NCBI RefSeq assembly: GCF_910592395.1
Contig: NC_088322.1
Coordinates: 1 to 64,000, forward strand
Source of the DNA: Lineus longissimus
Lineage: Eukaryota > Nemertea > Pilidiophora > Heteronemertea > Lineidae
Length of the DNA: 64,000 bases
Reading direction: 5' to 3'
Below the pieces are notes generated by a model. It saw nothing but the letters and a program-made list of their open reading frames with translations, was not told the DNA's origin and made no database searches. Positions 1 through 64,000 of the stretch are shown piece by piece. Made by a program: the position numbers and the translations under genes. The stretch's first letter is position 1, and each line of letters opens with the position of its first letter.

Positions 1-3000
1 GATCGAATAACAGATGCAAACAGAATATCCAGGAGTGAAGAAGACGTATGGAAAGATATGGTGCCTGTCGTTAAGCAAACATTGACTCGGTTCAATAGAA
101 GATTGGCTAATCACGGTGTTGACTGTAGCGGCGGCGGCGGCGGCGGCGGCTCTGTGGCTACTAGACCCATTTGTGAGGTGTCGACCGCTTCGATGATCAC
201 CTACACATGGAAACTTGGAGGTGTGCTCGGAGAGTGGGGGAACCGAAATGATTCAGTGCGTAGTGTTCACCTAGACGATGAACGAAAGCGCTTGCCGTTG
301 CTGTTGTTGTACTTTCATTACCGTCTCCGGTCCCTGTCGCGCAACTTTATGGTTGCTCAGACAATTTTGTCCGGTATGACTACACTGGATCTGTTGGTGC
401 TTAGAGGTGGAAAGCTATCAGTCGACGACGAGATAGGAGAAGATGATCAAATCGTAGTAGAGACAGTGACCGACGAAGGTGATGATAAATTGGCTCAACA
501 GGCCATGGCTGTTGATAAATTGACATCGTTCGTAAACAGTAGGGGACAGAACTTTCATAAAGATCAATACAATGAAGAGGACTACTACTACTACGATGAT
601 GAGCGTCGTGACGATGATGAGGAACCGAAATACAAACGTAGACGACGTCAACGGCTGCATGTGTCTGACGTTTGCCTGGTCACATGCGACGACCTGGTTA
701 GGAACCCGGTTCACTTTGTGAAAGCGGGAGCAAGATTTGCAGTCAATAATTCGATGCTCATCGCGCAAAACATACGAGACACAGTAGAGTTGATGAAAAG
801 TAAACAACGAAATGACAACTACTTTGTCGAGACCATAGTCAAGGCGAAACGCAAAGCGAATGAAACCCTATCTGCATTGGAAATGTTTCAAATCTCGACA
901 ACAGAACAGATTACCAACGACGCCATTAAATTGGCACCGTTGAGTGTCTTTGATGAAGAGGCTACGAGACTGTGGTGCGATCAAGTAGAACAGAATATAA
1001 ATAAAGCGACGTGTGCAGAGACAGTAAAGAACGAGATTTGCAAGGACATGTCGTGCGTGGTTACAGATTCGACATACTCACACACCTACGGTAAGACTGA
1101 ACTGAACCTATTGCATCTGCGTATTGGAGTGGCTGCACTTCAACAACGACGCATTGGCGGCAGAGCGGACAGTTACAAGTGGCTCGTCGGAGCGTTTGGA
1201 GAGATCAACACAACAACATCACAACAACAACAACAACAATCAGTGGCACTATATCGATTGGAATCTGATGATTTGGTACGAATGGAATTGACACCAAAAT
1301 CACGGTGGCAACAAATCAAACACTTTGTTGAATGTGACAGTGAACTGTACGACCGATCGAAATACAAGACGAATGGGTCTATTGTCGCTCAGTCGAGAAA
1401 CAAACGTTCGCAGCGTTTGGACCTATTTGCAACGGCCACCATGGCCGAACGAACCAACCCGTATAGGAATCGAGTGATGAGAGGCAGTAATGCGATCGTC
1501 CACGAAACGTTTCTCAAATCAACTCTGAACGGCGTACCTGTGTGGAGTCATAGAGACGAGAAGAAACATCTTATAACAGGTCAGGAAATACAGTTGTTTA
1601 CATATCACTCACTTACTAGAGTGTCTGGTAAGACCAAAAGAGAAGATGATAATATGAATGATGATGGTAGACGACAAACCGCAGCCGATGCACTCGACAA
1701 ATTCATGTACAGACAAGACGACAGCGTAGGAGCGTCTAACGAAATGACGTGTCCAGGCAACAACGTTACCAATCTAACTTTGGACGTGGATCTGGGCTCG
1801 AGTAGACACGTCAACTTGACCGCAGACGATCCCGTGTTGGATAGCTTCGAAGATTTTTGGCAACACCTATACCGTGAAATGGTCGAGTTAGTAGAGTACG
1901 CATTCTTGCGGAGAATAGGATTAAAGTCGACCGCCATTGTCAAACACTACATACTGCGTTCCGATAAGTGTAGAAAACAGACAAATTCCGTTGGTCTACG
2001 ACACATCGTAGCTCTTCCACTAGGAGTTGAAATATCCACGTTGGTCGCGAGTCAGGTGGTCAACCTGTGTAACACGCTGCGTCACTTCTACCCTACGTTA
2101 ATGTTGTTCGGTGGTACACCGGGTCGGGAGTTTATCTACGACGTGGCAATATACGGTACGGACGGTCGAGCCAGGCACGGCATACGTGGTCCGTATCAAA
2201 GCAAAAAGATTGGCACCAAGAAGGCCGTGTTGCTGCCTGTGTACCAGTGTACCGCCACGAATGGACAGGTTAGACCAGACGATGACGATCATCGTCACTC
2301 GGCACTGATCCCTTACGAGCACAGGTTTGTTCACGGGGGATACGGATCGGCGGCAGGCAAACGTATCGCACTGGTGCGTGTGATTGAGCATTTGGAGAAT
2401 ATAAACTCGTTGGAGAACGAAGAGTTCCTGGACCGAGTCGAGGCGACCACGATCAGTCGATACACTGGTAAAAAATGTGTGACCAGACTGGCAGACATAG
2501 TAAAAGCAATGGACGAAAAGATTCTGATGACCAATCCCAACGATCCGCTTACAGAACGTTGGGAACCTATCGTGTACGGATTGAACGAAATATGGGAGAG
2601 CACTCACAAATTCGCTGTATGCAAACTGATGACATCGCGCGGCTACTCGCCAGATGTGCTGTATGATGTACTTCACAACCTGTACTTTACAGTGTGCGAT
2701 AACAACAGTGTACAATTGGTGTACAAAGATAGACAACAGGGAGCGGTTTATCGCAGAAGCACCAACAATACGCTGAACTTTTGTCTGTACAAAATCCACT
2801 CGCGTCACACAGAAACGTACGTAACGGCGGCATTCAGCCCCGACAGTAAACGCATCAGTTTGTTCGTGTATTGTTTCAAGACCTCGTGTAAAATCGAGAA
2901 TCGAAAGACGGCCCACGGCTACGAGATGGAATTTATAGACGACAAGTTTCACTTTCCGTTCGTACAGATGCTATTTATGGAGAGTGCAAAGGCCATGACG

Positions 3001-3095
3001 ACTGCATACTGCAACGACGGGGTATATTTGACTTATATAGGCGAGAGTTTAATGACCGGTGAAATTACTGGTGGTAACAGCACCACCACCAACAA

Positions 3096-3126
<31 letters not shown>

Positions 3127-3783
3127 CGTAGTAGTAGCTTTTTTGAGATGCTAGTGGGTACCGGAATCTCTTCTAGAACCAAACAACAACAAAAATTTGT
3201 TACCAATAGTAGTAGTAGTACTAACAAGAGTAGACCAACAAATGTAATGGGATCACATTCAACAACCTCATCACAGGCGGATAGCGAGAGTAGTTGTGGG
3301 ACCAGCAGCAGCAGTTGTAGTGGCGGCGCCAGTGTCCTCCGTTACAAAAATGGTGTCAGTACGTTGAGGAAACAGCGCTTGGTTATTGAACATCAGGAAC
3401 AAGTCAAAATGCGGTTAGATCACATCCGGGCTATGCACGATTTCGTGGGCAAAATTCATCTCGAAGCAAAAAACGTGCGTTCGGTGTACATGACAAACGT
3501 GTTGGATACTGATACGTCCAAGATCTACTACATGTTCAGAACGGACAGTCAATTGTATGTACTGTACAGTTTTGCAGCACCCAAGACAACGAGGACCGTC
3601 GAACAGATGAATTGTGATGTTGGTGTTGAAAACGATGACAGACAGATGATTCAAAACAAGTCGAGAATATACTTCGCCAAGAAATCTGAATATCTTATAC
3701 AGTTTATGCGAGACAAACTCGTCGTGAACGGATTCATCGTCGATAGTGTCAACTTCCTGATAGAAAAGGAATTAGGAAAATGA
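1..3783 (+). CDS. Herpesvirus-type DNA primase (UL52-like), 5' end outside window
   Basis: Predicted primase subunit of the helicase-primase complex, making RNA primers for viral DNA replication in the nucleus. The frame is open from base 1 with no stop, so the true start is probably upstream; the first ATG in view is at 58 (residue numbers count from it; 1241 aa). Seen directly: an archaeo-eukaryotic primase (AEP) metal-binding DVD triplet at 576-578 in a hydrophobic strand, a second acidic position near D695 followed by a basic IRGPYQSK segment at 709-716 that fits the third AEP motif, and a C-terminal zinc motif C909-x7-H917-x21-C939-x4-C944 with the spacing typical of UL52 and PrimPol. 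The spacer between active site and tail holds poly-Ser (about 1015-1030) and other low-complexity tracts. A poly-Gly run lies near residue 24. An AATAAA signal follows 45 bases after the stop. The three motifs in the right order make this assignment fairly secure. Confidence 0.85.
127..150 (+). repeat. GGC trinucleotide run
   Basis: GGC microsatellite encoding a poly-Gly stretch near the N-terminus of the primase frame; one of many in-frame trinucleotide tracts in this window. Confidence 0.9.
3099..3128 (+). repeat. AGT trinucleotide run (poly-Ser)
   Basis: In-frame AGT repeat in the C-terminal third of the primase, after its zinc motif, interrupted by one CGT. Confidence 0.9.
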
Positions 3784-3827
3784 TAGGTGTGGAGAAATTC
3801 CGAAAAGCACATTAGCTAGCTGCACTC

Positions 3828-3833
3828 AATAAA
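3828..3833 (+). terminator. AATAAA poly(A) signal of the primase gene
   Basis: Canonical AATAAA 45 bases after the primase stop codon, immediately before the TATA box of the next gene, so the end of one transcript and the promoter of the next are packed into about 40 bases. Confidence 0.75.
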
Positions 3834-3839
3834 CTACCA

Positions 3840-3847
3840 TATATATA
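3840..3847 (+). promoter_or_regulatory. TATA box of the coiled-coil gene
   Basis: TATATATA lies 21-34 bases before the ATGs at 3868 and 3874. With a usual 25-30 base spacing, transcription would begin almost at these ATGs, giving a very short leader or initiation at the second ATG. Confidence 0.6.
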
Positions 3848-3867
3848 GAATAATCCTTTGTGTGTTC

Positions 3868-6800
3868 ATGATAATGGCCGGTACCGTTACGACAGACGAT
3901 TCGGTCAATCATTTTCTGAACCTCCTCAACATACACGACTATGCTTCGTATACTGGCATAGTCACGGGCGGAGAACCGTTCAGCATGATCAAACCGAATG
4001 TCGACATCAACGAGCTGAGGGACATGTTAGAACAATATCACTGTAAGAAACGAGACACACCAATGACGGGAATCCAACTACCTATCATTCTGTTGTACCC
4101 AAGTCCGGCTTACATAAAGTCGCTGGATCACGCTTTTCGCTACGATCCAGGTAGCTACATCGGGGAAGACATGTTTCAGCAAATAGACCGCATGTCCGAG
4201 ATTATGGTCTACATTATCATGTTGGAGATCGTGGCTACGCTAGAGTCGAAACCAATTGTGGTCAACTTGGAATACGTGCCCATAGAAGAGCAGATTTGCT
4301 CAAAAAACGATTTGCAAGCCGAGTCAAACACGGTAAATACCACTGCCGGTGACGTTGTCATGTTGGGCGTCCCCACTTCTACATGTCTATCGGACAACGT
4401 GACAGATTTGGCCAAGAATATGTCAGGTGGCCAAGGAAGGACGGGCACGACCGTGAGCAACTTGCAAATTCGCAAGAATCAAAAAGTGGCCCAAATGACC
4501 AGCATGTACATGAACATGTTTGGTGACTTGAAAAGGGTGACGAAAAATATAAAGGAGGACTTTATACGTTCAATGAAATGGCTTTTGGCCACGGGTTTCG
4601 TGCCAGAACGCGATAAAAAAGAGCGAGAAAAACGTTTGAAAAATATCAGAGTAGGTCTGGACAAGAATACGCTGGAAGTATTTTTAAACAAAATAATTGA
4701 TGAACAGCAGACTAATAAGAGCAATACGGTGCCGGTGGTGGTGGCGGCGGCGGCTGTTGATCGTGGAACGTTCGTGGAGAAAACCGTTCAGTTGTTTATG
4801 GAGGCCATAGACCAAACGCCCGTTGTGACGTGCCACGAATCGGATCGCAACAATCTGGTTGTAACCGATTATGGTGGACAAGTGACGGCCACCAATTACG
4901 AAGGCGATCCGGTATCGTTGTTTTCGTACGATAATCTAATACCACCGGAGAATAGGAACAGGAACAGTATGGACAGTGTTCATGACGACAATTGGGGTTC
5001 TATAGGTGGCAAGAAGCAGCACCAGAGGCAGCAGAAAAAGCAGCATAGTTCTTCTTCGCTGAACAACAAATCTATCCTATCGTCAGATTTGAATTTCCTA
5101 TCCAAGAGAGATTCGTTTCTCTCCGAGTTGTTACCATTGGAACGGCAATATGAGTTCATGACGAGAAACAAGGTTATACAATCGATAAAGAAAGAAACGC
5201 AGACCACGATCGTGGTGAGAACCATTGGTGACGAAGAACGTGGGGGTGTTGCTGGCGATAAGGACGGGTGTGGAGATATAGTCTCGGTACTCACGTCCAA
5301 AGCAAAAAGTTCCAAAGACAAAAAACTATCGAAAATGGTAAGCGACGAATACTTTAGCGTAGAGTTGGACAAGTTGGAGAAGAAAACTAGCAACGATATG
5401 AAAAATGCTCCATCCGAAGCAAAACGTGCAATGTTGGACGTTAACACGGCCGCCCACTACAGCAACAGTCGAAACGACATAACCACGAGTGAAGGGCTCC
5501 GAAAGCGATCGAAAGAGTTGAACATTGACGAACGGATAAACTCTTTAAACGCCATTATAACGGCCACAGACAATATGACCCCTTTGCGGTCGACTCATAC
5601 TCACCTTGCGCCCAGTATTTTACAAGCAACGAGAGGACTAGGCGGCGGTACACCGGCTGCCGTGACAAGACACAATCAGACCATGCCCACGGCGATGGAC
5701 TTTGCAGTTAGCGGTGGAGATGTGGCGTCAACGGACAATCCGACGAGTAGGATAGTGAAACAGAGTCTGACTGAACAAGAACTACAGAAATCGCTGGATA
5801 AAGCGAACAGAGAGGTTCTTAAATTACAAACGAACCTCGACAAGACAGAACGTGAATATGAAAGCGTTCGTTCCAAGATGCGTATACTAAACACACAAAA
5901 CCAATTCAGATTGATAACTAGCGATAAGATGCGGATGGACATGGCGTTCATGGCACAGGACAAGAAAGATATGAAAAGTGCTCTGGAAAAGAAAGATCGA
6001 CAATTGACTCAAGTGGGCGAAATGTTAGACGAGGTCATGAAACAGGCCAACCTTAACAGAGAACAGCGGGAACAGTTGATGGTATTGTTGACCAAGTATA
6101 GAAACAGTGCGGGCAACATTGGTAATGGTGGTGGTGGGTCCATGATGGGTGGTGCATCGCTGGAGACGTTTACAAACGGTCTACATTTTATAGACATCAA
6201 CACGATTATCAGAAGCATGTTCTTGACATTTCAACGAGATAACGCCGCGAGGACACGTGCTCGTCGTCGGACGACTGTGAAAAAGCATAAAGTACAATCG
6301 TCACACAACAGCGGTGGTTCAAAATCAAAGCGGTCAAAAACAGACGCATCCTCGGCGGGTGACATGGTGACCGAGCCAGACTTTGATTTCGATTCGATGC
6401 ACGATGTACTAACCAGGGAGTCGGTAGAGTTGACGCTGGCACAGTTGAACATCATAGTAAAACCAATGGTGAATGGCACTGTTAGCGTGACAGATATGAA
6501 TTTCAACAATTCGATTCTAAGTGAACGGTGGTCACACGATAGACTTATAGACAGTTCTATCACAGAGGTTTGTGATCTGCACCGTAGACCAACCAACATT
6601 CGCATGGACACCATGTATCTAAAGGTGATAGACGTGTCGCCCGAGTTGGGTTTACAACAGACCATGCGGAGACACATACGTCAAGACGCTGCCAAAATTG
6701 ATCTCGGTGAAAAGACACCGGGTGGCGGCCGTGACCCTAGCGGATTTGCCAAAAGTGAAATAGGTAGAGGTGGGACGACATCATTGTCAGATCGGTGTAT

Positions 6801-7182
6801 TAAGTATATGAATGCCGTGTTTCCCGACAACAATCACCAGGGAGTCACATCGCTAGAAGAAACGTTGAAAAAGAAATGGGATAATGGAATCAAACGAGAG
6901 CTGAAATTGTTCGGTGACACATTCACAGCAAATGGGCAGAAAATAACACATGGATGTGCCAGCGAACAGACCATCGAACAGTACATTTTATCATATTTGA
7001 GCAGGACACTTGGACACGTTATGAATTTCGAGCATATTCATCGATACATATATTTGTTACCCACGTTGGAGAAGAAGTATAAAACTGGTGAATTCGACGG
7101 CAGCTACGCCAGTGTGTTGCATACGTTCTTCAATAGCTGTGTGAAATTTGAGCAGCCGGTAGTAAAGATTCGCCGATCTTGA
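3868..7182 (+). CDS. Unrecognised coiled-coil protein, 1104 aa
   Basis: I do not recognise this protein. The frame is open further back to a GTG at 3862, but eukaryotic-virus usage points to ATG at 3868 or, with the better initiation context (A at -3, G at +4), 3874. The N-terminal 150 residues look folded, with aliphatic helices. The middle is charged, low-complexity and Lys/Ser-rich. A strong coiled coil spans about 635-748, rich in Lys, Glu, Leu and Met in heptad-like spacing. It is followed by a Gly-rich break and then a basic cluster at about 793-825 (Arg-rich, then Lys/Ser) that would serve as a nuclear localisation or nucleic-acid contact site. The last 150 residues look globular. A capsid portal or tegument role is conceivable for a coiled-coil herpesvirus protein of this kind, but nothing in the sequence proves it. 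The final codons form the first copy of a short tandem repeat that continues past the stop. Confidence 0.8.
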   Translation: MIMAGTVTTDDSVNHFLNLLNIHDYASYTGIVTGGEPFSMIKPNVDINELRDMLEQYHCKKRDTPMTGIQLPIILLYPSPAYIKSLDHAFRYDPGSYIGEDMFQQIDRMSEIMVYIIMLEIVATLESKPIVVNLEYVPIEEQICSKNDLQAESNTVNTTAGDVVMLGVPTSTCLSDNVTDLAKNMSGGQGRTGTTVSNLQIRKNQKVAQMTSMYMNMFGDLKRVTKNIKEDFIRSMKWLLATGFVPERDKKEREKRLKNIRVGLDKNTLEVFLNKIIDEQQTNKSNTVPVVVAAAAVDRGTFVEKTVQLFMEAIDQTPVVTCHESDRNNLVVTDYGGQVTATNYEGDPVSLFSYDNLIPPENRNRNSMDSVHDDNWGSIGGKKQHQRQQKKQHSSSSLNNKSILSSDLNFLSKRDSFLSELLPLERQYEFMTRNKVIQSIKKETQTTIVVRTIGDEERGGVAGDKDGCGDIVSVLTSKAKSSKDKKLSKMVSDEYFSVELDKLEKKTSNDMKNAPSEAKRAMLDVNTAAHYSNSRNDITTSEGLRKRSKELNIDERINSLNAIITATDNMTPLRSTHTHLAPSILQATRGLGGGTPAAVTRHNQTMPTAMDFAVSGGDVASTDNPTSRIVKQSLTEQELQKSLDKANREVLKLQTNLDKTEREYESVRSKMRILNTQNQFRLITSDKMRMDMAFMAQDKKDMKSALEKKDRQLTQVGEMLDEVMKQANLNREQREQLMVLLTKYRNSAGNIGNGGGGSMMGGASLETFTNGLHFIDINTIIRSMFLTFQRDNAARTRARRRTTVKKHKVQSSHNSGGSKSKRSKTDASSAGDMVTEPDFDFDSMHDVLTRESVELTLAQLNIIVKPMVNGTVSVTDMNFNNSILSERWSHDRLIDSSITEVCDLHRRPTNIRMDTMYLKVIDVSPELGLQQTMRRHIRQDAAKIDLGEKTPGGGRDPSGFAKSEIGRGGTTSLSDRCIKYMNAVFPDNNHQGVTSLEETLKKKWDNGIKRELKLFGDTFTANGQKITHGCASEQTIEQYILSYLSRTLGHVMNFEHIHRYIYLLPTLEKKYKTGEFDGSYASVLHTFFNSCVKFEQPVVKIRRS

Positions 7183-7210
7183 GCAGCAGGTAGAAAAACG
7201 ATTCGCCGAC
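7150..7210 (+). repeat. Imperfect tandem repeat across a stop codon
   Basis: Two copies of a roughly 30-base unit, 7150-7177 and 7181-7210, both beginning GAGCAGC and ending ATTCGCCGA. The first encodes the C-terminus of the upstream protein (ending Lys-Ile-Arg-Arg-Ser), with TGA at the junction (7180-7182). The second is untranslated spacer. Confidence 0.8.
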
Positions 7211-7280
7211 CGTCGCGACCAATGAGTGGACTTTTGAATTTCGCCAAACAAAGGCGATTGAAAAACGACGAAGAGCAACA

Positions 7281-7766
7281 ATGGCGTCGAAACAGACGAG
7301 AAATTTTTCTTCACACGGTTTTAATTTGAAACAGAAAATTCAATCGGCGATCATAAAACGAAAAGAAAATCGTGAACGTGAACATATGTTTGATGAAATC
7401 ATGTCGTACACTGCTGACGACGATGCTGAACAAAAGGAGGAACATACTGTCGACGCCAGAAATTCGTTACCAAATCGTGTTCCATCCAGAACATATGAAG
7501 GTGACGTGCAAGTCTACAGAGTAAACATTTCATGGTTTGGTGTAGGCGGCAAAACCATGAATGGATGTGTATACACCAACAAATACGTGGCTGAATTGTT
7601 GCGTTTTTCGTCGTTTGATCCGACTAATGTCATCAATACAGAGAACGGGGTATTCCAGCCAACAAGTGGAGAGTATACTAATGTAAAGGGTTGTACACTA
7701 CTCAACGCGTTAACGTGTGATATAACATGTGTAGAATTGCAAGAGTGTGATTTGTTGCTTCAATGA
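7281..7766 (+). CDS. Hypothetical protein, 161 aa
   Basis: Not recognised. It starts at ATG 7281, after a 98-base gap from the previous stop. The first 60 residues are basic then acidic, with Lys/Arg-Glu alternation suggesting a charged helix. The remaining 100 residues look like a compact beta-rich domain with five cysteines clustered toward the C-terminus (CDITC-type spacing near 147-151). There is no signal peptide and no membrane segment. The stop codon TGA overlaps the start of an AATAAA signal at 7767. It is a plausible small tegument or nuclear protein, but no function can be assigned. Confidence 0.75.
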   Translation: MASKQTRNFSSHGFNLKQKIQSAIIKRKENREREHMFDEIMSYTADDDAEQKEEHTVDARNSLPNRVPSRTYEGDVQVYRVNISWFGVGGKTMNGCVYTNKYVAELLRFSSFDPTNVINTENGVFQPTSGEYTNVKGCTLLNALTCDITCVELQECDLLLQ

Positions 7767-7793
7767 AATAAAGTGTTATCAACCTCGAATAAA
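7767..7793 (+). terminator. Two AATAAA signals (7767-7772 and 7788-7793)
   Basis: The first AATAAA begins directly after the stop codon at 7764-7766. The second is 21 bases on and lies just before the next gene's ATG at 7798. Confidence 0.65.
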
Positions 7794-7797
7794 TTGT

Positions 7798-9225
7798 ATG
7801 TTTGTTGATAAAATGAACGTGACAACAGTTGGATTTAGTCGGACATCCGATGATGGTTCGTCGGATGACGTTGACACCCTTGTTGATGATATTGTCGCCC
7901 AATACCATTCTCTAGCAACAACACCACCAGCACCGCTGCACCAAGAGCAGTATTCGTCCGAAGCGAATACCATACTACACTCTAATGCACCGATTCTAAA
8001 AGAAATACAACCATTATTACCACGTTTACCGCAACCAGCTTTTCCATCGGATGACGAGGAGAAGGAATCTGATGTTGATGAATCTAATAAAAGCCACCGT
8101 GCATGCGTGTGTGGCAATACCGATCACCCATATGACATTATACACCGTCATATAATTCGTAGGCGTTGGGAGGAAAACACAGCCGTAACACCACCTATAG
8201 ATTCGGCACGAGAATCGAGAAGACGAAAAACTATCCTAGCCGTTTTTAATATGGGTATTGTTGACGAGAGGAGGCGAGGTAATTTGCATCTACCAGTGGT
8301 TGGGATCGACTTGTACTCACTGACCCATAAACCACGAATGCCACCGTGTCGAAATTTGCCAATGATGTGGTCTACGAAAGTGGCAGCGTGTCAAGCAAAA
8401 TACCGAGGCGACTGTGAAAGTCTAGTCACCAAGGCGTACGAAGTGTTGGTAAATCGGTGGAACGGTAAAATATTACTATCCGAGTTTATCATGTTTATTC
8501 TGCGCGATTGGACCGACGGAGACATTCTACGCTGGGTTGATAAAGAAGAAGAAGAAGGAGTAGGAGGAGGAGGAGAAAAAGGTGTATTCGATATAGTCGA
8601 CATAGACAAGCTGACCTATGTTTGGAGCTTGGCGTCGAACAATCCATATCTTACGCCGAAACAGATGCAACGCGGAATGATAAGTTTAGAGCGGTACAGA
8701 GGGTTGTTTCTAGTTCGACCATACGGTAAACCCAAGATGTATTCGTACAGATATTATTTTTCACCCATGTCTGGATGGAAAGAGTTTATGGTTAGGGAAA
8801 CGAATGAAGCTGCAGATCACCGAAGTAGCAGAAAACGAAAACTACGTCGCAATAAAACACCACCAGCACAATTACCACCATTGAAGAAACAGCGGTGGTG
8901 GCAGCAGCGGAATGAAAATAGAGTATTATCTACAAATGCTGCGTACAATTTTTTGTTGACAGTGCTACACGAACGGCAGTACAACATATTGGAGTGGTTA
9001 GAGCCAGATGAAGGGACGGTGCGCATAGTTAGTGAGAGTGATTTCATGAACCTGTGGAAACAGCGAGTGTGTAACGGATACGATGACAATTTTCAAGCGC
9101 TGGCCAATTTTGTACTGAAACATGCCGAAGAGGAAGACTACATCTCCGTGTTGTCCGAAGACAAAAAAGAATTTCGTCTGGTTGAAAGCGGATGGGAGAA
9201 GTTGATACCGAGCAGACTTTTGTAA
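7798..9225 (+). CDS. Hypothetical protein, 475 aa
   Basis: Not recognised. The open frame extends back to a GTG at 7747 inside the upstream gene, but the first ATG is 7798 and a better-context ATG follows at 7813. The N-terminal 110 residues are acidic and Pro/Ser-rich (disordered). Then comes a CVCGNTDH Cys/His segment near 101-108 that could be half of a zinc site. A Trp/Tyr-rich body follows, with an acidic-glycine interruption (Glu run then Gly run, about 250-260) and a basic Arg/Lys tract near 345-365 resembling a nuclear localisation signal. The C-terminal 120 residues look helical. No membrane segments. Nuclear localisation is inference. Confidence 0.8.
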   Translation: MFVDKMNVTTVGFSRTSDDGSSDDVDTLVDDIVAQYHSLATTPPAPLHQEQYSSEANTILHSNAPILKEIQPLLPRLPQPAFPSDDEEKESDVDESNKSHRACVCGNTDHPYDIIHRHIIRRRWEENTAVTPPIDSARESRRRKTILAVFNMGIVDERRRGNLHLPVVGIDLYSLTHKPRMPPCRNLPMMWSTKVAACQAKYRGDCESLVTKAYEVLVNRWNGKILLSEFIMFILRDWTDGDILRWVDKEEEEGVGGGGEKGVFDIVDIDKLTYVWSLASNNPYLTPKQMQRGMISLERYRGLFLVRPYGKPKMYSYRYYFSPMSGWKEFMVRETNEAADHRSSRKRKLRRNKTPPAQLPPLKKQRWWQQRNENRVLSTNAAYNFLLTVLHERQYNILEWLEPDEGTVRIVSESDFMNLWKQRVCNGYDDNFQALANFVLKHAEEEDYISVLSEDKKEFRLVESGWEKLIPSRLL

Positions 9226-9552
9226 AATTTAAAAAACCGTGTTAGAGTCCGGGTGTCACATCGATAAAAAAAAAATTACCATGTGAACATATGTTCGAAA
9301 AGTTGGCATGTCATTTGTCTGGTGGTGGCGGTGGTGGTGGTGTGGTGTTTGTTTACTGCATTTGCATTCGGATCATTTTTCGTCATTGGTACCCTATTGT
9401 TGTCCTTTGGAAAATTCTCAGTACCTACCAGGTGATCAGTGAGTGTGATGGTGAACTGGTGAGAGAGCTAGGCTGTCGGAGCTGCGTCCACAATATGATA
9501 TAGTCTGTAAATTCAACGTTTGATCAATCGTTGATGCGTGTCTCAATGCAAA
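9226..9552. other. Intergenic stretch with a short perfect palindrome
   Basis: 327 bases between two plus-strand genes. It holds an A-rich run (9266-9275), a 12-base perfect palindrome GAACATATGTTC at 9285-9296, and a GGT microsatellite near 9320-9342. A 70-codon ATG frame (9291-9503) crosses it, but its composition (poly-Gly from the GGT repeat, then hydrophobic) does not convince me. No AATAAA is visible for the upstream gene and no clear TATA box for the downstream one. Confidence 0.5.
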
Positions 9553-12429
9553 ATGCAGTCGTACATAAGTGCTATTTTACAACGAGCCATTCCAGCTGCA
9601 ATCAATAGCACAAACGAAGAACTCAATGTCAATTTCCTCAAACGATTCAACGATGTTCAGAAACGTGGTGCAGACTACGAGCGAAAATTTCAAAACCTGA
9701 GTACTAAAAGGCGGAGAATTGATCTGATCGAAGCCTCGTATCGAGTTACTAGCAGTGTTGATGGTGGCGATGAAGGCAATGAAAACGATGACGACGACGT
9801 CGATCAACCGGCGTCTATATCAGCAGGCAGACAATCACCAACACCACCGGTCATGACGCAACCGGTGAAGGATTTAACGTGGGACGAATTGAAGGACGTC
9901 ATGCTCTCCAGAGTGAACACGGCGAATCGAGGTAGATTTAGTGACTACCAAAAGATGATCGTCAGCATGGCACACCCCAAAGTGCTCGTGGACGAACAAA
10001 AGGCAACAGACGAACAGTCGAAAAAGGAACAAATGAAAAAAATCTATCAACTTCTATACAGAGCAAGCTACCTACTGACCGAAGAGTTGGCCTCCGCATT
10101 GAATGAAAATCTGGAAACAATACTGACCATCAATCGTCGGGTATCGCACAAGCATAAAAAAAAGGCACGTGCTAGACAACGTAGTCACTTGGCACAATTT
10201 CAGGACCCTGAACAACCACGCAAGCGAATCACTCAAATTACCGTGAGTTCGTGGTTCAGAGAGCTACTCAGCGTGTATGAGTTGGCGTTCAGTCAACTCG
10301 ATGGCAGCGAAGAGGGATTGCTATTATTACAGTCTGGTAGCGGCGGAGGCGGTGGTGATGTATCTACGAGACGCACCGATTTGCCAACACCGGCCATCTT
10401 TGAGAATGTGTTCTATTTGAAACAACGTGGACGGTTGTTGATTGATCCAAACACCGGCTTACCACCTTCACAGGAATCATCTATTCGAAGTGGCGCTCTG
10501 ACCATGGAAGCAGAAATGAGCGAGATACGTTCGTATACTTTGGACATCAACCACATATTGGTGCTATTCGCCACTGAATTGTTTGGCTACATACCGTTCG
10601 TTCCCGAGGAGGATGAAAAACACCTTATGCCTACCGATCGTTTCACCGACTTGCAGATTTTGATTGAATTTGCATTGTTAAACTACGACATGTCCACCAA
10701 CACTCTGTACGATTATCTTAGGCAACCGGCCGCCTACTTATTGGATCCAACAAAGAAGAAACTTTTGATCACTGCTGTAAACAGGGCAGTCAAGGATTTG
10801 TTGTTCATGGCCAAAGATTACGTTTTCAAGACCGATCAAAGTGGCAAAGTACAACTCTGTAAAATACGACCGACCGCAGTCGGCCAGGATAGAGGAGGAG
10901 GATGTGGTGGAGACAAAGAAGCTGGTGGACCCGAAGTGGCAAGAGTCGAACCGCAGCCTGTTCCCGAGCAATTCTGTAAAGTCATTCGCAAATTACAAGT
11001 ACCCAACAACGTCCTGTTCAGAGAGACCGTCAATCGCAAGATGACGACTCCCGTCTACACCGGTATACCTGAAAATACAATAGCATCGGGCAATAATCAA
11101 GAAGTTCTAGAGATCATGTCCAAGCTAAGCCGTCTCATCAACTTTGACACAGCCTCAATACGGGAACTGAGCACAATCTACAAGAACATTCTTAAACAGG
11201 ACGTCACCAATAAGATGAAAGACATCAACATGCAACTCTACCAGAACGATAGGAGCATGCAAAACAGACAGACGCTATTCTGTTTCTTGGTCACCACCGC
11301 GGCAGTGATAAAGTCTTGTCGCTCCAAGTCGGACACGACCGAAGTCAACTGCACGCCATTCATCGAGCACTGCATCTGGCCCCTGAATCAAGACACTACA
11401 GGCCTTAGACCACAGATGCCGGCCGATGATTCACCAATATTGTTTAGCAGCGTGTTGAGTCGAGCACCAGGCCTCTTGTTCTACGTTATGTTGGCATCCG
11501 ATGAACGAATGAATGCAGGTGATACACAGTTGGGCATGAGGACGGGCCAATTCTTTCGAGAAAAACAACGGGGAGAAGGTACGTCCACTGGACCGACTGT
11601 CCGACGAGGTGTAATGTCGGCCGGTCGCCCGTCACAAGATCCGCGCGTAATGAGAATGTTGCAACAACAGATCGGTGGATTTGAAGGAGGATTGGGGTAC
11701 AACATTGGTGGCACAGGTAGTAATATTACTGACGGTACGACCAGCGACACGAGACCTGTGAAGCAAGACAGACACATGTTTTTCAACTTGTTCAAATCTT
11801 TCACCGACAAGATACCACGCATAAGCAACGCTGCGATGGAAAAACGTGCACAGAAAGTAACGGTCGGATCGAGTGTAGAGTCGTTCGCCAAAATGGACCC
11901 GTTAACTGGCATGGTCGGTCCACGCCAATTGGATTTGAAAGAAGGTGTCAGATCGATGCGAACCAATTTGCGTGCCGTCATATCCACGGTGAAGACCAGT
12001 TTTACCAATCGCCTATTAACGACGTTTCTATCCAATAACACTGCATTGCGTAGTCTAGACAAAACGACTATAATGCGATATTTCAAGGATCAAATCACAG
12101 ATAGCGTAGAGTTGAACGCACAACCAGTGGTGACAGAGAATTTCGACTTGGTTCAAAGTTATGCCGATTCGAAACAGGGTGTGATGAACTTCTTCGAGTT
12201 GCCCATTGTGTACAGACAACGCACGGTTATAATCGTGCCTGAAGGATCTGAAATGCCGGCACCGTCGGGCGAGTCGTCTGCGGGCAGTTCTGGTGGTATA
12301 GTAGAAATTCTTCGTGATGTATTACAACAACAAAACAGTGGAGTTGTTGGTGGTAGTTCATCTGCGGGAGGAGTCGGTGACACACAAGTCACTGTTCCCG
12401 GACTGGGTACCTACGTTTCCACGGTATAG
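9553..12429 (+). CDS. Unrecognised large helical protein, 958 aa (possible capsid component)
   Basis: Not recognised with confidence. The open frame reaches back to a GTG at 9538; the first ATG, with A at -3, is 9553. An acidic stretch lies at about 70-85. A basic tract at about 195-215 (Lys/Arg/His-rich) could bind nucleic acid or act as a nuclear signal. Long alpha-helical segments follow between 220 and 620, with few low-complexity inserts compared with neighbours. The tail is rich in Gly, Ser and Gln. No signal peptide or membrane segment. The size, helical character and location two genes before the protease/scaffold make a capsid or portal-type role worth testing; this is inference from context only. 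Confidence 0.8.
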   Translation: MQSYISAILQRAIPAAINSTNEELNVNFLKRFNDVQKRGADYERKFQNLSTKRRRIDLIEASYRVTSSVDGGDEGNENDDDDVDQPASISAGRQSPTPPVMTQPVKDLTWDELKDVMLSRVNTANRGRFSDYQKMIVSMAHPKVLVDEQKATDEQSKKEQMKKIYQLLYRASYLLTEELASALNENLETILTINRRVSHKHKKKARARQRSHLAQFQDPEQPRKRITQITVSSWFRELLSVYELAFSQLDGSEEGLLLLQSGSGGGGGDVSTRRTDLPTPAIFENVFYLKQRGRLLIDPNTGLPPSQESSIRSGALTMEAEMSEIRSYTLDINHILVLFATELFGYIPFVPEEDEKHLMPTDRFTDLQILIEFALLNYDMSTNTLYDYLRQPAAYLLDPTKKKLLITAVNRAVKDLLFMAKDYVFKTDQSGKVQLCKIRPTAVGQDRGGGCGGDKEAGGPEVARVEPQPVPEQFCKVIRKLQVPNNVLFRETVNRKMTTPVYTGIPENTIASGNNQEVLEIMSKLSRLINFDTASIRELSTIYKNILKQDVTNKMKDINMQLYQNDRSMQNRQTLFCFLVTTAAVIKSCRSKSDTTEVNCTPFIEHCIWPLNQDTTGLRPQMPADDSPILFSSVLSRAPGLLFYVMLASDERMNAGDTQLGMRTGQFFREKQRGEGTSTGPTVRRGVMSAGRPSQDPRVMRMLQQQIGGFEGGLGYNIGGTGSNITDGTTSDTRPVKQDRHMFFNLFKSFTDKIPRISNAAMEKRAQKVTVGSSVESFAKMDPLTGMVGPRQLDLKEGVRSMRTNLRAVISTVKTSFTNRLLTTFLSNNTALRSLDKTTIMRYFKDQITDSVELNAQPVVTENFDLVQSYADSKQGVMNFFELPIVYRQRTVIIVPEGSEMPAPSGESSAGSSGGIVEILRDVLQQQNSGVVGGSSSAGGVGDTQVTVPGLGTYVSTV

Positions 12430-12604
12430 GTCACACACAAGCTAACTGGCTTTGCACGACTTTGGACACTCACAAAGTATCACAATGGAGTGTATAGTGG
12501 TCAGCGGAATGGTCCTTTTCTACATTTGATCATCAAACCTTGTCGTGGACACAGACACTCATCACCCTTCATCCAACAATAACCGGACCGAGACAACCAC
12601 CTGA

Positions 12605-12610
12605 AATAAA
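12605..12610 (+). terminator. AATAAA poly(A) signal
   Basis: Canonical signal 176 bases after the stop at 12429 and 32 bases before the next ATG at 12642; probable 3' end signal of the 958-aa gene. Confidence 0.6.
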
Positions 12611-12641
12611 GCCAGCAGAGCAGAGCAACAAAAAGGCAGCG

Positions 12642-14570
12642 ATGGTTAATAAAACAAAGATAGGCGATCGACTACAGGCCGATTTGTCATGCAGCAGTGA
12701 TGAGGAATACACTAATAAAGTGTCAGCACCGCCGATAGTCAAGCCGTGTGTTGAACATGTCGAAACAGAATACGAAGAATATGATGATGATGATGATGAT
12801 GATGGTGGTGATTATGAAGATAATGATGAAAGATATGACAACGATGAACCAAACACTGACGATAGAGAATTCTTGGCCTCTGATAACGATGATGAAGAAA
12901 CCGGATACCCAACATCGGATGATGAAAACGTTAGAGTGCCCACAACGCGCAAAAGAAACACGATGAAATACACCGAGTCTGACGTTTCAGAACATTCATC
13001 CACAGAGGATAGCGAGGCGTACTCGGACGACGATATTGTAGAACTTATTTGTGATCCTGCCGATGAGGAGGAGGAAGAAGAGGATGATGTTGACGATAAG
13101 GACTCTAATTCGTCTATTAAATCCCAGTGGCGTCCCAGAACCAATAAGAAGGACAAAAATAGTAGGTCACCCGACAACAAGATGACGTGGGATGATTGGT
13201 GCGCCGCTGATGATGACGACAACGAAAGCTCTGGTGACGAACGTCGAAAATCACGGTCACCTTCACCACCACCACCACCACACCCACCACCACCACCACC
13301 ACAACGGCCGGTTAAAAAAGAACCAAAGTTCAAGAAGCGTGATAGACGTCCAAGTGGTGTCAAAGAGACACAGCACAATCCAAACGTGGTTAGAGAGGCA
13401 CCAGTGGCATATCTAACAGAAAATAAACCTGTAAACAAAAAGCAACAAGTAAATGTTACCAAGACAAAGGACAACAAAGACAAACAACAACAACTACCAA
13501 AGTCAAGTGTCAAGAAACAAAAAAGATCACCGCCACCAGCAGCCGCCGCCACCACTACGGCCATTATCGGTGAAACCAGCGTGAGAAAAAACAAGAAGAA
13601 AGACAAGAAAAATGCGGCGTCAGGTACTGATGTTAACGGCGACTCCATCACTGCCATCCCAGCCACCACGAAGAAACGAAAAGCAAATGATAGTTGTGAC
13701 AATGACATGACCGCTATCACCGATACCGATACAGTATCAGTACTGCCACCAAAGAAGAAAAGAAATTCGGCCAAAAAATCCACCGTTACCACCACTAAAA
13801 CGACCAACACACCGACAGTACAAACCAACGAGATCGCCACCAAAGCCAACCCTACCACCACTTCATCGTCTGGTCATGCAAACGAAGAAGGGGGTGATGA
13901 AGATGAAAAACTTTTGGCAAAAGCTCCCTTCTGCGATATTGTGAAAATGTTCAAAGACTTGCACTGTAAAGAGTACACCACCAGCACCACCACCACCACC
14001 ACCACCAAACAATCTCAAGTCACCACCGGAAGTGGTAATGGACACAATTCAACATTTCATGCTATTTTTACAGTGCATTACAGAAAAAGCGAAGATCAGC
14101 GAGACTGGGAACGTTTCCTTTCAATCGTGAACAATGACAGTAACATAGACGTTGTATATTACACCCAACGCAGACAAGCCATCACAAAGAAGCCATCAAA
14201 GCGAAAGCAGCAAAAACCAGCCAGTATGACATTGGCAGTTGTGTCTGTTTTCAATCCGCTAAGCTCTGACGCTCTGAAAAACGTGGCGAGCAGAATACAA
14301 GCACAGTTCGTCATATTCACTGCGGAAGCAAACATGTTGCAACACGTTGATGTTATCAACGTTGTCGGTGAAAGCACTATGAGTGCCACTGTCAATGGAC
14401 CGTTACACGGCGATGAGATGGTTTGTTTGCTGAATACAAACCTCGCTTGTGGTAAAGACAGTGAAACTAACCAGCAGCAGCAGCAGCAGCAGCAGCTGCA
14501 GCAGCAGCAGCAGAAACTCATTCACAATCTCATCGAGCGCATTGAAGAACTGGAGAGGAAATTGAAATAG
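12642..14570 (+). CDS. Highly charged nuclear-type protein, 642 aa
   Basis: Function unknown. A longer frame from TTG 12540 exists, but ATG 12642 has strong context (G at -3, G at +4) and lies after the upstream poly(A) signal. The first 190 residues are extremely acidic (Asp/Glu runs from GAT and GAG repeats). Next come a Pro run from CCA repeats (about 210-222) and a long Lys-rich, Thr-rich region with several KKxK-type nuclear localisation candidates. A folded domain of roughly 130 residues appears near the C-terminus (about 465-610), preceded by a Thr run. The end is a poly-Gln tract (CAG repeats) followed by a short Leu/Ile/Glu coiled coil. The layout suggests a nuclear scaffold or regulatory protein that oligomerises through its C-terminus; this is inference. 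Confidence 0.8.
   Translation: MVNKTKIGDRLQADLSCSSDEEYTNKVSAPPIVKPCVEHVETEYEEYDDDDDDDGGDYEDNDERYDNDEPNTDDREFLASDNDDEETGYPTSDDENVRVPTTRKRNTMKYTESDVSEHSSTEDSEAYSDDDIVELICDPADEEEEEEDDVDDKDSNSSIKSQWRPRTNKKDKNSRSPDNKMTWDDWCAADDDDNESSGDERRKSRSPSPPPPPHPPPPPPQRPVKKEPKFKKRDRRPSGVKETQHNPNVVREAPVAYLTENKPVNKKQQVNVTKTKDNKDKQQQLPKSSVKKQKRSPPPAAAATTTAIIGETSVRKNKKKDKKNAASGTDVNGDSITAIPATTKKRKANDSCDNDMTAITDTDTVSVLPPKKKRNSAKKSTVTTTKTTNTPTVQTNEIATKANPTTTSSSGHANEEGGDEDEKLLAKAPFCDIVKMFKDLHCKEYTTSTTTTTTTKQSQVTTGSGNGHNSTFHAIFTVHYRKSEDQRDWERFLSIVNNDSNIDVVYYTQRRQAITKKPSKRKQQKPASMTLAVVSVFNPLSSDALKNVASRIQAQFVIFTAEANMLQHVDVINVVGESTMSATVNGPLHGDEMVCLLNTNLACGKDSETNQQQQQQQQLQQQQQKLIHNLIERIEELERKLK
14467..14515 (+). repeat. 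CAG repeat (poly-Gln)
   Basis: In-frame CAG run with a single CTG interruption, just before the terminal coiled coil of the 642-aa protein. Confidence 0.9.
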
Positions 14571-14600
14571 TCCAGTCCAGTAATATATCTTTGTGGTGTG

Positions 14601-14606
14601 AATAAA
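14601..14606 (+). terminator. AATAAA poly(A) signal
   Basis: AATAAA 31 bases after the stop of the 642-aa gene. Confidence 0.75.
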
Positions 14607-14687
14607 AAATTTGAATCTACACAAAAATTTATATTTGTTTTTACCTTCCCTCCCTCACCTAGCGTTATACAACACTAATCGAAGAAG

Positions 14688-14894
14688 ATGCCTATGAAAA
14701 GCGAAGACACGTCCAAGCACATGATCAACTTCCTTTCTGGTCTGCACGGACAGAAACGGATCATGAAAAAATATACTAGCGAAGTAAAGTGTCGCGGTAC
14801 CATCACATTTTTATTTATTGGTGCACTGATAACCACGATAGGATGCCAGATCGTGCTAATGGTTTCTAATTGGAGTCCTTTCAGTAGCATGTAA
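14688..14894 (+). CDS. Small single-pass membrane protein, 68 aa
   Basis: A short frame that I consider real: ATG 14688 has A at -3, it lies after the upstream poly(A) signal and before the TATA box of the next gene, and its composition is protein-like. The N-terminal 38 residues are polar and basic. One hydrophobic segment at about 39-60 (Thr-Phe-Leu-Phe-Ile through Ile-Val-Leu-Met-Val) is followed by a short polar tail. No cleavable signal peptide precedes it, so an inside-out signal-anchor orientation with a cytosolic N-terminus is likely. Herpesviruses often encode small envelope proteins of this kind. Function unknown. Confidence 0.6.
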   Translation: MPMKSEDTSKHMINFLSGLHGQKRIMKKYTSEVKCRGTITFLFIGALITTIGCQIVLMVSNWSPFSSM

Positions 14895-14940
14895 CATCAA
14901 CTAATCATTCGACCAACCCCTCTCCGTGTGCAAATTGTTG

Positions 14941-14946
14941 TATAAA
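14941..14946 (+). promoter_or_regulatory. TATA box of the protease/scaffold gene
   Basis: TATAAA 56 bases before ATG 15002. The expected leader would consist largely of the CAC/CAT/ATC microsatellite at 14956-15000. Confidence 0.65.
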
Positions 14947-14955
14947 CGTCGTATG

Positions 14956-15000
14956 CATCACCATCACCACCACCATCATCATCATCATCATCGTCATCAT
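14956..15000 (+). repeat. CAC/CAT microsatellite in the 5' leader
   Basis: A run of CAC, CAT and ATC units between the TATA box and ATG 15002; a simple-sequence tract outside any convincing reading frame. Confidence 0.8.
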
Positions 15001-15001
15001 A

Positions 15002-17719
15002 ATGTCACAACGACCCGCTTTCGATTGCGATGCTGTGGCAGCTCTTGTTACCACCGAGCCAGTATACGCCGATTCGAAACATCCCATCACAATATCGGCC
15101 AGCTTGGCACAGGAAATAGTCACACGTTTCAAACAGAAAGGATCCGTGCCGACCAACATAGAACACAAAGATGACATGCGCACAGGGAAAGTGTACGACA
15201 TTGCCTACGTTACTCAGAAACCCACCTCGTTGCCAAAAGAATTGGAAAATGCCGATGTCCAAGGCTATTTGCACGTCAAGTATTTGATCTGCAACAAAAA
15301 TCTAATAGACGCGTTCAAGTCACGGGTCGAAGTGAGACTAGCCAATTTGGACATGTTTCAACCGTACAAGTCTTCGGATGGTTTTGTACGTGCGGACATA
15401 CCGCGAAAAATAGATCCCGACAAGGATGAAGCTGACGATTCCGTGCCCGTATGTAGAGACGTGACCGGTGGAGACGAAGTCCTATCCTCACTTGGTGGAG
15501 TGAGTCTGTCAAACGTGAAATCGGATTATGGCAACATAACTGCCATGGCACAATGTTTGGCGGGTCAGAGACCGGGAACGGTTACCGTTTCGGTCAAGTA
15601 TTATCCCGAAGTCCCCAATCACTTGAGTATGTTGTACGAACCGATAGATAACTTGACCAAAGAGGACTACATGGGCGTGCTCGGCAACATTGGTCGATAT
15701 AAAGTTGATCACGTTAACAAAATCAAAGACGATTTGAATATTCTCAATTTGCCTCAGAAAAGATTACATTACGCTTTGGTCCAACCGACCATTGCAACCT
15801 CACCAATTGACCACGGCATCGATACTTCTTCTGCTACCACTACAACTACTTCTCCTGCTATGGACTCGATAAAACAACAACCGTTCGTCTATGTAAATAC
15901 CGACCAATTCAAAGGCCTGATCAAAAGCCTGGTAGAAGACGTGCATAAGGAGGAAAAACGGGCCGCTGCCGCTGCAACTGTTCCTTTAACCGTCGATGTT
16001 GCTCATCAAAATAATTTTACATTGAATAGGCAAGATGGCGCAGTCAATCAGCATCGACAACAGCACCAAAACCAGTCCTCGTCCTCGGCAGCACAACCCT
16101 GTTCAACAACAACAGCAACTACGATGATGGACCATTCGTGCTGTACCAACAATTCTTGTTGTACCAACAACAACACCGCCTCTAGACAGACTCAACGTCA
16201 CCATGCGTTACATCAACAGCCGCAACACTCATCATATCACAACCAACATTACCAGCAGCATCAACCCATCGAACATCAACAACATCATCATCATCATCAT
16301 CGCCGCGTTGGTGGTCATCAAAATATTTCACCAGAGCAATACTGTCATAACATCGCTGGTGGAATTATGGGTTGTGGTGTGCAATGTCCTGTATCAAACG
16401 ACCATTTCACGATGAGCGACTCATCTCTACAGCAGCAAACTAGTGGCAACGGATCCTCTTCCGATATAAAGGCCACTGTACGCGAAGTACTTAATCAGCA
16501 GCACGACCACCAACAACGACAACAACAATCAAACAATATAGATGATAAAACTACTGCCACCGCTGGTGTCGACTCTTCTGATAATATGGAGACTGTAATG
16601 CGCAAAGTGTTAGGTGAAGTAATGTCCGGTAACACCAAGAAAGCAAAGTCCAAAACTGAAACGTCAAAGAACAAGTCTAAAAATGATGTTAGGGTTAAAT
16701 CTTCCAAGACTTTGAAATCATCAAGCCACAAACGCAACAACGCCTCCAACCAGCAGTCTCCTGGAAATTCTGACTCTTCGGATGACAGCAGCAACAACAG
16801 TTCGTCCGACGATGACGATTCTGACTCAGACAACGAAGGGAAAAATACCAACACCACCGCCTCCTCTTTGACAAGCGATTCCGATAACGATTCAGATGGC
16901 AGACGTGGCAAGAAAGTTTACAAACTCAAAAGCAAAGAGTACAAAAAGTTTAAACGCTACATGAAATACCGCAAGAGTAAGGACTCTGCATCGACCGAGA
17001 CCGCCGACACTGACGCACCATCAAAACCACAGAAATCAGACAAAAATAAAAAGATGAAAACCAAGCACTATCAGCAGACTGGCGGCAGCGGTGACAACTC
17101 CAGTGGTAATGGTGGTGGTGGTGGTGGTGGTGGTGGTGGTGGTGGTGGTGGTGACACGGAAACTCCTATGGAGGTAGGTGACACCACAAACAACAAGCCG
17201 CCACAAACAGCTACTGGGACATCCGCAACTGCGGCCAATACCGATAAAGCGTTCCACGAGAAAATCGATTTTATTTTCAACTCTATTCAAAACCAACAAC
17301 ACAAGACCAACATCCAAGAGACCAATAGTAGGTCACCACCGTCGACTGATGCTTCGGGCACTGACGCCACTAGCAAAGGTGATTCTATTACGCCCGCCAC
17401 TGCCGAGGACAAAAAGTCCAACGTCGATGATAATACTAACAACACCTCAACCGAAGAACACCACAGTATGGACGTCGAGCATCAAGAAGACAAAGTCATC
17501 CCTTCTGTTGGTGTGACTACACGATTGGCAAGCAAGCGAGTTCACTTTTGTACCGACGACAACACCAAAGTAATGAGTAAAGAAGAAATGAAAGATATAA
17601 GAAAACATATGTTTAGGGGAGTTCCGTTTATTCATTCACCAAACGGTCATCATGGCTACCCAAACCAAAATAGCCAGCAAGCAGTCTTCACCGCACCAGT
17701 CCACCGGAAATCGACCTAA
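15002..17719 (+). CDS. Capsid maturation protease fused to scaffold (UL26-like), 905 aa
   Basis: Predicted herpesvirus assemblin: a serine protease domain on the N-terminus of the internal scaffold, which shapes the procapsid in the nucleus and is then cleaved out. Seen: the conserved core with a Pro-x-Asn-Ile-Glu-His segment placing the catalytic His at 55, a Gly-Val-Ser-Leu-Ser segment with the nucleophile at Ser168 or Ser170, and the following Cys-x4-Gln-x2-Gly-Thr strand of the family (about 185-192). The second triad His expected shortly after the Ser is not obvious. From about 290 the protein becomes scaffold: a short conserved-looking Val-Tyr-Val-x3-Gln-Phe-x-Gly-Leu block, then Gln/His-rich, Ser/Asp-rich, Lys-rich and poly-Gly (GGT repeat) regions. 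The C-terminal 40 residues look conserved and hydrophobic, as expected for capsid-protein contact. Its 3' end overlaps the next gene by 68 bases in another frame. Confidence 0.83.
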   Translation: MSQRPAFDCDAVAALVTTEPVYADSKHPITISASLAQEIVTRFKQKGSVPTNIEHKDDMRTGKVYDIAYVTQKPTSLPKELENADVQGYLHVKYLICNKNLIDAFKSRVEVRLANLDMFQPYKSSDGFVRADIPRKIDPDKDEADDSVPVCRDVTGGDEVLSSLGGVSLSNVKSDYGNITAMAQCLAGQRPGTVTVSVKYYPEVPNHLSMLYEPIDNLTKEDYMGVLGNIGRYKVDHVNKIKDDLNILNLPQKRLHYALVQPTIATSPIDHGIDTSSATTTTTSPAMDSIKQQPFVYVNTDQFKGLIKSLVEDVHKEEKRAAAAATVPLTVDVAHQNNFTLNRQDGAVNQHRQQHQNQSSSSAAQPCSTTTATTMMDHSCCTNNSCCTNNNTASRQTQRHHALHQQPQHSSYHNQHYQQHQPIEHQQHHHHHHRRVGGHQNISPEQYCHNIAGGIMGCGVQCPVSNDHFTMSDSSLQQQTSGNGSSSDIKATVREVLNQQHDHQQRQQQSNNIDDKTTATAGVDSSDNMETVMRKVLGEVMSGNTKKAKSKTETSKNKSKNDVRVKSSKTLKSSSHKRNNASNQQSPGNSDSSDDSSNNSSSDDDDSDSDNEGKNTNTTASSLTSDSDNDSDGRRGKKVYKLKSKEYKKFKRYMKYRKSKDSASTETADTDAPSKPQKSDKNKKMKTKHYQQTGGSGDNSSGNGGGGGGGGGGGGGGDTETPMEVGDTTNNKPPQTATGTSATAANTDKAFHEKIDFIFNSIQNQQHKTNIQETNSRSPPSTDASGTDATSKGDSITPATAEDKKSNVDDNTNNTSTEEHHSMDVEHQEDKVIPSVGVTTRLASKRVHFCTDDNTKVMSKEEMKDIRKHMFRGVPFIHSPNGHHGYPNQNSQQAVFTAPVHRKST
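15860..17719 (+). CDS. Possible nested scaffold-only product, 619 aa
   Basis: In herpesviruses the scaffold is also made alone from an internal start within the protease gene. Met287 (ATG 15860) has strong context (G at -3, G at +4) and lies 7-10 residues before the conserved-looking scaffold block beginning Phe-Val-Tyr-Val, the expected place for such a start. No clear TATA box lies directly upstream, so initiation might be from a short internal transcript with a weak promoter. It is inferred by analogy, not demonstrated. Confidence 0.45.
   Translation: MDSIKQQPFVYVNTDQFKGLIKSLVEDVHKEEKRAAAAATVPLTVDVAHQNNFTLNRQDGAVNQHRQQHQNQSSSSAAQPCSTTTATTMMDHSCCTNNSCCTNNNTASRQTQRHHALHQQPQHSSYHNQHYQQHQPIEHQQHHHHHHRRVGGHQNISPEQYCHNIAGGIMGCGVQCPVSNDHFTMSDSSLQQQTSGNGSSSDIKATVREVLNQQHDHQQRQQQSNNIDDKTTATAGVDSSDNMETVMRKVLGEVMSGNTKKAKSKTETSKNKSKNDVRVKSSKTLKSSSHKRNNASNQQSPGNSDSSDDSSNNSSSDDDDSDSDNEGKNTNTTASSLTSDSDNDSDGRRGKKVYKLKSKEYKKFKRYMKYRKSKDSASTETADTDAPSKPQKSDKNKKMKTKHYQQTGGSGDNSSGNGGGGGGGGGGGGGGDTETPMEVGDTTNNKPPQTATGTSATAANTDKAFHEKIDFIFNSIQNQQHKTNIQETNSRSPPSTDASGTDATSKGDSITPATAEDKKSNVDDNTNNTSTEEHHSMDVEHQEDKVIPSVGVTTRLASKRVHFCTDDNTKVMSKEEMKDIRKHMFRGVPFIHSPNGHHGYPNQNSQQAVFTAPVHRKST
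17111..17152 (+). repeat. GGT repeat (poly-Gly)
   Basis: About 14 uninterrupted GGT units encoding poly-Gly in the scaffold part of the protease/scaffold protein. Confidence 0.95.
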
Positions 17720-19370
17720 CGCTGGTATCAGTAGTGACACTGATCATACCACCACCACCACCACCACCACCACCACGACTACCGGTGATCCCAGTGAGCC
17801 TGAGGATAAAGGAGAACGAATTCTCTTTGTCACTTGTGTTCTCGCCTCTGAGAAATTGTGTTCACAAGATAAGCAATATATAAATTGGCGCAGAGAAAAA
17901 GGCAAATGCACGATGAAGTTTGGGCTCGGTTGTTCAAAGGCCATGCTAGAGGAAGCACAGCGAGAAGCACAGCAAACGACACGACTCAATGAGGACGGTG
18001 TTTGTGTTCGTAGTAGTAGTTATGGTGGTGCCCAAAATCATGAAGAGGTCTCTAACGAAGATGATGACTATCATAATCATACTCTAACAACAGCAAATAA
18101 TTCTGATACGGATGGTGCTAATGCAGGAGATGATATTGGTGAAGACAAAACCTCGACGACTAGCACTACAAAGTCAACATGGCGATTCGTACAAAAGAAT
18201 GAGAAAAACATTAAACACTATAGCGACACTTGTCATGCCATTAAGCGAACTCACGGTACCACCATTCACACCACACTAGGAATATCGATAATTGGTCGTC
18301 GTAATGCAGACGACGACATTTACAAGCATGTCCCTCTTCAACCTGTCACATACATAAACTCACCTCCACACTGTTCCAGCATGGGAGGACGTGCAACGTA
18401 TCAAATGATCGCGTTTACCAACGCTGTCAAAATGTTGGCACTAAACGGAGAAGTGTTCGAATTGCCGTTTGTCTGCCCGTTACCTAGAGCAAACTGTGTC
18501 ATGGACAAAATGGACGAGATGTACGTGTTGCGCGGCCGCATAGATCGAGTAGCATGTTCGACTGTATCGCGCGCAATCGACAATCGACTAAGGCCCCGGT
18601 GTTCGGATATAGTTGATTCATACGACGACGGTGAACTGTCGCAACTCATTGTTGAGGAGGAGGAGGAGGAGGAGGAGGAGGAGGAGGAGGAGGAGGAGGA
18701 GGAGGAGGATGCTCGCGATCCTGATAACACTGTTACCAATATGATTATAGAAGACTTGAAAACGCACGAAGACGACTACAACACCAACTTGTCTGCATCA
18801 TCTACTACAATGAAAGGAGAAGTTCAATTGCAGATCTACAAATACTGTCTACACAGGTTGTCTATAATGGGTCGATTACCAGATGCCGATCTCAGATGCA
18901 AGAGATCATGGTTGATGGGTTGTAAACCAGATACGCCAATTCATCCGTCTGCATTGAACGGTATGATGCGGCTGTCAACAAGGTCCGGTACGACGCCTAT
19001 ACCTGCCAAGTATAAAAGTTCTTTCGTACCTGCACAGAAACGATTGCTTAAGAAACGACTCGATGCTACAGTTGGCGAATCTGTGTTAACAGTAGGCGAC
19101 ATTTACTACGATCTACTATGCGCTACCGCCGAAACCATGTTACCAACACCTGATGATTGTGAATATCGAACATCGCTCCAGATTCGCCACATTTCACATC
19201 GAATGTTTCACTTTTTAAACAATAAGTGTCCCAACAGCCGTACAAACATTCCACCACGGTGTACGTGGGGCAATGTCGTCTCGGTGGGCAACTCTAGTCT
19301 AAGTCAAATATCTGATGCTCTAACTACATTGGACGGCTTGAAATTCAAGTGCCTACCTACATGTATTTGA
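17652..19370 (+). CDS. Hypothetical protein, 572 aa, overlapping the scaffold gene
   Basis: Not recognised. ATG 17652 has strong context (A at -3, G at +4) and lies inside the 3' end of the scaffold gene, giving a 68-base overlap in a different frame. The first 45 residues are low-complexity with a Thr run from ACC repeats. A folded segment with several cysteines spans about 50-110. A body follows that includes the Cys-containing stretch around 275-320. A long poly-Glu tract (GAG/GAA repeats, about 335-353) separates it from a C-terminal domain of about 200 residues, also with scattered Cys. No membrane segments. Position directly after the scaffold gene is compatible with a capsid role such as a triplex protein, but I see no diagnostic motif. 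Confidence 0.75.
   Translation: MATQTKIASKQSSPHQSTGNRPNAGISSDTDHTTTTTTTTTTTTGDPSEPEDKGERILFVTCVLASEKLCSQDKQYINWRREKGKCTMKFGLGCSKAMLEEAQREAQQTTRLNEDGVCVRSSSYGGAQNHEEVSNEDDDYHNHTLTTANNSDTDGANAGDDIGEDKTSTTSTTKSTWRFVQKNEKNIKHYSDTCHAIKRTHGTTIHTTLGISIIGRRNADDDIYKHVPLQPVTYINSPPHCSSMGGRATYQMIAFTNAVKMLALNGEVFELPFVCPLPRANCVMDKMDEMYVLRGRIDRVACSTVSRAIDNRLRPRCSDIVDSYDDGELSQLIVEEEEEEEEEEEEEEEEEEDARDPDNTVTNMIIEDLKTHEDDYNTNLSASSTTMKGEVQLQIYKYCLHRLSIMGRLPDADLRCKRSWLMGCKPDTPIHPSALNGMMRLSTRSGTTPIPAKYKSSFVPAQKRLLKKRLDATVGESVLTVGDIYYDLLCATAETMLPTPDDCEYRTSLQIRHISHRMFHFLNNKCPNSRTNIPPRCTWGNVVSVGNSSLSQISDALTTLDGLKFKCLPTCI
18654..18710 (+). repeat. GAG repeat (poly-Glu)
   Basis: About 19 consecutive GAG codons giving an acidic tract in the 572-aa protein. 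Confidence 0.95.
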
Positions 19371-19377
19371 AATATTG

Positions 19378-19443
19378 AATAAAGAATTTTTCACACATAA
19401 CTTATTTGTTTATTGGTTCTTTCACAAAATACAGGTTTTTATT
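19378..19443. terminator. Convergent poly(A) signals between the 572-aa gene and the recombinase
   Basis: Plus-strand AATAAA at 19378-19383 serves the 572-aa gene. Minus-strand AATAAA (read as TTTATT) occurs at 19409-19414 and 19438-19443; the latter shares a base with the recombinase stop codon (19443-19445). Two convergent transcripts thus end within 70 bases. Confidence 0.7.
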
Positions 19444-21221
19444 CATTTTTTGCGACTCAAATCCTTACGAGAGACTTGTCCCGTCGTCATAAATGTCCAC
19501 ACGAGTTTAGACATTCTGGCCATATTACGGTCAGCAGACCGCACGTCGTAAGTTCTTTTTTGCATCGCGTCCGAGTGTTTCATCAAATTGGCCAAGTCAT
19601 GTTCGTTACTGACGCCGAGATCTGATTCCAGCATTGCTGAAACAACCGATTTTCTGAGCACAGTACAACTCGTTCGACTAGTTTTGTTCGAAGCTACAGA
19701 AAATTCCTTTGTGATAATGTTGGAAATCTCACATTGTTTTAGAGGTCGACCATTCCATGACAGGAAGACATTTGATGTCACGTGACCATGTTTTTCCACA
19801 TCAAAGCTTGGACTCAGAGGACGAATGTGGTCGATGAATGCTCTTAGCTGTTTGAAATGATACGCTTTCAGCGATAGCTGGGCAGCACCGTAGACCGACA
19901 CTGTTTTATGTTGAACAACATTGAGTACGTGTCTGTTGTGGTAAACGTTTTCACCAGCTGCATCTACTTCACCAACTTTTAGATTGATTAAAGGTCCGGA
20001 ACGAGTCGCGTTGTTGAGACACAATAACATAATCAGATAGTTCCGGGCTCGGATGTAACAATGACGAAGACCATGATGACATTCATCGTCAGTAGTGTCC
20101 TTGTTGTATTGTTCCTTTTTCATACAGTCACGTAAAATCTTGTTGCCAATGATTGCCCGTGTACCTTTGAGATATAACTTGATGTGATCTGTCGTTACGG
20201 CTGCTTGTCGGTGTTCGAGCTTTTTTATTGCACACCGTTTCAAAATTTTCTTTTGCAACGAACGATTCCACAATTGAATTTGTTTGACGATACGTTCAGC
20301 AGTTTCCGAGATAATCCAGTCCTTGTGAAGAAGTTTTCCATACTCGACAAACTTTTTGAAATCAAGTAAGTAGTTTTTCACTGTACTGGCTGTTTTTGAC
20401 TTGAGTAGAGGAGAAACAAACTTCACCTCAAGTTCTTGTAACTTCTCATACACTATTTCTGTTCTGAAATCTTTGCCATATATAGCAATAATCGTTTGTA
20501 CATGTTTTACTATCTGCCCGGTTTGATGCTCGTTTCTCTCACCACCACCAAACGTCTGTAACCATCGTCCAAAAGATGTAATCTCATTGGCAAGCTGATC
20601 ACTGGAGCAATCAGAATCACCTGGCGATGCATGAGATGGACAATCGTCTACGCTGTTTGTAACGTTGATTTTCTCTATTCGAAGGCTTTGTTCATTAGTT
20701 TTTTTCTGACACAACGACGACGATGATTGTGAGTTGGCGGCTTTTTCGTATCTACACAATTTCATGTAATGTCTGTAAATTGGATCTGATTGTTTCAATT
20801 TATGTTTGCTACCGAGTAGATGCTTGTCAATGCGTCTTACTACACTAAAACAATCTTGAACTGGGCACTGATGGAGAAGGTTCGAATGTACGTCCTTATC
20901 GGCATCAGCACAATTCCGAGTACTGTTGATTTTCTGCCGGTTTTGCGCTCTTTGTTGCTGGGAATACTTGAGCGATGCAAGCCGATCGAAGTTATGAAAA
21001 TCTCTCAAATGACGTGGTAGGCTGGCGACTTGTTTATCACAGAACGAACATCGATATCGATACACTCGCTCCATGATATATAATCTCTTTGTCTGGATGT
21101 TTTCCAGTAGAGAAATATATACTGGTGTGTTGGATACCGATAGCGTGTCCGTGTCTATCGTACTTGGTTGGGCACAGGGTGTCTGGTATTTGTCGGCCTC
21201 ATAATCAAAATGTTTGATCAT
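19443..21221 (-). CDS. Tyrosine recombinase with N-terminal zinc fingers, 592 aa
   Basis: Predicted DNA strand-exchange enzyme of the lambda-integrase/Crypton superfamily. With Met1 at 21221, all catalytic positions are visible in order and spacing: R407 (in Ala-Thr-Arg-Ser-Gly), K439 in the beta-hairpin, T520-x2-R523 in place of the usual His-x2-Arg, H549 and the nucleophile Y558 nine residues later. Near the N-terminus are two Cys2His2-like modules (Cys-x2-Cys-x9-His-x4-His, then Cys-x4-Cys-x9-His-x5-His). A helical core-binding-like domain follows at about 225-340. ATG 21221 has weak context; ATG 21074 (543 aa) has strong context and begins just before the first finger. The segment upstream of 21074 is a diverged duplicate of the neighbouring glycoprotein's tail. 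The gene starts 5 bases after that glycoprotein's stop, on the same strand, and appears intact. No such enzyme belongs to the herpesvirus core gene set. Confidence 0.88.
   Translation of the reverse strand: MIKHFDYEADKYQTPCAQPSTIDTDTLSVSNTPVYISLLENIQTKRLYIMERVYRYRCSFCDKQVASLPRHLRDFHNFDRLASLKYSQQQRAQNRQKINSTRNCADADKDVHSNLLHQCPVQDCFSVVRRIDKHLLGSKHKLKQSDPIYRHYMKLCRYEKAANSQSSSSLCQKKTNEQSLRIEKINVTNSVDDCPSHASPGDSDCSSDQLANEITSFGRWLQTFGGGERNEHQTGQIVKHVQTIIAIYGKDFRTEIVYEKLQELEVKFVSPLLKSKTASTVKNYLLDFKKFVEYGKLLHKDWIISETAERIVKQIQLWNRSLQKKILKRCAIKKLEHRQAAVTTDHIKLYLKGTRAIIGNKILRDCMKKEQYNKDTTDDECHHGLRHCYIRARNYLIMLLCLNNATRSGPLINLKVGEVDAAGENVYHNRHVLNVVQHKTVSVYGAAQLSLKAYHFKQLRAFIDHIRPLSPSFDVEKHGHVTSNVFLSWNGRPLKQCEISNIITKEFSVASNKTSRTSCTVLRKSVVSAMLESDLGVSNEHDLANLMKHSDAMQKRTYDVRSADRNMARMSKLVWTFMTTGQVSRKDLSRKK
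21128..21200 (-). repeat. Diverged duplicate of the glycoprotein tail region (copy A)
   Basis: Copy A at 21128-21200 and copy B at 21392-21495 share a 12-base identical block (TGTTGGATACCG) and further blocks CGTACTTGG, GGGCACAG, CTGGTA and TCGGCCTC in the same order. Copy B carries about 27 extra bases. Both are translated in the same frame, giving Glu-Ala-Asp-Lys-Tyr-Gln in both the recombinase and the glycoprotein. Confidence 0.7.
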
Positions 21222-21225
21222 CAAT

Positions 21226-24200
21226 TTACCTTACTTTATTGCCATCTCTTTTCTTACCTATTACATATTTTACTATCACACCAACAACGATCAAGATCAA
21301 CAGTGCTATACCCCCGCTCACGCCGCCGACGATGTACTCGGACTGTTTACTTCGTACGGACGGTATATTGGTGAGTTCGGGCAATTCTTCATGTTGGATA
21401 CCGGCGCGTTTGTGTTTGTCTTTGTCGTACTTGGGCACAGAGGGTGGTACGGGAACAGCAGGCTTGTTTTTATATTTCTGGTACTTATCGGCCTCGTGCG
21501 CACTGCGTTTCGCAGCTCGCCGCTCATCTATTCGATTGCGTAGGCGAGCATTATACATGTTTAACAGTGTATAGGGCATCAGTTTACTTTTCACGGGGGC
21601 GCTGTCACCAGTGTTCATTATGCACTGAAATCCCACGGTGTACTTCGAGTTTTCGTAGAAGAATGCCCTTTCGCTGACCCAGTCGGAGAGTTCGATTCGA
21701 ATTATACTGTTGATGTAGTACACGTCGTTTGTTATGCACTTGAGATCATTGCCAAATTGCTTTTCAGGCTGCTGCTGCTGCTGCTGCATACCGATTTTAG
21801 CCAACAAATGCTCGTCAAACTTACACGGAGTTTTCGTTCCGTACCGTTCTACATTGGCAATCTTGGTGTAGATTGGCGGCACCTCTTTATTCGTGCCGTA
21901 CATGCTAACGGCCACAATTTCAATCGGTGTCTGATCCACTAGCCGACGTTGGTTCAAATCGACAATTGCATGTCCGCGACACGGTTTGTAGCCGTCGTTG
22001 TTCTCGAACATTTTCGGCAAGTTGCAACTGATGGATATGCCGGAATGGTCACTATCAACACTTTCGGCATTTTTTTTTTCATCTTGTTCTGGCGCCACCC
22101 CAACCGGCGCCGATGTCGCCTGTTTGGTGATCGTGATCCTTTCCAACACTCGCACTTCCGGTGGTGAACTGGTCGGATTCCAAGACATGCACGGATCCAT
22201 CGGAATGGTACGTATCTTGCCGCGCCTATTCACTCCACCTTTGGTGACGTCTTCCGAATAGCCTTGGCCGCTCAGTCGCACAGTGTCGCCGGGCACGTGA
22301 TAGGAGCAATCAACGTATCCTGTTTGCTTTTCTGTGACCAAGATACGTCGAACCAAAGAAAAACCAAACCCGTTGTCGGTGACATAACACCAACTACCCG
22401 TGGGATTATTGTCTGAAGTTTGAGCGAGTTTAAACGTAGCGAAATTTGGCAGGGCACGATCGCGTTTGCAAAACAACATTTTCTCCTTGTCATCATCGTC
22501 AATGGGACCACCAGCCTCGTCCAGCATCATTCGCACGTACGGTGTTGGACAATTCCGTCGAACTACCCTATATTGCACGTTACATCGCAGGTATAGCCCA
22601 GTGACGTCTCGAGTCATTGTCAAATGGTAGTTGTCTCGACGACAATTGTTGTGCGTCTCCTTCATTATTTCGTTGTGGAGCACCACTCGCGATACGATGT
22701 TCAAGCTGGGATAGGAACACCACACTCGATGCGCCTTGGCAAACTCCGAATGGTCGACGTTTATCATGAACGGGTCGTTGTAGACGTTCGAGTAGAGAAA
22801 CTGATGTCCTACCCCACCGTTTTGTACTTGTTGCTCGTCGTCTCCAACTAGTTTTCTATCTAAGGTGGCTTGTTCTATCGCACCCTTATAAGTGTTCAAC
22901 AAGCTGTCGACTGTTGCATCGTCGTCGTCCCCTTGTTGCACAACGGTATCAATGTACGGTTTGCACGTTGTTGCCAACGAACCGCCTAGAACATCTGGCG
23001 TGACTAGATGGCTCGGTTTCGTCGTTTGATACAGCGACGACGCTATATCTGTGCGGATCGCTGCAGTGCGACACACCAATGTTCGATTCGTCACTTCGTT
23101 CATCGAGTAGATCACGTAGCTTCGTCTCACTTGATCGTCTTTGCCGCCACCACCAACACCGCCGCCCTCTTCATCTCTTCCCGTGGTATACCATCGCCGT
23201 TCGAAAACAAAATCTACGCGACGTTGGTAATTGCAGGAGGTCAACATTCCCGGACATACCATGGTGATGATAGAGGACGGATCTGCACTGCCTCCGCTAG
23301 CATAGAACATCGGGTCTTGTGTCTTGGGGCTCAGCAAGACTACACGCATCCTATCCTGATATTCGAGCGTGTCGTCGGCTGGATTACTGTCGTCACCTAC
23401 ACTACGACGACACACCTTTGCCATGACCAACTCGTAAACGTTTGTTCTCACGCCCAGTTTACCAAGCGCCGAGCAGCGAAGAGCCAGATTGATGTTTCTC
23501 ATGAAACCGGTCAGTGTGTACCAAGAGAATCGTGCTGTGGCAACGGTGTGTTCCTGTTCGTGATTCATCGTTCGTTTACACGACGTAGACGTTTCCACGC
23601 ACGGACAGTCCCAGTTCCAGTTGTGGTTGTGGAATCCGTGAGTCATGAGGATATTGCCGTGTTGCAGCGTGCACGAGCGAATTACAGCAGTGGCGGCAGT
23701 ATTGGTGGTCATCGTTTTGTTGTTATTCTTCTTCGTCTTGTCGTAAACGCATTTGTGTCGCATAGACTCGCGAATTTCGTACATTCTTTTGCCGGCGTCA
23801 AAGTTCAACATGAGCTTATGTGGAAAGAAGTCCGTGTTGTAGTTGTACTTGGGCCATTCTCGATCCCACCTGTGACCGTATCTTGTCAGCAATTGTATTA
23901 TGTCTACGGGTCTATCAACGTAGGCGGCGATCAGTCGACCGGGTGCAAATTTTTCCACCCATGCACTCGCCGTATAACTCGAGTCGCACTTGGTGCTTTT
24001 ATTAGGTCCACCGACTTTGGTCGAGTCCATATTCATTGTGGAGCGTTGAACTGCTGCAGCTTTACCACTGTCTTCGGTGGTGTACTGTGGTCTTTGGCTA
24101 GGCAGCAGGAGACCTCCACGTAACGAACGAATCACGGCCACAGATTCGTAGGGCGCTTCTTTGTTGTCGTCGTTTCTTGGCGGAGTGTAGTCGATGAGTT

Positions 24201-26352
24201 CAACTGCCCGTGATCGACCGTCCGACAGTACGCCGCCGGCAAAACAGATGTATCTGGAGCTGGCACAGTTGACTTTCTCGTCGAACCGAGTTCCCGACGA
24301 TTTGCGCACTTTTTGACGTAGTCGGAATGGATTTCTGTACAATTCTCCGGTAGTCGTCTCAAAAAATCGCCATCGATAATCACTGTCCATTTGGTCTTTG
24401 TCGAGAGGATTTCCAGACAGTGAATGAAACTTATTTTCGTCGTAGCCACCAGACAAAACTTCGCAATGATCGCCAGCCGCGTAATACATGATGGTAACTT
24501 TATCGGCCGGGTTATGCACTTGTTTCACGTTGGAACCCCTACAATCGTAGATGTACATGTCGTAGCTATCCGTCGAATTTGTTCTCGGTACCTTAATGGT
24601 TCGTGCAAATTTATACTGTATCTCGTTATAGACGGAAGCGTATTGGACAAACCTGGTGTAGGCGTTGCTAACGTCGTTCATCATCACGTTCCATCCGTAC
24701 GATAAGGGAATATTGATACCTACACCACAGCGATCAGGATGCTCACCTTGAATGTTCAGATGGGTAAAAAAGTACACAAGATAAGCGTATTGGTCTTTGT
24801 TACTGCCGTAGTACAACTGGACGGTCCAATCGTGTTTTCGATGATTTTTTTCCTCATACGGTAGGTTGATGAGTTTTCCGTTTGTGTCTCGCTTCATTTT
24901 CGTCACGTCTGGCAACTGCAAGACCACTGTGGTCACTTGACGAAGATCCACATTGCCGAAAGAGTTCCATAGTGCCTTGTCGTTGTTCGACAGCAGTGGA
25001 AACACGGCCTGGCTACCAGTGTCGGTGATTGTCTTTTCGGCTTTAACTCGTTCAGAGGCTATATGTGGAAACATGTTCTTGATGTCGCCCACCACATAGA
25101 CCTTCTCCCAACATGTGCCCAACGTCGTCGCTGCATCGTACATCTTTGTCGTCGTCGTGCCACTGATCGGTTGTCGGTGTGGACGCAGGTAGGGACTGGC
25201 TCTCGGATTCTGTCCCAACGAGCCAACCTTGATCAACGAGTACTTGCGGTCCGACGGCAAAGTCACAACACTTCCAGTAAGGAGAAGAGACGGAGCACTA
25301 GGGAAACAGAGTGTTTTCGCGTGTTCCCTTCCACCAGCTCCATAGTCGCCGCAGTGTTTCACTTGCTTCTGCGACGTGTCACCCACCACGTCATCGTCGA
25401 CTTCCAACTTGGGCAAGGAATCCGAATAAGAATAGGTGTACTCGTTCTGACTGACTCCAACTACGCTGGGCGTGATCCTACCACCGAGATCGGCTTCTGT
25501 TAGTAGTACGTCGTTCATATTTATAGGGTTCAACACACTCTCTGCGCTGATGGTGCTCTGCATAAAGTAGACGGAACTCCAAAATTTTGGTACTTTACTT
25601 ACACGACTCCATTTGAAATTGTCGACACGACAAGCCAATCGTAGATCGGGATCGCCAGGCTGACTGATCATGTGCAACGTGGGGCGAGCAAACGAATTGC
25701 GTATGGTGGGTGCATCGGCTTCGTTATTGGTGCTATTGCCACCGCCGCCAATGTCCACTGGATTTATTCGATAGCGTTTCAGTTCAGTGTTCACAGATGT
25801 CTGCGTGACCAGTTGGTCCCCGGCTTTATCGGCATTAGCCGGTCGTTTAACGGTGCACGACCACTCGACGAGATCAATCTCCATCACGTTGGTGACCAGT
25901 ACGGAAAGACGGTACGTGTTGCCCGCATTCAGGTCCATGTTGCACGTAGGTTTCATGCGATTTTTGGGCGACAGGAACCCTCCGTTGGTAGAAGTGACTC
26001 CTTCTCGAGGCGCGTACTGGTTGGTCACTTCTATGTTTTGCGTACAGAAGGGGCTCGAGGAAGCGAACTTCGTATTGGCCGTGAAATGTACACCGTTCCT
26101 GTAGTTGTCGTCGAACGTATTCAATGCTATGCTGTGTGGTTTCAACGACCTGCCTTTTGGTATGTTCACGTCACAGTTGATTCTATATCGTACCATGTCC
26201 ACAATGTGCACGGTAATGGTAGGGTGTATAAAATGCGCAAGACGCCTTTGTTCCAAGGTCGGATCTGCGTCGTTGGCCTGTGAGGTGGTGAGCGAACACC
26301 ACAGTGTTATCATCGCCACCAGATATATTAGACAACAACTTTTCAAAGCCAT
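21226..26352 (-). CDS. Large type I membrane glycoprotein, 1708 aa
   Basis: Predicted virion envelope or cell-surface glycoprotein; family not recognised. A signal peptide is evident at residues 1-26 (hydrophobic core then Ser-Gln-Ala). There is one C-terminal transmembrane helix at about 1672-1698 (Gly-Gly-Ile-Ala-Leu through Val-Lys-Tyr-Val-Ile) and a short basic tail. The ectodomain of about 1640 residues has many cysteines and several Asn-x-Ser/Thr sites, with a Gly-rich insert near 1110 and a poly-Gln insert near 1530. A juxtamembrane segment rich in Lys, Pro and Asp lies just before the helix. The ectodomain shows recurring Cys-Asn and Arg-Ile-like beta-strand patterns, suggesting tandem beta domains, but I could not define a repeat. 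The gene is divergent from the membrane-protein gene at 26451, with 98 bases between the starts. An AATAAA lies inside its last codons. Confidence 0.85.
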   Translation of the reverse strand: MALKSCCLIYLVAMITLWCSLTTSQANDADPTLEQRRLAHFIHPTITVHIVDMVRYRINCDVNIPKGRSLKPHSIALNTFDDNYRNGVHFTANTKFASSSPFCTQNIEVTNQYAPREGVTSTNGGFLSPKNRMKPTCNMDLNAGNTYRLSVLVTNVMEIDLVEWSCTVKRPANADKAGDQLVTQTSVNTELKRYRINPVDIGGGGNSTNNEADAPTIRNSFARPTLHMISQPGDPDLRLACRVDNFKWSRVSKVPKFWSSVYFMQSTISAESVLNPINMNDVLLTEADLGGRITPSVVGVSQNEYTYSYSDSLPKLEVDDDVVGDTSQKQVKHCGDYGAGGREHAKTLCFPSAPSLLLTGSVVTLPSDRKYSLIKVGSLGQNPRASPYLRPHRQPISGTTTTKMYDAATTLGTCWEKVYVVGDIKNMFPHIASERVKAEKTITDTGSQAVFPLLSNNDKALWNSFGNVDLRQVTTVVLQLPDVTKMKRDTNGKLINLPYEEKNHRKHDWTVQLYYGSNKDQYAYLVYFFTHLNIQGEHPDRCGVGINIPLSYGWNVMMNDVSNAYTRFVQYASVYNEIQYKFARTIKVPRTNSTDSYDMYIYDCRGSNVKQVHNPADKVTIMYYAAGDHCEVLSGGYDENKFHSLSGNPLDKDQMDSDYRWRFFETTTGELYRNPFRLRQKVRKSSGTRFDEKVNCASSRYICFAGGVLSDGRSRAVELIDYTPPRNDDNKEAPYESVAVIRSLRGGLLLPSQRPQYTTEDSGKAAAVQRSTMNMDSTKVGGPNKSTKCDSSYTASAWVEKFAPGRLIAAYVDRPVDIIQLLTRYGHRWDREWPKYNYNTDFFPHKLMLNFDAGKRMYEIRESMRHKCVYDKTKKNNNKTMTTNTAATAVIRSCTLQHGNILMTHGFHNHNWNWDCPCVETSTSCKRTMNHEQEHTVATARFSWYTLTGFMRNINLALRCSALGKLGVRTNVYELVMAKVCRRSVGDDSNPADDTLEYQDRMRVVLLSPKTQDPMFYASGGSADPSSIITMVCPGMLTSCNYQRRVDFVFERRWYTTGRDEEGGGVGGGGKDDQVRRSYVIYSMNEVTNRTLVCRTAAIRTDIASSLYQTTKPSHLVTPDVLGGSLATTCKPYIDTVVQQGDDDDATVDSLLNTYKGAIEQATLDRKLVGDDEQQVQNGGVGHQFLYSNVYNDPFMINVDHSEFAKAHRVWCSYPSLNIVSRVVLHNEIMKETHNNCRRDNYHLTMTRDVTGLYLRCNVQYRVVRRNCPTPYVRMMLDEAGGPIDDDDKEKMLFCKRDRALPNFATFKLAQTSDNNPTGSWCYVTDNGFGFSLVRRILVTEKQTGYVDCSYHVPGDTVRLSGQGYSEDVTKGGVNRRGKIRTIPMDPCMSWNPTSSPPEVRVLERITITKQATSAPVGVAPEQDEKKNAESVDSDHSGISISCNLPKMFENNDGYKPCRGHAIVDLNQRRLVDQTPIEIVAVSMYGTNKEVPPIYTKIANVERYGTKTPCKFDEHLLAKIGMQQQQQQPEKQFGNDLKCITNDVYYINSIIRIELSDWVSERAFFYENSKYTVGFQCIMNTGDSAPVKSKLMPYTLLNMYNARLRNRIDERRAAKRSAHEADKYQKYKNKPAVPVPPSVPKYDKDKHKRAGIQHEELPELTNIPSVRSKQSEYIVGGVSGGIALLILIVVGVIVKYVIGKKRDGNKVR
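21235..21240 (-). terminator. AATAAA within the last codons of the glycoprotein gene
   Basis: Read on the minus strand, AATAAA forms part of the Asn-Lys codons seven bases before the TAA stop (21226-21228). Cleavage 10-30 bases on would fall around the recombinase ATG, so the recombinase needs its own transcript start inside the glycoprotein gene. Confidence 0.6.
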
Positions 26353-26450
26353 GGTCCCAAATACTTTGTTCTTTCCAAAAATGTAGTAAACGGTGAAATT
26401 GTATATTTGAGCATCATTTGCATTATACTACTAGACACACATCCGTCATA

Positions 26451-27974
26451 ATGACTTTGGTAGACAAATTGTTACTCCTAATGAATATAATAGGATTCCT
26501 GTCGTTTTTCGGATTTGTCTTCTTTTTCTGGGACACTACGTTCTATTCTGACTTGGACGCAAACGTGGCCACTCGAGAGCAGTTTCGAAAATACGGATTG
26601 TTAAAGCGGCGCGGAAAACTATGTACGCCACTCTCGGGATGTGGAGCCGTGATTGAAAAAGATGAAAGCAATACAGTGATGGGAATAAAATACGTGAATA
26701 ATTATGAAGCGCACGTCAATGATATCACAAGTGGTGCGTATGATGACTCCAACAATACCGTCACATCCTTTACATTGTTTGAACTGTGTACCAAGTCGTT
26801 CTATGTCAAATGTAGAGGCTCGATCAGATGCTGCAGAGATTGTAAAATGTTGGGGTTGGCAGCACGTTGGAAGATTGTTACCAGTGGCAGGGACAAAGCC
26901 ATAGTTGCAGTTAATAAAGAATTTCCTTACAGGTTGGAAGATGTACACAAAAAACCATTAATGGGCATGAGTGGAGCATTATTGGGGCTTGTTGTTTTGT
27001 ACATAGTCTGTGCGATTGTAAGTGTATACGAAGAACATTATAGGTTGAAATGTTATTATGGTACTACCTCTGCTGGTGAACCACGCAGTGGCAATGGTAA
27101 AAGACAAGGAGAACAACAACGTAGTCACCGTAAAAGACGAATAAGTGATGATTATAATGATGAGGTTGATGATGAGATGGAAAAAAACGCTGATGTTCGA
27201 CATCGACATTTGGTGAATCGTGACGATGAGAGATTGTTAACAGTAGACTCTGACGACAACATTAGAATACAATGTGGAGAGTGGCAACGACGACGACAAA
27301 ATAACGCAACTGATTCGCATCTGGTCAAATACAGAATATACATGTCTGTCGTGTTTATTGGTCTATTCGTACTCATGGTCGGAGGACTCGTTCACCTGCT
27401 CGCTTCGGTCACGTTAGCAGTGGGCACGACAGTTGGTGTCCCACAGCAGAGATACGAAACCACGACAAATGACGGTGTTTCGCTCACTTCTGTAATATTG
27501 AACGTTGTAACGCAATATGATGATACAAATAAGAATCGTGGGGAAAACATTGTCAAACATGTGGAAAACCCGCTTCGTGAATGTAGAATAGTGTTCACCG
27601 GATTCGTCATGACAGTGTGCATGTCGATTATATTCTACATCGAACTGTTGAAAAGCATAAACATTGGTTACAACAAGGCTGCACAGAAACGGGACAAGGC
27701 AGTGAGGAACTTAGCACGTTGTGTAGATGCAGAGACGGCGAAGACATTTGTTGAGAGTGTAGACATCTTGAAAGAAAATAATTGTAGACGAAGCGAACGC
27801 CTTCTTACGTTTAGCGGCAACTCGAGTACTGGTTGTTGTTCGTCATGTTGTAAATACATCTTCAAGTTATTTACCGTATTTAATGCGTTGTGTGTCGTGG
27901 TATGGATTCTGATATCCATCGACATGATATTGTTGTACAATGGAACTTGTTTGATTCCCAGTGAATGTAACTAA
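26451..27974 (+). CDS. Multi-pass membrane protein, 507 aa
   Basis: Function unknown. A frame back to TTG 26418 exists; ATG 26451 with A at -3 is the natural start. Hydrophobic segments are seen at about 7-29, 175-197, 297-322, 382-404 and 469-495. The first loop (about 30-170) contains several Cys and Asn-x-Ser/Thr sites and is probably lumenal. The loop between the second and third helices is basic then acidic, hydrophilic and low-complexity, hence probably cytosolic. The architecture (few helices, a long charged cytosolic loop, Cys-containing ends) resembles the proteins at 32666 and 59936, and the three may be diverged relatives. Its stop is followed 12 bases later by the next ATG with no poly(A) signal between, suggesting a shared 3' end. 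Confidence 0.8.
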   Translation: MTLVDKLLLLMNIIGFLSFFGFVFFFWDTTFYSDLDANVATREQFRKYGLLKRRGKLCTPLSGCGAVIEKDESNTVMGIKYVNNYEAHVNDITSGAYDDSNNTVTSFTLFELCTKSFYVKCRGSIRCCRDCKMLGLAARWKIVTSGRDKAIVAVNKEFPYRLEDVHKKPLMGMSGALLGLVVLYIVCAIVSVYEEHYRLKCYYGTTSAGEPRSGNGKRQGEQQRSHRKRRISDDYNDEVDDEMEKNADVRHRHLVNRDDERLLTVDSDDNIRIQCGEWQRRRQNNATDSHLVKYRIYMSVVFIGLFVLMVGGLVHLLASVTLAVGTTVGVPQQRYETTTNDGVSLTSVILNVVTQYDDTNKNRGENIVKHVENPLRECRIVFTGFVMTVCMSIIFYIELLKSINIGYNKAAQKRDKAVRNLARCVDAETAKTFVESVDILKENNCRRSERLLTFSGNSSTGCCSSCCKYIFKLFTVFNALCVVVWILISIDMILLYNGTCLIPSECN

Positions 27975-27986
27975 CTGGCGGTGGTT

Positions 27987-30900
27987 ATGGATTTCTTGGT
28001 GCAGACGTTCTACCACGACATAGTACTCGATAACAATATCAGTGACAATACCATTTATCATTACAAGAACGGAGAATACATTATATTTTCACCAACAAAC
28101 GAATGTAGGTTTCTTCATTTGAATCTAGGTACAAATAGTAACCTAGGCGGTGATACACCTTACATCGACGACACTGCAGCACCCAACAAAGAAATAGCCG
28201 CAACATGTCTAGCCGAAGTGCAGGCTACTCGATTGGTGCTAGAGTTGTTGGCTAGATTGATCGAAGCGCAATCGGAAACGGAATCGTGGTCTGTATTACT
28301 GAAACTAGTAGATAACAACGCTTCATGTGCTGTTTACATCAAAGCTAATAATGATGACCGGGTTCACGATGTGATCACAATGATCGATAACATGACACGA
28401 TCATCCCATCTAGCCGAACGGACGAAAGTGCTCATGGTTGATACGATGAAAGACCACACATTTCAGAGTATTCTTCTGAATGGTCAATACGACTTGTCGA
28501 CTCAAACAGACGAGGCGGTACCTTTCGTAACGTTACTCTTCACATATGCCATCGGCTCCGGAGCAATGCCAGTACCCACTTTGACCAACATGGGAGCTCC
28601 TCTGTTTGTAGTGGCCGAGAACAATGTCGGCAAGGGAAAAGTTCGCGTGATGGAAAATATGTTCCAACGTGTGTACAATTATCATAGATTGCAACCACAA
28701 TTGGCGGCGGTCACACCGTGGTCGATCGTGGAAAACTATGTGCCGATGTTCAACAAACAGTTCGACATTGGATGTGTTGTCGGTGATTCGTTTAGGATTT
28801 ATCAAGATTGTGATGATCAGATGCACATAGTCAATATCAATCAACAACAACAACAACAACAAACGGATGCAGAAGGAATGATGTGCGCTGTAATGTTTGA
28901 GTACTTTTTGTATCTGATGAACACGAAAATTTCCGGTAGTGGTGATGTTGTTGTTGTTGGTGGTGGTGATGGTCGTGGTGGATCGGTGCTGCCTGTCAAA
29001 TTACTACACAACTTACTGAGATCAGAACGATTTATGACAAAGATTATAGATTTGAAAGGATTCGTCAGACCAATTTGTCGAGCTCTGTACGACGTGTACA
29101 CTAAAAAGGGTGGTCTAACTCAAACTATGGTCAGCACAGTAGACGTGTACGATTTCATCTACATTCCGTGCTTGCAACAGATTCTCGGACAGGTTGCAGT
29201 AGGAACGTTAATGGCGCTAAACAAACACGTGCTCGGTCATCCCGTTGACAACACAACTTTAGTTCTCAGCGACTACATGAAACCATGTAGGAATTTTCCT
29301 GACATGGGATTTATTCCTACAACTGTATTTGTGCCAGTATATGACTCGACGGAACATCAACAGCAACAACAATATTGGATGGGTCTATCGTGTTTGGTCG
29401 ACAGTGGTAAATGGGGCATCATGCACTTATTGATGCAGATGAAACACGAGCAAAAACGGAGGCCGGATGTTGGAGGTTTGTCCGGGAAACATACTCATCT
29501 GCCGCTGTTTCACACAGTACTGCCACAAACTATGAGAACCACAGGTGGTAATGGTAGTGCTGGAGATCAACCCCTAATAACAAATCTGAAACTGCACACT
29601 TCTCTCTTTGATGCAAAATCGAGAACCGTTAACAGAGATGCACTGATCGTCCTGCTCTGCGATGCGATCATACAACACAAGATGACGTGGGAACGTGTGT
29701 TGTTAATACTAGGTAAAATATGGCAACAAAAAATCACCACGACCCAAGAGTATAGTGCATCGGCCGAAGTGGCCATCAATCACGCCGTTCACGTACAGAC
29801 AATTCTAGAGAATGTGGCCGACTTGGTAGATGCAAATCACTCGTTGGGATGGCACATGGACGAACTAGAGTATCTACTGATGAACGTGATGTGTCCCGAT
29901 CGAGAACCTGAGGATAGCGGCATTGGTAACGTGCGGGTAGATATTATCGAGGCGTTGTCTACTATAGTCACTGTATCGACTAGGATATTGTACGATGCAC
30001 CAGACTGTTGCAATTGGTTAATACCGATCGTGGACACAAAAACACCAATCACGTCCGAAAACAGACTACTCCCCAGACACGGTGAAGAAGATTTGAACAA
30101 TACCGACATAAGACCTCGGTATTGGATGGTGAAGAGGAGTGGCGAGGATGAATATATTACTTACGAGGTAGTCAACACTGATTTGTGGCGTGGTCACAAT
30201 CGCACGTCGACATTACCGCACATGTTGCACGATCAACTGTTTAACAAGCGAAAGACATCTGTTGGACTCGACGAATTGGTGACATGGATAGAGGCGGTCA
30301 ATGCCAATACGAGCAACACGGTCGTTCCCAAAGTGTACTTTAGACAGGCCATGACGTGGGGCATAGAGTTGTCTAAAATCGTTACAAAAAAACACAGGTT
30401 CACAGTAGAACGCATGCTAAAAGTGATGGCTTGTATTAGCAAGTATACCATATCATCAGATTCTGGGTGGTTGAAAGAGGTGAATTCTGTAATTTCTATC
30501 ACCACCTCGGTGTGCAATGAACTGTTGGCGAGGACGACTGACAGTATACTGAACAAGAGACGGGCACTATTCCAATTCGTGCGAAACTCGCTGCCAAAAG
30601 ACTCACTCGATTGTGGCAGTGGCGGCGGCAATGATCTTTACGAGTCGTTGTGGTGGGCAATTTCCTCCCTGCCAAAGACGACCAGTTTAATATGTTGCTA
30701 TGGAGTTCACGGATACGTACTGAGAAGACGCTCTAACAGGGAACAGTGGAATTTGGTAGGATGTGTATCCAGGACGTTGTACACGACGACAAGTGGAGAA
30801 ACAATGTCCGACAAAGAGAGGAGTGTATTTGACGTACTATGCGAAGACTTTTGGAAAAACATCAGTGAGCAATCGCTACAATCCATAAGTCAGTGTGGTC

Positions 30901-32654
30901 GATTCGAACGATTCGCAGGAGTGTTTCGTCGGTGGTGCGCAGAGCTGTTGAGTTTTTGCGAAGTGGTGACAGGGGTAGTAGGTGACAATAGAGTGTCGTC
31001 AAAATTGAACCAAAGTGAAATGTGTCGAGACTTTCTACTGTTGAGCGATTGTCTCATGAACTCTGATCTACCGTGCGGACCAACAACATCAGTGGAACAG
31101 TGGCAAGCACAGCAACAGCAGCAGCACCAGCAAAAGGAAACAAAGAAGAAAAAAATGGCAGTAGTCACTGCACACACGCAACAAGAAACACAGTGGGAAA
31201 ATACCACACTGTATCCAAGAGCAAAGCATCTGTTTGACCTGATGAACGATACTGCACGATACACGATAGAAAACGTGTGGTTTATGTTGGAAACGATACT
31301 TAGAAACATATGTATCGCCAATACGAAAACCACCAACACTGCTGGTGGTTATCAAGACCTACCCGTTATCCTGAGGCTGTCGTACAATCGCAACAAACCC
31401 TTTAGCATAGTCCCCATGAACAACCGCGGGGTAGATATGCTTTTGCACACGGTATGCTTTGTTTTGCAGAAACGATCGAGAGAGATGATAGTCGAAGCAT
31501 TGGCTGGTGGTGGTGGTGGTGGTGGTGGTACGAAGTCATCTGTCGTCGCTACCACCAGTTTTGTCATCGATGAGAGGCAAATGTACACGCTGATCGAGCG
31601 TGCCACCTCTGGACCGTCACAACAGTTACCGTCGAAAGAACGACTCTTCGTTCTTCACAGATGCGGATTCCAACATGATAATATTCACATGATATTCGAA
31701 AACATGAACAACAATCCAACCCAGAGCGCGTTATTGAACATGATATTCTTGGACGGAGATCGCGAAGTAGAACTGTGGCAACTGTTGGACTATCTCTTTG
31801 CATTTTGTTTTCTGACTGTCGTTCGTGTAAGGGGCATCGTGGGCTTTTACGGGCTGTACACGAGCTTCGATCGATCACCCGTGCTACGTTCCTCGTGTGT
31901 ATTTGAAGTTGACGCACGATCTGTTGGTAAACAGGTTCTGAAGGAAATTGTGACGACTCCAGTAATGACTGCCAGAACATTCACCAAATTCACAATTGAA
32001 ATGCTTCAAGACTGCAATTGGATGGATCATGGTGCTGTCGACATCAGCAAAGCACCGGCACACGACGTCGAACAGCTATTGATTACAACGTGTCTGTCGA
32101 ACACATCTAACCCATCCGACTCGTCCTTTGTATCCACGCTGAGTAAAGTGGCACAGTTGCCGTTGCATACCGATGATGTCACCACCGACGATGACCTAGA
32201 ACGACAAATGCACCAACGAAAGTTGGCGTGTCTAATCCAACAACTATTAGATCGACCAATGGTATGTAGAATAAATATGCGAGGAGTGCAAAAATACGGT
32301 TTGGTGAGACTAGGCTCTACAATAAATAACACAGGCGCATCTGAACCAAACAATGGTGAGGTTGCCAACGTCGGCTCGTACATAACACTGAGTTCGACAA
32401 GCGATAGTGTTATTCACACACCCACTGTGGCCAGGGACGAATCATTCGTGGTGATAAACAGTGCTGCATATGTCGACACGATCGTACCGAAACTTTACAG
32501 AGGTACGTGTTGGTATTTTTCATCATCAGATCCAGGCGACGTTGAACAAGCGGTGGCAACAGTAAAGAAGAGTTTAAATATCATATTTACAGAAGTTGTG
32601 CACCAAAGAAGAAGCATACTCACAACCTCGAACATCGTTGGATCACGTTGGTGA
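27987..32654 (+). CDS. Unrecognised large protein, 1555 aa
   Basis: Not recognised. ATG 27987 has strong context (G at -3, G at +4); GTG 27981 was rejected. It is mostly globular and helix-rich with aliphatic cores and few repeats: short Gln runs near 287 and 455, a Gln-rich/Lys segment near 1045, and a Gly run from GGT repeats near 1175. No signal peptide, no transmembrane helix, and no Walker A motif were found, so it is not the helicase. Its composition resembles large soluble herpesvirus tegument or replication-accessory proteins. A general similarity in style to the 1016-aa protein at 40360-43410 (long helical, Cys-containing, insert-bearing) is noted but not proof of relatedness. It sits between two membrane-protein genes on the same strand with gaps of 12 and 11 bases. 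Confidence 0.8.
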   Translation: MDFLVQTFYHDIVLDNNISDNTIYHYKNGEYIIFSPTNECRFLHLNLGTNSNLGGDTPYIDDTAAPNKEIAATCLAEVQATRLVLELLARLIEAQSETESWSVLLKLVDNNASCAVYIKANNDDRVHDVITMIDNMTRSSHLAERTKVLMVDTMKDHTFQSILLNGQYDLSTQTDEAVPFVTLLFTYAIGSGAMPVPTLTNMGAPLFVVAENNVGKGKVRVMENMFQRVYNYHRLQPQLAAVTPWSIVENYVPMFNKQFDIGCVVGDSFRIYQDCDDQMHIVNINQQQQQQQTDAEGMMCAVMFEYFLYLMNTKISGSGDVVVVGGGDGRGGSVLPVKLLHNLLRSERFMTKIIDLKGFVRPICRALYDVYTKKGGLTQTMVSTVDVYDFIYIPCLQQILGQVAVGTLMALNKHVLGHPVDNTTLVLSDYMKPCRNFPDMGFIPTTVFVPVYDSTEHQQQQQYWMGLSCLVDSGKWGIMHLLMQMKHEQKRRPDVGGLSGKHTHLPLFHTVLPQTMRTTGGNGSAGDQPLITNLKLHTSLFDAKSRTVNRDALIVLLCDAIIQHKMTWERVLLILGKIWQQKITTTQEYSASAEVAINHAVHVQTILENVADLVDANHSLGWHMDELEYLLMNVMCPDREPEDSGIGNVRVDIIEALSTIVTVSTRILYDAPDCCNWLIPIVDTKTPITSENRLLPRHGEEDLNNTDIRPRYWMVKRSGEDEYITYEVVNTDLWRGHNRTSTLPHMLHDQLFNKRKTSVGLDELVTWIEAVNANTSNTVVPKVYFRQAMTWGIELSKIVTKKHRFTVERMLKVMACISKYTISSDSGWLKEVNSVISITTSVCNELLARTTDSILNKRRALFQFVRNSLPKDSLDCGSGGGNDLYESLWWAISSLPKTTSLICCYGVHGYVLRRRSNREQWNLVGCVSRTLYTTTSGETMSDKERSVFDVLCEDFWKNISEQSLQSISQCGRFERFAGVFRRWCAELLSFCEVVTGVVGDNRVSSKLNQSEMCRDFLLLSDCLMNSDLPCGPTTSVEQWQAQQQQQHQQKETKKKKMAVVTAHTQQETQWENTTLYPRAKHLFDLMNDTARYTIENVWFMLETILRNICIANTKTTNTAGGYQDLPVILRLSYNRNKPFSIVPMNNRGVDMLLHTVCFVLQKRSREMIVEALAGGGGGGGGTKSSVVATTSFVIDERQMYTLIERATSGPSQQLPSKERLFVLHRCGFQHDNIHMIFENMNNNPTQSALLNMIFLDGDREVELWQLLDYLFAFCFLTVVRVRGIVGFYGLYTSFDRSPVLRSSCVFEVDARSVGKQVLKEIVTTPVMTARTFTKFTIEMLQDCNWMDHGAVDISKAPAHDVEQLLITTCLSNTSNPSDSSFVSTLSKVAQLPLHTDDVTTDDDLERQMHQRKLACLIQQLLDRPMVCRINMRGVQKYGLVRLGSTINNTGASEPNNGEVANVGSYITLSSTSDSVIHTPTVARDESFVVINSAAYVDTIVPKLYRGTCWYFSSSDPGDVEQAVATVKKSLNIIFTEVVHQRRSILTTSNIVGSRW

Positions 32655-32665
32655 TCAACAACAGC

Positions 32666-34252
32666 ATGGCGGCGTCAATCACCAATCACCTCGGGGGATT
32701 GAGAACAAATTTCAAATCGCACGATATAGTGAGTGGAAAAAATCTGGACCAGTACAGATTGGACTATAAAACGTTTTCGGCCAAAGTAGGAAATGATAGC
32801 TATGTACCTTTGGGTTCGCTCATCGACAACAAACTGTTCAACTTGGCAGAGTTGTACGTCCTGATTACCTATCTCATAGCGTTGATGGGTAGATTCTACT
32901 TCTTGGTCTACGGGAACAGGAGGAAACGAGACGAACTATTGGAAACCGCAGACAAATTCCACGAAGTTAAAAACAAAAACTCCATACGATGGTACATACA
33001 GTCGCTAATGGAACCGAGCCCAGCAAGTCTCCTGGTAGATTTCCTATGTCTATTGTTCTACCTTGCGGCATCGCTCGTGAAAACAATTTATATCCTTACA
33101 TTTCTAAAGAAATTACATGATAAGGTCGCTGACGACTACCCATTCAATTCGAACAGTGCGCTAGATGTCGGACAAATGGCTGTACCGGATCCAATTGTCG
33201 TCAAAGGTCCCACGTTACACGCAGGCGGACACGTCTATTTCAACGACGATAAGCAGTTGAAGTACAAAATGACTAAAGAAATATTCGTGGCAAGCGGTGA
33301 AAATGCACGGTTCGTGGCTACATATGTATCAATAACTATCCTGTTTGCGTTGAGTACTGTGTTGTTTTTGTTGTGCGGCATGCGTCTACACCGCAAAGAT
33401 GTTTTCCGCGTCTTCGGTGAAGGACGCCTGTTCCCCATCAAAGAACAAGGGCTCAGCACGAGTGATGTGGATGCTCGACGATACAAACAAAACGCTTCCA
33501 ATCGCTTTGTGGACATCATAGATGGTCTAAGGAAACGTAATGTTGGCTACAATAACGTCAAAACGGATGACTATGAAGAATACAACGACAACAATCGTAA
33601 TGATATCGAGTTATTAGTAGATAACTCCTCGTCCGTTGCTGCTGGTAATAGTACTGATGGGGACTTCAAGAAAACCCTGGAAACGGCCAGAAGCTACGAA
33701 ATGGTCAACACGTACGGTGAAAACTTCACTAGACTGTCGCCTGCTTACTCTACAATCTATTTTTCGTACGGTGAACCAGCTTTCTATGGTATGGGCTTCC
33801 TCATGTTCTTACAGACGTTAAACGCTATATGCGTTGTGATTGCCAACACAGACTTTGTTAACGCGCAACTGGATATTGACATCATCGTGTTTGGTGACAC
33901 TGTCTTGATAGTGTTCTTGATGGTATTGTGCGCATTGATCATTTTATACACACTGGTGGACAAAGTTTTCTTTGGTAGTAGCAGCATGAAAATAGTCTAT
34001 TACATCATCTTATCTGTGGCCATTGGAACTATACTGACGTTAGACCCGAAACACGTCAATGGCGTGTATGTGTATTTGTCAGCAAGCATTTGTACATTGA
34101 TCACATTCGTTTGTTTCCTGATCAACACCGTCACGAGTACGAGCATTTACACGAAACACCTGAGAATGGATCGGTTGACACATGTGAGAAAAAAAGACAT
34201 TCCAAAACGCATCTCTAACATGAGCAGTACGACCTTCAAAGTAAAAGAATAG
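32666..34252 (+). CDS. Polytopic membrane protein, 528 aa, about seven helices
   Basis: Function unknown. ATG 32666 has strong context (A at -3, G at +4) and begins 11 bases after the previous stop. Hydrophobic segments lie at about 60-82, 115-140, 210-232, 372-393, 400-425, 437-457 and 463-487. The loop between the second and third helices (about 141-205) is probably lumenal. The long polar loop between the third and fourth (about 235-370), with Asp/Asn-rich stretches, is probably cytosolic. Seven segments recall a receptor layout, but the spacing is unlike a G-protein-coupled receptor and no DRY or NPxxY-type motif is present. It may belong with the membrane proteins at 26451 and 59936. Confidence 0.8.
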   Translation: MAASITNHLGGLRTNFKSHDIVSGKNLDQYRLDYKTFSAKVGNDSYVPLGSLIDNKLFNLAELYVLITYLIALMGRFYFLVYGNRRKRDELLETADKFHEVKNKNSIRWYIQSLMEPSPASLLVDFLCLLFYLAASLVKTIYILTFLKKLHDKVADDYPFNSNSALDVGQMAVPDPIVVKGPTLHAGGHVYFNDDKQLKYKMTKEIFVASGENARFVATYVSITILFALSTVLFLLCGMRLHRKDVFRVFGEGRLFPIKEQGLSTSDVDARRYKQNASNRFVDIIDGLRKRNVGYNNVKTDDYEEYNDNNRNDIELLVDNSSSVAAGNSTDGDFKKTLETARSYEMVNTYGENFTRLSPAYSTIYFSYGEPAFYGMGFLMFLQTLNAICVVIANTDFVNAQLDIDIIVFGDTVLIVFLMVLCALIILYTLVDKVFFGSSSMKIVYYIILSVAIGTILTLDPKHVNGVYVYLSASICTLITFVCFLINTVTSTSIYTKHLRMDRLTHVRKKDIPKRISNMSSTTFKVKE

Positions 34253-34319
34253 CAATCAGTCAGTCAACTGAGACGACTATACCACAGAAAATTGTCTATT
34301 AGCCACATACCATGATATT

Positions 34320-34325
34320 TATATA
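34320..34325 (+). promoter_or_regulatory. TATA box of the gB-like gene
   Basis: TATATA with an expected transcription start near 34345-34355. This lies at or after the first in-frame ATG (34344) and before the second (34416), which supports 34416 as the true start. Confidence 0.6.
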
Positions 34326-34415
34326 GTAGTAATTTCTTGTTGTATGCTAACACACAACCTTCCCTTGCCTATTTGTATAATTTGGCAATATTTACCTTGT
34401 CGAGAGTGGACGAGA

Positions 34416-37400
34416 ATGAATGAACAAAAAAACACACAAGTCGTCGTCTCATCGTGGGCAACAGTTGTAGTGGTGGTGGTGGTGGTACTATTATGCTGTT
34501 TTCCTTTATCGTGTTTAGCGGGAGATGGCACGTACACGTCACAGTACAATTTACGCAAGCTTACCGATGTACTATCCACTCAACTGAAAGCGTCCGGAAA
34601 TGCATCTAGTTCGACGAAAGTGGGCGATAACTTATTTCGACTGATCACGGGAGACGAATATGTCGTGGATCCGACGGCCTCCGACAATCGGGTTTTGGAA
34701 ATCAAAGTGGAAGATTCAAATTATCGCACGGCACAGGCGTTTTACGACGACGCATCCGGTTTAAAACTTTGTGACGCTGTTCCAGACACAGAGACGACAT
34801 TCGACGCACTTACCATTGGTGGTGGCGCTCCCAGTGACGGAGGAAAACCTTCTGTTACCGGTGCAGCTCACAAAGTTTATACGATCAGAATTACACAGCA
34901 ACAAGTGAAAACACAAATTTTCCCCTCGAGTAGCACGATACCTGCCGCGTACAAAAAGATGTCGATATGCGGCAAGGTGAAACACGCTAAACACTATGAT
35001 GTGAACGATAAATCTCGAACCAGACCGTTTCCACTGTTCACCATACTATTCAAGAATGCGGATCAATTGCGCACAATTCACGATCCGAGAAATGCAAAAG
35101 TTTGCGAAAAACAGAAACATCGATACATACACATGGATCACTTTGCCGACGTCAGCGAACACATAAATGGACCCAGAGGACAGCCGGGCACCACAAAGAC
35201 GTCGATGACTACCGGTATGTTGAAAGTGTTTACTCCCAATCAGCGCGTGTTCAAAGCCGACAAGATTTTCGCTTGTAGGTCCCTGTATTACCACGTGGCC
35301 TTTCGATGTAACGACAATGTTTGGACTCCCACGCTGACTTGGCTGCCTGTGCTCGAGCATGGAGTCACTGCGGAAGAGTGTAAGCGGTGGATGACAGAGA
35401 AGAAGTGCACTGTGTTTAACACGACTTCAACTCTGGACGGCATGAATCACACGGTAACATTGAACATGGACCGAGTTTCGACCAACCAGTATAGAACCAA
35501 CGTCACTGACAATACGGTCCGGGGCATTTTCGACGATTATGTCAAGGGACCTTTGCTGGGTACATGTCTGAACAGAGGAGCCGGTCATCTCTACGTTCGT
35601 TCGTGTATACTAGACACCAATGTGCCAGTCACATATTCGTTCCCGTACCAGGCCACGGAGGGTGGAAAACGTCTGTCGACGCCGTTCGGTACAGTGAAAA
35701 TGTCTCAGATGGGACAAATAGGAAACTCAGAGGTCATTGATGCCATGTCAGATGAGCCCGTGCACGGAGTGACCGCCGATGGCGAGTACGGATGGTCTCA
35801 CGTGAGAAATGTCGATCACCCCGCCGTGACGTTCATGTGGCCTGTGGCCGAAAGTATTTTGCACACGATCGAAGCCAAACAAACGATCTGTCCATATACG
35901 CCGCTGATGGAAATACCGGTCACGGCTAAAATTGTCGAAGGGTTGCGTCACACAGACATGACGTTGGGTAGGAACGTCGAGAAAGTCATCGATAAAATTG
36001 TCACCTTCGTAGAGAACACTGCCGATCTTTTGAGCACGCCTCACAAGTTCAAGGCGTACAACACGCAAAGAGTAGACGCCGACCACGTTACTAGAATGGG
36101 TCTGAATCCGACAACCGAAGATGGCGTGTCCAAGTGCATGTGGATTCCGAGCGAAGTGTTCCAGACTTACATGGTGGACGGCACGGTGTTGTTGCAATTC
36201 GTGGACAGAAGTCAGATGGGTAAGACCGAACGATACGTGGAACGGTGGAACAGAAACAAGTTGAAATATTCGGTCAAGGAGTCGTTGAGGTCCAGGATTG
36301 ACAGGGACACCACGACCGAGCGTGAAAATGTTGGTATGTTTGGCATCAATCGTGAACTCGTCGGTACACCTACAGATCTAGAAGAGGCGGTGTGCACCGG
36401 ATTGGAAAGAAATTACATCGACGCCTATCAACACGAGTGGCAATGCGTGCACGGTGTCGTTACACTGGTGGAAATCGGCACCGACGTAGCCGCCGTAGAA
36501 GAGACGGTGAGACCACCAAATCCTGTGGCACCAACCGAGACGTCAGCCACTAATGTGGAAAGTGGTGAGTTTATATCTTTCGATATTCCAAACAACGATG
36601 CAGACATCAAGCAGGTGCTGGAAGTAATTTCGCACAATTTCGCCAAACTGCACAATAGCGCCATCCGCGATGGTATGAGAGTGGACTTGTTGACGAAGAG
36701 AATGGCCGAGTTGGAGCCAAAACTGATTGCCGACGTACTGTTCCCTGAAGGAGATGTTGACATCACGATGGCTGGTGACCTGTGGTCGGTGCATAGATGT
36801 GACCGGGTACTGTGGTCCGACATGAGACCGATCCCATCGTTGAAATTAAATTATCCTGACATGCCAATACCGACCATCTACAAGAACCTGGATGCGGATC
36901 TTCAACACAATGTACCTCACCTGTCTGATTTGTGTTACGTTTCACCAATTGTTAAAGTGATGTCGAAAGAGTTGGGTGTCACCTACATGCAGGTTCTAGA
37001 CGGTGGCAAAACGTTGAGCACAAGTCTTGATCAGATAACACCGTGTAATCGAGTCGAGGGACGACTGCATTTCAACGTGGGCAATCAAGTGCTTACGTTC
37101 TCGGGCAAGACTGGGGAATTCCACCATGCCGAGGAACGTAAGACAAGTCCCATGTCGCCGGAGTACAACATTTTCCATGAGGGTAAGAGTGATCCGCTGA
37201 CGAAAAATATTAACTCGGGTGGTACGCACATAACCAATATGATATCGGGAGGAACAGGCACCATTAACAATAACCGCTTAGCTACCGACAACGACTACGT
37301 ACCAAAACCGGACGAGAACATACAGTCGACCGGTTATCATTCTGGTGTAGACAAGGGAATTCGTCACCATCTGATGGAGGTATCTTTCGGTCAGAGCACG

Positions 37401-38108
37401 GCGCCGAAAGCTCCGAGTACGTTTTTGAGTACGCTTGATGCCAACACCATCAACGCACTTAACTTGGAGCGTTTCAGACGACAAGAACGCGATGCCATCC
37501 CGCACCACTTCTGGCCTTTTTCGACGCATAACTTACCTGACGAAATTAGCAACACTGATCAGAACGGCGAAAACGATCAGAGAAAATATATACTGTACAA
37601 TCGTTACAGGTTGAATAAGAGACCAGACGATAAGGATGTCATCGATAGTAGACGTAAGCGATCGCTCACAGGCACTAGCGCGTATGGAAGCGTGGGCAAC
37701 GTGCACATCGATGGTGACACTAACAACGATCAGAAGAAAAGGCCCGTGCGACGAAGCAACGTAAACCAAGACTGTAGCGAAAACAGGATGGATAATATCA
37801 GGTTGCACATCAACTCGTTCATCGAAAAGTACGGACTCGTCATGTCTACGATGGGCAACATACTGAGCATCGTCTTGATACCACTAATGTTTTACAGTGT
37901 GGTGCAACTGGTGGCGATCGAGAAAGGCAACAGAAAGAATACGGTCAGTGTACACGGCAGCACGGTTCTGGATCACAATATTCCGTACGCGAAGAACGCC
38001 GTCATAGGAACGTACGGTATTAATCAACACGATGCCAACATGAAAGACCACGAATTACAAGATAGGAAAACGAAGATTTTGTACCTTACCGAACCCACCC
38101 AGCATTAG
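34416..38108 (+). CDS. Glycoprotein B-like fusion protein, 1230 aa
   Basis: Predicted class III envelope fusogen. ATG 34416 is preferred over 34344: it gives a clean signal peptide (Val/Leu-rich core about 16-31) and fits the TATA box. Homology to gB is seen in the C-terminal half: a long helical stretch at about 725-780 (the central coil of gB domain III), then a Leu-Trp-x10-Leu-Trp pattern beginning near 788. Next comes the Leu-Cys-Tyr-x-Ser-Pro motif with C840, and a downstream Pro-Cys followed by a Phe-Asn-Val-Gly-Asn strand, matching the order in gB domain IV. A furin-type site Arg-Arg-Lys-Arg at 1079-1082 and a second basic cluster near 1106-1112 lie close to the membrane, unlike the mid-protein site usual in gB. 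The transmembrane region is about 1139-1168, with a cytosolic tail of about 62 residues. It is nearly 1.5 times the usual gB length. Confidence 0.72.
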   Translation: MNEQKNTQVVVSSWATVVVVVVVVLLCCFPLSCLAGDGTYTSQYNLRKLTDVLSTQLKASGNASSSTKVGDNLFRLITGDEYVVDPTASDNRVLEIKVEDSNYRTAQAFYDDASGLKLCDAVPDTETTFDALTIGGGAPSDGGKPSVTGAAHKVYTIRITQQQVKTQIFPSSSTIPAAYKKMSICGKVKHAKHYDVNDKSRTRPFPLFTILFKNADQLRTIHDPRNAKVCEKQKHRYIHMDHFADVSEHINGPRGQPGTTKTSMTTGMLKVFTPNQRVFKADKIFACRSLYYHVAFRCNDNVWTPTLTWLPVLEHGVTAEECKRWMTEKKCTVFNTTSTLDGMNHTVTLNMDRVSTNQYRTNVTDNTVRGIFDDYVKGPLLGTCLNRGAGHLYVRSCILDTNVPVTYSFPYQATEGGKRLSTPFGTVKMSQMGQIGNSEVIDAMSDEPVHGVTADGEYGWSHVRNVDHPAVTFMWPVAESILHTIEAKQTICPYTPLMEIPVTAKIVEGLRHTDMTLGRNVEKVIDKIVTFVENTADLLSTPHKFKAYNTQRVDADHVTRMGLNPTTEDGVSKCMWIPSEVFQTYMVDGTVLLQFVDRSQMGKTERYVERWNRNKLKYSVKESLRSRIDRDTTTERENVGMFGINRELVGTPTDLEEAVCTGLERNYIDAYQHEWQCVHGVVTLVEIGTDVAAVEETVRPPNPVAPTETSATNVESGEFISFDIPNNDADIKQVLEVISHNFAKLHNSAIRDGMRVDLLTKRMAELEPKLIADVLFPEGDVDITMAGDLWSVHRCDRVLWSDMRPIPSLKLNYPDMPIPTIYKNLDADLQHNVPHLSDLCYVSPIVKVMSKELGVTYMQVLDGGKTLSTSLDQITPCNRVEGRLHFNVGNQVLTFSGKTGEFHHAEERKTSPMSPEYNIFHEGKSDPLTKNINSGGTHITNMISGGTGTINNNRLATDNDYVPKPDENIQSTGYHSGVDKGIRHHLMEVSFGQSTAPKAPSTFLSTLDANTINALNLERFRRQERDAIPHHFWPFSTHNLPDEISNTDQNGENDQRKYILYNRYRLNKRPDDKDVIDSRRKRSLTGTSAYGSVGNVHIDGDTNNDQKKRPVRRSNVNQDCSENRMDNIRLHINSFIEKYGLVMSTMGNILSIVLIPLMFYSVVQLVAIEKGNRKNTVSVHGSTVLDHNIPYAKNAVIGTYGINQHDANMKDHELQDRKTKILYLTEPTQH

Positions 38109-38151
38109 GAAATGGGAAATGTCTGTATACACCCTAAACAAAACAAAAACA

Positions 38152-38157
38152 AATAAA
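38152..38157 (+). terminator. AATAAA of the gB-like gene
   Basis: Canonical signal 44 bases after the gB-like stop. I see no plus-strand AATAAA in the gaps between 26451 and 38108, so the four plus-strand genes there may share this 3' end. Confidence 0.65.
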
Positions 38158-38194
38158 TGTTATAAAACAAAAAAAAACGTACACAAAAATGTAG

Positions 38195-40366
38195 TTATAT
38201 CTTCTTTTTAATCAACACGAATATGCCGCATATTAAAGAGGCAACTCCAATTATCATGCCTATAGACACACAGCCCAGGACACTCTTTGCGTCGAGGGTA
38301 TCTGTAAAGTTCGTCACAGTGTTTGCCATATCATCTATCTTACTATTAGCCAAATCACTCCAATCACCAGCCACTTTGATCAATTTGCCCGCCGCCGTGT
38401 AGAATAGCGTTGTGTGCTCCTTCTGGGCGTGAAATGTTCGTTTGAAATCTGCATCGATTTTATTTTCCGCTTCAATCACATCTGGTAGATTGCTATGAAT
38501 GATGTTAAAGTGAGTATAATTTAGTGCCGGTCGACTGTTGATTCTAGTCACGTCGGCTGCAAACTTGGCAGCGAGTTCCTTGGGAAAGTGGGTGTTGATG
38601 CTAGGCAAGTTAAACATGTACCGATAGGTAATATCGGGAAACATTTCATCTTTCGGTACTCGACAATCGGTTAGTTTCATCTCGAGGAATATTGATTTGC
38701 CGGTCAATGAACAAAAACACGGCACGTCGATAACACACAGTGTGCAGCTGTGAATCGTACGTACTTTGTGCGAACTTCCCGCCCGGGGACAATTCACTTT
38801 CCAATCGTCGTCCTCGTTGTGATCTCCACCGATGATCAGATAGTTGCCACGCGACAATGCAACTGCCTTATAGGGATCCGGTGGGCGATCAATGTATTTT
38901 ATCGTGCACATTTTCAGAATCCGTGTCGCATCGTTGTAGAACAGAGCAGCGGCACAACTTATGATGTCCGATGTCTGTCGCTGCATGGAAACCTGGGAGT
39001 TGCACGTTTTTAACTGTTCTCCACGACACGTTTCGTAAAACGTGGCGTCCAACTCTGCGTAAAAGTCTATGTGCGGTGTGACAGCAAAGTAGTCCGGCAG
39101 GTCGGTTATCAACGTCCTGCCATGGTGGTCATGTTGTCTGTACACAGGAAAACTGCCTATTCGGTATACCGTCAACGGGCCGCCTGTGTGTTGGATGGGG
39201 ATCTTGATCATGATTATCAACTTGTGACCCTGTCGCGAATAGACCAAGTCTCGCATCGTATAGTAAAAAGATACCTTTTTGTTCGCGATGTCTATCATTC
39301 CTTTGTACTTTTCAACAAGGTCCACACTGAGTTTATCTAGTATACGTTGTATGTCGTCCGGGGTAACCAATAGGTCGGGTAGATACCCGGTGGTAAGCGT
39401 TCTAATGGACGCTGTTAGATCGTCCATGCGCTTGATGATAGCTTCGACACCGGCCGTGTACACTGATTTTTCTAACAACATCTGCGTGAGGTAGTCTAGA
39501 TATTTGTCCATTATTTTCATCTCATTGTCTATGGTCCTCAGCACGCTAGCGTGTTGCTGCTCTTCTTTGATCATGTCGTTACGAAGATTGTTGATGTTGT
39601 TCGAATTGTCTTTTACGCGGATCATTTCGGTGGATAGAGCATTGGCCGACTTTACACGAAAGTTTGACAGATCCTTTTCCGACTTTATGAGTTCTTCTTT
39701 ATCTTTCTCTATTACTTTACCAATTTCGTCCACGTGAGTTTTCATAACGTCGAAGTCATGTTTGTTGGGCAAGTTGAAAAAGTCGGCAAAAGCATTACCC
39801 ACTGCGCTGAATATGCTACGTTTGGTGCGGTGGTGTTTGTTTAGTATCAAGTGACGGGCTGATTGACGATGTCTTTTTAACCACATGATATCGCGTCGTC
39901 GTCGTTGTCGTGTCTGTTGTGATGCTGCTGTATTAAATTCTGGTATCAGTTGTAAGAGTTTATTCAATCTGGTCATGGCGTTTTGCATACGTTCCTGTGC
40001 TATGGTATTAACGGCAGTGATTACTTTGTTAAATTCCGAGCAACGAAACAGGTGCTGTTTTATATTTTCACACGGCATGTCTTCTATTGTGGGCAACGGG
40101 TCTTTAAACACTTCCAAATCGATGACAATGGTGGATCTATAGAAACTGGCACCGTTTAACATTTTGCTGTGTTCATGAAATACAACTCCCCAGTTGATTA
40201 ACGGTATAACTCCTTCTACCTGTTTGATCGGTTGTAATATTGGAGACGACGATTTTTTACCTTGTACCCCCAGCACAGTGACAATCAAGAGGAATACAGC
40301 GAACGACTGCTTACTGTACATTTGGCATCGTCGTCGCCATTCCCACCGATCCGTGGTGACTACCAT
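38195..40366 (-). CDS. Baculovirus F/errantivirus Env-like fusion glycoprotein, 723 aa
   Basis: Predicted class I-type membrane fusion protein of the Baculo_F (LD130)/gypsy Env kind. Met16 (ATG 40321) would place the hydrophobic signal peptide at the N-terminus; ATG 40364-40366 is the longest start and overlaps the upstream gene's stop. An F2-like part (about 40-183) has Gly-Val-Val-Phe then Ile-Val-Ile-Asp-Leu, as is typical near the N-terminus of this family, plus two Cys. A furin-type Arg-Thr-Lys-Arg lies at 180-183, with a further Arg run near 157-160. After it comes a hydrophobic, Gly/Ala/Phe-containing fusion-peptide-like segment (184-197), then a long coiled coil (about 205-300). A Cys cluster of at least ten residues spans about 455-580. 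One transmembrane helix sits at about 696-718 with a Lys-Lys-Lys end and almost no tail. The gene is convergent with the gB-like gene. The assignment is from architecture and motifs; no alignment was run. Confidence 0.74.
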   Translation of the reverse strand: MVVTTDRWEWRRRCQMYSKQSFAVFLLIVTVLGVQGKKSSSPILQPIKQVEGVIPLINWGVVFHEHSKMLNGASFYRSTIVIDLEVFKDPLPTIEDMPCENIKQHLFRCSEFNKVITAVNTIAQERMQNAMTRLNKLLQLIPEFNTAASQQTRQRRRRDIMWLKRHRQSARHLILNKHHRTKRSIFSAVGNAFADFFNLPNKHDFDVMKTHVDEIGKVIEKDKEELIKSEKDLSNFRVKSANALSTEMIRVKDNSNNINNLRNDMIKEEQQHASVLRTIDNEMKIMDKYLDYLTQMLLEKSVYTAGVEAIIKRMDDLTASIRTLTTGYLPDLLVTPDDIQRILDKLSVDLVEKYKGMIDIANKKVSFYYTMRDLVYSRQGHKLIIMIKIPIQHTGGPLTVYRIGSFPVYRQHDHHGRTLITDLPDYFAVTPHIDFYAELDATFYETCRGEQLKTCNSQVSMQRQTSDIISCAAALFYNDATRILKMCTIKYIDRPPDPYKAVALSRGNYLIIGGDHNEDDDWKVNCPRAGSSHKVRTIHSCTLCVIDVPCFCSLTGKSIFLEMKLTDCRVPKDEMFPDITYRYMFNLPSINTHFPKELAAKFAADVTRINSRPALNYTHFNIIHSNLPDVIEAENKIDADFKRTFHAQKEHTTLFYTAAGKLIKVAGDWSDLANSKIDDMANTVTNFTDTLDAKSVLGCVSIGMIIGVASLICGIFVLIKKKI

Positions 40367-43300
40367 ATTCGTGAAAAAACTGATCGTGTGCTCGTCGGCG
40401 TTTCTGTTCTCAAACAGAACAAAAGATCATCACTACATTGATACGGTGTGATATCAATGCTACAGTTATGAAATATTGGTTTTAACTGTGCTCGCACTTT
40501 AATCAGATGTTTCTCGGTGCTGGACAAACGTCGATTCAAGTAGTCATGTTGTTGTTGTTGTTGTATTGTTTTACTATCACTACCGTCGCTGCCACTATCA
40601 TCATCATCATCGTCATCATCATCATCATTCTTCTCCATTTTTAAGGATTCATTATGCAAATATACTAATTTCTGAGTAAGAATTCGATCTATAATGTCAG
40701 CTCGAAGTTTCAGGCTTTCCCTGTCACAGAGAACAGAGTGTGGTGATGATGATGATGATGTCCTTTGGAAACCAACCATCAGCGTGAATCTCCTCCCGTA
40801 CGGAGAATAGAGACCGCCTTTACACGTCATCATGAGGCGTCGCAACGCCACAATACCACCAATGTGTTCGACACATGCTCTGAAAGCCACAAGATAGCTG
40901 TTCAAGAGTCCCGATTGATAAAAGTATATCCAGGTGGAGAAAATTTCTGCTGTTGGGGCATACTTTGCATTTAGAGTTACTTTCTGTGTCACTGTGTCGC
41001 ACAACACCACCATTTGTCTATGACAACGATGACTCTCCTCCTCCTCCGAATGGCCCGTGATTGTGTGTTGATATCCACGAACGAAGCGATACATTGCATT
41101 TCGAAAACGGCGGTCGTGGTTGATATCCACTCCCTTGTCACGCAATACCAACGAAGCCATGTAAGCATCGTCACAGTCGGGTAGTTCGTTTATTCCCGCT
41201 AATAAGATAGGACAGCCCAGTGTGCGAACAAAACACATTGTCGAATCTGAACTAGTTGCTGTGGTATAGCTGAACAAAGATACTATTTCCATCGCTTCCT
41301 CTCCTCTGGTGTTCTTGTGTATGTCATATTGAGTGATCTGAGATGGTGGTAGTGCCGCTGATGCACAATATACGTCTGATAATATAGCATCGATACTTGA
41401 CGGGATCGATTTGTTGTATGGAATAGTGTGTTTGTCGATGTTTGACATTACCATTGCAACAAGTAGTCTGTCGGTTATAGACCCAGTCTTACGTTGTTTG
41501 TCGTCGCTTGTCCTGTTCATATGATCAGTCAGAGTAGGTAGATCGTGTAAAGACAATGGCACGAATTGTCCAGAAACGACTTTCGATTGAAAGATTGGGA
41601 TTTGTGGGTCTTGACATGCGATAAACGTATCCCACGGGAGTAGATATTCTACTTGCCCCACGAAGTCTACTCTTGTGTCCTGAGTCAAATGACAGTAGTC
41701 TGTTGGACTAAGTTTGTCACCGACCAGGTTTTCCAGTATGCATAAGGAAACGTGGAACCACGTTAATTTTTTTTTCCATATATTGCATAGACCAAACATG
41801 TGAAGAGTGTCCATCAGCGTGCCTAGGCTCGGTACCGTAATGTGTAGTTGTCTCGCTTTAACAACACCGCTATGTCCCATGATGGCGAATGTGAGCTGTT
41901 CGACGCAACTATTTTGTTGGATGTTGTTGGTGTCTCTGTTGTCAAACAATTGCGATATCCTCTCAGTTGTAAGATGTCTCGTAGTGAGATCCGTTATGTA
42001 TCCACAAAACGATTGACTGACATCGCATGAACCTCTCGTAGTAGTATTATCCGTGTCCCACTCGGTCAACAATGGCGATGTCAGTCGTTTGGGATCTATT
42101 ATATTATTTTCCATCATCAACATCGTATCGACGGTATCATTCAACCCCGCTGCTGGCGTGGTAGCACCAAATGAAATGTCGTCACTGATGCCGCTGTTGA
42201 GACTCGCCATGGTAGTTTCTCGCTTCACCTGTTTCTGTTTGAAATCGTTGATGATCAACAGGTATTGTTGATTCGGAATCATGATCTGTATCAATGACGG
42301 CAAATCGCCGAGAAGCGACAGTTTACTCGAATTTGTCAGTAGCTTGGTACACTTGACCACTTCCATCGTATACGTGCCTATGAACTCGATCATTCTCAAC
42401 GCTCTGAACAATTCGTTATAGTCAGAGTTTAGAATACTTATAATGGAGTAGTCGTCGAGTCTGGACAAGAGAAAACCGCAAATGTACATGTTGGCGAATG
42501 CACCCGGTCCGATAAATTGCAATACAGATTGCCCAATGTCGCTGGAACTAAACTCGGTATACTCGCTCCACGTCTGGTCAAATGCGCCTTCTGGTGTGTG
42601 ATCATTGCCGTCGTAGTTGTCTCTGAACCACAACAACATGGCCGGAACAAAATCTGTTGTCCTTGAAACTTTCGTTGTGTCACCACCCAGTTCGACTAGT
42701 CGATTTTTTCCATATGCACACTGAGACCTCCTGTCCAGTACGTGTATATCGCATTGTTCAAACCAAGGGACGAGATCCACTTGAAGATAGATGCCAATGT
42801 TGTCTATAGACGGGCACGTGTCCATGTAGCATCGGAGTAGATGCACTATGGAGATGGCATTGTATCGACCGGCGTGCGTATGAAATGGTGAGCTCATACT
42901 CGGACAGTCTCGTCCGTCGTAGTAGTCATGTTCACGGTAGTTGTCTGACCATATTGATTTGTAGCAGTAGTCCACAATGCACGATGTAGAGTTCATGATG
43001 AAGACGGCTAGGTCACGCAAGACTCTAACCAGATTTGCATTGATCTCTGCCTCTAGAAAGAATCTAGAATCGAATAAATTACGATTAGTCGCTCCTTTGT
43101 ATTTGAAGCCTAAGACATGTTCTTGAATGTAAGTGGAGATTTTATGTACAGTGTCGAATATTTTTTTGTTCATCCAATCATTGGTAACCAATTTTGGATT
43201 AAGATGATGACATCCATGTTTTTTTGTTTTGTTTTTTTTTTCAATGAATTTGACGAGATTCTGGAGATCGTCTAGAAACGATATCAGAGCTTTATCAACT

Positions 43301-43410
43301 GGCGAATTGTTGTTGTACTCCTCACCAGGCAACAATGGCGATTGTTGTATGAGGTGATCCGTGTTCAACCAGTTACAAAAGGCACGTTTTAACAATGTTT
43401 TCGTATCCAT
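40360..43410 (-). CDS. Unrecognised protein, 1016 aa
   Basis: Not recognised. The frame is open back to GTG 43428; ATG 43410 has strong context (A at -3, G at +4). The protein is largely globular, helix-rich and Cys/His-containing. A Lys-rich patch (Lys-Lys-Asn-Lys-Thr-Lys-Lys) is at about 58-64. An Asp run followed by a Ser/Asp and Gln run (about 930-965) comes shortly before the C-terminus. No signal peptide, membrane segment or nucleotide-binding loop was found. The TAG stop overlaps the ATG region of the F-like gene by seven bases, so both probably share a minus-strand transcript. It may be a tegument or replication-accessory protein; function unknown. Confidence 0.8.
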   Translation of the reverse strand: MDTKTLLKRAFCNWLNTDHLIQQSPLLPGEEYNNNSPVDKALISFLDDLQNLVKFIEKKNKTKKHGCHHLNPKLVTNDWMNKKIFDTVHKISTYIQEHVLGFKYKGATNRNLFDSRFFLEAEINANLVRVLRDLAVFIMNSTSCIVDYCYKSIWSDNYREHDYYDGRDCPSMSSPFHTHAGRYNAISIVHLLRCYMDTCPSIDNIGIYLQVDLVPWFEQCDIHVLDRRSQCAYGKNRLVELGGDTTKVSRTTDFVPAMLLWFRDNYDGNDHTPEGAFDQTWSEYTEFSSSDIGQSVLQFIGPGAFANMYICGFLLSRLDDYSIISILNSDYNELFRALRMIEFIGTYTMEVVKCTKLLTNSSKLSLLGDLPSLIQIMIPNQQYLLIINDFKQKQVKRETTMASLNSGISDDISFGATTPAAGLNDTVDTMLMMENNIIDPKRLTSPLLTEWDTDNTTTRGSCDVSQSFCGYITDLTTRHLTTERISQLFDNRDTNNIQQNSCVEQLTFAIMGHSGVVKARQLHITVPSLGTLMDTLHMFGLCNIWKKKLTWFHVSLCILENLVGDKLSPTDYCHLTQDTRVDFVGQVEYLLPWDTFIACQDPQIPIFQSKVVSGQFVPLSLHDLPTLTDHMNRTSDDKQRKTGSITDRLLVAMVMSNIDKHTIPYNKSIPSSIDAILSDVYCASAALPPSQITQYDIHKNTRGEEAMEIVSLFSYTTATSSDSTMCFVRTLGCPILLAGINELPDCDDAYMASLVLRDKGVDINHDRRFRNAMYRFVRGYQHTITGHSEEEESHRCHRQMVVLCDTVTQKVTLNAKYAPTAEIFSTWIYFYQSGLLNSYLVAFRACVEHIGGIVALRRLMMTCKGGLYSPYGRRFTLMVGFQRTSSSSSPHSVLCDRESLKLRADIIDRILTQKLVYLHNESLKMEKNDDDDDDDDDDSGSDGSDSKTIQQQQQHDYLNRRLSSTEKHLIKVRAQLKPIFHNCSIDITPYQCSDDLLFCLRTETPTSTRSVFSRIW

Positions 43411-43636
43411 TTTACAACACGATTTCACTAGGCATGTTGTGAATCGCCGATAATTTTATCTCTGGTGGCAGAAATAGTTGATTTTCAGTAACTTGGTCAT
43501 AGATGGGACACACATATATAGTCATATATATATTATTTCGTACGAAATAGCAGCGCAATATCACACAATTACAACGCGCGCAGAATCAGTTTAACTGATT
43601 TGCCTCATTAGTGACAGCTGTTGGTCGGTGAGTGTT
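43411..43636. promoter_or_regulatory. AT-rich promoter region with palindromes (candidate origin)
   Basis: 226 bases between the 1016-aa gene start and the DNA-binding-protein stop. It holds TATATA at 43515-43520 and TATATATA at 43525-43532, a perfect 16-base palindrome TATTTCGTACGAAATA at 43534-43549, a CGCGCG block near 43575-43580, and a hairpin AATCAGT-TTA-ACTGATT at 43584-43600. The TATA elements would serve the minus-strand 1016-aa gene. The density of dyads beside AT-rich DNA, next to a replication gene, also recalls herpesvirus lytic origins; that part is inference. Confidence 0.5.
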
Positions 43637-45603
43637 TTAGAACATCATGTTCTCCTCATCCTCCTCGTGGTCACCGACGACCTCAGTGTCGTTTGCGTCT
43701 TTGTCATCGATATTCTGCTCACCACGAGCGATTCTTATCTTGGTTATCTCCTCCATTATGGGCGTAAATACGCGATCTCGGAAGAGTTCGACGTGTCCAC
43801 CATCACTTATCAGTGTGGGATAGAATTTTGTGATGACGGAGAACACTTCGTTGGTTATGTTCAAATCGACGTAGGTTAGGATGTTCTCGAGCATAAATTT
43901 GGCTAGTCTAGCCCATGTAACCTCTTTCTTGTCAACGACCGCACTAACCAGCTCTTCGCACACGGTTTTGCCAAGCGTGTAGGATATCTTGTTGTCGTCG
44001 CCCCACTTTGCAGCTGCCTTTTTGCTAAACGCCTCACTCTGTTTGAACGCTGGGCACAATGGTCGAACTAATAAGACGTCCATGTCCGATTCTGCATTTA
44101 TCGCAGCAGTTGATGAGATACCAGCACCAATGTTACCGGTAACGGATGATACGGTTCGTTTCTCGGATGGTTTTTGTGTCAGTCTCGACATGACGTATCC
44201 CTGGTGATCGGTTGGTGCTCCTCCAGTCTTGATGGAGACAAAGTAAGATGTTCCCACAGAAGCGGCGTACGAGTTGATGACTTGTCCACCGTATACCATG
44301 ACGGGTCCTTGCACGTCATTACCACTGGCGGCATCAGTGACCGAGGGTAGAGAACAATCTGCTACGAAAGCCGTCCTCATTTGTTTGATTGTATTACCAA
44401 TCGAATGGACACGATTCGGTCCTATCAACCAACGTACACATGTGTCTGTCAGTAATGCCCTCCTCTCGTTGTCACGACTGCCAAAGTCACTGTGTACGTT
44501 GAATTGTCTGGCAGGCGACCGACTTCCCAGTATGATACATGCACTCATCAACGCATGTACCTGTCCTGTGAGGGACGAACCGATCTTGTCGTGGACTAAA
44601 CAGTCCGACAACAATTGTGATATCTTTCTGTCCAAGTCTATATCATGTTGGTACATGTGCAAGAACTTAACCATGGCACCGTGTGGATTTGTTCTCTTGA
44701 TAGTAGCTGATGTGCCGTCAACAACGACTGCCTCCATGCGACCCATCTCAGCGTTAAGTTCACGAAATCTTGATACAAGAAGACTGACGATACTCTTGAT
44801 GTCGTGGTCCATGTGCATTATGAAATCGGGAGCACTGGTCTGTACGGTTTTCATAAAGTCAACAATGTTCGTTGCACCTTTGAGAATGGTCTGTTGGTCA
44901 GTAAAATCCGAACAGCGGAAGAAATTGAATATCATGCCACTCTGGTGTATACAATCGCTAATCTTTCTCATGTCATCTCGAAGTATATCTGCAGCGTCTG
45001 CCTTATACTTGGTCATGTTGTCTACGTCTTCCGCTGCTGTACCCGCCGTAGTAGCAGCAGCAGCAGTAGCAGCCATGGAGAAAAGAGGTGGTAGTGGAAC
45101 AGCGTGGGTGGTGGACATCATCGGTTCTTTTGTTGCACTGCTCATCAGTATGGATTCTTCATCATGGTTGTCGTTCATTTCCCTTTCATGCCGCATCATC
45201 AACTGAATGTCAGTCATGTCAGCATCTCTCATCGAGGTGGCACCCGCACCATCACCAACAGAAGCATTGGCGCGTCGTATATGTGGATATTCAGTTTTTT
45301 CGTAATTGAACAGATCACTCTTTGCAATGTACTGGGTAGGATAGATACAATTGTCTACGGTGATGGTCTTGGTCCTGGTCACGTCTGATTCCTCGCGCAA
45401 GTCTTCATCAGTGAAGAATAGAGTTGGAATGCGGATTTCAGCATCTGCATTTTTACTTTGCACCTGATTAAGTCTGGTTTGCAACCAGACAGTCTTGTTC
45501 GTGGGATATTGTTCATCATCGTCATCATTGTCTTCCTCTGATCCTGTTGGCTCAGCATCATTTTTGCCAATGGTCTCTTTCTTCTTCTCATTCTCTCCAA
45601 CGC

Positions 45604-45673
<70 letters not shown>

Positions 45674-48600
45674 TTTGTCGTCTATGTAATGCATTCTCAT
45701 TTTTGTAGTAATCGAATTGATGAATGCCGTTCGAGGACCGCCCTTGTTATCAGTCTTGATCAAGTCACCGCACGTCACAGCGTTTATAGTGCCAACTTGG
45801 CCTTGGTTCAGCGCAGCGTTGACAAAGCTCAGGTGTTTGTAAAACACGAACGACTGATTGAGCAACGCACTGCGACTGTGTGGACTCAATACCATGGCAG
45901 GGACACCGTAACCAACGATTTTTCTGTTCAATTCACGTTCACTCTTCTCCACGTGTATGTTGACCAAACCGGCTTCAACCTCTCTCTGGAGAGTGTTTAG
46001 ATCAATGCCGAGAACTTCAGCGGTTCTCGTAAACACGTCTGACACATATGAAACTATACCGGCCAAGTAGAGTCGAATCAGTACAATGGCCGTTTTCTTT
46101 TGAAACATCCTGTCCTGTTCGAGAACGATCTCTTTCATAGTATCGCGAATCTGCATTTTTATAGCAACCTCGGAATTTGGATACATCGTCCTGATGGCCT
46201 GTTGGTACCGCAACTTCCATTTGTTGACCATTGTCTCCAACTTTTCATTGAAACCATCTTCGGATATGGCATATACACATGCCTTGACTTCATCGGAACA
46301 CGGAACTTTGATCATGGTGGTGGTGGTGGTGGTGGTGGTGGTGGTGTAATTGAGCATTTTAGTCATGAAACCCAAACGAGACACCATACAAGCGTTGATG
46401 AGATGCTTTTTCATCGTCTTGTAATTCATTTCAACCAATTCTTCTTCAGTGGCGGTAGTAGGAGATACAGCGGCGGCTTTTTCGGCTTTCTGCTGCGTCT
46501 TCTTTCTGGACAACTTCGTTTTTTTACTCTTTTTTTTGGCCAACTTGCCCCTCTTTCGTTTGCGACGTCTGCGTTTACCCTCATCATCGTCGTCGTCGTC
46601 GTCGCTATCACTTCCTTCCTCATATTCATCACTGTCGTCGTCACTCGAGTCTTCTGTTTCATCATCGCATGACTTTGATGAGTTGTTGTTGGTAGTACAA
46701 CTGTTAGATGAATCATTGCAATCCGATGCCGGGTAAACCCCAACACAGACCATGGACCGAGATTCAACTGCATCCAATAGTATCTTGAGTTCTCCGTGTT
46801 CAGTCAGTGTCTCCACGATCACAGTCTCCAGTGCCGTACTGATAAGCATGTCGGCGTTTAGTACGTCGATTTGGTGTTGGTTGACCACACCGGTACCGCC
46901 AGCATCTTCTTTACCTGTACCTCCTCCAACATCACCACCTGTGGTCATCGATTCGCAGAATATTTCCGTCCATTTTTTAGTTGCATCTGGCTCGACAAAT
47001 ATGGCGTTCGGGTTACCTTGTTTTATCAATTTCTTCTTTCCATCGAGCACATTGGTAGCGGAGACAAGAGTATTTGTAGGTTTCTTCTTTCGTTGGAACT
47101 CTGGCATGAATCGAACATTGTTATAGACCACATTCACCAGATTAGCGATTGGAACCGACCTAGCGTATGCAGCAAGGTTACCATATGATAAAGTAGACTT
47201 GTTTTTTTGTTTTTCCATCTCAGGTGTCGATTCTACGACACCAATCTCCCCTGTAACAGCGTTTGCAGCAGCAGCAGCATTATTGGAAGGTAATGTTGAA
47301 TCTGACGAAGAAGATGCATCATTCGCATGTGCACCACTCGTAGTAGTAGTAGTAGTAGTAGTACCAGCAGTGTCTTCACCCACTTCATCACCATCCTTCT
47401 TCTTAGACCTCGAATCTCTGGGTCTGAATGTGAACTTGTCGTTCGTGTGCAGGATGGCCATGCCGCCGAATTTGTTGACCTGAGTTTTTTTCTTGCATAC
47501 CATCAGACCGTTCAGTTTGTTCGACTTACCAACACAGTCGGTTAACTGCATTTGGTTGTTGAAATCGTGATCCAACACCTCGTAGAATTGATATCCTTCT
47601 TTCATTACGATGTACGGTACCAATTCACGCCCGGAAATGTGCGTGATGACGGCATGGGCTAGGTAGCAGAAACAGAATTGTTTTCTGGTCGAGTCGTAGT
47701 AGGACAGACCGCTACTACAGTCCGGACACGGCTCTCTGGTCGATATCTTGGCACCACCTTTCCTTGGTATTCTCGTTCTCTTCGTCTCGAAGAGAGTCGT
47801 GTCTGTACCATCGTCTGGAAAAAGATTGAGCTTCGTGATGTCAGCATTGCACAGAAACAACAACATTTTGGTGATGACGTTTCTCATTCTAGCGCACGAA
47901 AATTTGGCGAGTTTGGAGAACATCACCTGGAAGATGGACGCATTTTTAATGTGAGAACCGTGTCGACATACCGTACGACAGGCACTGAGAATGTCGGGCT
48001 GTTTTGTTGCTCCAGATCCTACACCTTGAGCGACAATACTCGGTGAAACGTCACCAAACGGATCGAGTCCGCTGTCGGTTTTGTGCAACTGTCTACCTAG
48101 GTCTCGCAGTGCAGAGAGTTTGGTCTGACGCATATTCTTGTTGGTGTTGTAGGAGTATCTGTTGTTATAACCTCTCTTATTGTCACCAGCATTGTTGGTA
48201 CCTTTAATGTGCACGTCGGTCACGACTCTATCGACGAACGCCGAGCCCGACGTGTCAAACATCATGGCCACATCCAAACCGTATGTGCTTACGGCAATCT
48301 GATTGGCAAATTTGTCGCTAATGTCACGTCGTTCCTCCTTGGTCATATCCACAACACACTTTATCGAGTTGGTCGCCTCGTCCACAACGTACATGTTTGT
48401 CTGTTTATCTCTTGTGCCATTGTTGTTGTTGTTGTTGGTGCCATCTCCACTGTTTTCAGAGTTGTTGTTGTTGCTACTGTAGTCTACGAACTCGTCTAGT
48501 CGACGTTTCATTTGCATTCGGAGATACTGTTCCTCCGTGTCTGGTAGAGTGGCGCGAAGATATTGAGCGTGGACTCGCTCTTTAAACTCTTGTCTTTCCA

Positions 48601-49274
48601 ACTCCTTTTTCCTCTCTTCTGAAAGGCCGGATTTTTCTTCCGTTTCACGTGCAAGTTTAGCACTCTTAGCAGAGTCCGACAAATGAATGCGTCCGCTGCT
48701 GGTCACATAATTGGATTCGCCATACATGTCTATATTCCCACGTCCGTTTCTAACCCTATCCAATGGCACCGTGTTGGTCGTGACAATATGAGTGATCATG
48801 GCTGTCTTCTGATCCACTTTAGACACCCGCTTGTCGCTATTGTCGGATATGGCACCCCAGGTAACGTCTAACAAAAACGTGTAGTAATCTCTGGCCATCA
48901 TGGCCGGGTAGACGTGTTCGCGGTAATGCTCTTTGCGTTGGAAATTGTCCAATTCCGACTGGGTGGGTTTCAATTGTATGGTACTGGGCGTGTTCGTTCG
49001 TACCATGCAATCCATGAGCGAATACAGTTGATCGTTATATGACCGTTTGTGTAGCGGGAATGTGTCCTCCGGGTTATGCATGAAATAGTTGAGGACTGTG
49101 TCGACGAAAACAGACCCAAATTTGTTCCGGGTCTCGTTAGAGTCCATGTACACGGCGAGATCCCTACGACGCATGTTGAACGCCGATTGTGTATACACCG
49201 GGGCAATGTAACACCAATCTTCGTCGGCAGTACAATCTTCTTCCATCATCTGTTGTTGTTGTTGTTTTTGTTGG

Positions 49275-49359
<85 letters not shown>

Positions 49360-50446
49360 GGTGTTGATGTTCGTCTCCGGCACCCTCTTCTTTGGGTATC
49401 GGCTGAATCTCGTCAATTACGAACCTGTGCTGAAAGTCTCCGTTGAGATAACCGTTTCGAATTTTCATCTTGAAAGTTACAGGAGACACATTGAGACATG
49501 ACGAAGCTGCACCCGCCGTCTTGTAGGAGGTGTTCGATGCACTGGGAGTGGTAGCAGTGGATTTTTTCTTCTTATTCGATTTCTTCTCCTTGGTAGTGGT
49601 CGCAGCGGTGTTGAAAGAAGACCCGTCCTTCTTCTTGTCAAGAGCTGCCATTTGCTCTGTCGCCTCCTTGTACTTTTCACTGGCAGCATGTCTACAGTAG
49701 GTGAGTGCCGTGGTCCAGTCGAGACAAAAGGCCATCACGTAGTCTTGACGTCTATCCTCAGGAATGTGTGGAAAATGATCATTCCACAGCCGTTCGGTGA
49801 AGTTGGCACCATGGTCACCATTCTTGTTCATCTCGGTGAATCCGGTGAAGGTAGACGTGCTGTTGTAGCCTTCCGACGATGCGAGGTATGCCGGTGATCT
49901 CTTATTTGTAGACGCCTCCATGTTACCCTTGGCCATATTGGCAATCACTTCGTGCTTTAGAATATCGGGTGGATTTTCACCGTGGTGATAGGAGAGATAG
50001 GATTGTGACATCAAATTGTGCCCACCGCTCAAGACGATCGCCTGTCGACATAGTTGTCCGCCGTTGTTCTTCGTAACGAAGGTCACCTTGTCGTGGTTCA
50101 TCCCATCATAGGTGGCCGCATGAGCGACTTGGATCGTGGTGGGTGCAGCCGGCATACCGGGATCGACGAGTTTAGCTTCTAACAAACCTACGTCTCCGAA
50201 CATTTCCACGCTGAGCATGGATATCGGGTCGAGGTCGACAAATTTTTTCCTGTCTATGATGACAAGGTAGTTTGTAAATGCCACCACAGACGTTTCTCCA
50301 ACATGAATAGTTGTAAGATCGAGCTTGAACTGCGACACCGCTTCCAAGTATCTGTCGGCAAAGTTACCCCCGCTGCTAGACCCGCTGCCACCATCGGCAC
50401 TGGTGGTTTGAGCTCCGCTCCCTACACCTCCTATTTCCGATGCCAT
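43637..50446 (-). CDS. Probable major single-stranded DNA-binding protein (ICP8/UL29-like), 2269 aa
   Basis: Tentative assignment. ATG 50446 was chosen over GTG 50455. The strongest clue is a zinc-finger motif near the middle, C907-x2-C910-x14-C925-x-C927-x3-H931, comparable to the single zinc site of herpesvirus DNA-binding proteins. Others are a conserved-looking Asn-Phe-Phe-Arg/Asp-Phe-x-Asp-Gln-Gln segment in the C-terminal third, a strongly acidic C-terminal tail as in many ssDNA-binding proteins, and a location two genes from the polymerase. The core is expanded by homopolymer inserts: poly-Gln (about 362-396), Lys/Ser and Asn tracts, a Ser/Asp/Glu then Lys/Arg tract (about 1230-1300), poly-Thr (about 1367-1377) and poly-Asp (about 1592-1615). 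Family members are usually about half this length. It would coat ssDNA and organise nuclear replication sites. A capsid protein is the main alternative, less likely given the zinc motif. Confidence 0.55.
45603..45672 (-). repeat. GAT repeat (poly-Asp)
   Basis: About 23 consecutive GAT units (ATC on the plus strand), encoding poly-Asp in the DNA-binding protein. Confidence 0.95.
46313..46345 (-). repeat. ACC repeat (poly-Thr)
   Basis: About ten ACC units on the minus strand encoding poly-Thr in the DNA-binding protein. Confidence 0.9.
49251..49362 (-). repeat. CAA repeat (poly-Gln)
   Basis: About 35 codons, almost all CAA with a few CAC and AAA changes, encoding the poly-Gln insert near residue 380 of the DNA-binding protein. 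This is the longest microsatellite in the window. Confidence 0.95.
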
Positions 50447-50828
50447 GATAATCACAATTTAAGTGTTGACAATGTAGCAGTAGTAGTATGGGATCTCTGT
50501 GACTCCTATAGGAAAAATTGTCTGTGTTCGCATTGGGACACCCGAAAAACGGGAAAAAAATCAAGTTTATCGAACAGTGGCGATTGTGCGACGACGATAG
50601 AATAACAGAACTATAGTGCTATACTGCTGGTCGCTTACCAAGAGACTACTGAGAAGAACAGTCCTTTACTCCACATATATACTCACCTAGACACTTTTTC
50701 ACTCTGGACACCCATACTGTCACCATTTTGTTATTAGATACCCAAACACTCACCTATGGTACATATATACAGATGGTGCTGATGAAACAGTAATGGTTTG
50801 CCATCTGTACACGGACTGAAGCAGTAGC
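50447..50828. promoter_or_regulatory. Divergent promoter region with inverted repeat
   Basis: 382 bases between the divergent starts of the DNA-binding-protein gene (minus) and the 416-aa gene (plus). TATATA occurs at 50676-50681 and 50764-50769; the latter is 60 bases before ATG 50829. A nine-base inverted repeat, TACAGATGG at 50768-50776 and CCATCTGTA at 50801-50809, overlaps that TATA box and fills the presumed leader. TATAG-TG-CTATA forms another small dyad near 50611-50622. No convincing gene is present. Confidence 0.55.
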
Positions 50829-52079
50829 ATGAAACATTTTGACACGTTTGTCTTGAGTGCCGACCCGAAATGGTTGTGCGTGCTGAATATGTGGACGAAC
50901 CGCCGTAAACAAAGTACAGTTCGCGAACTTACACTGTTGGATCGGTTCGACAATAATGTTAGACATCATCGCAGAGTTCGATGCCGAAGCGATCGTAACG
51001 GTGGCGATTTTGTCAACTATTTATACAGATGGCCAAACAATCACCCCGTTGCACCATTCTTTCCAGACAAGATAGAGGAGGCGACAAACCATGGAGGCGT
51101 CATAGACGAAGACGAAGTCCTGGCTTTTGTGGACAACATTGTCCAACCAGACTCAAGTGTTTTGTTCTATACGATGGATAAAGAAGTGTACGGCTTTTTC
51201 CAACAGGAATGGAACATAAATGTCATGGATACCACGTCGAATCGTTACCGATTTTTCTATACGAACACCACGCCATTATACGCCGCTTGGTCCAACATGC
51301 TACTGAAACACACACGATTGACAACGACCGTACAATGTTCTCATTGCCAACGCCAGGGTGTGAGATATTGTACGAAGGGTGTAGCCGAGTACGTTAGACA
51401 CATTGTCGACTATAGGGTAGGAATTATGCGATCGTACAATGAGGCCATTACGGATATCATAAACGTGGACAATGTTATAGAGGCTGTGTTCAGAGCCTTC
51501 GTGAACTTCCGCAGCGACAAACTGAGGCGTTCGGTTATACGCGACGTTGACTTCATACACGCCAATCGAAACGGTTGGGACATTACGGTGCATTGCTTTA
51601 ATCCGTGGGGGTCGACGCACATGACAACTACTAATTTGCTATTGGAACATGAGGCCTTTGAAGGGCACCTGATAGTTTGGTTCGACGGGTCGCACTGGAC
51701 CACGGGACCAAAGGTGCGTGGAGTGCATGACAAGTATGCAATAGGTTGGGAAATTATGGGAAGACGTTTGGGATGGCATCTGGGAGGGCATGTAACATCA
51801 CCCAACAATTTCAAACCTATATTGAACCCCAAATCATTGCAAGAAGTTGCACTGACCACGCTTCGTACGACAAACAACAGGAGAAGCATCGCTGTCATGG
51901 CCACACAACTGGTCAGAGATGGATTGTTACCCAAGATTCTCGCGAAGCAGTTGTGCTTTGGCATGATTAGCTTTGACCAACTGATACCATCGAAACGAAC
52001 CATGGTCAGCCGCAGCGGTGGTATTGTCGCAAATAGAGATGTGACAAAGAGACCAACAAAAAAAACGGAACGAGAGTAA
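50829..52079 (+). CDS. Hypothetical protein, 416 aa
   Basis: Not firmly recognised. ATG 50829 follows a TATA box by 60 bases. A basic N-terminus (Arg/His-rich about 25-60) could be a nuclear signal. A Cys-x2-Cys with a third Cys eight residues later (about 174-185) and downstream His residues (about 255-300) could form a zinc site. The body is Trp/Phe-rich and beta-like, and the C-terminal 20 residues are basic and disordered. No membrane segment. Its position between DNA-binding protein and polymerase, with one possible Cys3-His site, recalls the nucleoplasmic nuclear-egress subunit (UL31-like), which neighbours the polymerase in vertebrate herpesviruses. This is speculative and I put it at about one in four. 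Confidence 0.75.
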   Translation: MKHFDTFVLSADPKWLCVLNMWTNRRKQSTVRELTLLDRFDNNVRHHRRVRCRSDRNGGDFVNYLYRWPNNHPVAPFFPDKIEEATNHGGVIDEDEVLAFVDNIVQPDSSVLFYTMDKEVYGFFQQEWNINVMDTTSNRYRFFYTNTTPLYAAWSNMLLKHTRLTTTVQCSHCQRQGVRYCTKGVAEYVRHIVDYRVGIMRSYNEAITDIINVDNVIEAVFRAFVNFRSDKLRRSVIRDVDFIHANRNGWDITVHCFNPWGSTHMTTTNLLLEHEAFEGHLIVWFDGSHWTTGPKVRGVHDKYAIGWEIMGRRLGWHLGGHVTSPNNFKPILNPKSLQEVALTTLRTTNNRRSIAVMATQLVRDGLLPKILAKQLCFGMISFDQLIPSKRTMVSRSGGIVANRDVTKRPTKKTERE

Positions 52080-52513
52080 AATTGTATTCAAGATAAATAT
52101 ATAGAGTACGGTAATAAAAAATATCAAATGATTTTAGTTTTTTTTGTTGGTTGGACACTGGCAGCTTGCTAGAGGCTATGACTCATCCGGATAGCTGGAC
52201 ACTGACCAAAAATAAATCAGAAATATTGCACAAAATTTTATTGAACTACTCTGAGACTCTTCAGTGCTTTTGCAGAGAATTGAAACAACAGTTTCTTGCT
52301 GTGGTTCGTGTGTACTAAATGTCCTCTGTTTTTCAAATATCTCAATTCTCTGCCGATTGTTTTATACTTCATGTTGGGGTTTCGTCTATACGTTCCCCAC
52401 AAGTACGCTACCTGTTTGGAATTTCGAATGCGAAATATACCTTGATCCTCGTCGATCCACTGTATTATCGTATTTGCAATAACGTCGCTACATAGTAGAT
52501 CGAATATGAACTG
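52080..52513. other. Convergent 3' flanks with poly(A) signals
   Basis: 434 bases with no convincing gene. Plus-strand AATAAA at 52113-52118 (and 52211-52216) would end the 416-aa gene. Minus-strand AATAAA (TTTATT, 52237-52242) would end the minus-strand polymerase and small-ORF transcripts. Two copies of TGGACACTG, at 52152-52160 and 52196-52204, lie here. Confidence 0.55.
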
Positions 52514-52744
52514 TCATAAGAATCTCCGTTTCCTGATTTGTGGTTTCAGTTTTGTTGCTGTTGTTGTTGTTTCACATTGCTCTTCATCGTAAAGTGTAAG
52601 GACGGTTGCAGGTTCATCGTAATTGACGGTTTCAGGTATATGGTAGATGTTTGGTGAAAAGTTATCCGGATTGGGATCGATGTTGTACAGACAGTTGTTA
52701 ATTACAAAATAACAAGGTGGCTCTGGTTGCGGCTGGTGGAACAT
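52514..52744 (-). CDS. Small hypothetical protein, 76 aa
   Basis: A minus-strand ATG frame between the polymerase stop and the shared poly(A) signal. It is Pro-rich at the N-terminus (four Pro in the first ten residues), then Asn/Asp/Tyr-rich, and ends in a basic Lys-x-Arg-Lys-Arg-Arg tail. No signal peptide or membrane segment. The reading frame is the only reasonable coding option in the space, and its composition is unlike the random antisense frames, but the support is modest and no function can be given. Confidence 0.4.
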   Translation of the reverse strand: MFHQPQPEPPCYFVINNCLYNIDPNPDNFSPNIYHIPETVNYDEPATVLTLYDEEQCETTTTATKLKPQIRKRRFL

Positions 52745-52886
52745 TGTGCTGTGTGTTCACGATGGTGACTCAGAGATATATCGGTCAAACCGTCTCTCGC
52801 TCCTTGGATGTTGGCCGTCAACCGTGTGGTGGTAAACACTAAATTTAGCGACAAGGTATCCTACTGACACACCGGTGTACAATTAT

Positions 52887-55800
52887 TCACTTGCAAATGA
52901 ACGTTAGATTGGTTTGAATGAAATTTTTCCCTGTCTTTTTGTGCTTTGTCATCAACGAAGACAGACTGACAACTTCCGATGCACTAGGCAAGAGAAAGTC
53001 TTGATCGTTTCCATCGTCATCAATGACTATGTGCTTGTCTGACGAATTACTGTGTGACGTTGTCAGTGGTTGTGCCGACTGGTGTGTCAGTGGTGCTGGT
53101 AGATTCGCCACTGGTTTTTGCTTTTTCATCGCATTGTTTAGCACGTAAATGTCATCGTTAGACGGTTTCATCAGTTTCCCATAACACTGTTCGTCACGCC
53201 GGCCGTGATTATAGTGAGTGATGGGAATTTGGTGAACAACAGACAGTCCATCGTGGTCTATTTTCTTTCTACAAGATATGTTTAGCTCCATGATGTCATT
53301 GTAGAAAACCAGACGGACACACCGGTCGGACTTGTACAACCACTTGTCCATTTTCTTCATGGCGTGTAGTATCTCGTTCAAATACACAGATAGCCCACCG
53401 TCATGACTCCACACCCAGCGTTGTTGCTGTCTATCGTCGTCTCGGACGATCTTGCAGTTGGTCAACACTTTGTTCAACTGAGCATTGTTATTGTCAAAGT
53501 AGATTCGTTTCGTACTTGTCTTATTAGCGGAGGTCCGTTCCTGATTATGATGTCGCTTTTTACTAATATCACATGTAGTAGTGTTGACTTTGACACGAGT
53601 CGAATTAGCCACAGGCGAGAATTGCACGATCCTATAGACTTTATTGGGCAACGGTGACTTGCTGTCGAGACTCTGGAAACCTACCAGAGTATCGTGCAAC
53701 TGTTTGCCGGCACATTCGAAGGCAAAGCCATTCTGTCTGTTTGGACAGAAGGAATCTTTGTTGACTAGTTCACTATCGTTGTTCACAGTATCTGTTATGA
53801 ACGGTGTGCTTCTCGTTTGCACCCTGTATTTGTGCATATCGATGATGTAGTACTTGTTGACCCCGTCTTCTCTGTCATAAGACAGGCGTATTCTCTCGTC
53901 ACACCACGAATTGTAGTTTGGGTATAGCTCTACGACGGCAGTGGATGGTACTGCTCGATCCTTGGTGTCATAGTATTCGATGGTGTTTATTAGAAACGCA
54001 CCCATTCTGTTCGATCCATCCTTGATGGTGTAAAGTTTGGCGTCCTTTGTGGAAATAACGTACCACCTAAACGTGCACTTAGCGTTGACGTACACGGCCC
54101 ACAGATCGACAGTCCTGTGTGTTGCTTCGGCTCGTATGTTGATATGATACTGTTTGATCGTGTCCGATTGAACTTCGTTGGGGTGTCGTTTGTTAAAACG
54201 TATGCACTGCTTCCGAATGAACGAGTCGGATATGGGTGCTGTTTTTGTTGTTGATGCTGCTGCTGCTGCTGCCGCTGCTGATTCTGTAGGTTTGGGAAAA
54301 TCAGAGAATCGAGAAATGGCATAGTGCGGATCAGTCATAACCTCTAGGGTAACACGGTCGCGATTTTCCGTGTAGGTGTTCATGTAGCGAAGAGCCCTAT
54401 TGGACAGGTCGTTTTTCATCGTTTGTTTTCTGTTGTTTCTAATCTGTTCACTTCGGGGTATTGATGTGCCTCCACAACAGCCATGTTGTTGAACTAAAGG
54501 TGGTGATGATGATGATGATGATAACAACAATCGCTTTGTCTCGTGCTCTATACTATTACCACCACAAGTAGATGTTGTTTTATTCAACAGGTTGTCTCGG
54601 CACGTTTCCATTTGCTTAATTTTCTCACGCATCTTTCGAGCACTATTGTACTGGTTGGCGGTGAAGCGAAACCCGTACCTATCAGGATGACCGATCATTG
54701 ACTCGTGAAATTTAGTCAGGCTGGCCGACGTCAACTTTTCAACGTGTCGTCGTCGCTCGCGTTTTCTTTGATTCTCTCGCTTCTCCATGGGACAATTGCT
54801 TAGAATTGTGTCGAGAAACGTTTCTTCGACTCCGGTTATCTGTGCCTGACAACTTCGCGTCAACACCACATACATGGGCGCCTTGTCTGCCGGTATGTCC
54901 TGCTTTCGACACTCAAGCATGGCCGCTTTCGTTGCTATCGTGTTGCATTTTTGCATGTCGCCTACTTTCTCCTTGCCCTGCACCATGGTCACATCGAGCG
55001 TCATCAGACCCGAAGCCAACTCGTTTCGCAGAGTGGATTTGTTGTTTTCAAACCGCTTTATCTCGGCCAATTTTTCCCTTACCGCTCTACGCTCACCCGC
55101 TGCCTTCAGTTGATCTACTTCGTCGCACATTCTCTTCTGTATGGCCACTATTACTTCTTCGATGAGTATCGTGCGATAGCCCAGGTCGTAAAGAGTGTCT
55201 CCAAATTGCAACGCTCCGTCTGGATCTCTGTTGAGCAATAGATGCATGTTACAAAATTGCAGCTTTGTCTTGATTTCGGTAGATGTTTTCTTCATGCCAG
55301 GTAGACCAGCCACCTGGAACGATACGCGATACGAATCTTTGCCAGTTGGTTCCAATTTGAATCCACAATAGTTCTTCGGTCCCTGACACACGGTACCATT
55401 GTGAAACATCTTTTCGAGCAGAAATTTACTCGGTTCTTGACCGGCATTGGCAAAGTCGAGAAAGTCTTGCGTAACACGTACAATTCGATCCATGATCAAT
55501 TTAGTACTCGAGCGTGGACTCAGTTGCAAGCGTTCGACAAATTTGTGAATGTCTCTAAACTCATCTTCGGTACACATGAGCAGAAAGTCACTGTCCGTGT
55601 CAGAGTTGCATATTTTCTCTCCCCACTTTTCCTGCCACAGCCTAGCCATTCGTTCGGTCTGTCCGCGACCGTACATGGTGACCAGAGCGGCAATCACCGA
55701 CCAATTCACACCACAGAAACCGTATATGATGTTCAATAGCAACTTGTAGGCTTTTTGATTTCGATCGTAATTTTCCTTTTTGAACGGGTCCGTTTCTTCA

Positions 55801-58800
55801 TTCATAAGTGCCTTGAAGTAAAGACGCTTACCCAACATGTCGGCACACGTTTTACTTTCTATTGTGTGGTACAGCGAGTACAAGGCCTTGGCCACAACTA
55901 GCTTGACGATTTTGTTGTCACGCGAATAGACTGTGATCAACACCTCCAATTCGTAGTGAACGCCACGTTTTAGTTTGTTTCGTTTTATGTACTCCATGGT
56001 CAACATACCGGTCATACCTACGTCTCTCTGCATAATGACTCTCGGGTACATGTTGGTAGCATCGATACACACGCACGGCACTGTTATGACGCTTTTCACA
56101 CCGCCACGGATTCCACCTGGGTACTTTAGGAATTCAAAGTGTTTCATTGGATCGTATACAAACTTTTTATTGTTCATCTCCTCCTCGGTGATCTTTCGCA
56201 CTGTACCCGGCATGACGATGCGATCGTACCATGTATCGTTGTCGGCCAGCACCGAACTGACCAGTGCCATCGGTCCGTTTTCGTACACGATTCGGAGGGG
56301 TTGAATGGTTTTCATGCACACGGAAGTATTAAAGTTTACCGAGTCGATTTCCACAAATATCATTGCCGTCAATATGGTGTCGAGCAGGTTGTACTGTACA
56401 ATGACGTCCGTGTCACCCTTTTCATAAGTTCCGAATAGATTGGTGTATTTTACTCGTTCGTCGTCTAGTTTGGTCACGCCAAGTCTGCGTTTTGATGCGG
56501 TGGAGAGTTCGGTCATTTTCGAGGCCGTGTCGGCCACCAATGGCATAGTGTCTACCACGATGTTGTTATTGACCGCTATGTGTTTAATGTGACGGAAGAT
56601 GTCGTTTAGACCTTGAACTCCCTCTATCTGTTCAGTAGATAGTGGTGGTGTTGGATCTGTTGTCGAATCTGCTGTTGTTGTATCTTGAGAAGCATCATCG
56701 TGGACAAAACACAAATCGTCGTCTTCGGTACAGTAGTTGTACAACAAACCGTCATAATCATCATAAGATTGCTCTCTGGTGAAACATGTAGTAGAAGCAG
56801 TAGTAGTAGTAGTAGTAGTAGTAGCTGTTTCGTCGGTGGAGACATTGGTGTTGGTGTCCACTCTGTGACGTTTCGTTCGTGGATGACTACCGGAGGACTT
56901 GCGTTTTTTTCCACCGCTGCTACTGCTGCTACTACAAAAACTGTCAGAATTGTTGTTCCCACTGAAAAAAAACGATACAAAGTTGGCCGAGTCTTTGTGA
57001 ATCGAAGAGCTCCTCACCTCTGCCAGTCTGTCTGAAATACCGGCAACAATTCGTCTATTCGATCTAAGTTTCTCCCATTCTTTGTTTCGTTTGTCGATCA
57101 TTCTCTGCTGTTCGGTGCCGTTTATTCGGAACACCAGTTTAGAATTGCTATCCATTCTGTGTGAGAAACTCAGTGTGAACGCATTGTTGAATCGGGACAT
57201 TGGTCGCCATTTGTTATCTTGTTTAGATTTAAAATCTACAACATATTCTTTGGGTTCCACATGACCCATGTAGGGACACACTTCACGCAGTCTATTTTCT
57301 AGTACCATCCAATCGAAACGTGTAGAGTTGAAGCCCAAGTGTAGATGCGCCTCCCTCATGTAGGCGATTAGTCTCACTATCAACTCGGCTTCGGTGTTGC
57401 ACAGGACTACGAAGAAGGTCTTGTTCGGTACTAAATTTAATTCAAATTCTCGTGTAAACTTACTTCTCCCATCTGCTGCTGCGTCCTCATCGGGTTTGCC
57501 TTTTATGTGTTCCAATATGCCTTTGGTTATAGCTTCGAGATCACATCGTCCACCCGTACTCAACAGTGGCGGAGGTTGACCGTCTTTACCATTGGGTGGT
57601 CTGACTAGAAACACGAGGTGTTCTTGGAAGGTAGGCTTACCGGTCAGTGGATTCTTCTCGTGGTTAAATTTGGTGACCGCTGCGCTTATGATCATGTCGC
57701 ACTGGGTGACGGGCAGTGTATATTGACCGTAGCTCGTCTCCAAATCGACACTGACACACTCTTGGTTTTTTGTGATGTTGTTGCCAATCTCTTCGCGCAG
57801 TTGTTCGCGCTTGTCTTTTGCCTCACCACCACCACGATTCTCTACGTGTTCACGCCAGAAAGACGTCATCAAATTTCGGATAGCACTCTTGATTTCTATC
57901 AAACGTAACCTGACCAGCTTTATGAACGTCGAGTCGAGTATGTTGCCACATTGCACGTCCAGTTCACCGTTCCTAGATCCGATGCTTACCATTTCGTGAA
58001 CAAAATGAGTGAACTTATCATCGTCTCCGTTCAAATCTAGATCATCCCTGAGTGCGTGAAGGATCAGTGATTTAAAGTCTTCTTCCCACGATACAACAAA
58101 CCGACGGGAGGATGCGACATCATCGGTGATAGCATCTTCTTCTTCGTCAACAGCAGCAGCAGACGGTGAAAACTTTTGTTCAAACTTTTTGTGCATGATA
58201 TAACCGGCAACCTTTTTCGCGAATGATTTCACTGCGTTGGTGTTCATTATGTACCTGTCTACGTCGTTGTCAGATACGACGGGTGATAAAGGAGTGGCCA
58301 TCGAGAGACTCTGTGCGATGCTATTACGGAGATCGGTTTCGACCAATTTCAATTCTTGTTCATATGCTTTTTGCATTTCTTCATCTGTCTCTTCGTTGCT
58401 TAAGTTGTACCAATATTCCGGAATCACGTGCGTATCATCGTCATAGTGTACCTCTTCGTTGTCGAGCGGGTTGTTGTCGCTCTGTACGTGACATTTGACA
58501 ATCAACTGTTCAATTTGAGCTCGTAAATTTCTTAGTATCTCTGCCTTCTCATCATTAACATCATCGGCATCATCATCATCATCATGATCATCATTAACAT
58601 AATCCCGACGACTACCATTACCTATCTCGATGCATCGCTCGGTGTGTGGAAATTCAACATCTTTGAAATACACATGCGTTTCAAAGTACTTGATGCGATC
58701 GTCGTCTTCTTCTTCTTCTTGTTCGACATCCATACGCGTAACAGTAGCGGAGGCGGTGGCGGCGGTGGCGGCGGCGGCGGTGGCATATCTGGAGGTGAAA

Positions 58801-59744
58801 AACGAAGTTGAAATTGCATTATCATTGGAGTTGTCCGACAAATGCTTTGGTGTGCTACTCGATGAAGTCGGTGGTGTGTTGTTATTCCGGTTGTTGATAA
58901 TGCACCAGTTACGATCCCATGACTCACATTCGTGAATCGGAATGTATTCATCCACACTGTTTTCTGCTTCCCCTATTCTTCTTCTTCTCCTCATGATCCC
59001 GAGCGGTTTGTAATTTTTCGAGACCATGAATCTCGTGAAGCCAGAAATGGCCGTATCGTGCACTTCTGGAGTGAAGATCGAAGACAAGTAGGCGTCATTT
59101 TCCAGTTTTTCCAGTAGTTTGTGGGGACTCGGGCCTTTGCCGGTACAGTATAACTTAATAGCGTGCTTCGGACCACATACAGCTCGGCGATATGTTCTAA
59201 CCACTGTTAACTTTGCGTCCACTATACCGGTCAGATAACCACCCCGTGGGCCCCGAAGATAATTGACTAACGTGATTAGGGCGTTCGTTTCGACAAAGTC
59301 AAGTGCTAGAGTTTCATTTTTGAAACGTAGGAATATCGCTTTTCTGGGGCCGTAAAAATTGACGAACATCGACCTGTGGCCATTGATGATGGTCTTACCT
59401 GGTGTCAATCGTCTGCATTCTATTACGATCGGATGCGAAAATAGTTGCGTGTCCGAATGGAGACCATCGATTCTACTGCGTTCGAGGTGTTGTTTTTCTC
59501 TGATGCACCGGTTTAAAATATTTCGTGGTATAGACGTGACGTTACATATTGCTGCGTTTCGTTTATCGTTGTGCACCAGAGACTCTTCTTGGAATATATT
59601 AGCATAGCACATAATTTTCTCCTCGTCATCAACGCTACTGTTGATGGTGAGACTACTACTGGCATTCAATCTATCTAACCAGTATCGTTTCTCGACCTCT
59701 ACAGTTTCTCTACTGGTCGGTGCACCTTTGAAGCGGGTGTACAT
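52887..59744 (-). CDS. Family B DNA polymerase, 2285 aa
   Basis: Catalytic subunit of the replicative polymerase with 3'-5' proofreading. The frame extends to ATG 59843, but TATATATA (59784-59791) and TATATA (59796-59801) lie between the two ATGs, so transcription should begin near 59755-59770 and ATG 59744 is the likely start. Visible motifs: Exo I D667-x-E669; Exo II Phe-Asn-Ser-Thr-x-Phe-Asp with D811; Exo III Y1118-x3-D1122; polymerase motif A D1228-Ala-Thr-Asn-Met-Tyr-Pro; motif B with K1331/K1334 and Asn1338-Ile-Ile-Tyr-Gly; motif C D1382-Thr-D1384. The N-terminal 600 residues and the 300-residue spacer between Exo II and III carry Ser/Asp/Glu, Thr and Ala tracts. About 750 residues follow the palm and thumb, longer than usual. 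At 2285 aa it is about twice a typical herpesvirus polymerase. All catalytic acids are present. Confidence 0.97.
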   Translation of the reverse strand: MYTRFKGAPTSRETVEVEKRYWLDRLNASSSLTINSSVDDEEKIMCYANIFQEESLVHNDKRNAAICNVTSIPRNILNRCIREKQHLERSRIDGLHSDTQLFSHPIVIECRRLTPGKTIINGHRSMFVNFYGPRKAIFLRFKNETLALDFVETNALITLVNYLRGPRGGYLTGIVDAKLTVVRTYRRAVCGPKHAIKLYCTGKGPSPHKLLEKLENDAYLSSIFTPEVHDTAISGFTRFMVSKNYKPLGIMRRRRRIGEAENSVDEYIPIHECESWDRNWCIINNRNNNTPPTSSSSTPKHLSDNSNDNAISTSFFTSRYATAAAATAATASATVTRMDVEQEEEEDDDRIKYFETHVYFKDVEFPHTERCIEIGNGSRRDYVNDDHDDDDDADDVNDEKAEILRNLRAQIEQLIVKCHVQSDNNPLDNEEVHYDDDTHVIPEYWYNLSNEETDEEMQKAYEQELKLVETDLRNSIAQSLSMATPLSPVVSDNDVDRYIMNTNAVKSFAKKVAGYIMHKKFEQKFSPSAAAVDEEEDAITDDVASSRRFVVSWEEDFKSLILHALRDDLDLNGDDDKFTHFVHEMVSIGSRNGELDVQCGNILDSTFIKLVRLRLIEIKSAIRNLMTSFWREHVENRGGGEAKDKREQLREEIGNNITKNQECVSVDLETSYGQYTLPVTQCDMIISAAVTKFNHEKNPLTGKPTFQEHLVFLVRPPNGKDGQPPPLLSTGGRCDLEAITKGILEHIKGKPDEDAAADGRSKFTREFELNLVPNKTFFVVLCNTEAELIVRLIAYMREAHLHLGFNSTRFDWMVLENRLREVCPYMGHVEPKEYVVDFKSKQDNKWRPMSRFNNAFTLSFSHRMDSNSKLVFRINGTEQQRMIDKRNKEWEKLRSNRRIVAGISDRLAEVRSSSIHKDSANFVSFFFSGNNNSDSFCSSSSSSGGKKRKSSGSHPRTKRHRVDTNTNVSTDETATTTTTTTTASTTCFTREQSYDDYDGLLYNYCTEDDDLCFVHDDASQDTTTADSTTDPTPPLSTEQIEGVQGLNDIFRHIKHIAVNNNIVVDTMPLVADTASKMTELSTASKRRLGVTKLDDERVKYTNLFGTYEKGDTDVIVQYNLLDTILTAMIFVEIDSVNFNTSVCMKTIQPLRIVYENGPMALVSSVLADNDTWYDRIVMPGTVRKITEEEMNNKKFVYDPMKHFEFLKYPGGIRGGVKSVITVPCVCIDATNMYPRVIMQRDVGMTGMLTMEYIKRNKLKRGVHYELEVLITVYSRDNKIVKLVVAKALYSLYHTIESKTCADMLGKRLYFKALMNEETDPFKKENYDRNQKAYKLLLNIIYGFCGVNWSVIAALVTMYGRGQTERMARLWQEKWGEKICNSDTDSDFLLMCTEDEFRDIHKFVERLQLSPRSSTKLIMDRIVRVTQDFLDFANAGQEPSKFLLEKMFHNGTVCQGPKNYCGFKLEPTGKDSYRVSFQVAGLPGMKKTSTEIKTKLQFCNMHLLLNRDPDGALQFGDTLYDLGYRTILIEEVIVAIQKRMCDEVDQLKAAGERRAVREKLAEIKRFENNKSTLRNELASGLMTLDVTMVQGKEKVGDMQKCNTIATKAAMLECRKQDIPADKAPMYVVLTRSCQAQITGVEETFLDTILSNCPMEKRENQRKRERRRHVEKLTSASLTKFHESMIGHPDRYGFRFTANQYNSARKMREKIKQMETCRDNLLNKTTSTCGGNSIEHETKRLLLSSSSSSPPLVQQHGCCGGTSIPRSEQIRNNRKQTMKNDLSNRALRYMNTYTENRDRVTLEVMTDPHYAISRFSDFPKPTESAAAAAAAASTTKTAPISDSFIRKQCIRFNKRHPNEVQSDTIKQYHINIRAEATHRTVDLWAVYVNAKCTFRWYVISTKDAKLYTIKDGSNRMGAFLINTIEYYDTKDRAVPSTAVVELYPNYNSWCDERIRLSYDREDGVNKYYIIDMHKYRVQTRSTPFITDTVNNDSELVNKDSFCPNRQNGFAFECAGKQLHDTLVGFQSLDSKSPLPNKVYRIVQFSPVANSTRVKVNTTTCDISKKRHHNQERTSANKTSTKRIYFDNNNAQLNKVLTNCKIVRDDDRQQQRWVWSHDGGLSVYLNEILHAMKKMDKWLYKSDRCVRLVFYNDIMELNISCRKKIDHDGLSVVHQIPITHYNHGRRDEQCYGKLMKPSNDDIYVLNNAMKKQKPVANLPAPLTHQSAQPLTTSHSNSSDKHIVIDDDGNDQDFLLPSASEVVSLSSLMTKHKKTGKNFIQTNLTFICK
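56793..56822 (-). repeat. ACT repeat (poly-Thr)
   Basis: Trinucleotide run (AGT on the plus strand, ACT on the coding strand) encoding Thr in the spacer between polymerase exonuclease motifs II and III. Confidence 0.85.
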
Positions 59745-59783
59745 GATGTTGACCACTCGGCACCACATACACACACATACTAA

Positions 59784-59801
59784 TATATATACGCATATAT
59801 A
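59784..59801 (-). promoter_or_regulatory. TATA elements of the polymerase gene
   Basis: Two TATA-type elements, 59784-59791 and 59796-59801, lie 40-57 bases upstream of ATG 59744. The stretch they occupy would otherwise encode an odd Cys/Val/Ile-rich leader, which argues against the upstream ATG at 59843. Confidence 0.65.
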
Positions 59802-59907
59802 CGAAATACATTGACACAGATGACACCATCCCTGGACACTCATTAGGTATCTACATCACAATCAATAGACATAATGAAACAAAGATGGTGTTCGTATTGG
59901 TGTGCAT

Positions 59908-59918
59908 TTTATTTTATT
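59908..59918 (-). terminator. Two overlapping AATAAA signals
   Basis: Read on the minus strand, AATAAA occurs at 59913-59918 and 59908-59913, 18-28 bases after the stop of the 501-aa membrane protein, just upstream of the polymerase promoter. Confidence 0.7.
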
Positions 59919-59935
59919 CATTTTAACGCATTTTT

Positions 59936-61441
59936 TCATAAGTTTGATACTTCACCAAGCTTGTCCATCGTGCTGCCGACCAACATGATCCCTAGTCCCA
60001 TTACGAATCCGAATGTTAGTATTACCCCAATGATGCACCAACTGACTATGTAGGAGACAGTACACATGTAATCGGTGGTTTGGACTTGTGTTCCATCACT
60101 TGACTGATTGGATGTGGCAACATTGGCCGCCATCACTATCCATACGAATGTAGTGATGATAGGTACAGTTGGCATCAACATAGACCATCGTTTATAACTC
60201 TGAAATTTGCATTTCATACTCTCCACGATGGACCTGTGTCTCGACCACACGTCTCTATTATGGGGGGAATTGGATGGTGGTGGTGGCGGCGGGGCTGTGA
60301 TGGTGTTTTTGGAGACGCGGTAACGCACACTGTTTAGTGATTCTCGCATGTTGACTTCGTCTATGATACCGTTGTCGTCTTTAGCAGTGATTAACTGCTG
60401 TTGTTGGCTACGTGGTCCTGGTGATTTTATCCGTTTATTTAATTGCATGTAGTTTTTTACTCTCGAACCCAGAATGGCACCGTTCTTCAATGGTTTGTAC
60501 GAAGTTGACTCGCCGATTATCTTGTCTACGTGTTTTGTCACGATCTGGTCATCGTCCTCTTCGGTGCTGGTTACACCAATAGGAACAGCTACAAGATCAT
60601 CAGACTGAACAATTGGGGAATATGAGCGAATAGAGTTGTTATCATTGTCTTCTTGGCTGAGTTCCGCGCTGCTGCTGCTGCTGCTCTCAGCATCAACATC
60701 TTCCTCTTCTTCTTCCTCTTCTTCTTCTTTTTCGGAATAATCATCTGTGGAAGTTATCAAGCGTTGTTTTTCTTCGGATATCAGTACAGTGGCTGTGGTA
60801 GAAGGGTGTTTTGCAACATTGCGTTCAGTTTTTTTGATACTATCATCACTTCCGTTGCGTCTCTTTAAGACCTTGGACCTCACAGAGTAGATTAAATGTT
60901 TGTAATAGTTGCCTTTTCCGTGTTTCGATTGATAGTGTCGTTCCCATACGTCGTTATCTTTCTTTATGGTGTTTGTGTATATCCACAAAACTCGCAACTC
61001 TGTGTACAGAAATTTACTGTACACGCATATCATGGCCGCTAGAATGACCATAGACAGTTGATTAAGGTTGACCAACCTATCTATACATACTTCTTTAGGT
61101 AAATCTTTAACGTTGTGGTAAAAGTATATCTGAACAATGAATGCCACTATAAATACGAGTGTAACTATTCCGAATACAGTTGAACTTTTCTTCTTTGCTC
61201 TCACTTCTTTCTCAACCAGTTTTATATCGTCTACCCGTTCGTAAGAGTATGGGTTGCGAACGAGGAACAGATTCGGGTCTCTCTCACTGGTGGTAGCAAT
61301 GACGTCATCACCATCTTCTTCATCATCAAGGTTAGGGTCATCGTTGTCGTCGTCGTCCTCCTCATCGTCGCCCTTTACCATGGTGGTGTATCTCTGTGGT
61401 GGTAATATGGGTTCTACAGCAGCAGTGGTCAAGTGAAGCAT
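59936..61441 (-). CDS. Four-helix membrane protein, 501 aa
   Basis: Function unknown. ATG 61441 starts an acidic N-terminal tail (Asp/Glu runs at 25-45). Hydrophobic segments lie at about 88-109, 128-147, 420-440 and 460-487. The loop between helices 2 and 3 is about 270 residues, highly charged (a Glu run from GAA/GAG repeats near 235-245, Ser runs, a Pro run near 390) and surely cytosolic. The two short loops between paired helices contain Cys residues and would be lumenal. The pattern of two N-terminal helices, a long charged loop and two C-terminal helices resembles the proteins at 26451 and 32666. It lies between polymerase and nuclease genes on the same strand. Confidence 0.8.
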   Translation of the reverse strand: MLHLTTAAVEPILPPQRYTTMVKGDDEEDDDDNDDPNLDDEEDGDDVIATTSERDPNLFLVRNPYSYERVDDIKLVEKEVRAKKKSSTVFGIVTLVFIVAFIVQIYFYHNVKDLPKEVCIDRLVNLNQLSMVILAAMICVYSKFLYTELRVLWIYTNTIKKDNDVWERHYQSKHGKGNYYKHLIYSVRSKVLKRRNGSDDSIKKTERNVAKHPSTTATVLISEEKQRLITSTDDYSEKEEEEEEEEEDVDAESSSSSSAELSQEDNDNNSIRSYSPIVQSDDLVAVPIGVTSTEEDDDQIVTKHVDKIIGESTSYKPLKNGAILGSRVKNYMQLNKRIKSPGPRSQQQQLITAKDDNGIIDEVNMRESLNSVRYRVSKNTITAPPPPPPSNSPHNRDVWSRHRSIVESMKCKFQSYKRWSMLMPTVPIITTFVWIVMAANVATSNQSSDGTQVQTTDYMCTVSYIVSWCIIGVILTFGFVMGLGIMLVGSTMDKLGEVSNL

Positions 61442-61724
61442 ATCGCTTACAGTTTTAGACTTGATGTCAGACTTGATGTCAGAATGATGTGCACAAAAAC
61501 AATTGTCCTATCAAAGAATGACTCATTACTTCAACAAAGATATCAATGTCAAATTTGCAGTGTCTGACCCTTGGCCTCATCATACACTCATATGCATGAT
61601 GAAGTAAATATAGAAAACAACAATGAAGATTTCATCAGTAATTTCTTGCAGGCAGCACTGCATTTCGTCTGTGCAAGACATTGGAACAGTTTGACAATGT
61701 CTTTGACGCTAGGAGAAACTTGTA
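61442..61724. other. Spacer between nuclease and membrane-protein genes
   Basis: 283 bases. It includes a direct repeat, TTGATGTCAGA, in tandem at about 61464-61484 on the plus strand. No minus-strand AATAAA for the nuclease gene and no convincing gene were found. Confidence 0.4.
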
Positions 61725-61855
61725 TTAGTTGTCGCCCTCATCAACGGTCTCCGTTGCTTTCAATAACTCTGCATCAGAAACATCACATTCCATCCAGACG
61801 TCATCGTGGAGAGATTCACTACCATGCACTTCAACTTTATGGAGCGTGCTGATCG

Positions 61856-61892
<37 letters not shown>

Positions 61893-62170
61893 TTGTTGTT
61901 GTTGTTCGTCCGCCAACAAATGATTTTCAACGCATTCGTAATTTGGCGCTAATTCGGACATGCCCCACACAAATTGTTTTGATTTGCGTGGCAAATAAAC
62001 GTTGTTTGTACATTGAAGGAACGGCAGTCCAGATTTGGAAAGTGACAAACACTGCGACGGTCCCGGGTCGAATATAGACTTTGACATTGTTGATGCCGAT
62101 TTTGAATTGGTCACGTCGCCCAACACACGCCTCTGCTTTTTTGCGTTGGGTACCAGAGTTTTTGTTGTTT

Positions 62171-62201
<31 letters not shown>

Positions 62202-63159
62202 CATTCTTCTCGGTGTCACAACCACTTTTTCAATTTCATTCTCCCTGTGTTCGCGAATAAAGGCCGTCTCTCGGGTTTCTACCATATCCTGACTACCGTA
62301 CTGTGCCGAAAATTGTTCCAACAATAACTTTTCAAATCGACAGACGATTTGATCGTCAAAGTCGACCGCAATTGCGTACGCCATACCCATCCTATTAGTG
62401 GCTCTCCATCGTTGATCTCTAGACATGTCTTCGAGATTCTCCTTGGTCGCTTTTATTAGAGCTACGAATATCGATTGGATCGGTGGATTTTGACGTCCCA
62501 TCGTAGTTACCTGCTCCAGTATCTGCATACAATACGTACCCTGAGGTACCAGCAGAATGGGTGGATTGTCAAAGACCTCTATCAATAGGACGTTGTTCGA
62601 CAACGAATCAACGTCGAACAGCATACACACAGCTTTGGTTTGACCCGGAAACATGTGAGTCCAATGCGTGTGGTCTTTGTCAGGACAGCGAGTCTCTACG
62701 TCCAGAGTACACTTGGTACAGTCGTCATTGTTGGCGCCACAGCGTACACCGCAAGCACACTCGACATTGTCCTCTTTGCCGATTTTATAACACGGTGCAT
62801 ATCGGTCCCTGGGCATGTGAATCGAGCCGTACACAGACCGATTCATATCTTTGGCCATCACGAATTGATTGGTCTTGTTGAATCCGTTGAACACACCACG
62901 ATATTTCTTGGGTTCATTGGGCATTTTTCCTGCCACCCTCAACTTCTTTGCCATGGTCGAAATCATTCGTTTCCTACGCGTCTCCGCGTCGGATGTGTTC
63001 ATGATTTCATCAGATTCCTCTTTGGAGATGCTTGGTACACCCATCGTTTTCAATTCAATAATGGCAATCGTGTTGTTGTTGTTGTTGATAGGTGATAAGG
63101 GTGATGATGCTGTTTGACTGGTTGTGTCGTCATCGCTCACGCTAAATATATCATCGTCC

Positions 63160-63190
<31 letters not shown>

Positions 63191-64000
63191 CATCAACTTT
63201 GACCAATTTGTTCAAAACCTTGTCAATTCTATCGTTCACCGCATCCATGTATTTCTCACCATTCGACTCGTATGTCACGTCGCCGTCCGGTGTACTTGTC
63301 ATCATGGGAAGACTCTTGTTCATGTACCTACCGCCCAGATGACAGTACAACTTGGCATCGGCAGGGTTATCGACCAAATGGTCGACAACGTGACCGAACA
63401 GCAGGTCGAATGCAATAGCGTGAAAATATGTCCCCGCTGTACTGGCTTGATTGGTTATGAACGATTCGTTATTCAGATTGTTGATAACTTTCGAACATTC
63501 CTCTCTACATTCTAACGCCGCTTTTGTGCGCATGTATTGTAGAAATTCAGCGTCGGACATTCTAGACTCTTGACTAGTTGGATCGGCCGTTTTCAGCCAC
63601 GTTTGAGGTTGCATCAAATCCTTCCACGTTTTTTTCCACTTGTCGGGATCAGTATGGGAGAGAACGTGACGTGCTTCCACAAAGAGTATTCGTTTTGTCC
63701 AATTGCAGAAACCCTGGTTGTGAAGTGTACACTCGTGATACGCACGCCACACGCGATTTTCATCTAACAGTTGTCCGATTTTCTCTCGGTCAACTGTTCG
63801 GTTGTAACGCGCCACCGGATCCGCTATATATTCACGTACACATATTCTCAGTGCCTCTCTTAGTCTACCGTATATGGTGATATAACGACTAGTATTACAA
63901 GGGTTTGTTGTGATGTGCGACGCATTTTTATTTATCAATTCGTCAAATTCGACATCTTTCTTTAGTTGCTCTACGCGTGAATTCGGTAAAGGGTTAGGCT
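61725..64000 (-). CDS. Alkaline deoxyribonuclease (UL12-like, PD-(D/E)XK), 5' end outside window
   Basis: Predicted 5'-3' alkaline exonuclease that processes replicating viral DNA and supports recombination together with the ssDNA-binding protein. The frame remains open to the last base, so the start is beyond the window; no ATG upstream of 63938 is seen, and residue numbers here count from 63938. The PD-(D/E)XK core is clear: Ser-Thr-Pro-Asp-Gly-Asp (D218, D220) and, after a Gln/Asp/Asn low-complexity insert, Ile-Ile-Glu-Leu-Lys (E295, K297). A preceding helix with Gly-Thr-x-His-Ala sits near 160-175. A Cys-rich segment (about 390-415) may bind zinc. The C-terminal 200 residues are low-complexity, with Thr runs and a long poly-Gln from CAG/CAA repeats. 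The two-part active site with a Gln insert between its halves is unusual. Confidence 0.83.
61855..61908 (-). repeat. CAG/CAA repeat (poly-Gln)
   Basis: About 18 Gln codons near the C-terminus of the alkaline nuclease. The switch from CAA to CAG within the run suggests independent expansion of two repeat types. Confidence 0.9.
63158..63190 (-). repeat. CAA repeat (poly-Gln) in the nuclease core
   Basis: About ten CAA codons on the minus strand, between the two halves of the PD-(D/E)XK active site of the alkaline nuclease. Confidence 0.9.

Follow-up and report, generated by a model that had tools for sequence, protein, structure and literature searches.

A putative tyrosine recombinase, probably a telomere-directed viral integrase, in an endogenous large DNA virus of Lineus longissimus

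The recombinase gene and its product

The window, i.e., the whole stretch of 64,000 nucleotides analysed here, lies at the very start of a contig of 16.3 Mb (C15:1-64000) in a 391-Mb genome assembled into 30 contigs (sizes of 16 to 29 Mb, n = 7). An open frame covers positions 19443-21224 on the minus strand without interruption, and its first ATG opens the recombinase gene (Table 1). For the base composition of the window, the probability of 592 open codons occurring by chance is ~3e-15. The initial annotation had described an uninterrupted frame with two zinc fingers and the tyrosine recombinase residues R407, K439, R523, H549, and Y558, together with Thr in place of the usual His (T520-x2-R523). 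All of these features were present, the residues lying at the positions given, and the catalytic residues and finger ligands were invariant in the five rows formed by the window protein and its four database homologues (P0002 to P0005). The His of the HxxR motif varies among known tyrosine recombinases, and Thr520 occupied its position in 8/8 aligned recombinase rows. The nucleophilic Tyr was kept in seven of these eight rows and was missing from the copy at the right end of contig C4 (C4-right). Comparison of the window recombinase with the copy at 4.18 Mb on C15 gave a dN/dS ratio of 0.26 (Nei-Gojobori, 551 codons), indicating that the reading frame has been under purifying selection.

Table 1. 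Positions of the recombinase gene, its parts, and the polymerase gene in the window
Feature	Position	Strand	Description
Tyrosine recombinase gene	19443..21221	minus	ATG at 21221; 592 aa plus stop
Zinc finger 1	20994..21050	minus	residues 58-76; putative ligands C58, C61, H71, H76
Zinc finger 2	20802..20867	minus	residues 119-140; putative ligands C119, C124, H134, H140
Helical core-binding (possibly SAM-like) domain	20232..20603	minus	residues 207-330; sole confidently modelled part
Catalytic domain	19548..20051	minus	residues 391-558; R407, K439, T520, R523, H549, Y558
Family-B DNA polymerase	52887..59843	minus	2318 aa; Pfam and PDB profile

Profile searches partly bore out the assignment to the tyrosine recombinases: the window protein matched Pfam family PF00589 over residues 391-558 (E 9.7e-4), yet its score of 19.4 bits was below the cut-off of 27.1. 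The family was matched in four of eight members of the protein group, namely, the window protein, the C15:4.18-Mb copy (18.3 bits, also under the cut-off), and the relatives on C2 (28.2 bits) and C4-right (27.4 bits), which exceeded it. The four database homologues gave no PF00589 match. One of them, P0003, exceeded the cut-off of DUF818 by 0.2 bits in the region ahead of the catalytic domain, and this family looks unrelated. A profile alignment with five phage integrases lacked statistical significance (E 0.03, probability 1.7%) but placed R407, K439, R523, H549, and Y558 in register with R212, K235, R311, H333, and Y342 of lambda Int, the catalytic residues of that enzyme.

Among some 5.8 billion proteins searched, the four homologues were recovered, all nameless and 40-65% identical to the window protein, and a wider protein search added nothing beyond them. 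Phage records contained no match to the window recombinase, a scan of the genome contigs database for its relatives found none, and viral contigs queried with the recombinase and the polymerase, singly and as alignments, yielded no relative. Searching the PDB with the recombinase sequence was negative, and there was no recombinase among 16 PDB matches (best E 0.15); finger 1 weakly matched a finger of ZFAT (E 0.15). The AlphaFold model had a mean pLDDT of 48, with the catalytic part mostly below 60, whereas ten-residue blocks from residues 211 to 330 averaged 78-90 except for two at 61 and 71. Foldseek returned 126 matches to the model at E<=10 and none at E<=0.001, including for the helical domain. 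We take the window protein to be a putative tyrosine recombinase on the basis of motif, profile, and conservation rather than structure.

Copies of the virus and recombinase relatives in the host genome

The window is part of an endogenous virus that resides in a host chromosome next to a second, nearly identical copy, since the contig is 16.3 Mb long, the genome has TTAGGG telomeres, and the second copy runs on in C15. The first copy enters a 500-N gap at C15:86010-86509 and the second was traced from C15:101488 to 200973, with 98.3-99.9% identity between the pieces compared (the second copy was only partly fetched). Beyond about C15:210 kb, the GC content of 10-kb stretches was 39-43% in seven of nine and 46-47% in the other two. 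C15 lacks the left end of the virus, and the provirus is incomplete there. The host telomere repeat is TTAGGG: C4, C5, C8, and C11 begin with a (CCCTAA)n array or have one close to the start, and a (TTAGGG)n array lies near the right end of C4. No array of at least three telomere units was found in the fetched C15 stretches, which do not include the left end of the virus, and the arthropod-type telomere motif TAACCTAACC was absent from the window. In the second copy, 780 bp with TGTA...TACA ends are inserted (C15:116924-117703); this insertion, absent from the window, sits inside the counterpart of ORF 15002-17719 and resembles a mobile element.

Searches of the genome gave 37 recombinase matches from 44 scored candidates and 18 polymerase matches. 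On C15, recombinase copies at 3.66, 4.18, and 4.52 Mb were 67-68% identical to the window protein, the 4.52-Mb copy having an additional piece at 60%, and further recombinases at 3.82/4.29 and 3.83/4.30 Mb were 39-56% identical by piece. Besides the two polymerase copies of the window type, polymerases at 3.50, 3.91, and 4.38 Mb of the same contig were 27-40% identical by piece to the window type, some of them with an internal stop. Between 3.50 and 4.52 Mb, the order polymerase, 67% recombinase, 41% recombinase, and 39% recombinase was repeated in one orientation, with successive polymerases 410 and 471 kb apart. Judging by this gene order, the 67% recombinases and the polymerases at 3.50, 3.91, and 4.38 Mb would be parts of one virus. 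If this pairing holds, the two virus lineages of C15 have recombinases that are 60-68% alike by piece and polymerases that are 27-40% alike, and the recombinase either moves between lineages or evolves more slowly.

Ten loci were found on other contigs (C1, C2, C4 left and right, C5 left and right, C8, C11, and two on C17, one of them weak), the fragments in the leftmost 18 kb of C4 being counted with the C4-left locus. In eight of the ten, the distance to a contig end is 52 to 40,449 bases; both C17 loci lie away from the ends. A junction in which (CCCTAA)nCCCT is directly followed by RTTTACTTGGTA was shared by C2, C4 left, C8, and C11, the four boundaries at hand, with the 3' end of the recombinase facing the array in each case. 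The sequence after CCCT at the array boundary was ATTTACTTGGTA on C4 left, C8, and C11 and GTTTACTTGGTA on C2. Identity to the window protein is ~45% for the C2 and C4-right proteins, which group on a branch of their own in a tree of ten rows. The DNA of the chromosome-end copies agrees at 84-99% over the longest aligned blocks, so that these copies may represent one subtelomeric repeat spread by exchange rather than separate insertions. Spread by subtelomeric exchange is thus a live alternative to repeated insertion for these copies.

Some chromosome-end copies are split. Their interpretation as multi-exon genes was rejected, the break in the C4-left copy being a 163-bp insert with GTGTA...TACAC ends. 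This MITE-like insert, at 4868-5029 of the C4-left stretch, produces the same break in the C1 and C11 copies and is absent from the C2, C4-right, and C5-right copies. A tandem satellite of about 70 bp adjoins the chromosome-end recombinases on C4 (5926-9999 of the stretch) and C5 (1-730 of the stretch).

Affinities of the virus

Pfam was used to scan 21 of the 31 window ORFs of at least 150 aa plus 20 flanking ORFs; the ten other window ORFs were left out because they overlap scanned ORFs and were thus taken as chance frames. Among these 41 ORFs, in which the recombinase domain stayed below its cut-off, the cut-offs were exceeded solely by the family-B polymerase, an Ets domain, and an HMG domain, and reverse transcriptase families were not listed. 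The Ets domain (PF00178, 41 bits, E 2.4e-10) belongs to a 492-aa ORF at 7747-9225 on the plus strand, which had no PDB match at E<=0.001 and was likely captured from an animal host. The HMG box (PF00505, 41.2 bits) belongs to a 290-aa ORF at C15:205003-205872 on the minus strand, close to the right-hand side of that copy of the virus which lies second on C15. Ets and HMG domains in the virus make an animal host probable. Many window ORFs carry long trinucleotide repeats that yield homopolymer runs, as does the 2272-aa ORF at 43637-50455 on the minus strand, which had sub-cut-off matches to TFIIA (27 bits versus 36.2) and to Herpes_capsid PF06112 (16.7 bits versus 25, E 0.0081). The polymerase profile gave 88 PDB matches, and the structure model of the viral polymerase had a pLDDT of 36. 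The polymerase of the second copy (C15:163271-170074) lacks ~50 codons (residues 623-672), its frame measuring 2272 versus 2322.

The closest described system is the similarly laid-out set of telomere-specific tyrosine recombinases (YRs) of crustacean endogenous nimaviruses. Kawato et al. described 27 endogenous nimaviruses in crustacean hosts with TTAGG telomeres and found that those residing in telomere repeats encode a YR family of their own, set apart from the YRs of nudiviruses, NCLDVs, DIRS, Enterprise, and Cryptons (PMC10871703). Telomere-specific YRs were assigned to majaniviruses, pemoniviruses, some whispoviruses, and possibly clopoviruses; the majanivirus YRs typically contain a C2H2 and a SAM-like domain, and five of seven key residues were located in them (PMC10871703). 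The gene studied here resembles them in being virus encoded, in having an incomplete set of canonical residues, and in a C2H2 zinc domain (two finger motifs) that precedes the recombinase domain. The region of residues 207-330, a confidently modelled helical domain with no fold match, is a candidate for the SAM-like part, a nature that is putative here. The viruses are alike as multicopy large double-stranded DNA viruses with a link to telomere repeats (PMC10871703). They differ in that the host telomeres are TTAGGG here versus TTAGG in the crustaceans (PMC10871703) and in that the telomere junctions seen here lie beside related genes and not beside the virus.

It is possible, though on the doubtful side, that the virus belongs in or near the Nimaviridae, outside crustaceans, and that its recombinase is truly orthologous to the telomere-specific YRs of nimaviruses. 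Apart from the similar layout of zinc finger, SAM-like, and YR domains and the telomere link (PMC10871703), this would agree with a polymerase of 2318 aa, compared to 2455 aa in Nimav-1_LVa (Bao et al., PMC7016691), and with the 410- to 471-kb repeats of the second C15 lineage, which fall inside the 410- to 580-kb range of clopoviruses, many copies of which are apparently episomes or concatemers (PMC10871703). Arguing against it, the likeness is one of described layout; the host telomeres are not of the crustacean TTAGG type (PMC10871703); and no window frame, the largest having 2318 aa, is comparable to the proteins of 4332 and 6068 aa in Nimav-1_LVa (PMC7016691). Gene order compared by eye with Nimav-1_LVa gave no convincing match.

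The initial annotation had placed the recombinase in a herpesvirus-like genome, a view that the gene content does not sustain. Of the 41 ORFs (21 window and 20 flanking, from an incomplete provirus), none matched a herpes family at its Pfam cut-off, and the sub-cut-off Herpes_capsid match was the single one. The best 60 of the 88 PDB polymerase matches were led by polymerase delta and archaeal enzymes and bore no herpesvirus label, many of them being called just "DNA polymerase." A terminase-type motif was not found in ORFs of >150 aa in the window and six flanking stretches (C15:196-200 kb excepted). A malacoherpesvirus-like virus, akin for instance to BelcheriHV-1 of the lancelet, is therefore unlikely, even though the window has a GC content of 42-50% in 2-kb windows, one ORF gave the sub-cut-off Herpes_capsid match, and Branchiostoma belcheri is known to carry an integrated malacoherpesvirus (150 kb, 45.7% GC; PMC12373286). 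A search of the host genome for the GFP family, chosen as a lancelet marker and run without a positive control, gave no match. In that virus, similar in being large, integrated, and of comparable GC, 27 of 62 ORFs resemble malacoherpesviruses, and the available part of its description names no recombinase or integrase (PMC12373286). Teratorn is likewise a large endogenous virus that brings its own integration enzyme, but it is a herpesvirus with a piggyBac-like transposase (PMC10175614), and a herpesvirus identity is unsupported here.

Other systems also combine mobility or endogeny with this enzyme class. Tyrosine recombinases are mentioned in the literature for virophages and are reportedly present in endogenous giant viruses of the alga Ectocarpus (PMC13236599). 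The latter viruses, nudiviruses, and NCLDVs resemble the present one: they are large, have DNA genomes, and encode a tyrosine recombinase, and some are endogenous. The YRs that nudiviruses and NCLDVs encode are called distinct from the telomere-associated YRs (PMC10871703). Crypton, DIRS, and Enterprise/Starship are eukaryotic elements with a tyrosine recombinase, and Kawato et al. kept the nimaviral YRs separate from DIRS, Enterprise, and Cryptons (PMC10871703). By description rather than by sequence, the nimaviral telomere-specific YR is a better match to the layout than a Crypton or DIRS origin.

Proposed role of the enzyme and significance

We favor, with moderate confidence, the interpretation that the gene encodes a site-specific tyrosine recombinase acting as the integrase, and perhaps the excisionase or concatemer resolvase, of an endogenous large double-stranded DNA virus. 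It is supported by the open frame, the catalytic residues, the finger motifs, the neighbouring viral polymerase, purifying selection, and the chromosome-end gene family, as well as by the two copies at the start of C15 and the gene order repeated at 3.50-4.52 Mb. The integration role proposed in the initial annotation is likely because a recombinase-encoding large DNA virus is found in a chromosome; its attribution to a herpesvirus did not stand. The integrase is probably telomere directed, the telomere link being seen for the relatives and extended from them to the virus. Against a telomere integrase, the fetched C15 stretches contain no telomere array of three or more units, the C15 copies at 3.5-4.5 Mb are far from a contig end and their repetition may partly be an assembly effect, two of the ten loci on other contigs (those on C17) are not at ends, and the end copies are ~45% identical to the window protein. 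In the proposed mechanism, the zinc fingers and helical domain would bind the target, which may be telomere-like repeat DNA as for endogenous nimaviruses. Tyr558 would attack one strand at a time, via a Holliday junction, and a circular viral genome would be joined to the chromosome.

It is quite unlikely that the recombinase works within the viral life cycle, in concatemer resolution or segment inversion, and that chromosomal residence is incidental: the gene order repeated in one orientation on C15 would fit such a role, but the chromosome-end relatives share one junction and the nimaviruses provide a precedent for integration (PMC10871703). That a free virus or a contaminant was built into the contig during assembly is highly improbable. 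C15 does begin inside the virus and contains the 500-N gap, but the second copy continues into sequence of mostly lower GC and bears the mobile-element-like 780-bp insertion, and more divergent copies lie inside C15.

Among the papers that literature searches listed, we recognised no report of this recombinase type in viruses outside crustaceans. Tentatively, endogenous large viruses that settle at telomeres may exist outside crustaceans, in a TTAGGG host, and have a recombinase family in common with small elements of chromosome ends. The integrase may also have been exchanged among viruses, because the recombinases of the two C15 lineages are more alike than their polymerases if the pairing by gene order holds. 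This would extend the zinc-finger recombinase type from crustacean endogenous viruses to a host whose telomere repeat differs and would show that one recombinase family is common to virus and chromosome-end elements. It would also suggest a route of germ-line passage for large viruses, at telomeres, and the recombinase relatives near chromosome ends offer a hint of the way in which such viruses may become established in genomes.
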